From a virus, in the IMG/VR virus record IMGVR_UViG_3300035183_000174, positions 1 through 27,533 of that record: a stretch of DNA of 27,533 bases. The stretch is one strand, 5' to 3'. Below the pieces are notes generated by a model, which was given only the letters and a program-made list of their open reading frames with translations, was not told the DNA's origin and made no database searches. The first letter of the stretch is position 1; every line of letters starts with the position of its first letter. Positions 1 to 27,533 of the stretch are shown here, piece by piece. A program made the translations under genes and the position numbers.

Positions 1-2
1 AG

Positions 3-305
3 GGTGAGACGCCGCCGGAGGCGGAAAATCAAGAAAATCAGGTGAACCAGAAGGGGGCCAAGGAGGGTGGCAAGGCTCCGGCCAAGGGGGTAGCGGATGA
101 AGAGGCTGCGGCCAAGCAAGCGCAGGTGGAGGCGCTGTTGCAGCAGTCACCCAAGCTGAGCCTGGCAGAGATCGCCAGGCAGTGTGGCGTGTCGCGGCAG
201 TACGTTCACAAGATCAGCAAGAGCCTGGCCGCCAACCCGGGCACCCCGGGCACAGGCCAGGGAGACGGCCAAGGGGCCGGCCAAGGGGGCAGCCAGGGGG
301 CCTGA
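3..305 (+). CDS. Small helix-turn-helix protein, 5' end possibly outside the window
   Basis: The reading frame is open from the window edge to a TGA at 303-305. The first start codon inside the window is GTG at 42, which lacks a Shine-Dalgarno sequence, so the true start may lie upstream. Counted from GTG 42, residues 39-60 form a helix-turn-helix (LSLAEIARQCGVSRQYVHKI), the type found in small DNA-binding regulators and terminase small subunits. The N-terminus is rich in K, A and E, and the last 20 residues are low complexity (G, Q, A, T), merging into the GC-rich repeats downstream. It sits directly beside the large GTCAAC repeat array, so it is a natural candidate to bind that array, but nothing in the sequence proves this. 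Target and role are unknown. Confidence 0.6.
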   Translation, partial: GETPPEAENQENQVNQKGAKEGGKAPAKGVADEEAAAKQAQVEALLQQSPKLSLAEIARQCGVSRQYVHKISKSLAANPGTPGTGQGDGQGAGQGGSQGA

Positions 306-307
306 CA

Positions 308-468
308 CCACCCCGGGGTTCACCCACACACCCCGGGGTTCACCCGCACACCCCCTGGCACCCACCCCCCTACCACCACCCCGGGCACCCACCCCGGGCA
401 CCCACCCCGGGCACCCACCCCGGGCACCCACCCCTACCACCACCCCGGGCACCCGCCCCCGGCACTGG
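308..468. repeat. C-rich direct repeats (20-bp pair, then 13-bp tandem units)
   Basis: Two 20-bp copies beginning CACCCCGGGGTTCACCC lie at about 309-348. They are followed at about 379-430 by four tandem 13-bp units of CCCCGGGCACCCA and then degenerate copies. The minus strand therefore carries many runs of three or four G and could form G-quadruplexes. The 13-bp period matches that of the G-rich tract at 1431-1615, on the other side of the GTCAAC array. Confidence 0.8.
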
Positions 469-486
469 GGGTGGGCCACCGGCGGG

Positions 487-1158
487 CGTCAACCACCCCC
501 TGTCAACCGTGTCAACCAGCCCTGTCAACCGTGTCAACCAGCCCTGTCAACCGTGTCAACCAAGTTGTCAACCAAGTTGTCAACCAAGTTGTCAACCAAG
601 TTGTCAACCAACCTGTCAACCGTGTCAACCAGTTGACACGCTTTGTCAACCAGTTGACACGCTTTGTCAACCAGTTGACAACCTGGTTGACAACTGGTTG
701 ACAAGTTGGTTGACGCGGCTAAGTCCCTCCTGGCTAAGGAGATAGGGCGTTTGTCAACCGTGTCAACCAGCGTGTCAACCAGCGTGTCAACCAGCGTGTC
801 AACTAGTGTGTCAACCAGCTTGTCAACCAGCTTGTCAACCAGTTGTCAACCAACTTGTCAACCAAGTTGTCAACCAGTTGACACGGTTGTCAACCAAGTT
901 GTCAACCAGTTGACACGGTTGACAAGCTGGTTGACGCGGTTAAGTCCATGCGCTGCAAGGAGATCGGTCAATTTTGCGGCGTGTCAACCAGCGTGTCAAC
1001 CAAGTTGTCAACCGTGTCAACCAGTTGACAGCTGGTTGACAAGTTGGTTGACAAAGTTGGTTGACACGGTTAAGTCCTTATTTTGCAAGGGGATACGTCA
1101 ATTTAGGGGTAGTAAACAGGCGTATACTGGTTGACACTGGTTGACAAGTTGGTTGACA
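487..1158. repeat. GTCAAC / GTTGAC repeat array, about 49 copies
   Basis: By eye there are about 32 copies of GTCAACC (mostly TGTCAACCA or TGTCAACCG) and about 17 copies of its reverse complement GGTTGAC. Forward copies come in runs with 9- to 12-bp spacing and are followed by inverted copies, so each block is a large imperfect palindrome. The reverse complement of TGTCAA is TTGACA, the consensus bacterial -35 hexamer, but no matching -10 boxes accompany it. Spacing is irregular and there are no unique spacers, so it is not a CRISPR. Iteron-like replication origin, partition site or protein-titration array are all possible. Confidence 0.85.
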
Positions 1159-1198
1159 CGGTCAAGTCCTTATTTTGCAAGGGGTTGCGTCAATTTGT
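711..1198 (+). repeat. Four-copy module closing each GTCAAC block
   Basis: Each run of GTTGAC repeats ends in a related ~45-bp module: TTGACRCGGYTAAGTCC, about ten variable bases, then GCAAGGRGAT or a similar string, then GTCAATTT. Copies start at about 711, 931, 1061 and 1153. The first is the most diverged and lacks GTCAATTT. The third and fourth share AAGTCCTTATTTTGCAAGGG. The module is conserved between blocks that differ in length, suggesting it is a functional punctuation rather than a by-product of slippage. Confidence 0.75.
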
Positions 1199-1235
1199 GA
1201 ACTGACGTTCACTAATTTTTGGGCCGGCCCCCCCT

Positions 1236-1301
1236 AAAAACCCCCCACACCCCCCAGAGAGGCGGCGGCTCAGGCCGCCCGCCTCTCTGGGGGGTGTGGG
1301 G
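1236..1301 (-). terminator. Very stable hairpin, terminator-like for leftward transcription
   Basis: A perfect 23-bp inverted repeat (1243-1265 with 1279-1301) encloses a 13-nt loop that can itself form a 4-bp stem. Read on the minus strand, the hairpin is followed after two G by five T (the A run at 1236-1240), as in an intrinsic terminator. Read on the plus strand there is no T run. No leftward gene was recognised to its right. It could equally be a cruciform or a boundary element. Confidence 0.5.
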
Positions 1302-1430
1302 CAACAGGCCCCCCCAGCCCCCCCACGCGCTGCGCGGCGGCTGACAGGGTCGGTTGACGCGGTTGACAAGCCGACCCAAGCGACCGGCCTTCTTGGCGAC
1401 GACAAATCCGCCGCCGCCCGCCTGGCCAGG

Positions 1431-1615
1431 ACGACCCCGGGGGCGGGCCGGGGTAGGGGCCAGGGGTAGGGGCTGGTGGCCGGGGGCCAGGGGCCAGGGG
1501 TAGGGGCCAGGGGCAGGGGCCAGGGGTAGGGGCCAGGGGTAGGGGCCAGGGGTAGGGGCCGGGGCCGGGGGCAGGGCCAGGGGCCAGTGGCCGGTGGCCG
1601 CCCCACCCTGGCCTG
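1431..1615 (+). repeat. G-rich tandem tract, 13-bp unit, quadruplex-prone
   Basis: Tandem copies of a 13-bp unit CCAGGGGTAGGGG, clearest at about 1507-1560 and with degenerate copies on either side. The plus strand has many runs of four G separated by two to three bases, the pattern that favours G-quadruplexes. Open frames through it encode only Pro/Gly/Arg/Ala strings. Confidence 0.75.
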
Positions 1616-1641
1616 GCCACAGCCCGGGGGCCGCCGCCAGA

Positions 1642-1793
1642 TCGGCCTCAAAAAGCCGAAATGGTTTTTAAGGCCCCTAGCGGGCTCTAGGACGCATTCT
1701 GGCCCCTTGGACGACTCCCCAGCCGTCCTGACCCGTCCGGATGCGTTATAGAGCCTGCTAGGGGCCTTTAAAGGGCATTCCCTGCGGCGAGGT
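1642..1793. repeat. Structured inverted-repeat element, copy A
   Basis: Left arm 1668-1697 (reading TTAAGGCCCCTAGCGGGCTC and on) and right arm 1741-1771 are near-complementary over about 30 bp, so the element can fold into one long hairpin. The ~43 bp between the arms contains a smaller stem around GGACGAC/GCCGTCC. A short stem TCGGC/GCCGA lies just before it at 1642-1659. A diverged copy is at 2082-2189. It may be a structured RNA or a DNA site; no known RNA family is recognised. Confidence 0.6.
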
Positions 1794-1849
1794 CCACGAG
1801 GAGGAGGCTCACTGGCCGACAAGACAGCCCGTGGCCGCCCCTGGCTCAC

Positions 1850-2040
1850 CCCCCTGCCCCGGTGGCCGGGCACCCACCCCTGGCCCGGGGTAGGGCACCC
1901 GCCCCTGGCCCCCGGGGTAGGGCACCCACCCCTGGCCCTTGGTGGCCACCCTGGCCCTGGGCAGGGCACCCAGCCCCTGCCCCTGGGTGGGCACCCCGCC
2001 CCGGTGGCCGGCACCCACCCCTGGCGAGGGGCGGCCAGCC
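1850..2040. repeat. C-rich low-complexity tract between the two structured elements
   Basis: Imperfect repeats of CACCCACCCCTGGCCC and GGGGTAGGGCACCC alternate here, related in sequence to the tracts at 308-468 and 1431-1615. No coding signal was seen in any frame. Confidence 0.6.
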
Positions 2041-2081
2041 CGGCCAGGCCCGGTTGCCCGCCAGGCCGCCGTAAACCGCGT

Positions 2082-2189
2082 AGGACGAGCCCTGGCCCCC
2101 TGGACGACTTCCTGGTCGTCTTGGCCCGTCCGGTCGCGTCCTGGGGCCTACTAGGGGCCTTAGAAGGGCATCTCCGTGGCGGTCGAGGT
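2082..2189. repeat. Structured element, copy B (diverged direct repeat of copy A)
   Basis: This segment aligns end to end with 1689-1793, roughly three quarters identical by eye. Shared blocks include CTGGCCCC, TGGACGACT, CCCGTCCGG, CTAGGGGCCTT and AAGGGCAT. The inner stem is preserved and perfect here (GACGAC/GTCGTC), although the bases differ from copy A. The outer arms are less complementary than in copy A. It ends about 165 bp before the next gene. Confidence 0.6.
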
Positions 2190-2354
2190 GCGATTCCGCC
2201 CAACTTGGCTTGACTCGCCTCACTGGCCGGGCTATGGTGGGCGCTGGGTCCAACTCTCCTTGCGTCGGACGCGCCCCGGGTGCCGTCTCGCGGCTCTCGG
2301 GGTGCGTTGCATAGTGGGCTTGGTTCGGGTTGGTGTGGGTGTCAGGGTAGAACC

Positions 2355-2846
2355 ATGAGTGCCGATCTTTTCGACCTGTCCGATCCTTCGTCCGACGAGA
2401 GCGCGCCACCCGACAGTGGCAGCGTGGAAGAAGCCGTCTCAACCACAACCAACACCGCCGACGTGTCTGCCACTTTCAAGAAAAGCGCGCCTGCCACTTT
2501 CAAGAAAAGCGCGCCAGAGACTTTAAAGAAAAGTGCGCCCGAGACTTTAAAGAAAAGCGCGCCCACACAATCCGGCAGCCTGGCTATTGCTGACGACCCG
2601 TGTTTGCCGTGTTTTCAAGAAAATCAGGATGATGGTTGCGTGCATCCTGTGACTGGTGGACTCAAGACGCGGGTGACAACCTTGAGTAACGCCGCCAAGC
2701 TGTTGACCCAGGCGGGTGGCTACAGGATCACGGTCGAGATGATTCAGGCTGACGTGGCTGCGGGTGCGCCGGCCAACGCGGACGGTACAATCGACTTGAT
2801 TCACTACGCAGCCTGGCTGGTGAAGGAGATGGAGCGTGCCCGTTGA
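2355..2846 (+). CDS. Unknown protein with four TFKKSAP repeats and a Nu1-like C-terminal motif
   Basis: A 163-residue protein starting at ATG 2355, preceded by CAGGG. Residues 39-70 are four tandem copies of an 8-residue repeat, TFKKSAPA or TLKKSAPE, encoded by four 24-bp DNA repeats; this linker is basic and probably disordered. The N-terminus is acidic and Ser/Asp rich. The C-terminal ~55 residues (LSNAAKLLTQAGGYRITVEM onward) end in DLIHYAAWLVKE, which matches DLLRYIAWLAQV in the next gene and resembles the winged-helix fold of gpNu1-type DNA-packaging and recruitment proteins. Two Cys pairs (CLPC and a later C) lie just before that domain. The gene overlaps the next by 11 bp. Probable DNA-binding protein; exact function unknown. 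Confidence 0.75.
   Translation: MSADLFDLSDPSSDESAPPDSGSVEEAVSTTTNTADVSATFKKSAPATFKKSAPETLKKSAPETLKKSAPTQSGSLAIADDPCLPCFQENQDDGCVHPVTGGLKTRVTTLSNAAKLLTQAGGYRITVEMIQADVAAGAPANADGTIDLIHYAAWLVKEMERAR
2469..2564 (+). repeat. Four tandem 24-bp in-frame repeats inside the 2355 gene
   Basis: Units start at 2469, 2493, 2517 and 2541. The first two carry GCCACTTTCAAGAAAAGCGC and the last two GAGACTTTAAAGAAAAG, so the array looks like a duplication of a two-type set. The period is a multiple of three, so copy number can change without breaking the frame. Confidence 0.9.
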
Positions 2847-3708
2847 GTTACACAAGCTGCGATCATCGGAGCTATGCCAGCTCCTGAACTCAACTCCCAT
2901 CGGTGAGGTCATCAACGAGCGGCAGTTGCGTCGCCATCGCGCCTGTGCCGGTACGGCGCTGGGTAGGTCCACCAAGAGCGTAGACTTGCTGCGTTACATC
3001 GCCTGGCTGGCCCAGGTTCGGCATCTCTCAAAGCCTGGCAGCGCCATCACTTCGGCCAATTTAGACCTTTTTGAGGCTGCGGAGGGTGCGGCTGCGTTGA
3101 GCCTCAGCCAGGTTGACGAGGAGTCAGGTGGTCCAGTGCCACGGGGCAAGGTAAAGAGCAACGTTCGGAGCAAGCAGGAGGTCATGCTTGCCGCGTTGCT
3201 GATTGAGCCGAACCATCTCGCTGCCGCCACCAAGGTCGGTGTCAACTACGCAACCCTGTGTCGTTGGCTGCGAAAGCCCGAGTTTCGGGAAGCCTACCGT
3301 CGGGCACGCCGAGAGCTGGTTGAGTACGCCATTGGCCGGATGCAGGCTGCTGCCGGGCAGGCCGTTGACACCCTGTTGGAGGTGGCCCGCAACGGGCGGA
3401 ATGAGCGTGTGCGTGTTCAGGCGGCTATCGCTCTGCTCCAGCGTGCCTGCCGTGGGCTGGAGGACGCAAACACGCTGCACGGCGAGCCGGCTGTCAAGGA
3501 CACCACGCCCATGAACACTTCTGATGTCGTTTCCGTGTTGGCGACTCGGTTGCGGCAGCTTGATCAGGCCGAACTGCCCACTTCGGAGAAGTCTCGCATC
3601 ACGGCCACGCTTGCTGATTCCCTCCTGCGTGCCCTTGGTGTGGACGTACTTGACAAGCGGTTAGAGGCGTTGCAGACCGTCCTGCTCAACCGAGTGGAAA
3701 CTCAGTGA
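2836..3708 (+). CDS. Two-domain DNA-binding protein, terminase-small-subunit-like HTH
   Basis: A 290-residue protein from GTG 2836, inside the end of the previous gene, with AAGGAG 10 nt upstream. Residues 1-65 hold the Nu1-like motif shared with the previous protein (DLLRYIAWL). Residues ~120-160 form a helix-turn-helix (LAAATKVGVNYATLCRWLRK) followed by FREAYRRARRELVEYAIGRM and a helical stretch with regular VRVQAAIALLQRA. That arrangement is common in phage-derived HTH proteins and some small terminase subunits. A true TerS lies beside TerL at 7.2 kb, so this protein is more likely a regulator or recruitment factor. The tail of the gene overlaps the next start (TGATG). Confidence 0.75.
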   Translation: MPVELHKLRSSELCQLLNSTPIGEVINERQLRRHRACAGTALGRSTKSVDLLRYIAWLAQVRHLSKPGSAITSANLDLFEAAEGAAALSLSQVDEESGGPVPRGKVKSNVRSKQEVMLAALLIEPNHLAAATKVGVNYATLCRWLRKPEFREAYRRARRELVEYAIGRMQAAAGQAVDTLLEVARNGRNERVRVQAAIALLQRACRGLEDANTLHGEPAVKDTTPMNTSDVVSVLATRLRQLDQAELPTSEKSRITATLADSLLRALGVDVLDKRLEALQTVLLNRVETQ

Positions 3709-4307
3709 TGAACGCGAACGTGCTGACGAAGCACTACGCACGCCTGACACCCGAGGAGCGTTTCCGGCTGATCGTTGCCGCGAGCGCGCGGGGTGACGAA
3801 GCAGAGCAACTTCGGCTGCAACATGCCGGTCAGCGGCTCATTCTGAGGCTGCCTGACCACTCGCCGTGGTCGAATGCGTTCAGTGAGTTGTCCGTGGCGG
3901 TGTTCCTGGATTGTCTGGAAGAAGCCGCCAGGCACCGTGACCTGTTCGAGTTTTGGGACGACGCTGGCGCTTTGCAGGACCGTGTGTTTGAGCTGTACCT
4001 GGCTCAGGGGTTCATCTTGAGAGCCAAGATTGCCGGCTGGAAGCTGTTCTGCGAGCGACTGAGCATTCCCGCATTCGTGGCCTGGCAGTCGCTTCCCGGT
4101 TTTCAGCGTTTGCAGCATGTCGTGCAGCTGTTGGAGGATGACGAGTCCTGGCCAGCGGCAGCCTTCTGCTTGGAGGGGATGATCCGCTGGCTGCGGCGCA
4201 CTTGTGCTTCTGGCGAGTTTGCGCTGGAGACTCTGATCTCCCCTGAGCGCTTTGCGGATGACTTGAACAAGGTCTTCCGCCAGCGCGTCAACTGGTGGGG
4301 CGGCTGA
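3708..4307 (+). CDS. Conserved-type protein of unknown function (LTPEERFRLI family)
   Basis: A 199-residue, mainly helical protein. The start is ATG 3708, overlapping the preceding stop as TGATG, a typical translational-coupling arrangement; GTG 3705 is the alternative. It begins LTPEERFRLIVAASARGDEA and later has FILRAKIAGWKLFCERL, a pattern I recall from hypothetical proteins repeated in Gemmata-like planctomycete genomes. No catalytic motif, membrane segment or signal peptide is visible. It is the last gene of a tight three-gene unit with two DNA-binding proteins. Function unknown. Confidence 0.75.
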   Translation: MNANVLTKHYARLTPEERFRLIVAASARGDEAEQLRLQHAGQRLILRLPDHSPWSNAFSELSVAVFLDCLEEAARHRDLFEFWDDAGALQDRVFELYLAQGFILRAKIAGWKLFCERLSIPAFVAWQSLPGFQRLQHVVQLLEDDESWPAAAFCLEGMIRWLRRTCASGEFALETLISPERFADDLNKVFRQRVNWWGG

Positions 4308-4343
4308 GGCCCTCCATGTCCCCTTCCGCGAGCCTTTGTCGCG

Positions 4344-4468
4344 GTGAGTCACTGACGTCTCCGACCCTTCACCACCTCTGGTCGCGCGGCCTGGTCATGA
4401 TCCGTGACTCAGAGGATGTTCTGCGGCATCCTGGCTGGCTCGTACCGTGGCTCCGCCCAGTGAGTCAC
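4344..4468. promoter_or_regulatory. Three regularly spaced GTGAGTCAC sites
   Basis: GTGAGTCAC at 4344-4352, its reverse complement GTGACTCA at 4404-4411, and GTGAGTCAC at 4460-4468. Centres are about 60 and 57 bp apart. The core TGAGTCA is itself near-palindromic, as expected for a dimeric repressor or activator site. The protein binding it is unknown; the HTH proteins encoded at 2836 and 5566 are candidates. Confidence 0.4.
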
Positions 4469-4646
4469 GATTTCCGGTGCTGTGGCGGTTACTTTCTGGG
4501 GGAACTCAACACGGCGCGTTGGAAGGATGGTGTCCAGTGGCGCGGACGATCCGACCTCTGCGGGGTATGACCGGAACTTGTTCACGGGGAAGGTCACGGT
4601 GGACGTGATGGGTGCGGATTTCGGCTGCACGGGCCTGCTCCTCTGA
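4464..4646 (+). pseudogene. Orphan coding-like frame without a good start
   Basis: This frame is open from just after a TGA at 4461-4463 to the TGA at 4644-4646 and reads naturally (VTISGAVAVTFWG, then SAGYDRNLFTGKVTVDVMGA), with third-position GC similar to the real genes. Possible starts are GTG 4482 and ATG 4527, neither with a proper ribosome-binding site. The same frame upstream of the TGA (4401-4460) also looks coding-like. It could be the decayed remnant of a structural gene or chance. A minus-strand frame across the same bases is equally unsupported. Confidence 0.25.
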
Positions 4647-4681
4647 AGTGTTGTGACAGAGATTGGAAGCGACGGCACTTC

Positions 4682-4769
4682 CAATTCACTGCCGATTCAT
4701 GGCCAATTCCTGGCCAATTCGGGTGCAATTCGGGTTCAATTCGGGTACAATTCAGGTTCCATTCGTTGC
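4682..4769. repeat. Eight tandem 11-bp repeats, consensus CAATTCGGGTN
   Basis: Units begin at 4682, 4693, 4704, 4715, 4726, 4737, 4748 and 4759 with no gaps. The central three are CAATTCGGGT plus one variable base; outer units are diverged but all keep the ATTC core. An 11-bp step is about one helical turn, so every copy faces the same side of the DNA, as in iterons or cooperative operator arrays. The array ends 20 bp before the start of the next gene, overlapping where its promoter and leader should be. Confidence 0.9.
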
Positions 4770-4789
4770 CACCTGGGGAGGGTACCGAG

Positions 4790-5167
4790 ATGCACGACTA
4801 TACTCTACACGATTCAGGCGAGCGGCAGCAATTCGCAACTGGGGCCGTGCGGGACCGTCAGGCGGGCAAGGGGCGGTTTGACCTGCTCCCGCCCTTGGCC
4901 ATGATCCGCCTGGCCAGGCACTTTGAGAAAGGGGCGGCCAAGTACGGCGACCGGAACTGGGAGCGTGGCATCCCGCTCAGTCGATTCGTGGACTCAGCCC
5001 TTCGGCACCTGTTTTCGTACATGTCTGGCCGGGACGACGAAGATCATCTCGTGGCGGCTGCTTGGAACCTGTTGGCGGCGATGGAAACCGAGGAGCGGGC
5101 TGAGGCCGAGCGTCTGCCGCTTGATCTGGTAGACATTGGCCCCGGACGCCTGGGCGGCGAGAAGTAG
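4790..5167 (+). CDS. dATP/dGTP diphosphohydrolase-domain protein (DUF5664 / MazZ-like)
   Basis: A 125-residue cytoplasmic protein from ATG 4790, with GGGGAGGG upstream. It matches the phage DUF5664 family from end to end: basic GKGRFDLLPPLAMIRLARHF, then EKGAAKYGDRNWERGIP, then RHLFSYMSGRDDEDHLVAAA and WNLLAAM. Acidic and His residues of the helical MazG-like core (E, H, DEDH) are present. Family members hydrolyse purine dNTPs to monophosphate and pyrophosphate. MazZ proteins of 2-aminoadenine (Z-genome) phages belong here, but many phages with ordinary DNA also carry the domain. No PurZ or DatZ is in the window, so a Z genome is not supported here. With ThyX nearby it points to dNTP-pool control. 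Confidence 0.8.
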   Translation: MHDYTLHDSGERQQFATGAVRDRQAGKGRFDLLPPLAMIRLARHFEKGAAKYGDRNWERGIPLSRFVDSALRHLFSYMSGRDDEDHLVAAAWNLLAAMETEERAEAERLPLDLVDIGPGRLGGEK

Positions 5168-5565
5168 GCGACGCTTGCTTGGTTTTCACGTCCTTGCAGC
5201 TCGGTGCGCTTACTTGCGGTTCTGTGCGCTTACTTGCGGTTCGGCGCGCTTACTCGCAGCCCAGTGCGCTTCCTTGCAGCCCAGTGCGCTTACTTGCAGT
5301 TCTGTGCGCTTACTTGCAGTTCGGTGCGCTTCCTTGCAGTTCTGTGCGCTTCCTTGCAGTTCCCTGCAACGACAGCCCTGCCTGGTCGATGTAGCGCCTG
5401 GTGCAAGTGCTTGTGGTTTTTCAAAAAAAGAGCTTGGCGTGGGTGCCAGTGTTCGCGTAAATTGCACGGTGACGCGGAAATCTCGCCGAACTGGCGAGGT
5501 GAACAAACTTCGCGCCTGGGCTGTCGCGTGCGGCCCAGGCCAGACTACCTTGGAGGAGTTGGAAG
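5168..5565. other. 398-bp intergenic region containing a 20-bp repeat array
   Basis: Apart from the repeat array, I see only the leader of the next gene (GGAGGAGTTGGAAG before ATG 5566). Open frames crossing the repeats in all three phases encode periodic Leu/Ala/Cys/Ser strings that reflect the 20-bp period and are not genes. Confidence 0.6.
5193..5363. repeat. Eight tandem 20-bp repeats, consensus CTTGCAGTTCTGTGCGCTTM
   Basis: Complete units start at 5193, 5213, 5233, 5253, 5273, 5293, 5313 and 5333, followed by a partial ninth copy. Each keeps GCGCTT and CTTGC; variation is concentrated at the TTCTG, TTCGG, CCCAG positions. The spacing is exact (about two helical turns) with no unique spacers, so it is an iteron- or operator-type array and not a CRISPR. 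The period is not a multiple of three. Confidence 0.92.
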
Positions 5566-5937
5566 ATGACTGACTCATGCCCCCTGGCCCCATCTTCGCC
5601 CGCCACCTCGGCTGACAAGGTCACAGCTTTACCGGGGCCAGAAAGTCCGGCTGGCCAACCAAGTGCGCAGGTCAAGGAGGAGCAGCCGCCTACTACGCCG
5701 CGATCTTCATACCCATTGGTCACGGCACGAGAGTTTGCCGAGATGCTGGGCCTTGACTCCAAGACCATCGTGAGGTGGAGCAAAGAAGGGTTTGCACCAT
5801 CGCCGGTGCGAATTGGCAAGGTGCTTCGTTGGAAGCGTGATGAGGTTCGCTCCTGGATCGAGGCCGGCTGCCCCGGGCGCTTGCGATGGCTGCGTCTGCA
5901 TGTGGGGAAGCCCGACTGCGAAGAGGCCGCCAGCTAG
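5566..5937 (+). CDS. Excisionase/MerR-like helix-turn-helix protein
   Basis: A 123-residue protein starting at ATG 5566 with TTGGAGGAG upstream. The first ~45 residues are Pro/Ser/Ala rich and probably disordered. Residues ~50-105 form a winged helix of the HTH_17 (AlpA/excisionase) type: YPLVTAREFAEMLGLDSKTI, VRWSKEGFAPSPVRIGKVLR, then W and SWIEAG. Such proteins act as recombination directionality factors or small transcription regulators. No integrase lies in the window. It sits directly after the 20-bp repeat array and could be autoregulated through it. Role uncertain. Confidence 0.8.
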   Translation: MTDSCPLAPSSPATSADKVTALPGPESPAGQPSAQVKEEQPPTTPRSSYPLVTAREFAEMLGLDSKTIVRWSKEGFAPSPVRIGKVLRWKRDEVRSWIEAGCPGRLRWLRLHVGKPDCEEAAS

Positions 5938-5973
5938 TGAGGGTCTGGTGTCGTGGCGGTCGCCACTGGCGAC

Positions 5974-6011
5974 AAAAAAAAAGAGCGGGCGGCCCGCCGA
6001 TAGCCGCCCGC
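5974..6011 (-). terminator. Intrinsic terminator oriented leftward
   Basis: A perfect 9-bp GC stem (5985-5993 GCGGGCGGC with 6003-6011) has a 9-nt loop. On the minus strand it is followed, two bases later, by nine consecutive T (the A run at 5974-5982). That is a textbook intrinsic terminator for leftward transcription, yet no leftward gene is present. On the plus strand there is no T run after the stem. A second small stem, GTGGCG/CGCCAC, lies at 5953-5966. Confidence 0.7.
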
Positions 6012-6091
6012 CCACACCACGAAGGAAGTGGAAGCCGTACACCCGAATCTTACCGACAGCCCGGGTTGCCTGCAAGTCTTTTTTGCTGACA

Positions 6092-6121
6092 TTGCCAGGA
6101 AAAATCGCCTGTAGTTAGAAT
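6092..6121 (+). promoter_or_regulatory. Candidate sigma-70-type promoter for thyX and the late genes
   Basis: TTGCCA (6092-6097) and TAGAAT (6116-6121) are separated by 18 bp, a fair match to TTGACA-N17-TATAAT, in a locally AT-richer stretch downstream of the leftward terminator. A transcription start near 6128 would rule out the TTG at 6125 as the thyX start. No other promoter as good was seen between here and the end of the structural genes. Confidence 0.45.
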
Positions 6122-6169
6122 GCATTGACGTTTTTGGCTACTTTTTCATCCAAAAAGGGGTGCCCGGAG

Positions 6170-7222
6170 GTGCGACAGGTAGCCCCCTCACCAGAGGCCG
6201 CCAGGCGTGTCACCCCTGACACCATGCGGAACCGCATCGAAGCCCTTGGCTGGAAACGAGTTGCGGGGATTCACGGCAAAATTGCCGTTTACACTAACCC
6301 GAGGGACCATCTCCGCCAGGCCGTTGTCCCCTTGGATGAGAAGCTGGACGGCTACGGTGAAGCTGTCCTTGAGGTGGTGCGAAAGCTGGCCGAGTTTGAG
6401 GGGCAGTCTGAGTCGGCGGTGTTGGACCAGCTGCTGCTCCCGAGCGACCTTCGCGTTATCCGCGAGCCGACGGTTTACGTCGTCGGTCGGCAGTTCATTG
6501 ACCTGTTCGAGCAGGACCGCTTTCTGGCCGACCACGGCATCGCCTGGCAGACTGACACAGAGGTGGCTGCGGAGCGCCTGGTCGAAACTGCGGGTCGGCT
6601 GTGTTACATGTCCTTTGCCCGACCTCGGCCAGGGGGCAACCAGGCGTACTTGCACCACATCCTGGAAGCGGGTCACGGTTCCGTCCTGGAACATGCGGTG
6701 TGGAACCTCGTCATCACTGGCGTCAGCCGTTCCTTGACGCACGAGCTGGTCCGGCATCGGGCCGGCTTTGGTTTTTCTCAGCTCAGTCAGCGCTACGTTG
6801 ATGAATCGGTGGCTGAGTACATCGAGCCGGACTGCATTGCTGCCGACCCCGAGCTGCACCAGATATGGCTTGACGCGGTGGTTCACAGTCATCATGCTTA
6901 CGTCAGGCTGGTCGAGAAGTTGCAGGAAGTCTTCAAGGACGAGCCGGACAGCACACAGCGCCGCAAGCTAGCCCGCCAGGCAGCCCGAAGCGTCCTGCCA
7001 AACGCCACGGAAACCAAGGTCTTCATGACGGCCAACGCTCGGGCCTTGCGACACTTCATCGAGCTTCGGGCCAGCAGGTTTGCCGAAGTGGAAATCCGCA
7101 AGCTCGCCGTGCAAATTCTTCGTCGGATGCAGCAAGAAGCACCTAACATCTTTGGCGACTATGAGTTACGACCGCTCCCGGACGGCACCTGGGAGGTGGC
7201 CACGTCTCATCGCAAGGTCTGA
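6170..7222 (+). CDS. thyX: Flavin-dependent thymidylate synthase with an N-terminal extra domain
   Basis: ThyX methylates dUMP to dTMP using methylenetetrahydrofolate, FAD and NADPH. The motif RHRAGFGFSQLSQRY (RHR at residues 195-197 from GTG 6170) fits the family signature RHRX7-8S; further family features are HxSVLEH and, near the end, RHFIELR and AEVEIRKLA. Usual ThyX length is about 220-260 residues; here about 350. The surplus is an N-terminal ~85-residue domain (RIEALGWKRVAGIHGKIAVY, then VVPLDEKLDGYGEAVLEVVR), which I recall as a stand-alone domain in planctomycete hypothetical proteins. The start is uncertain: GTG 6170 has AAGGGG 9 nt upstream; TTG 6125 lacks a ribosome-binding site; ATG 6224 is also possible. 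It precedes terS by 11 bp, so dTMP supply is tied to packaging genes. Confidence 0.9.
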   Translation: MRQVAPSPEAARRVTPDTMRNRIEALGWKRVAGIHGKIAVYTNPRDHLRQAVVPLDEKLDGYGEAVLEVVRKLAEFEGQSESAVLDQLLLPSDLRVIREPTVYVVGRQFIDLFEQDRFLADHGIAWQTDTEVAAERLVETAGRLCYMSFARPRPGGNQAYLHHILEAGHGSVLEHAVWNLVITGVSRSLTHELVRHRAGFGFSQLSQRYVDESVAEYIEPDCIAADPELHQIWLDAVVHSHHAYVRLVEKLQEVFKDEPDSTQRRKLARQAARSVLPNATETKVFMTANARALRHFIELRASRFAEVEIRKLAVQILRRMQQEAPNIFGDYELRPLPDGTWEVATSHRKV

Positions 7223-7233
7223 AAGGTGGCGTG

Positions 7234-7680
7234 ATGGACTCGAAGGCGAGGAAGAATCAGCCGGCGAAGCAGGCTGCTGACTGGGCGGTGGCGTTCTTGA
7301 AGGTGCTGCGGCTCACCGGTAATTTGACGACCGCGTGCTGTCGGGTTGGCGTTCAGAAGGAGGCGGTCTACAGTCGCATGGAGAAGGACCAGGCGTTCGC
7401 GCGGGCCTTTGATGAGGCGTGCGAGCTGGCGATTGAGGACTTGGAAGCGGAGGCTCGCAAGCGAGCCCTCTCTGGCTCAGACAAGCTCTTGATGTTTCTG
7501 CTCCGGGCGCACAAGCCGGAGTTGTACGGCGAGCGCTCCACTCTTGTACACGATGGCCAGGTCAGGACGGTCGTATCGGTAGAGGACTTGTCGGATGAGG
7601 AGCTTGCCAAGATTGCCGGCTGCGATCAATCCGGCGAGCGCGGCGGCGGAGCTGCTTCGACGCAGGGCAGCTCGTCGTAA
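7234..7680 (+). CDS. terS: Terminase small subunit
   Basis: A 148-residue protein. Start ATG 7234 has AAAGGTGG at good spacing; GTG 7231 is the in-frame alternative. After a basic N-terminus, residues ~25-60 form a helix-turn-helix (LTTACCRVGVQKEAVYSRME), followed by DQAFARAFDEACELAIEDLE, EARKRALSG and LMFLLRAHKPELYGER, the usual order in phage TerS and related packaging HTH proteins. TerS binds the pac or cos site and recruits TerL. The C-terminal 30 residues are low complexity (G, S, A), and their coding sequence overlaps the start of terL by 86 bp, as expected for this gene pair. Confidence 0.85.
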   Translation: MDSKARKNQPAKQAADWAVAFLKVLRLTGNLTTACCRVGVQKEAVYSRMEKDQAFARAFDEACELAIEDLEAEARKRALSGSDKLLMFLLRAHKPELYGERSTLVHDGQVRTVVSVEDLSDEELAKIAGCDQSGERGGGAASTQGSSS

Positions 7681-9127
7681 TCTGCTGGATTTCACGCTGT
7701 ACACCATGCCTGACTATGTGCCAGGCTGGCATCACCGGCTACTTTGCTCCTACCTGGATAAGTTCATCAAGGGTGAGATTACCCGACTGATCATCAACCT
7801 GCCGCCGCGACATGGCAAGAGTGAGTTGGCCAGCTGTCGGTTGCCCGCCCTTCTGCTCGGACAAAACCCAAACCTCAAGATTTTGGCGTGCAGTCACACG
7901 GCCAGCCTGGCGAGCGCCATCAACCGCAAGGTCCAGCGCATTCTCGACTCGGCATCGTACAGGCGACTCTTCCCGGCCACTACGTTGTCCGACCACAAGC
8001 GAACCCGGGGCACCGTGGAGGCCCGCAACAGTGACCTGTTCGAGGTGGTCGGCCACTCTGGCGTGTACCGCTCAGCTGGCGTGGGCGGGGCCATCGTCGG
8101 GCATGGGTTTGACGTGGGCATCATTGACGACCCGATCAAGTCCCGGGAGGAGGCTGACAGTGCGACGGTGCGGGAGTCGATCTGGGCGTGGTACACTGGC
8201 GACTTCTACACGCGGCGGTCTGCGGGGAGCCGAATCCTGGTCATCTCGACCCGTTGGCACCAGGAGGACTTGACCGGTAAGCTGCTGGCCGCGAGTGAAG
8301 ACACGCTGAGCGATCAGTGGACAGTGCTACGACTGCCGGCCATCCGGGAGGAGGACAGCTGCCCAGAAGACCCGCGACAGATTGGCGAGGCCCTCTGGCC
8401 GGAGCGTTATCCGCTTGAGGAGCTGGCCAAGACGAAGGCAATCAACTCCTATGACTGGGACAGCCAGTATCAACAGCGGCCACGGAGCCCTGGCTCGACC
8501 GAGTGGCCTGACAGCGTGTTCTCCCGCCCTGGCTTCTGGTTTGACGAGTGGCCTCCACTGGACCAGCTGGTGGTACGCACTGCCGCCCTGGACCCGTCGA
8601 AGGGTAGTGATGCCAAGAACTCCGACTGGCAGGCGCTGGTACTTCACGGTCGCACGCGGGATGGTGTGGAGTACGTCGAGGCTGACCTGGCCCGTCGCCC
8701 AATTGTTGCGGCCCGCAGCTCAGACGGTACTCCTCTGAGTGAGGGGATGGTCGAGGCCATCGTTGACAAGGTGAAGCAGTTCCGGCCTCATGGCTTCGCC
8801 GTAGAGGCCAACCAGTTTCAGTTTCTGCTTCGCATCCCATTTGAGACAGAGGCGAAGCGACAGCAGTGTGAGTTGCCGCTCTGCTTGGTCCAGAATCATG
8901 ACCCCAAGGTGTTGCGGATTCGCCGCCTTGGGACGGCCCTGTCGCAGGGGAAAATTCGCTTCCGCACGACCCCTGGGACTCGGTTGCTCGTAGATCAGTT
9001 GCGGCAGTTCCCCACGGGTGCCTACGACGACGGGCCAGATGCTCTGGAAATGGCTCGTCGGCTCAGTGTAGAGTTATGGAACAAGGCCCACGCGGTTGGC
9101 CCGAACTCCATTGTGTTGCGTGCGTAA
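7595..9127 (+). CDS. terL: Terminase large subunit (ATPase and nuclease)
   Basis: A 510-residue DNA-packaging motor. The N-terminal ATPase has a Walker A-type motif LPPRHGKSE near residue 70, Walker B VGIIDDP near 175 with the following catalytic acidic residue region (DDPIKSREEAD), and a coupling-motif-like SRILVISTRWHQEDL. The C-terminal RNase H-like nuclease has its three acidic sites: ALDPSKG at ~333, FAVEANQ at ~404 and DDGPDALE at ~478. Length is normal for the family. ATG 7595 has AGAGGA upstream and lies inside terS; no later start precedes the conserved LLDFTLYTMPDY. The portal gene follows within 11 bp. Confidence 0.95.
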   Translation: MRSLPRLPAAINPASAAAELLRRRAARRNLLDFTLYTMPDYVPGWHHRLLCSYLDKFIKGEITRLIINLPPRHGKSELASCRLPALLLGQNPNLKILACSHTASLASAINRKVQRILDSASYRRLFPATTLSDHKRTRGTVEARNSDLFEVVGHSGVYRSAGVGGAIVGHGFDVGIIDDPIKSREEADSATVRESIWAWYTGDFYTRRSAGSRILVISTRWHQEDLTGKLLAASEDTLSDQWTVLRLPAIREEDSCPEDPRQIGEALWPERYPLEELAKTKAINSYDWDSQYQQRPRSPGSTEWPDSVFSRPGFWFDEWPPLDQLVVRTAALDPSKGSDAKNSDWQALVLHGRTRDGVEYVEADLARRPIVAARSSDGTPLSEGMVEAIVDKVKQFRPHGFAVEANQFQFLLRIPFETEAKRQQCELPLCLVQNHDPKVLRIRRLGTALSQGKIRFRTTPGTRLLVDQLRQFPTGAYDDGPDALEMARRLSVELWNKAHAVGPNSIVLRA

Positions 9128-9141
9128 AGGCAGGCTCGATA
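9127..9141 (+). promoter_or_regulatory. Ribosome-binding site and ATA start of the portal gene
   Basis: AAGGCAGG at 9127-9134 is followed after four bases by ATA 9139-9141, in frame with the portal. The next conventional in-frame start is ATG 9193. The only earlier one is ATG 9076, inside terL with no Shine-Dalgarno sequence. Confidence 0.7.
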
Positions 9142-10704
9142 GCACAGACTCAGAACAACACTGACCTGAAGGCTCTGCGGGAGCGGCGGCGAATGTTGCG
9201 TGCCCAGCTGGAGATCGTCCGGATGGAGCACGAGAAGAAGGTCTTGGAGAGCCTGATCGACGACAACAGCTACGAGCTGTGGTCCGCTCTGCGTCGTCAG
9301 TCCGAGGATGGCTTCTGGGTTCCAGTTGCCTCCTTTGGTGATCGCGCCCGTGGCCGCAATTATCCATTCTGGCAGACCCCTTCCGAGCTAGCCGAGCTGC
9401 GGCAGAAGTCGCGCGTGGTGTGTGTGACCAACGCGCACGTCAAGGGGTTGCTTCGCAACCTGACCAACTATGTGATCGGAAAGGGATTCAGCTACCAGGT
9501 CAGTTCCAAGGAACTGTCGGACACAGACTCTGAGGCGATCAAGGGCTGGATCACTCAGATTCAGGACGTGGTTGACCGCTTCCTGGAGACGAACCATTGG
9601 AACTCCTCCTCTGGCGCGCCGGACAGCTTGGTGGTCAACTCCAGTCGTGAGCGAGAGTGTTTCCGTCGGTTGATTCGGGACGGTGAGGTCTTCCTGCGGT
9701 TCTTCTACCAGGACGACGGCACCACGCTGGTCCGGTTCGTAGAGCCGGAGCAGGTGCAAGACCCTCCCGGGGCGGCCTTGACCACTGGCTGGTCCTTCGG
9801 CATCCGGCATCAGATGAGTCCCTACGAGGACGTGGAGGTGCCCCTGGAGTACCACCTGGTCTACCTTGACTCGACGCATGGCGCTCAAGGGGAGCTGGTG
9901 CCAGCGGGGCAAATCCTTCATCTGAAGGGGCCAGACACTGACTCGACCGTCAAGCGTGGCTCGCCGGAGTTTAGCTGGGACACTCTGGACGCTTTCCTAC
10001 GGGCGAGCAAGCTGCAACGAAACTTGTCGCTTGGCGCGGCGATTCGGGCCGCGACGGCTGAAATCTGGCAGTATGCCTCTGGCACACAGGCGCAGATTTC
10101 GGCGCTGGCGTCCAGCTTGAGCGAGTATTCCAGCATCAACCCAGTGACTGGAAACGTCGAGCGGGTGGAGCGGATCGCGCCAGGTACAATTCGCCGCATC
10201 CCTGCTGGCCAGCAGCTCGTTGGCCAGCCGCCTGATCAGACGATGAGCTACATCCAGGGCGTGCAAGCCGACCTGCGGCAAGGGGCATCCAGCCTGTGTG
10301 CTCCTGAATACTTGGTGTCTGCGGATGCGTCCAACGGGAACTACTCCAGCACCAAGGAGGCGTCGGCACCCTTTGTCAAGGCGGGCGAGAGCTGGCAGGA
10401 ATACCTTGTCGCGGCCTTTTCGCGGGTGCTCTGGAAGGCCATCAGCTGGGCAGCCCAGTGTGGGAAGCTGCCGCGTGAGGCCCTGGCGAAGATCGACCTG
10501 CAAGTCAAAGGCCCTGCGGTGCTGCACCGCAACGAGATCGAGAAGGCCCAGATCGACCAAATCCTGGTCGGCATCGGTGCCAAGGACCGCCAGACCGTGA
10601 GCGCTGAGTGGGGCCTGGACCCCGAACTGGTGCAGGCCAACAACGACCTGTGGAACCAACGAAACGTTCCCAACCTTCCGCCCCTGGACATGCCGCCGGA
10701 GTAA
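9139..10704 (+). CDS. Portal protein (ATA start)
   Basis: A 521-residue portal, the dodecameric ring at the capsid vertex through which TerL pumps DNA. Evidence: position directly after terL, family-like length, N-terminal helical segment (LRERRRMLRAQL), central stem/wing region, and the late-central stretch EYSSINPVTGNVERV, APGTIRRIPAGQQL, then SSLCAPEYLVSADASNGNYS followed by STKEASAPF. That last pattern, choosing a membrane of Asn/Ser-rich motif before a helical clip, is common in lambdoid/HK97-like portals. If it starts at ATA 9139, the gene begins 11 bp after the terL stop as MAQTQNNTDL; starting at ATG 9076 would require a 52-bp overlap and an N-terminus made of terL's last codons in another frame. 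Confidence 0.88.
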   Translation: MAQTQNNTDLKALRERRRMLRAQLEIVRMEHEKKVLESLIDDNSYELWSALRRQSEDGFWVPVASFGDRARGRNYPFWQTPSELAELRQKSRVVCVTNAHVKGLLRNLTNYVIGKGFSYQVSSKELSDTDSEAIKGWITQIQDVVDRFLETNHWNSSSGAPDSLVVNSSRERECFRRLIRDGEVFLRFFYQDDGTTLVRFVEPEQVQDPPGAALTTGWSFGIRHQMSPYEDVEVPLEYHLVYLDSTHGAQGELVPAGQILHLKGPDTDSTVKRGSPEFSWDTLDAFLRASKLQRNLSLGAAIRAATAEIWQYASGTQAQISALASSLSEYSSINPVTGNVERVERIAPGTIRRIPAGQQLVGQPPDQTMSYIQGVQADLRQGASSLCAPEYLVSADASNGNYSSTKEASAPFVKAGESWQEYLVAAFSRVLWKAISWAAQCGKLPREALAKIDLQVKGPAVLHRNEIEKAQIDQILVGIGAKDRQTVSAEWGLDPELVQANNDLWNQRNVPNLPPLDMPPE

Positions 10705-10706
10705 TC

Positions 10707-11615
10707 ATGACTGACCATCTGGAGTTGTGGAAGCGGACGCTGATCAATGTGGATCGTTCCATCCTGGTGATTGACCGAGTCATCGCCCTTGTGTGGCGAG
10801 CCCTCCGACACCTGATTGATCATTCGCAGGGCTACATCGCGGATTACAAGCGCGCCCTGGCCCTCTTGAGCCGGATGCCGACGTCGTTGGTGCAAGCCTT
10901 CTCTTCGGAGTTCAGTCGGCTGTACAAGCTGGGTTATCTCCAGGCACGCCAATTACTTTGGCCAAATATACTCTTGCGTACATCTGAGAGTCGTAGTAGT
11001 CTTCAGGAGCAGGGCATCGTCGGCTTGCAGCTAGGTGCAACTCAAACACCGCAGCTGGTCAACCTGGCAACCAGGCTGCGCGGCAAAAATCTCACAGATA
11101 CCAAGAAGCGCTCGCTGCTGAAGCAGATGCTGTTTCAGCCGCCGTCCAAGCAGGACGTGCTGCGGGTGATTTCGCAGTGGATCAGGCCGTCGGATTGGCA
11201 ATCCATCGGCGGTGCCGTTACGAAGCAGCCCCATGACTTGGCCAACGAGCTTGCCGCCGGGTTGGCTCGTGGAAAGAGTCCGCGTGAAGTGGCTCAGTTG
11301 ATCCTGCCCTACATGGAGGACAACCGAGTTCGGGCGCAGCGGACTGCTCGTACTTTTGGCATGGCGGTGGTCGGCCAGGCGCAGTTCGACTCATTTGAGG
11401 CGCTTGGCGACCTGGTGATTGGCTACCAGGTTCATGCCACCCTGGACCGCAACACCAGGCCAGAACATCGTCGCAGGGACGGGACGATCTACTACAAGCA
11501 GCCCAAGAGGGGTCAGAAGGGGCTTGACGAGATGCCCCGACCGCCGCGAGAGGCTGATGGTTCGATTGCCTGGAACTGTCGTTGCTATCTCACCCCGGTG
11601 TTGAGGGAGTTGTGA
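10707..11615 (+). CDS. Minor head protein, Mu gpF-like head morphogenesis domain
   Basis: A 302-residue protein from ATG 10707, two bases after the portal stop, with CCGGAG at 5-6 nt. The N-terminal 240 residues are helical and not conserved to my eye. The C-terminal ~75 residues are a Phage_Mu_F domain: VIGYQVHATLDRNTRPEHRR, a DGTIYY strand, and the closing AWNCRCYLTPVL with the two typical Cys. These proteins sit inside or on the procapsid near the portal and are needed for head assembly. The gene lies exactly where this family is found, between portal and protease. Its TGA overlaps the next ATA start. Confidence 0.88.
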   Translation: MTDHLELWKRTLINVDRSILVIDRVIALVWRALRHLIDHSQGYIADYKRALALLSRMPTSLVQAFSSEFSRLYKLGYLQARQLLWPNILLRTSESRSSLQEQGIVGLQLGATQTPQLVNLATRLRGKNLTDTKKRSLLKQMLFQPPSKQDVLRVISQWIRPSDWQSIGGAVTKQPHDLANELAAGLARGKSPREVAQLILPYMEDNRVRAQRTARTFGMAVVGQAQFDSFEALGDLVIGYQVHATLDRNTRPEHRRRDGTIYYKQPKRGQKGLDEMPRPPREADGSIAWNCRCYLTPVLREL

Positions 11616-11617
11616 TA
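11603..11617 (+). promoter_or_regulatory. Ribosome-binding site and ATA start of the protease gene
   Basis: GAGGGAG (11603-11609), five bases, then ATA 11615-11617, which overlaps the previous stop as TGATA, copying the common TGATG coupling. GTG 11612 is only 2 nt from the Shine-Dalgarno sequence, too close; TTG 11618 at 8 nt remains a possible alternative. Confidence 0.6.
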
Positions 11618-12718
11618 TTGCGCATCATCGAGGCCCCCATCAAGTCGGCTGTTCCGCTACAAGTGGATCGTGCCAACGGCGTGATCGAGGGCGTCAAGAT
11701 TTTGGGCGCTTCTTCGGCGAATGGCCGCTACTACACTCCCGAGGCGATGCGTCGGGCCATTGATGCGGGCCTGTACGAGGATGCCAAGGTCTACCTGGAT
11801 CATCCGTCGGCTGGTGAGAAGTTCCGGCCCGTTGAGCAGCTCTTCGGCAAGATTCGGAACGCTCGGCTCAATGGGGACTCGATCATTGGCGACCTGTATT
11901 TTGTGCGAGAACATCCTGTCGCGCCCCGCGTGTGCGAGGATTGCGAGCGTGCTCTTGGTCTTTTTGGCCTGTCGCACAATGCCGAAGCGGCGCAGTGGGA
12001 AGTGCGCGACGGGGTGCAGGTGATCACGGAGATTGCGAAGGTTTATTCAGTGGATTTGGTGTCTGACCCAGCCACAAACTCTAGTCTATGGGAGGCAAGA
12101 CCGATAACTCGAATCAAGTTCGCAGAGCTGTTGGATCGGCTCTCTGCCGACAGGAAATTGCCCAAGCGGGTGCGTCGGCGGTTGCTCGAAGTGGACGGCG
12201 ACATGCCGGCTGCGAGTGCAGAGTTGCCCGAGCCAGAGCCTGAAACCGACCCGATGGATGCGTTGAAAGATGGGTTCCGTGCCGCGATCATGGCAGCGGT
12301 CGATCAGGCTCTGGACGGTGACGAAGAAGCGTTGAAGCAGGTGGTCGAGCTGATCAAGACGCACCGCAAGGTGACTGCTGGCCAGGAGGAACCGCCAGCG
12401 GCGGACGACCAGATGGCGAGCGATGACGGGGAGCCTGCTGATGACCAGGCCGAGCAGAAGGAGTCGCGCAATCGCCCTGCTGCTGGCCTTACTGAGGCCA
12501 GGGCGGCTGCTCTGGTCAAAATCGCTGGGGTGGAAGACCCTGACACTCTGGTCAAGGCGGTTGCTGGTTTGAATGAAGAGCAGGCTTTGCGTGTGTTGGC
12601 CTGGGCCAAGGAGCGAGCCTCCAATTCGCGGCCTGGCGGAGCGCGTAGTCAAGGTGTTCGTGAGTCGGTCAGGTTGATCACCGACGGGAAGACCTTAGCT
12701 GAGGCAATTTTGAACTAG
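11615..12718 (+). CDS. Prohead protease with C-terminal scaffold-like region (ATA start)
   Basis: A 367-residue protein. Residues ~1-175 resemble prohead serine proteases of the herpesvirus-protease fold (phage U9/S78 types): IEGVKILGASSANGRYYTPE, AKVYLDHPS, FGKIRNARLNGDSIIGDLYF, FGLSHNA (candidate catalytic His) and VYSVDLVSDPATN (candidate Ser strand). Residues ~200-310 are acidic and Pro/Glu/Asp rich with many Ala, then a helical tail, as expected of an internal scaffold that the protease domain degrades during maturation. Fused protease-scaffold genes are common just before the capsid gene. Start choice is discussed at the ATA site; GTG 11612 would add one residue. Confidence 0.82.
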   Translation: MLRIIEAPIKSAVPLQVDRANGVIEGVKILGASSANGRYYTPEAMRRAIDAGLYEDAKVYLDHPSAGEKFRPVEQLFGKIRNARLNGDSIIGDLYFVREHPVAPRVCEDCERALGLFGLSHNAEAAQWEVRDGVQVITEIAKVYSVDLVSDPATNSSLWEARPITRIKFAELLDRLSADRKLPKRVRRRLLEVDGDMPAASAELPEPEPETDPMDALKDGFRAAIMAAVDQALDGDEEALKQVVELIKTHRKVTAGQEEPPAADDQMASDDGEPADDQAEQKESRNRPAAGLTEARAAALVKIAGVEDPDTLVKAVAGLNEEQALRVLAWAKERASNSRPGGARSQGVRESVRLITDGKTLAEAILN

Positions 12719-12719
12719 G

Positions 12720-12734
12720 AAGGGAGAGCAGATA
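12720..12734 (+). promoter_or_regulatory. Ribosome-binding site and ATA start of the 12732 gene
   Basis: AAGGGAG (12720-12726), five bases, then ATA 12732-12734, just after the protease stop at 12718. No ATG or GTG exists in frame for well over 40 bp; the first conventional codon is TTG 12774, without a Shine-Dalgarno sequence and in the middle of natural-looking protein (ILPEWLSRARLQYEKF). Confidence 0.75.
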
Positions 12735-13448
12735 AGAGACATCATCCTACCGGAATGGCTTTCGCGTGCGCGATTGCAGTATGAAAAGTTCGACGATTTC
12801 GACTGGTACATCTCTCCGCACTTCTGGACCTCTCTAGCTGCGGACGCGGGTGTATCGGCCCCAGCCGCCACTGACGCCAAGAACGGCGTCGTGTCGATGT
12901 CCACGGGGGCAACCGACAACAATGAAGTGATGGTCCGCAGCACGAATGAGGTTGCCCTGCTCCAGTCCGACTGCACGTTGATCTTCGAGGCGAGGATCAA
13001 GTTTGCCGAGGCCAACGGTGACGATGCCAACGTTGCCGTGGGCATGGCAGACGCTGCCGGTGCTGATTTGCTGCTGGACAACGGCGCGGGCGACAACATT
13101 GCGAACAGCGGGGTGCTGATCTACAAGGTGGACGGTGAAACCACCTGGCGCTGTGCTTGCAAGAACGGCTCCACGGTCAGGCGAACCACCTCGACGTTCA
13201 CTGCTGGCGGCAGCAGCTACCAGACCTTGCGAATCATTGGTCGTCCAGTGGATGGGTCCAACTACGAGTTCACCTACTTCGTGGACGACACTCAGCTGAT
13301 GGACAGCAACGGCTCCAAGATCAAGCACACCTTGAGCTTTGCGTCCGCGACTGAGATGCGCCTCGTGGCTGGCTATCTGAAGGCTGGCGGCGCGAACAGT
13401 GAAACACTGTTGCTGGATTACTGCTCTTTCGTTGCAGGGCGAGTCTAA
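12732..13448 (+). CDS. Probable capsid decoration protein, lectin-like beta fold (ATA start)
   Basis: A 238-residue protein encoded between the protease and the major capsid gene, the usual place for a head decoration protein. It is rich in beta-strand pattern: CTLIFEARIKFAEANGDDAN, VGMADAAGADLLLDNG, SGVLIYKVDGETTWRC, YQTLRIIGRPVDGSNYEFTY, TEMRLVAGYLKAGGAN, ETLLLDYCSFVAGRV. This looks like a concanavalin/LamG-type jelly roll, with alternating strands and Gly-Asn-Asp turns, and no signal peptide or membrane segment. Starting at ATA 12732 adds RDIILPEWLSRARLQYEKFD to the N-terminus. The exact capsid role is inferred from position. Confidence 0.65.
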   Translation: MRDIILPEWLSRARLQYEKFDDFDWYISPHFWTSLAADAGVSAPAATDAKNGVVSMSTGATDNNEVMVRSTNEVALLQSDCTLIFEARIKFAEANGDDANVAVGMADAAGADLLLDNGAGDNIANSGVLIYKVDGETTWRCACKNGSTVRRTTSTFTAGGSSYQTLRIIGRPVDGSNYEFTYFVDDTQLMDSNGSKIKHTLSFASATEMRLVAGYLKAGGANSETLLLDYCSFVAGRV

Positions 13449-13454
13449 TAGCTG

Positions 13455-13470
13455 AAGGAGATCAGAGATA
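13455..13470 (+). promoter_or_regulatory. Ribosome-binding site and ATA start of the major capsid gene
   Basis: AAGGAG (13455-13460), seven bases, then ATA 13468-13470. An in-frame TGA at 13453-13455 limits the start to this short stretch or later. The first conventional codon is GTG 13534, which would delete 22 residues that read as real protein (NSRELKRQCELQGTGVVC). Confidence 0.78.
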
Positions 13471-14664
13471 CCAGGGACCAGATGCGTCAATTCGCGTGAG
13501 CTGAAGCGGCAATGCGAACTACAGGGAACCGGGGTGGTTTGCCGCCACCTGTCTGAGGCTCTTGAGAACGGTCACTTGCGACCGGAGGATTTCAGCTTCC
13601 GCGATCTTGCCGAAGCCTTTCTTGGCGAAGAGTGGGTTCGGAACCTGCGCCCCAAGAGCGGGCGTCTGTACCGTCGCAACGAACTTCTCGAAGCCGGCGC
13701 AGTCCGCTACTCGGACTTCTCTCACATCACCGGCCAGATTCTGTTCAGCACTATCCGGCAGGGCTACCAAGACGAGCAGTTCGTCTTCACGCCCGTGGTG
13801 CCGGTGGTGCAGACTGACAATCAGGACATGGAGAAGATTCCTGGCATCTCCGAGATCGGGGATGAAATGCTGGTTGTCAGCGAAGGCAATGACTACCCCA
13901 CCGTGGGAGTCAGTGAAGATTACATCGAGGTTTCCGCCAAGCAAAAACGCGGCATGAGGATCGCCCTGACTCGTGAGGCGATCTTCGGCGACAAGACCGG
14001 CTTGCTGCTTCAGCGTGCTCGACGCGCTGGGTTCTACGCTGGCCTGAACCTCGAAAAGCGAGTGATTGACGCCCTGATCGACGAGAACGCCGGGGCTGTC
14101 TCTGCGGTGGCTGGTGGGCACCGTTATCACTGGAAGGGTGTCAGCTATGCCACTTACCAGACCTCTACCCCGTGGAAGAACGTCACCACGAGCAATGCGC
14201 TGGTCGATTGGACGGACATCGAGAACGCACTGCTCACCTTGTCCGCGATTACTGACCCCTACACTGGGGAGCCGATTCTAATTACGCCCAAGCATCTCGT
14301 GGTCACTCCGCAGAATCTGTTCACTGCCAAGCGGATCGTGAGCGCAACGGAAATCCGGGTTGCGACTCCTGGGTATGCGACCTCGGGGAACCCGACTCAG
14401 ACTATTGCGGCGAACCCGGTGAGCAACTACCAAATCTTGTCGAGCAATCTCCTGGCTGCCCGTGCCGCGACGGATACGGATTGGTGGCTGGGTGACGTGA
14501 GCGAGTTGCTCCGGCGGTTTGTGAACTGGGACATTGAGATGGAAGAGGCGTCGCCCAACCATCCGGATGCGTTCAACCGTGACATCGTCTTCCAGGTGAA
14601 GGTCACTGTCAAGGATGCGGTGAGCGTGGTCGAACCCAGGGCGATGAACGAGAGCCGCGCGTAA
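13468..14664 (+). CDS. Major capsid protein, HK97-like fold (ATA start)
   Basis: A 398-residue protein. It follows portal, protease and decoration genes and has the features of an HK97-type capsid subunit: a helical N-terminal arm (SRELKRQCELQ, LAEAFLGEEWVRNL), a central region with the YSDFSHITGQILFSTIRQGY segment, GDKTGLLLQRARRAGFYAGL for the spine helix, and a C-terminal A-domain with PYTGEPILITPKHLVVTPQN. It ends in strand-rich sequence (DIVFQVKVTVKDAVSV). It should be the most abundant virion protein, so its start codon matters: from ATA it begins MPGTRCVNSREL. Part of the N-terminus may be removed by the protease. Confidence 0.85.
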   Translation: MPGTRCVNSRELKRQCELQGTGVVCRHLSEALENGHLRPEDFSFRDLAEAFLGEEWVRNLRPKSGRLYRRNELLEAGAVRYSDFSHITGQILFSTIRQGYQDEQFVFTPVVPVVQTDNQDMEKIPGISEIGDEMLVVSEGNDYPTVGVSEDYIEVSAKQKRGMRIALTREAIFGDKTGLLLQRARRAGFYAGLNLEKRVIDALIDENAGAVSAVAGGHRYHWKGVSYATYQTSTPWKNVTTSNALVDWTDIENALLTLSAITDPYTGEPILITPKHLVVTPQNLFTAKRIVSATEIRVATPGYATSGNPTQTIAANPVSNYQILSSNLLAARAATDTDWWLGDVSELLRRFVNWDIEMEEASPNHPDAFNRDIVFQVKVTVKDAVSVVEPRAMNESRA

Positions 14665-14678
14665 AAGGATGACCTCAC

Positions 14679-15050
14679 ATGGGGAGAAAGAAGAAGATGC
14701 CAGTGCAAGAAGTGGAAACTGATTATTTGGACTTCGACAAGACGCCAGATGCCGCCAGTGAGCTGGCCAAGCTGCGTGCGGAGAATACCCGACTGATGCA
14801 CGAGCTAGCCAGCAAAAATGCAGCGGAGGTTGCGTTACCAAACAGCGGCAGGGGTCGCTACCGAGTGGAGCTGCGGCACAGTCCAGCTCCGGTCAAGAGG
14901 CTGGAGCTGGACGCCGACAGTGAGCAAGATGCTTGGGACCGATTCCTGCAAGCCAACTTTCAGAAGCAAGGCAACCAAGCAGGTTGGCGGCGGCTTCAAG
15001 AGCAGGTGGCGCGTGGTGAGCTGGATCGGGTGATCGTCAAGGTGGGTTGA
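14679..15050 (+). CDS. Unknown virion-region protein with a short coiled coil
   Basis: A 123-residue protein from ATG 14679 (AAAAGGATG upstream at a long spacing). It has a basic N-terminus (MGRKKKMP), then a helical, probably coiled-coil stretch around residues 27-48 (ASELAKLRAENTRLMHEL) and a C-terminal strand-helix region (RYRVELRHSPAPVKRLELD, then DAWDRFLQANF). No known family is recognised. It sits directly after the capsid gene, where head-tail connector components or small accessory head proteins are usually encoded. The TGA overlaps the next ATG. Confidence 0.7.
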   Translation: MGRKKKMPVQEVETDYLDFDKTPDAASELAKLRAENTRLMHELASKNAAEVALPNSGRGRYRVELRHSPAPVKRLELDADSEQDAWDRFLQANFQKQGNQAGWRRLQEQVARGELDRVIVKVG

Positions 15051-15277
15051 TGGCGAGCTATGAGGACAACCTGAAAGCCGTCAAGGAGAACATTGCCGCC
15101 CGTCTGGCGGAGATCACTGCCAGCCCCAAGCCGTCTTATTCGATTGATGGCCAGTCAGTGAGCTGGACGGAGTATTTCAACTCTCTGGTCCAGCAGTTAA
15201 AGGAGATCAATCAGCAGTTAGAGGCCGTCGGATCGGTGGCGGTGGCCCCCTGGGAGATTCGGCAGCGTGCGATGTGA
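15050..15277 (+). CDS. Small helical protein of the head-tail connector region
   Basis: A 75-residue protein from ATG 15050, coupled to the previous gene by a TGATG-type overlap. Two helices (ASYEDNLKAVKENIAARLAE and YFNSLVQQLKEINQQLEAV) flank the strand-like PSYSIDGQSVSWTEY. Small proteins with a SIDGQSVSW-type segment occur in phage head-tail regions, but I cannot name the function. It ends 7 bp before the tRNA gene. Confidence 0.7.
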   Translation: MASYEDNLKAVKENIAARLAEITASPKPSYSIDGQSVSWTEYFNSLVQQLKEINQQLEAVGSVAVAPWEIRQRAM

Positions 15278-15284
15278 GCGCCGA

Positions 15285-15356
15285 CCCGGGGTAGAGTAGT
15301 GGTAGCTCGCCAGTCCTATCAGCTGGAGGTCGCAGGTTCGATTCCTGCCCCCGGAA
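15285..15356 (+). tRNA. Initiator-type tRNA with anticodon UAU (reads AUA)
   Basis: A full cloverleaf can be drawn: acceptor CCCGGGG (15285-15291) with CCCCGGA (15349-15355); D stem GAGT/GCTC, D loop AGTGGTA; anticodon stem CCAGT/GCTGG (15310-15314, 15322-15326); loop CCTATCA; variable AGGTC; T stem GCAGG/CCTGC with loop TTCGATT; discriminator A 15356. CCA is not encoded. Position 1:72 is a C:A mismatch and 11:24 is A:U, two hallmarks of bacterial initiator tRNA, and GCTCG and AGGTC match E. coli tRNA-fMet. The anticodon is TAT (15317-15319), not CAT. Unusual: C33 in place of U33, C37 in place of a purine, and no run of three G:C pairs at 29-31:39-41 (here A:U, G:C, U:G). It fills the only gap in this stretch of structural genes, so it is co-transcribed with them. 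Confidence 0.85.
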
Positions 15357-15372
15357 CTATGAGGGCGAGATT

Positions 15373-16014
15373 GTGCATCTGAAGATTGCTGATGACTACA
15401 AGGTCTTGGACGGCCTCGAAACTGTGACGTACTGCACTCTGCATGACGGGCAGATCAGCCGGTGGCCGTTCCACAACAGCGCCTTGAGACGTGCTCTGAC
15501 GCAGCACGAGTTATTTGCTTCAGCGGGGAGCTACACGAGCCAGGATGTCAGCTGGGTGCTCCCCAACTGGTTTGGCTTGCAGCCCAAGCCGGGAGACTGG
15601 CTACAAGACCTGAAGGGTGACTGCTGGACCATCCTGACCGTCAATTGGTGGGCTCTGCGCCGGACTTGGCAGTTGGTCACGCGCAACCTGGCACTCAATG
15701 CCGGCTTGAACCAGGAGATCAGCGTGTGGCGGGCATTGCACCGGGCGGATTCCACGAGCAGTGACACGCCAATATGGGCTTGTGTTTACAGTTCGGTTCC
15801 GGCCAGAATTCAGGAGACTGATGCGGCGGCTCTGGAAGAGCAGGGCAAGCGGTTGACGTGGCGCTCGTACACTGTGATCCTTGGGCACAAGCTTGTTCTG
15901 ACGGTGAATGACCAGATCAGGGACAAGCATGGGAGAATCTACGAGGTGGTTAGTTGGGCTCACCTGGACCGGATTGACGAGCTGCCGCAGGTGACATGTG
16001 TGAGGAAGACATGA
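15373..16014 (+). CDS. Probable head-closure/connector protein
   Basis: A 213-residue protein from GTG 15373, with GAGGG 7 nt upstream. It has a Trp-rich beta pattern: TYCTLHDGQISRWPFHNSAL, WVLPNWFGLQPKPGDWLQDL, CWTILTVNWWALRRTWQL, then a second half that repeats the theme (YTVILGHKLVLTVNDQIRDK, IYEVVSWAHLDRID). Strand content with a short domain that measures itself out as PGDW...DG/DKHGRIYEV is typical of stopper or head-closure proteins (SPP1 gp16 / HK97 gp7 role). Its position after the capsid and before the HK97 gp10-like gene agrees. It ends in an ATGA overlap with the next gene. Confidence 0.6.
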   Translation: MHLKIADDYKVLDGLETVTYCTLHDGQISRWPFHNSALRRALTQHELFASAGSYTSQDVSWVLPNWFGLQPKPGDWLQDLKGDCWTILTVNWWALRRTWQLVTRNLALNAGLNQEISVWRALHRADSTSSDTPIWACVYSSVPARIQETDAAALEEQGKRLTWRSYTVILGHKLVLTVNDQIRDKHGRIYEVVSWAHLDRIDELPQVTCVRKT

Positions 16015-16382
16015 CGACTCGATGGCGCGGCAGTGATGCCATACAGGAGATTCGCAAGAAGGCAGCCCAGAGGCTGCTGGCGATGGCCGCGCAATTCGTC
16101 ACGGCTCACATGGATTTCCTCAATGTCAGCAACCCTCGCCCGTATGTCACTCCGAGCCAGCCAGGCGAGTACCCACGCAAGCGTACTGGCTTTGGTCAGA
16201 GGTCGGTGTCATTCCAGCCGACCAGTGTGGCGGGTGTGATTTCTGCCGGCCTGAAGATTCGGGTTGGCTACCTGGCCAACGCTGAGTACATGCTGATCTT
16301 GGAGCTGAGCCGTCGGCGGCTAGGTCTGCTGGAAACCTTGCGTCGGACGAAATCGCGGTTACAGGTGATTGCACAGCAATGA
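16011..16382 (+). CDS. HK97 gp10-like neck / tail-joining protein
   Basis: A 123-residue protein from ATG 16011, coupled by an ATGA overlap to the previous gene; GAGGAAGAC precedes the start. It has the family order: helix (IQEIRKKAAQRLLAMAAQFV), the loop segment RPYVTPSQPGEYPRKRTG, a strand pair (RSVSFQPTSVAGVISAGLKI, RVGYLANAEYMLILEL), and a C-terminal RRRLGLLETLRRTKS. HK97 gp10-type proteins connect the connector to the tail terminator. It ends in ATGA with the next gene. Confidence 0.72.
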   Translation: MTTRWRGSDAIQEIRKKAAQRLLAMAAQFVTAHMDFLNVSNPRPYVTPSQPGEYPRKRTGFGQRSVSFQPTSVAGVISAGLKIRVGYLANAEYMLILELSRRRLGLLETLRRTKSRLQVIAQQ

Positions 16383-16819
16383 CCGAGAACGAATTCGAGG
16401 TACTCCGTGCTTTCAAGCGCCGTTGGGACACGAGCCCGCTGACTCGGTTGGTCCCTGGCGGTCTGTGGTATGGCCGTGTTCCAGACAGTGCCGCCAGCCC
16501 GTATGCACGGATTGCGTTGCAGTCGGAGAGGCCGCAGTGGACCAGTGGCCGGGACTACACTCAGGAGATCAATGTCACCATCTCGGTCTGGAACTCGCCT
16601 GGTTCCGGGCTGGATGCGTTTTCTGAGATCATCGAGGCGTTGTCTTCGACTTACGACAACCAGGAGAAATTCTTCCCCCTGTCGGGTGGTCGCCGGTGTC
16701 TGTGGCTGGAGCCACAGACTAGCGAGATTCAGCAGGATGGCAGCCAGGACGCCCAGCCGGTGCTAGTTGCGTCTGGGTCGTGGAGAGTGCTACTGCAAGC
16801 GACGAGGAGGAACCGATAG
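16379..16819 (+). CDS. Probable tail terminator protein
   Basis: A 146-residue protein from ATG 16379 (ATGA overlap). It has alpha-beta pattern with strands YARIALQSERPQWTSG, YTQEINVTISVWNSPG and SWRVLLQATRRN around a helix (LDAFSEIIEALSSTYDN). This is the pattern of tail-terminator/tail-completion proteins (lambda gpU, SPP1 gp17 role), which cap the tail tube and join it to the head. Position, after a gp10-like gene and before tail tube genes, agrees. Its TAG overlaps the next ATA start. Confidence 0.65.
   Translation: MTENEFEVLRAFKRRWDTSPLTRLVPGGLWYGRVPDSAASPYARIALQSERPQWTSGRDYTQEINVTISVWNSPGSGLDAFSEIIEALSSTYDNQEKFFPLSGGRRCLWLEPQTSEIQQDGSQDAQPVLVASGSWRVLLQATRRNR
16804..16818 (+). promoter_or_regulatory. 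Ribosome-binding site and ATA start of the 16816 gene
   Basis: GAGGAGG (16804-16810), five bases, then ATA 16816-16818, overlapping the previous stop as ATAG, equivalent to a classic ATGA overlap with one base changed. TTG 16828 is the only nearby conventional alternative, 17 nt from the Shine-Dalgarno sequence. Confidence 0.78.
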
Positions 16820-17352
16820 CGAACACCTTGAACGCGACGCTCGGTATTACGGGCTACGCCACGCTCCAGTACGACTCGGAGATCACTCAGTTGATCGACA
16901 CCATCTCGATTGGAGCGAACAATTTTGACTCGCTTGAGTATGCGATCACGCATGGTGCGAGCGGTGCGCTGAAGTGCAACGAGTGGTTCCGCGATGAGCG
17001 TACCGTGGCCGCCAGTGCGGCGGACAACCTTGACCTGGCCGGCTCCCTGAAGAATCCGTTCGGCGAGACGATCACCTTCACTCACATTCGTGTGATCATC
17101 CTGGCCATTGACGCGCCGGACGGGGCCAAGTCGCTTTACTTTGGCCCTCGTGGCCAGGCCAACGCCTGGCAAGGCCCCTTTGCTGGGGTGGGAGCCACGG
17201 ATTACATCACGGTGTCGGACAGTTTGTTTCTGGCGAATTTGTCGGGAACCAATGGCTGGCCGGTGACGGCGGGGACTGGCGATGTGCTCGGGATTTACAA
17301 CCCCGGGGCTTCGGCTGTGACCTACCGAATCTGGCTCCTTGGCCAAGTGTAG
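16816..17352 (+). CDS. Virion structural protein of unknown type (ATA start)
   Basis: A 178-residue beta-rich protein beginning MANTLNATLGITGYATLQYD if read from ATA. Strand-turn segments include ITFTHIRVIILAIDAPDGAK, LYFGPRGQANAWQGPF, DYITVSDSLFLAN, and a closing AVTYRIWLLGQV. There are no charged helical tails, signal peptide or membrane segment. It is encoded between the tail terminator and the tail tube protein, so it is probably a tail or decoration component, or a second tail-tube-type subunit. I cannot place it in a family. Confidence 0.65.
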   Translation: MANTLNATLGITGYATLQYDSEITQLIDTISIGANNFDSLEYAITHGASGALKCNEWFRDERTVAASAADNLDLAGSLKNPFGETITFTHIRVIILAIDAPDGAKSLYFGPRGQANAWQGPFAGVGATDYITVSDSLFLANLSGTNGWPVTAGTGDVLGIYNPGASAVTYRIWLLGQV

Positions 17353-17354
17353 TA

Positions 17355-17369
17355 GAGGAGTGAGCGATA
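17355..17369 (+). promoter_or_regulatory. Ribosome-binding site and ATA start of the tail tube gene
   Basis: GAGGAG (17355-17360), six bases, then ATA 17367-17369. The first in-frame conventional start is ATG 17442, 75 bp further and without its own Shine-Dalgarno sequence; it would remove the conserved-looking N-terminus VFHKGNGGRVVAGGVTLDVL. Confidence 0.8.
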
Positions 17370-17747
17370 CCTGTTTTTCACAAGGGCAACGGAGGTAGAG
17401 TAGTCGCCGGTGGCGTCACCCTGGACGTACTTGACTGGAAGATGACCAAGAAAAACCGCCTGTCTGAGACTACGCACTCGGGCAGCGGTGGGAACGCGCA
17501 GTACATCAAGACGGTCAACGAATACTCCGGCTCTGTGACTGCCAACTGGGACAGCACTGCGGTCCCCGAAGCGGTGATTGATGTGGGATCGACTGTCAAC
17601 TTGGTGCTCTACATGGGTGACAGCAACAAAGCCTACTCGATTTCGGCCATTATTGAGACGCTGGAGCCATCGGTGCCAAATCAGCAGGGGCACGTTACCT
17701 ACTCTTTCACATGGAAAGGCATTGGCCCGATGACTAACCCGTCGTAG
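17367..17747 (+). CDS. Probable major tail tube protein (ATA start)
   Basis: A 126-residue protein, beginning MPVFHKGNGGRVVAGGVTLD from ATA. It has the order of a small tail-tube fold: N-terminal strand pair (GGVTLDVLDWKM), a loop with TTHSGSGG, NEYSGSVTANWDS, the long helix-like VIDVGSTVNLVLYMG, the strand SISAIIETLEPSV, and the C-terminal HVTYSFTWKGIGP, a typical ending for siphovirus tube proteins. It lies directly before the tail chaperone gene pair and the tape measure, where the major tail protein is expected. Truncated start at ATG 17442 would lose 25 residues. Confidence 0.75.
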   Translation: MPVFHKGNGGRVVAGGVTLDVLDWKMTKKNRLSETTHSGSGGNAQYIKTVNEYSGSVTANWDSTAVPEAVIDVGSTVNLVLYMGDSNKAYSISAIIETLEPSVPNQQGHVTYSFTWKGIGPMTNPS

Positions 17748-17762
17748 TAGGGAGAAGACCAA

Positions 17763-18209
17763 GTGGATTTGAACACAGCCAACGATCTGGTAACTGGTGC
17801 GCCTGGCACCATCACGCTGGGCGGCAGGCTGTTCCTGATCGGGCAGCCGACCACGCAAGACTTTGTCGCGTTGCGGCGGCATCTACACAGTCTTGCTGTC
17901 AAGAAGGCCAAGCCTCCGCTGGCCGCCATCGCTGAGGAGCTGAGCAAGCTGCCGGCTCATCTACAGAGTGAGGCGATCAAGGCTGCGGTGGCTCAGCAGG
18001 CGAGTGGCCCGCAAGTGACGAATGAGGCGGTTGCGGAGCAGCTGTACACACCGGAAGGGTGTGCCTTCTGGACCTGGCTGTTGATTTTCAAGAACCACAA
18101 GGACGTCAAGTTTGAAGAGATCAAGGCTTTGGTGTCTGAGGAGAACGTGAATGAGGTGCTTGCTTCGTTGCTGAAGGCAAGCAGCCTTGAGGCTATCGCC
18201 CCAAACTAG
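17763..18209 (+). CDS. Tail assembly chaperone, short product (G-like)
   Basis: A 148-residue protein from GTG 17763, with GGGAG upstream. After a strand-rich start (GTITLGGRLFLIGQPTTQDF) it is helical, with ELSKLPAHLQSEAIKAAVAQ, GCAFWTWLLIF and ALVSEENVNEVLASLLKASS. Such proteins coat the tape measure protein and recruit tail tube subunits. The gene ends at TAG 18207-18209, immediately after a -1 slippery heptamer, so a share of ribosomes is expected to continue into the downstream frame. The gene sits directly before the tape measure, the usual position. Confidence 0.85.
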   Translation: MDLNTANDLVTGAPGTITLGGRLFLIGQPTTQDFVALRRHLHSLAVKKAKPPLAAIAEELSKLPAHLQSEAIKAAVAQQASGPQVTNEAVAEQLYTPEGCAFWTWLLIFKNHKDVKFEEIKALVSEENVNEVLASLLKASSLEAIAPN

Positions 18210-18436
18210 ACTGGGGCGATTGGCTCTTCGATCCGCCGGGAACCAATCGCCCAAAATTCTTCCGTGAGTGGGCGACCAATTGCTTCTGGCCGCCCCAGAT
18301 CGTTGCTCAGCTGTCCATTCCTCAACTCTTTGCCCTGGAGGTCCAACCGCCCTCGCTGGAAGAAGTGCTAGACATGCTCGATAAACAGCGGGCCGCGAAG
18401 GGCTTGCCACCGATCAAAAGGAGCTACCGATCATGA
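17763..18436 (+). CDS. Tail assembly chaperone, -1 frameshift fusion (GT-like)
   Basis: By slipping back one base at CCCAAAC (18200-18206), ribosomes bypass the TAG and read an open frame to TGA 18434-18436, about 76 further codons (total near 224 residues). The added part is coherent protein: DWGDWLFDPPGTNRPKFF, REWATNCFWPPQIVAQLSIP, then SLEEVLDMLDKQRAAKGLPP. It has no ATG with a ribosome-binding site of its own. This is the lambda G/GT arrangement, in which the fusion product bridges tape measure and tube subunits at a fixed ratio to the short form. The end overlaps the tape measure start (ATG 18433). Confidence 0.82.
18200..18252 (+). promoter_or_regulatory. Programmed -1 ribosomal frameshift signal
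   Basis: The heptamer C CCA AAC (18200-18206) has the canonical X XXY YYZ form in the zero frame and is followed at once by the TAG stop. Seven bases after the heptamer begins a perfect 10-bp stem, GGGCGATTGG (18214-18223) with CCAATCGCCC (18243-18252), enclosing 19 nt. Heptamer, spacer and stem-loop all fit known bacterial frameshift sites. Confidence 0.87.
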
Positions 18437-19590
18437 GTGGCGCGCTGGCACAGCAGTACATCGAATTCGTGGCCAGGGGGCTTGACCAGGTTGAGGCCGG
18501 TCTGAGGGGCTTGGAGAGTAAGCTCGCTTCGGTCAGCAGGCTTACCGATGTAGCCAAGCTGGGCTTCACCACTCTCACCAGCACCGTTGGCGGCTTCGTG
18601 ACGGCAGGTCTGCTTGGAACTACCCACGCGGAGCAGCTTGGGCAGGCCATGCAGAATTTGTCGCGTGAGATCGCTGGCATCTTCCTGCCGGTGATTGAGA
18701 AGGTCATCGACGGCATCAAGAAGGTGACTAGCTGGTTCGAGCACCTTTCGGGGCATCAACAAGATCAGATCATGCGCTGGACGGCGGCAGCAGGCGCTGC
18801 CCTGCTGGTGGTTGCCATCTTCCCCAAGGTGGTCACTGGAGTCACCGCCGTCATCGGAGCAGTTCGGGCGCTCACTGCCGCTTTGGCTACTGCTGGGGCC
18901 GTAACTGGAGTTGCGTCCGGTGGTCTGACCACCATCCTCGGCATCGTGGCCACCCTGGTGGCTGCCTTCATCGGCTTCGGCGCGGCCAGTGAGGAGGGGT
19001 TTGGCAGCCTATCCAAGCTGATTGAGCCGATTCAGGCTGCCTTCGAGAAGATCACGAATGCGGCTGCCCCTCTGTTCTCTTCCCTGGACAAGATCGGCGA
19101 TCTGTTCACGCGGCTCGTTGATTCGGCTGTCGGGCCATTGACCCTGGTGATGAACAACCTGGCTGAGGTGATCACCCTGGTGGTCAACGTTCTTGTCGTC
19201 TTGCAGTCCATCCTGTCTCCGGTGGGCGAACTGATCATGCAGTTGATCTCTTTCGTGACCGAGTTGGCTTCCAAGGTGGTGAGTTTTCTGGCCCCTGCCT
19301 TTGAAGCTGTCGTTGCACCGTTGAAGCAGGCGAACGCCCTCCTTGAACGGCTTGGCCTGTTGGCCAGCAGTCAATCGAAGAGCGCCAAGAGCGAGCCTCA
19401 TCGTAGGACGGAAGGCACGGGTGGCCAGTTTGAGGATGTGCAGGCGACCTTCCGGCGGATTCAGTCCGCCGTGTTGAAGTCGGACACCAAGCGGATTGAC
19501 GAGCGCCAGCTAGAGACGTTGGGCGAGATCAATACATCCGTTCGGGACGTGGAAGCGGCCATCGAACGGTTATACCCGGCTGTTGCGTGA
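18433..19590 (+). CDS. Tape measure protein
   Basis: A 385-residue protein from ATG 18433, overlapping the chaperone fusion stop; AAAAGGAG lies upstream at a longish spacing. It has helical N- and C-terminal parts and a hydrophobic middle (AAAGAALLVVAIFPKVVTGV, LTTILGIVATLVAAFIGFGA, LVVNVLVVLQSILSPVGELI), typical of tape measure proteins that pass into the host membrane at infection. At about 0.15 nm per residue it predicts a tail near 58 nm, which is short for a siphovirus. Its position after the frameshifted chaperone supports the call. Confidence 0.87.
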   Translation: MSGALAQQYIEFVARGLDQVEAGLRGLESKLASVSRLTDVAKLGFTTLTSTVGGFVTAGLLGTTHAEQLGQAMQNLSREIAGIFLPVIEKVIDGIKKVTSWFEHLSGHQQDQIMRWTAAAGAALLVVAIFPKVVTGVTAVIGAVRALTAALATAGAVTGVASGGLTTILGIVATLVAAFIGFGAASEEGFGSLSKLIEPIQAAFEKITNAAAPLFSSLDKIGDLFTRLVDSAVGPLTLVMNNLAEVITLVVNVLVVLQSILSPVGELIMQLISFVTELASKVVSFLAPAFEAVVAPLKQANALLERLGLLASSQSKSAKSEPHRRTEGTGGQFEDVQATFRRIQSAVLKSDTKRIDERQLETLGEINTSVRDVEAAIERLYPAVA

Positions 19591-19596
19591 AGTACC

Positions 19597-20433
19597 ATGC
19601 CCACGACTGCGAATCTCGGCATCCAGTACACTGAGTATTTCGAGGGGTATCGTGAATCCTGGTCGAACGACGGGGTAGCGGAGGCGGTGCGCATCCTGGA
19701 GTGTGCTTGGAGGGATCGCAAAAACTTCATCCGGGCCATGCTTGGCGGAGTGACCGCCGGGATCAATCGCATTCCGCCGGACGTGCATCCAGATTACAGT
19801 CTACGGGCCTTGGCTGTGGGTGGCGGCGGTGGCCTGGTAGCCACCAACGTAGAGCTGATTGCTGGCGTGGGGGTTCCGGCGGCGAACAGTCCGAGAGGGA
19901 TGATTTCCTACGACCGAGCCCGCTTTGCGGTGACGTACAAGGCGGTCCCCTACAACATCATCGGTGGCACCTACCCGAACGATCTGGAGATTGACCGGTA
20001 CATCATCCGCAAGCTCAACTACGCAATCGAGTCGCTGACCATTCCTGGTCAGTGCTTGAAGTTCTCCGACGGGACCAAGATCAACGAGCAGATGACCATC
20101 CTGATGCCCACCCAGGAGGTCATCTACACATGGGTGATGGCTCCCAGGGTGCCCACCTCCGCGATCAACAACTGCATTGGAAAGGTGAACGACGCCCTCT
20201 TCGACGGCATCTACCCGCCGGAGACGCTGCTGATGGTTGCCCCAGATGTTGACCCGTACTGGCACCCTGCCCAAGAGGCGGTGGTGTGGAACATCACCTA
20301 CAAATGGCTGTACCGTGCAACCGGGTGGAACAAGTTCTACCGCAGAAGTACCAACACATTTGCACCCGTGGTTGGCGTCGCTACCAACGAGAAGCCGTAC
20401 AAGACTGCTAACTTCAAGACCTTGTTCCAGTAG
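19597..20433 (+). CDS. Tail protein, first of two tandem paralogs
   Basis: A 278-residue protein from ATG 19597. It shares most of its length with the next gene (identical EYFEGYRESWSNDG, AMLGGVT, GINRIPPDVHPDY, RARFAVTYKAVPYNI, WNITYKWLYRATGW). Beta-strand pattern with conserved Tyr, Trp and Gly; no catalytic motif or signal peptide. It follows the tape measure, where distal tail, baseplate hub or host-contact proteins are encoded, and it could be a distal-tail-type ring component. I cannot assign a family. The variable regions relative to its paralog are the middle Gly-rich loop and the C-terminus. Confidence 0.75.
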   Translation: MPTTANLGIQYTEYFEGYRESWSNDGVAEAVRILECAWRDRKNFIRAMLGGVTAGINRIPPDVHPDYSLRALAVGGGGGLVATNVELIAGVGVPAANSPRGMISYDRARFAVTYKAVPYNIIGGTYPNDLEIDRYIIRKLNYAIESLTIPGQCLKFSDGTKINEQMTILMPTQEVIYTWVMAPRVPTSAINNCIGKVNDALFDGIYPPETLLMVAPDVDPYWHPAQEAVVWNITYKWLYRATGWNKFYRRSTNTFAPVVGVATNEKPYKTANFKTLFQ

Positions 20434-20534
20434 GATCGCGTTGGGGTGGATGAGTGTGTGGCGCGTGACTACCAGCTGCTGAGCACACACAAGCTGCCGT
20501 TGAAGGTTAGCAGCCGATTGTTGAGTGAGGTGGT

Positions 20535-21374
20535 ATGCCTAAGACAGCAAACTACGGTGTTCCGTACACCGAATATTTTGAAGGGTATCGTGAGTCCTGG
20601 TCCAACGACGGGACGGCGGAGGCGGTGCGCATCCTGGAGTGTGACTGGCTGGCCAGGGGTCAATTCATCAAGGCCATGCTTGGCGGAGTGACGGAGGGGA
20701 TCAACCGGATTCCGCCAGACGTTCACCCCGACTACACCCTCAAGTCTCTGGGGGCGGGTGGTGGGGGAGGTCTGGTTGCCACCAATGTGGAGTTGATCGC
20801 CGGGATCGGTGTCCCCAACGACGATGGCCCTGGTGGGATGATCTCCTACGACCGGGCCAGGTTTGCAGTGACGTACAAGGCGGTCCCCTACAACATCACT
20901 GGCGGCACGCAGAAGAATGAGTTGGAGGCGGATCGTTACATCATCCGCAAGACCAACTACGCGATTGAGTCCTTGACCATCCCTGGCCAGGGGCTGAAGT
21001 TCGAGGACACCTCAGCCAAGATCAACGAGCAGCTCTCCATCCTGATGCCCACCCAGGAGATCACCTACACATGGGTGATGGCACCTCATGTGCCATACGA
21101 TGCGATCAGCCAGTGCATCGGCAAGGTGAATGCGTCCACTTTCGACAACCGCTACGAGTACGACACGCTGTTGATGGTTGCGCCGGAGATTGAGCCGTAC
21201 TGGCATCCCGCCCAGGAGGTGGTTGTCTGGAACATCACCTACAAATGGCTGTACCGAGCTACCGGATGGAACTACTTCTACCGCAAGGACAAGAATGCGT
21301 TCTACAAGGCGGTGGGGGTTGCCAGCGGGCAGACGCCGTACCAGACGGCAGACTTCAAAATTCTGTTCGAGTAG
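20535..21374 (+). CDS. Tail protein, second of two tandem paralogs
   Basis: A 279-residue protein from ATG 20535 (GTGAGGTGGT upstream). By eye about 70% identical to the previous gene along its whole length, including the MPxTANxGxxYTEYFEGYRE start and the ending in a TANFKxLF or TADFKILF motif. Duplication therefore covered a complete gene. Differences include the loop VGVPAANSPR against IGVPNDDGPG, the substitution of TYPNDLEID by TQKNELEAD, and NALFDGIYPPE by NASTFDNRYEYD. The 101-bp gap between them has no gene, but can form a 7-bp GTGTGTG/CACACAC stem with a long loop. The two may build a hetero-oligomeric tail part. Confidence 0.75.
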   Translation: MPKTANYGVPYTEYFEGYRESWSNDGTAEAVRILECDWLARGQFIKAMLGGVTEGINRIPPDVHPDYTLKSLGAGGGGGLVATNVELIAGIGVPNDDGPGGMISYDRARFAVTYKAVPYNITGGTQKNELEADRYIIRKTNYAIESLTIPGQGLKFEDTSAKINEQLSILMPTQEITYTWVMAPHVPYDAISQCIGKVNASTFDNRYEYDTLLMVAPEIEPYWHPAQEVVVWNITYKWLYRATGWNYFYRKDKNAFYKAVGVASGQTPYQTADFKILFE

Positions 21375-21383
21375 GGCCGTGAG

Positions 21384-24300
21384 ATGAGCGAGCGACCATT
21401 CAAGAGGCCGCGCCGGGGTGGCTACAAGCGTGGCGCGCAGATCAGCCTGAAGGAGCTGATCCGGTTGCAGGGCCAGGTTGAGCAGCTGTCCAAGACGGCT
21501 CTCGGGAACAAAACGCTGGTCCACTCAAACGCGGGCGGCACCTTTCAGGACGTCACGCTTCCGCGTCTCGTGTGGGGGAAGATTCTCTCTGGCAACAACC
21601 CGTATGCTTGGAAGCAGCTCAAGGACGACGGCTCCGGCACGCTGAGTGAGGATGATCTCGGCCTGGAAGGTAGTCCGGCCAGTTTGCCGGCCTACGAGGT
21701 CAATGGTGCGGAGTCCGTCCCGGCTGGGGCCATTGTCCGCATGATCCCCAGCTGTGACGGGGACAGCTACTTCTTCCTGTACGACAGCAACCCGATCTCG
21801 TACCAGGACGTCACCCTGGACGATGACCAGCACAACTACGAACCCAACTGGTTCACTCGCTGGCTGCGCATCACGCCAACGGACAACCTGAGAATCACCG
21901 GGATTGTCATCGCTGGCAACAACGTGGACGGCAGCTACCTGGAGATCACCAATGCTGCCTCGAAGGATGACGGGTTCTTCATCGAACTGCCGCATCTGAG
22001 CAGTCAGTCTGAGAGCGCGAACCAGTTCAAGCACTGGGATGGCAAGGATGTCTACCTCTACCCTGGCGAAACCATCAAGCTGAAGTACCAGGGTGACAAG
22101 TGGGTTTCTGTAGAGCGCCCCTCTGAGCTGGGAATCCTTGATGTAAGCAGTCTGCGTCTGCCGCAGAAGAGCATCATCTTGATGGCGGCAGCGTACAACA
22201 ACTACGATGAATTCAAAGATCAGACGGGCTGGATGGTTCAGGCCATTGGTGGTGATGCGGTCCTGACTGGCCTGGACGCTTCGCCAACGGTTGGCCAGGA
22301 TTGTGACGGCCAGCTCTTGGTGCTCGAAAACACGGGATTCTTCGGCAGGTTGCAGTTCAGGCATCTTGACCCAAGCAGCCTGTTGGACAATCAGATCGTG
22401 ACGCCGGACACGCTGGCCTACAACGTTCTGCCTGGCCAGACTGCTCTGATCAAGCGTGACGAGGACAGCAGCAAGTGGCGAATCCTGAGTCCAGCGCTAC
22501 CGGCGTGGAACACGGTTCAGGTTCTGCGTCTTCCGCAGGGCACGGTCACTACGTCTGGCGTTCAGAACAACTACGCCGGGTTCGCGCAGAGGACTGGTTG
22601 GCGCTGCAACTCGGCCAACGACCTGGTTCTCACCGGCATTGATCACACGGCTCCGCTCAATCAAGTCACGGAAGGCAAGCTGCTCCTGCTGGAGAACGTC
22701 AGCCAGTCGAGTCAGTTGGTCCTCAAGCACAATGATCCTGGCTCTGTGAGTCAGTCCAGGATCATCACTCCGGACGGGAACGACTACCGTGTCTACCCCG
22801 GCTTTTCGGCCTGGTTGAAGTACGATGGCACGTCCCAACGCTGGCGCGTGATTGCTCCGCCGAGTTCCAACCAGCTGGTTGCGCGTCAGATCACAGTGTA
22901 CCCCGGAGAAACCGAGAACGACTACGCTGGCTTTTCAGGGTACTCTGGCGCTCGACTACTCCCCGTTGCGGGCGGCTCTACGATCACTGGCATCAAGGCT
23001 GAGCCGGACGGAACCTTGCTCCTGGTCGAGAATGTTGGCAGTGATCCATTCCACGTCACGCATGAAGACAGCAATTCGCAGGCAGCCAACCGTTGCTGGA
23101 CGCCAGACGACAACAAGCTGACGATCCCATACCAGGGCCTGCTTCTGGCGAAGTACGACGGGACCAACTCTCGTTGGCGTGTGTGGCCAGTTGGTTCCAC
23201 TGTGACCATCCCGACCTCTACTCCGGCCCTCCACAAGGAGGGGCAGGTCTGGATGGAGAACTGTAACTACGCCTACTACTGCGCTGGTGGTACGCAGTAC
23301 CTACAGAAGAATGTCTTCACTCAGACTGGCGACATGTCCTACTGCTCGATGGGCTCCATCCCAGGCATGGCGGCGCGTCTGCCCATCGGCAATGCTGGAA
23401 CCTGGCTGCGAAGTGGCGGCACGACACCATCCTGGTCGCAAACCACGATGGCGGACAGCTTCATGCGTGGCGACCTGGTTCGAGCGTCAGAGGACAATGT
23501 GCTCAACCGCCTGGAGATTGGCAGCGCAGACACTCTCTTGCTGAGCAACGGCACTGACCCAAGTTGGGGCAAGATTGACCTGCTGTCCGGCTATCATGGA
23601 GACACCACTGCGGGCACGGTCCAGCGTGGTGACATCGTTACTGGCCAGGGTGAGTCTGCCACTTGGACTCGGCTGCCAATTGACACCACGGCGACTCGTT
23701 ATTTGGCCAACACGGGGGAGGGTAACGAGCCAAAGTGGGACCAGATCAACCTGGCCAACGGTGTGATTGGGGTTTTGCAGCCGGACAACGGCGGCACGGG
23801 CGGCACCTTGCCGATCAGTTATGGCGGCACGGGGGCCACTACTCAGTCGGGCGCGCAGAGTAATCTTGGTGTCCCGTCAAACGCGAAGACAAACCTTCTC
23901 TGTGAAGGCCGGCTTACCCTGGCGAGCAACACGCCAGTCACCACCACCGATATAGCCAATGCTGGCACTCTGTACTTCACGCCGTTGGGCACCGGAGCTG
24001 GCGTGGCCCTCTACGACGGCAGTGATTGGCAGACCTACACGCTCAGTGAAGTAACTCTGTCGCTGTCGGCGGTAGCTGGCAGTCTCTACGACGTGTTCCT
24101 CTACGACAGTGGCGGCGGCACGCTGGCGTTGGAACTGTCGCCCGCCTGGAGTGGCCTGAACACTCGCTCGGAGGCCCTGGCCAAGCAAGATGGCGTGTGG
24201 GTCAAGGGGAGTGATCACACCCGCCGCTACGTCGGAACCATCTGCGCCAGTGGCACCAATCAGACAGAGGACAGCAAAGCCAAGCGGTACGTCTGGAATG

Positions 24301-24719
24301 CCTACAACCGAGTGCCAAGGCTCATGCTGGACAGAGCAACGACGGACTGGTACACCACCACAAGCACCGCCTGGCACGCTTACTGCGGCGAGATGGTAGT
24401 CGTGGAGTGGGTGCGCGGGCTGAACGAAGAGCCCGTATGGCTGGAAGCGCGTGGGAACAATGCCGGTGCTTACGAAAACGGCTACGTCGGGATTGGAATC
24501 GACCGCTTCAACGGCAACGATGCGTCACTGTCCACTGGTGGCGGTGGAGGGCAGATCATTCCGTCCAGCGCGATCTACATTGACAACCCCTCCTTGGGGT
24601 ATCATTTCGCCGCGATGGTCGAGAAATGTCAGAGCGGGATCGGACAAACTTTCTACGGTGACGCTGGCCTGACAGGTAATACTCTCCAGGCTGGCCTCAT
24701 CGGTTGCATTTGGGGGTGA
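21384..24719 (+). CDS. Large tail fibre / spike protein with internal repeats
   Basis: A 1111-residue protein from ATG 21384. The basic N-terminus (MSERPFKRPRRGGYKRGAQI) is followed by a coiled-coil segment (LKELIRLQGQVEQLSKT). Residues ~257-380, 381-500 and 501-615 are three diverged copies of a ~120-residue unit, each with an NNYxxF or NDYAGF motif, LTGLD/LTGID/ITGIK, then LLVLENTG/LLLLENVS/LLLVENVG and ending with a KYDGTSQRWRV-type strand. Then come glycine-rich fibre-type sequences (QPDNGGTGGTLPISYGGTGA near residues 800-820, followed by TTQSGAQSNLG) and a globular C-terminal domain. The overall layout fits a host-recognition fibre. The C-terminus is the likely receptor-binding part. Confidence 0.85.
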   Translation: MSERPFKRPRRGGYKRGAQISLKELIRLQGQVEQLSKTALGNKTLVHSNAGGTFQDVTLPRLVWGKILSGNNPYAWKQLKDDGSGTLSEDDLGLEGSPASLPAYEVNGAESVPAGAIVRMIPSCDGDSYFFLYDSNPISYQDVTLDDDQHNYEPNWFTRWLRITPTDNLRITGIVIAGNNVDGSYLEITNAASKDDGFFIELPHLSSQSESANQFKHWDGKDVYLYPGETIKLKYQGDKWVSVERPSELGILDVSSLRLPQKSIILMAAAYNNYDEFKDQTGWMVQAIGGDAVLTGLDASPTVGQDCDGQLLVLENTGFFGRLQFRHLDPSSLLDNQIVTPDTLAYNVLPGQTALIKRDEDSSKWRILSPALPAWNTVQVLRLPQGTVTTSGVQNNYAGFAQRTGWRCNSANDLVLTGIDHTAPLNQVTEGKLLLLENVSQSSQLVLKHNDPGSVSQSRIITPDGNDYRVYPGFSAWLKYDGTSQRWRVIAPPSSNQLVARQITVYPGETENDYAGFSGYSGARLLPVAGGSTITGIKAEPDGTLLLVENVGSDPFHVTHEDSNSQAANRCWTPDDNKLTIPYQGLLLAKYDGTNSRWRVWPVGSTVTIPTSTPALHKEGQVWMENCNYAYYCAGGTQYLQKNVFTQTGDMSYCSMGSIPGMAARLPIGNAGTWLRSGGTTPSWSQTTMADSFMRGDLVRASEDNVLNRLEIGSADTLLLSNGTDPSWGKIDLLSGYHGDTTAGTVQRGDIVTGQGESATWTRLPIDTTATRYLANTGEGNEPKWDQINLANGVIGVLQPDNGGTGGTLPISYGGTGATTQSGAQSNLGVPSNAKTNLLCEGRLTLASNTPVTTTDIANAGTLYFTPLGTGAGVALYDGSDWQTYTLSEVTLSLSAVAGSLYDVFLYDSGGGTLALELSPAWSGLNTRSEALAKQDGVWVKGSDHTRRYVGTICASGTNQTEDSKAKRYVWNAYNRVPRLMLDRATTDWYTTTSTAWHAYCGEMVVVEWVRGLNEEPVWLEARGNNAGAYENGYVGIGIDRFNGNDASLSTGGGGGQIIPSSAIYIDNPSLGYHFAAMVEKCQSGIGQTFYGDAGLTGNTLQAGLIGCIWG

Positions 24720-25154
24720 GTGCCTGTGCTCGTTAACAGACTGTTGACCGAGATTCGCAAGACGACCCTGCCGATCACGGGGGTAGGTGTGTGCAGCCGA
24801 CAACCGGAGGACACGAGCGCGGCTGGCGGAAACCTCTACTGGACAAGCCACCCCAAGGACGGCAAGTGGGTCAAGTTCACCTGGAGCAGTCCGCCGACCG
24901 AGGAGCAGAGGAGTCAAGCTGCGGCCATCGTGGCACAATATGACAGCAGGCCGACGACCGAGGAGAAGCTAAACAAGGCACAGGTTTCGGTCAGTGCTCT
25001 GGCCGCGCTACTCGTGAAGTCAAGCAGGCTGTGGGCTGGGTTGGCACCTGAGAAAAAGGCGTCGTTGGACAGGGTAATCGAACAGGCTGCCATGCAAGTG
25101 CTGGGGGTGATGGATGAAGCTGCTGGAAGTGGCGGAGCAAATCCAAACGGGTGA
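24720..25154 (+). CDS. Small protein following the fibre gene
   Basis: A 144-residue protein. GTG 24720 begins right after the fibre stop; GTG 24726 is an alternative. The N-terminal part has KTTLPITGVGVCSRQPEDTS and LYWTSHPKDGKWVKFTWSSP, followed by the helical TEEQRSQAAAIVAQYDSRPT. The latter resembles the small XkdW-type and fibre-associated proteins where a short helix follows a compact strand region. The C-terminal half is helical (ALAALLVKSSRLWAGLAPEK and onward) and could form coiled coil. Possibly a fibre chaperone or assembly factor; not certain. Confidence 0.65.
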   Translation: MPVLVNRLLTEIRKTTLPITGVGVCSRQPEDTSAAGGNLYWTSHPKDGKWVKFTWSSPPTEEQRSQAAAIVAQYDSRPTTEEKLNKAQVSVSALAALLVKSSRLWAGLAPEKKASLDRVIEQAAMQVLGVMDEAAGSGGANPNG

Positions 25155-25689
25155 CATCTTCCTCTGTCGGGGCAGTGTCTGGTGGGGAGCAAAGATCATC
25201 CGACTGAAGACCCAGTCCGTCTACAGTCATGTGGGGGTAGCCATCTGGATCACAGCCGACAGCTGCCGTCGGCTGGCCATCCTGGAGGCCACTTACCGTG
25301 GAGTGCGTATGTTTCCACTGGACCTGTACCTGGTCCACTGTCAGAGGTGGAAGACGCAGGTGGACTGGTGGGTGGTCACAGACAGCAGTATCAACCGCGA
25401 GAAGATTGCGAGCTACTGTCTGAAGCAGTGGGGCAAGCCCTACGCTTCGTTGTGGCAGCTGTTCTGGTCCTTCGGCTGGTTGGGCAGCTTGTTTCGGAAG
25501 TGTTCCGGATTCTCGGCTGACCTGGAGAAAGATCGGTTCTTCTGCTCGGAGCTAGTCGCGTCCGCCTTGCGGGCGGCTGGCTGGGTTCCGCCTCCTGGCG
25601 ACCCGAGTGATCGTGAGCCAGCTTTGACCGACCCTGGAGTAGTGGCACTCTTCCCTTGTTTGCAGAGGCGAGGGAGACTGGAGCTGTGA
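25114..25689 (+). CDS. Permuted papain-fold hydrolase (YiiX / NlpC-P60 superfamily)
   Basis: A 191-residue protein from ATG 25114, overlapping the previous gene by 41 bp. The order of motifs is the circularly permuted form: IQTGDIFLCRGSVWWGAKII, then YSHVGVAIWI with the candidate catalytic His, and RFFCSELVASALRAAGWVP with the candidate Cys. Trp-rich segments (WGKPYASLWQLFWSFGWLGS) lie between. Members of this superfamily act on peptidoglycan peptides or other amide and ester bonds. In the last part of the late genes it is a candidate for host wall degradation at entry or lysis. No signal peptide is visible. Confidence 0.72.
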   Translation: MKLLEVAEQIQTGDIFLCRGSVWWGAKIIRLKTQSVYSHVGVAIWITADSCRRLAILEATYRGVRMFPLDLYLVHCQRWKTQVDWWVVTDSSINREKIASYCLKQWGKPYASLWQLFWSFGWLGSLFRKCSGFSADLEKDRFFCSELVASALRAAGWVPPPGDPSDREPALTDPGVVALFPCLQRRGRLEL

Positions 25690-25787
25690 GCACATTGGAG
25701 CTATTGCCAGGAGACTGGTTTTTCGTTACGGTGATACTCGTCGGAGCTGGTCTACTTTTGTGGGCCTTGCTAACCGAGGATGACTAG
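25686..25787 (+). CDS. 33-residue single-helix membrane peptide (holin candidate)
   Basis: This short gene starts at GTG 25686, overlapping the previous TGA as GTGA, and ends at TAG 25785-25787. The product has one membrane helix at about residues 11-29 (FFVTVILVGAGLLLWALL), a short N-terminal arm (MSTLELLPGD) and an acidic C-terminus (TEDD). The position between a hydrolase and a secreted protease suggests lysis function, but a size of 33 residues with one helix is small for a holin; it may instead be a spanin- or antiholin-like factor. Confidence 0.6.
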   Translation: MSTLELLPGDWFFVTVILVGAGLLLWALLTEDD

Positions 25788-25790
25788 ATA
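25776..25790 (+). promoter_or_regulatory. Ribosome-binding site and ATA start of the secreted protease
   Basis: GAGGA (25776-25780), seven bases, then ATA 25788-25790, directly abutting the TAG of the preceding gene. Only this start gives the protein its signal peptide. The first conventional in-frame codon is GTG 25872, 84 bp further, after the signal peptide. Confidence 0.85.
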
Positions 25791-27146
25791 GCTCGCCTCC
25801 TCTTTTCCCTGGTTGTCGCCCTGTTCCTTACTGGCCTTAGCCTGGCCCAGCCAAAGGTTAGTGAAGGACCAGTGGCGGGGTATTGCCCAACCTGTCCACC
25901 GCCTCGGCAGCAGCCGCCAAAGATCAGTGAGTCGCCGCCAGCGGTTGTCCCAGACCAGAGAATCTGGTCCGCATCGGTTCGCGTGCTGGCTTACGGCGGG
26001 CGGTATTCGGCGAGCGGGTCAGGCGTGCTGGTGTCTTCACGGGCAATCATCACCTGCGCGCATGTGGTGAGCGACAGTAACAAGTTCGCGGTCTACTTCC
26101 CATCGTCGCCATCGCAGGCCATGCCAGCTTCCCTGATCGCGGCGGACTGGATACTCGACCTGGCCCTTCTTGGCCTGGACGCTGAGGCCAGCGTGGCTCC
26201 CGTGTCGTTGTCTTCGGGTGACGCGGTGCCTGGCGAGCAGGTGACGGGAATCGGCTACCCTGGTGGCACTGGGCCGCAGATCAAGACAGGGCGAGTAGTT
26301 GGCTTCGCAGGCTCGTTTGTGCAGTGTGGCTTTATCGCCCAGAACGGTGACTCGGGTGGCGGTCTGTTTCGCTCGGACGGATCGTTGGCTGGCGTGATCT
26401 CGCGGACGGTGAGCCGCAATCTGCTCAATCGGCCTGAGTACAGTGAGGGGGCTGGGGTGTCGGCAATTCGGCGCTTTCTCGCCGAGCCAAGGTGCGCCCC
26501 CTGGTTCAGTGTCAGGCCGGCGGAACCGCCGAGGCCGCCCAGCTTGGAACCTGAGAGGAGGCCACCGGAGCCGCCCAGGTCAAGCGGGCCAGACCTGAAC
26601 GAAATCCGCAAGCAGCTGGATCGCGTGCAGACTGTCATTGCGGACATTCAGGCCAAGCGTGAGGGGCTGGACCAGCGGCTGAAGGAGACTGAAGAGTTTG
26701 CGAAAGAGCAAGCCAAGCGGGCGGAGAGAACTGTGGGTCAACTGCAAGATTCTCTCTCTTTGGCCAAGCCGGTGTTGGATCATGCACCGAGAATTGCGTC
26801 CTGGCTGCCCTGGTTGCCGGTGATTGCCGGTGCGGCTGCCTCGGGTAATCTGGCTCCACTGGTTCTCGTTGCTGGTAGAGCGATGTTGTCTCGCTACCGG
26901 AGGAAGCAGAGTCAGGATGAGCCGAAGAGGCCGGAGCCGTTTGTTGGCCCGGTGGTGACGGAGCCGGCTCCCCGGCAACGGGAGTACGTCCCAGTGGAGC
27001 AGCCCAACGGCAAGCTGAAAGCATTGGAAGAAGCCATGAAGAAGGTCGCCCAGGATTACCCTGGCGCGATCAACGTGGTTCGCACAATCGAATCGGTTGC
27101 GGATCAGATTTACTCTGGTATGGAGAAGAAGAATGCCTCCGCTTGA
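25788..27146 (+). CDS. Secreted trypsin-like serine protease with coiled coil and membrane segment (ATA start)
   Basis: A 452-residue protein. Residues 1-20 from ATA form a signal peptide (MARLLFSLVVALFLTGLSLA, cleavage likely before QPK). Residues ~65-225 are an S1-type protease: GSGVLVSSRAIITCAHVV gives catalytic His 92, ILDLALLGL gives Asp 124, and AQNGDSGGGLF gives Ser 189 with the GDSGG motif. A Pro-rich linker follows, then a coiled coil at ~265-320 (QKREGLDQRLKETEE region) and a hydrophobic segment at ~340-367 (WLPWLPVIAGAAASG and onward), then a charged tail. It would be exported and possibly anchored. A protease with this design fits host surface or S-layer attack, lysis, or inactivation of host proteins. 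It ends 14 bp inside the next gene. Confidence 0.85.
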   Translation: MARLLFSLVVALFLTGLSLAQPKVSEGPVAGYCPTCPPPRQQPPKISESPPAVVPDQRIWSASVRVLAYGGRYSASGSGVLVSSRAIITCAHVVSDSNKFAVYFPSSPSQAMPASLIAADWILDLALLGLDAEASVAPVSLSSGDAVPGEQVTGIGYPGGTGPQIKTGRVVGFAGSFVQCGFIAQNGDSGGGLFRSDGSLAGVISRTVSRNLLNRPEYSEGAGVSAIRRFLAEPRCAPWFSVRPAEPPRPPSLEPERRPPEPPRSSGPDLNEIRKQLDRVQTVIADIQAKREGLDQRLKETEEFAKEQAKRAERTVGQLQDSLSLAKPVLDHAPRIASWLPWLPVIAGAAASGNLAPLVLVAGRAMLSRYRRKQSQDEPKRPEPFVGPVVTEPAPRQREYVPVEQPNGKLKALEEAMKKVAQDYPGAINVVRTIESVADQIYSGMEKKNASA

Positions 27147-27533
27147 ACTGCAAGTTCCGCCTTTTCGTTCTGACTCTCCGCCCTGGTACAACAATGGTGT
27201 GTGGGGTACTTTGGGGTGTGCGGTGCCGCAGACGGGTAAGTATCTGCACACCACGAATATCCCCATCTGGGAGCTGGTGGATGTGGCTGGTCGTCAGCTG
27301 TTCCACCTGCTGTGGCACTACGACGACCGCAAGTTCGAGTCGCCGCCAAGCAAAAACTGTCTCTGGGAGGTGTACAACCTCATCCTGATTGCTCGCAAGC
27401 GGATCGCTGACCGGACCTACGGGCCGGAGGAGACGGTGCCCTTGGCGACTCACGCCAAGCCGGCACCGCAGATGTTCCGCCTGTACCCGGTGCCCTTCTA
27501 CGGACGTCTCGGTTGCGTGAACAGCTTCCTCTA
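27133..27533 (+). CDS. Unknown protein, 3' end beyond the window
   Basis: The frame opens at ATG 27133 with GGAGAAGAAGA before it and stays open to the window edge (133 codons seen). The start is within the end of the protease gene. Readable segments include PPWYNNGVWGTLGCAVPQTG, KYLHTTNIPIWELVDVAG, LFHLLWHYDDRKFESPPSKN and AKPAPQMFRLYPVPFYG, Trp/Tyr/Pro rich. It does not match a family I know; it may belong to the lysis or tail region. No signal peptide. Confidence 0.7.
   Translation, partial: MPPLELQVPPFRSDSPPWYNNGVWGTLGCAVPQTGKYLHTTNIPIWELVDVAGRQLFHLLWHYDDRKFESPPSKNCLWEVYNLILIARKRIADRTYGPEETVPLATHAKPAPQMFRLYPVPFYGRLGCVNSFL

Follow-up and report, generated by a model that had tools for sequence, protein, structure and literature searches.

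Which task would a tRNA with the anticodon UAU perform in the middle of a phage virion operon? The question is raised by IMG/VR virus record IMGVR_UViG_3300035183_000174, a stretch of 27.5 kb with a G+C content of 60% that was analysed as a whole and is called the window here. Its sole tRNA gene lies between a virion-operon gene that ends at 15277 and another that begins at 15373. The surrounding operon contains terminase, portal, Mu-F-like and capsid genes, and its further genes are taken to be tail genes; these neighbors bear out the position inside a virion operon that an initial annotation of this DNA had given. A DNA search of INPHARED with the window found no near relative. On sequence grounds, planctomycete bacteria are the likely host, because the best chromosomal relative of the capsid protein (43%) is encoded in a Thermoguttaceae MAG. 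Two adjacent virion-operon genes (19597-20433 and 20535-21374) are paralogous, with very similar N-termini. Two repeat-rich, low-complexity regions (1-2200 and 5190-5400; CAGCC/TGTCAAC-like and TGCAGTTCTGTGC-like) hold no obvious gene. The coordinates of the tRNA and of the genes discussed below are collected in Table 1.

Table 1. The tRNA gene of the window and the genes with putative ATA starts or an exchange of the start codon
Feature	Position	Strand	Evidence or start region
Initiator-type tRNA(UAU)	15285..15356	+	ARAGORN, Rfam, profiles, free fold, relatives
Anticodon TAT (U34 A35 U36), loop CCUAUCA	15317..15319	+	ARAGORN, Rfam alignment
Portal protein gene	9139..10704	+	Start ATA 9139; upstream ATG at 9076
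Head-operon gene (phrog_29592)	11615..12718	+	ATA 11615 overlaps previous stop (TGATA)
Head-operon gene preceding capsid gene	12732..13448	+	ATA 12732, kept in four relatives
Major capsid protein gene	13468..14664	+	ATA 13468 behind AAGGAG; ATA in four relatives
Virion-operon gene (phrog_22694)	16816..17352	+	ATA behind GAGGAGG; ATAG overlap with previous stop
Minor-tail-like gene (weak phrog_290 match)	17367..17747	+	ATA behind GAGGAG, conserved
Tape-measure-like gene (by position)	18433..19590	+	ATG in window and L017, ATA in L016
Gene with start-codon exchange	25114..25689	+	ATG in window, ATA in L016 and L017
Trypsin-like protease gene	25788..27146	+	ATA right after in-frame TAG

The tRNA, which reads CCCGGGG UA GAGU AGUGGUA GCUC G CCAGU CCUAUCA GCUGG AGGUC GCAGG UUCGAUU CCUGC CCCCGGA A, matches Rfam RF00005 at 15285-15356 with 56.5 bits (gathering score 29) and is called tRNA-Ile(tat) by ARAGORN at 15285-15357. 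C1 and A72 are unpaired, and the free fold is the same cloverleaf with 1:72 open. The D stem consists of G10:C25, A11:U24, G12:C23 and U13.G22, the variable loop is AGGUC, position 73 is A, and CCA is not encoded. In the anticodon stem, A29:U41, G30:C40 and U31.G39 leave two of the three G:C pairs of initiators missing, and the loop C32 C33 U34 A35 U36 C37 A38 is without U33 and without a purine at 37; both C33 and C37 are unusual. The C1:A72 mismatch, A11:U24 and the anticodon UAU reported in the initial annotation are all seen in the sequence, and the resemblance to tRNA-fMet that it noted in the D stem and variable loop corresponds to an initiator-type D arm and AGGUC. The initiator-type identity that it assigned stands, with the incomplete G:C motif, C33 and C37 as departures that it had not recorded.

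Is this an initiator or an elongator? Features described for initiators are an open 1:72, A11:U24 and three G:C pairs (PMC7949028). All three contigs covering the locus (the window, L016 and L017) contain the tRNA; in them, position 1:72 is C/A, A/A and C/A while every other pair is kept, and the purine 11:pyrimidine 24 combination is A11:U24 throughout. One compensatory change distinguishes the three tRNAs (G4:C69 to A4:U69), together with U13.G22 to C:G. This comparison of three sequences is descriptive, and a shuffle control (174/500) does not distinguish the pattern. The run of three consecutive G:C pairs at 29-31:39-41 is absent, G30:C40 alone being kept, and the anticodon is UAU instead of CAU. 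A29:U41 is also present in several planctomycete initiators and has a precedent in the phylum; U31.G39 stays unusual. Because the three G:C pairs are incomplete, the tRNA is labeled initiator-type rather than full tRNA-fMet, and the missing pairs, C33 and C37 count against the initiator reading.

Four profiles were made from tRNAs of planctomycete genomes (27 initiator, 14 Ile, 27 elongator Met and 69 other sequences). With 44.5 bits, the initiator profile fits the window tRNA best; the scores are 12.7 for the Ile profile, 22.1 for elongator Met and 26.3 for the other elongators, in small models whose initiator set was partly chosen by the D-arm motif and by construction favors that arm. Despite these caveats the gap between initiator and elongator scores is clear. 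An elongator-type phage tRNA-Ile(UAU), from L217, scores 10.9 bits as an initiator and 39.9 as another elongator.

These scores bear directly on the reading of the tRNA as an elongator tRNA-Ile for internal AUA codons, which was named in the initial annotation as the result that would speak against an initiator. ARAGORN, which takes the name tRNA-Ile from the anticodon, and the existence of elongator-type phage tRNA-Ile(UAU) genes (L217, L221) would fit it. However, the body scores as an initiator where that of L217 does the opposite, and the paired 1:72 and pyrimidine 11:purine 24 of an elongator, both present in L217, are lacking here. Pairs C4:G69 and U12:A23 belong to the determinants of bacterial tRNA-Ile. 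Among these two and C29:G41, A37 and A38, which are likewise determinants of bacterial tRNA-Ile (PMC9976931), the window tRNA possesses A38 alone. Internal AUA is moreover nearly absent from the window (7/7694 codons), and an elongator role is highly improbable.

If the tRNA starts translation, matching start codons should be sought among the genes around it. Seven genes of the window appear to start with ATA (Table 1), each with a stop codon near upstream and behind a Shine-Dalgarno-like stretch whose pairing amounts to -5.9 to -13.1 kcal/mol. ATA occupies about 7/28 gene starts, compared with the 7/7694 internal codons (Fisher p = 1e-14), in an assignment of starts made by eye with ATA in mind; for this reason the case rests on conservation in relatives. 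The rarity of internal AUA may be due in part to G+C content. Two of the seven are weaker. The ATA at 11615 is the same in four relatives and is ambiguous, with TTG at 11618 as an alternative start. That at 25788 rests on the N-terminus IARLLFSLVVALFLTGLSLAQ of the protease read from it, which is signal-peptide-like as judged by eye, the sole relative found being truncated there. No ATA start falls among 8 genes at 2355-7595, against 7 among 20 virion-operon genes at 9139-25788; with such small numbers, a restriction to late genes is a trend only. No clear ATA starts were seen in L401.

Five contigs about 80% identical to the window (L003, L006, L015, L016 and L017) served as close relatives, and every ATA start that they cover is ATA in them. 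Compared with L016, start ATA is kept in 6/6 cases and internal Ile codons are identical in 135/325 (42%); the corresponding values for L017, a comparison not independent of the former, are 6/6 and 121/292 (41%). At 18433 and 25114, ATG and ATA replace each other among the contigs, which points to a start codon, since such an exchange is not expected of an Ile codon. From ATA to the next usual start, codons changed mainly synonymously, indicating purifying selection. This is clearest in the capsid gene, where codons 2-22 differ from relatives by 6-11 synonymous and 0-2 nonsynonymous changes and the N-terminal stretch differs from L016 by 10 and 0, respectively; in the portal gene the synonymous excess is less clear-cut.

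The same comparisons weigh on the suspicion that the ATA starts are an artefact of reading and that the true starts are ATG, GTG or TTG codons up- or downstream. Such codons do exist, as the TTG right behind the ATA at 11615 and the ATG at 9076 upstream of 9139 illustrate. Yet the selection on the codons in between, together with the invariance of ATA in all relatives that cover it, argues for translation from ATA. In L003, L006 and L017 an in-frame TAG immediately precedes the portal ATA, and the TTG at 16828, four codons downstream of the start at 16816, is TTA in relatives. It is scarcely credible on this evidence that the ATA starts are spurious, and the seven mentioned in the initial annotation are supported by enrichment and, at the six that close relatives cover, by conservation, less firmly at 11615 and 25788.

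In distant relatives (roughly 25-58% identity; viral contigs and planctomycete genomes), capsid, portal and protease-like genes start with ATG or GTG where readable, and tRNA(UAU) was not found in these relatives, several of which are fragments. The joint occurrence of tRNA and ATA starts, suggested earlier as a check, was thus found in close relatives, and neither was found in distant ones.

Further cases were sought by degenerate pattern scans of 2.9 million viral contigs, in which most matches were not tRNAs and the real ones were retained. Initiator-like UAU tRNAs occur in L182 (C1/A72), L184 (G1/A72, C33), L295/L301, L304 and L308 (U1-A72), the last being the least certain with 11.4 bits as an initiator. 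L182 is an unrelated phage contig in which the gene next downstream of the tRNA encodes a terminase small subunit. Its first codon after an in-frame stop is ATA, behind GGGGTGAT, while, among 47 homologues with an alignable residue 1, 45 begin with ATG, GTG or TTG, one with NTG and one with ATT. Inside its genes L182 uses ATA freely (45/84 Ile codons), so that a scarcity of internal AUA characterizes the window lineage and is not a requirement. In L295/L301, L304 and L308, no clear ATA starts were found in the short stretches examined, which, together with the ambiguous L184, counts against the link between tRNA and ATA starts. Initiator-like UAU tRNAs thus appear sporadically in phages, with putative ATA starts alongside in at least two lineages.

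Several single observations accompany these scans. A homologue of the terminase small subunit in L270 has an apparent ATT start behind a AGGAGTGAT-like sequence. On the minus strand of L182 (2257-2586), a regulator-like gene, for which no homologue was found, has its best start at an ATA behind AAAGGAG. An ATA at 8997 of L184 was set aside as an unproven start, GTG following directly. In about 85,000 species scanned, 97 pattern matches included full-length initiator-like UAU tRNAs in Arsenophonus and one Gemmatimonadales MAG only. The Arsenophonus endosymbiont of Aleurodicus floccissimus has a second, otherwise canonical initiator tRNA with TAT (L092/L161) beside a CAT copy (L157). Gemmatimonadales MAG CSMAG_591 has an initiator-like tRNA with a TAT anticodon (L062); none of the other matches found in this MAG was both initiator-like and similarly strong.

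To our knowledge, CAU is the anticodon of initiator tRNAs in bacteria and phages, and it is this CAU initiator that reads non-AUG starts, as near-cognate codons. The ATA starts could accordingly be real and yet be read weakly by the host CAU initiator as a means of tuning expression, with the phage tRNA doing another job. Rare non-AUG starts exist in bacteria, one terminase homologue reads as an ATT start, and the fairly strong Shine-Dalgarno pairing in the window could offset a weak codon. Such a scheme would nevertheless give a weak start to the capsid gene, which as a rule is one of the most strongly expressed genes of a virion, and would leave the UAU anticodon unexplained, whereas the ATA starts track a tRNA with the matching anticodon in a pairing that recurs in the unrelated L182. 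We regard weak reading by the host initiator as improbable.

Instead, the phage-encoded initiator-type tRNA(UAU) very probably initiates translation at the AUA codons of a group of virion genes, as the initial annotation had proposed; its classification, the conserved ATA starts, the co-occurrence of both and the recurrence in L182 all speak for this. The tRNA would be excised from the late polycistronic transcript, supplied with CCA by a host enzyme and charged with Met or Ile by a host synthetase. It would then be formylated because pair 1:72 is open, a feature that predicts formylation (PMC7949028), and IF2 would bring it to the 30S P site. There, U34-A35-U36 would pair with an A-U-A positioned by the Shine-Dalgarno sequence. 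The host CAU initiator would form a C.A mismatch at position 3 of AUA, and tRNA(UAU) could read AUG too, by U.G wobble. At the first two codon positions IF3 admits Watson-Crick pairing alone, and at the third it favors strong pairs (PMC10158994). When translation was reconstituted from E. coli components and initiated with N-acetylproline, AUA/UAU gave 39.1% full-length product compared with 22.5% for AUG/CAU (PMC10158994), and because of this product AUA:UAU can be considered a competent start pair.

Charging seems the weakest step of the proposed chain, since C34 is absent and so are most determinants of bacterial tRNA-Ile (PMC9976931). MetRS uses C34, A35, U36 and A73, and C34 is normally needed. 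Because of the initiator body, A35, U36 and A73, we lean slightly toward Met rather than Ile, as a guess.

The unusual loop also admits another history, in which the tRNA replaces a host initiator cut by a host tRNase, its altered loop (C33, U34, C37) being resistant, and AUA starts came later since AUA was read best. For phage tRNAs with altered loops, an escape from VapC-type nucleases has been proposed, and initiator tRNA is among the targets of some of these enzymes (PMC10264068). U34 can also wobble-read AUG. By itself, however, resistance accounts neither for the conserved ATA codons nor for the ATG/ATA exchange, and it calls on a hypothetical nuclease. It overlaps with AUA initiation rather than excluding it, and as an explanation of its own it has but a slim chance. 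Initiation at AUA by the phage tRNA may serve as a phage-private channel, in which an initiator tRNA from the same transcript, combined with a start codon rare in the host and used largely by virion genes, would make capsid production dependent on the phage's own tRNA and insulate it from depletion of the host initiator. That such a channel exists and arose at least twice, in the window lineage and in L182, has about an even chance of being correct.

If AUA initiation is confirmed, phage recoding would extend from stop codons to start codons, and phage tRNAs would acquire one more function. The tRNA would also offer a natural test of the features that the ribosome needs for initiation, having one of three G:C pairs and C33, and the ATA starts would be a warning for gene finders that exclude them. 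The initial annotation knew of no described case; likewise, a literature search, for which subscription papers were largely out of reach, found no natural AUA initiator described from a phage or bacterium. A 2026 paper speculates that a tRNA-fMet(CAU) with a 4-bp stem might read AUA (PMC13092985).

Among 50,697 phage records, the nearest sequences are initiator-like tRNA-Met(CAU) genes such as those of Rhizobium phage RHph_TM3_3_3 and Pseudanabaena phage Pan5 (83-84% identity over 92-97% of the gene). They share with the window tRNA the initiator-type D arm, the CCAG/CUGG ends of the anticodon stem and a similar variable loop, but differ in having CAU, U33 and A37, and no UAU was present among the matches read. 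Bacterial tRNA-fMet, from E. coli as well as Planctomycetota, has the same open 1:72, A11:U24, AGGUC variable loop and G30:C40, whereas the window tRNA has UAU in place of CAU, C33, C37 and one of the three G:C pairs. In the mitochondria of tunicates and some bivalves, tRNA-Met(UAU) exists beside tRNA-Met(CAU); AUA encodes Met inside genes there as well, and the initiator role of tRNA-Met(UAU) is unsettled (PMC3022732). The window tRNA is unlike it, with internal AUA rare and a body of the bacterial initiator type. The principle is the same as in engineered initiators with orthogonal start codons, in which anticodon and start codon were changed together (PMC10158994, PMC13232202). These are laboratory constructs, whereas tRNA(UAU) belongs to a natural genome, where we infer that it works as an initiator with an altered anticodon and a start codon to match.
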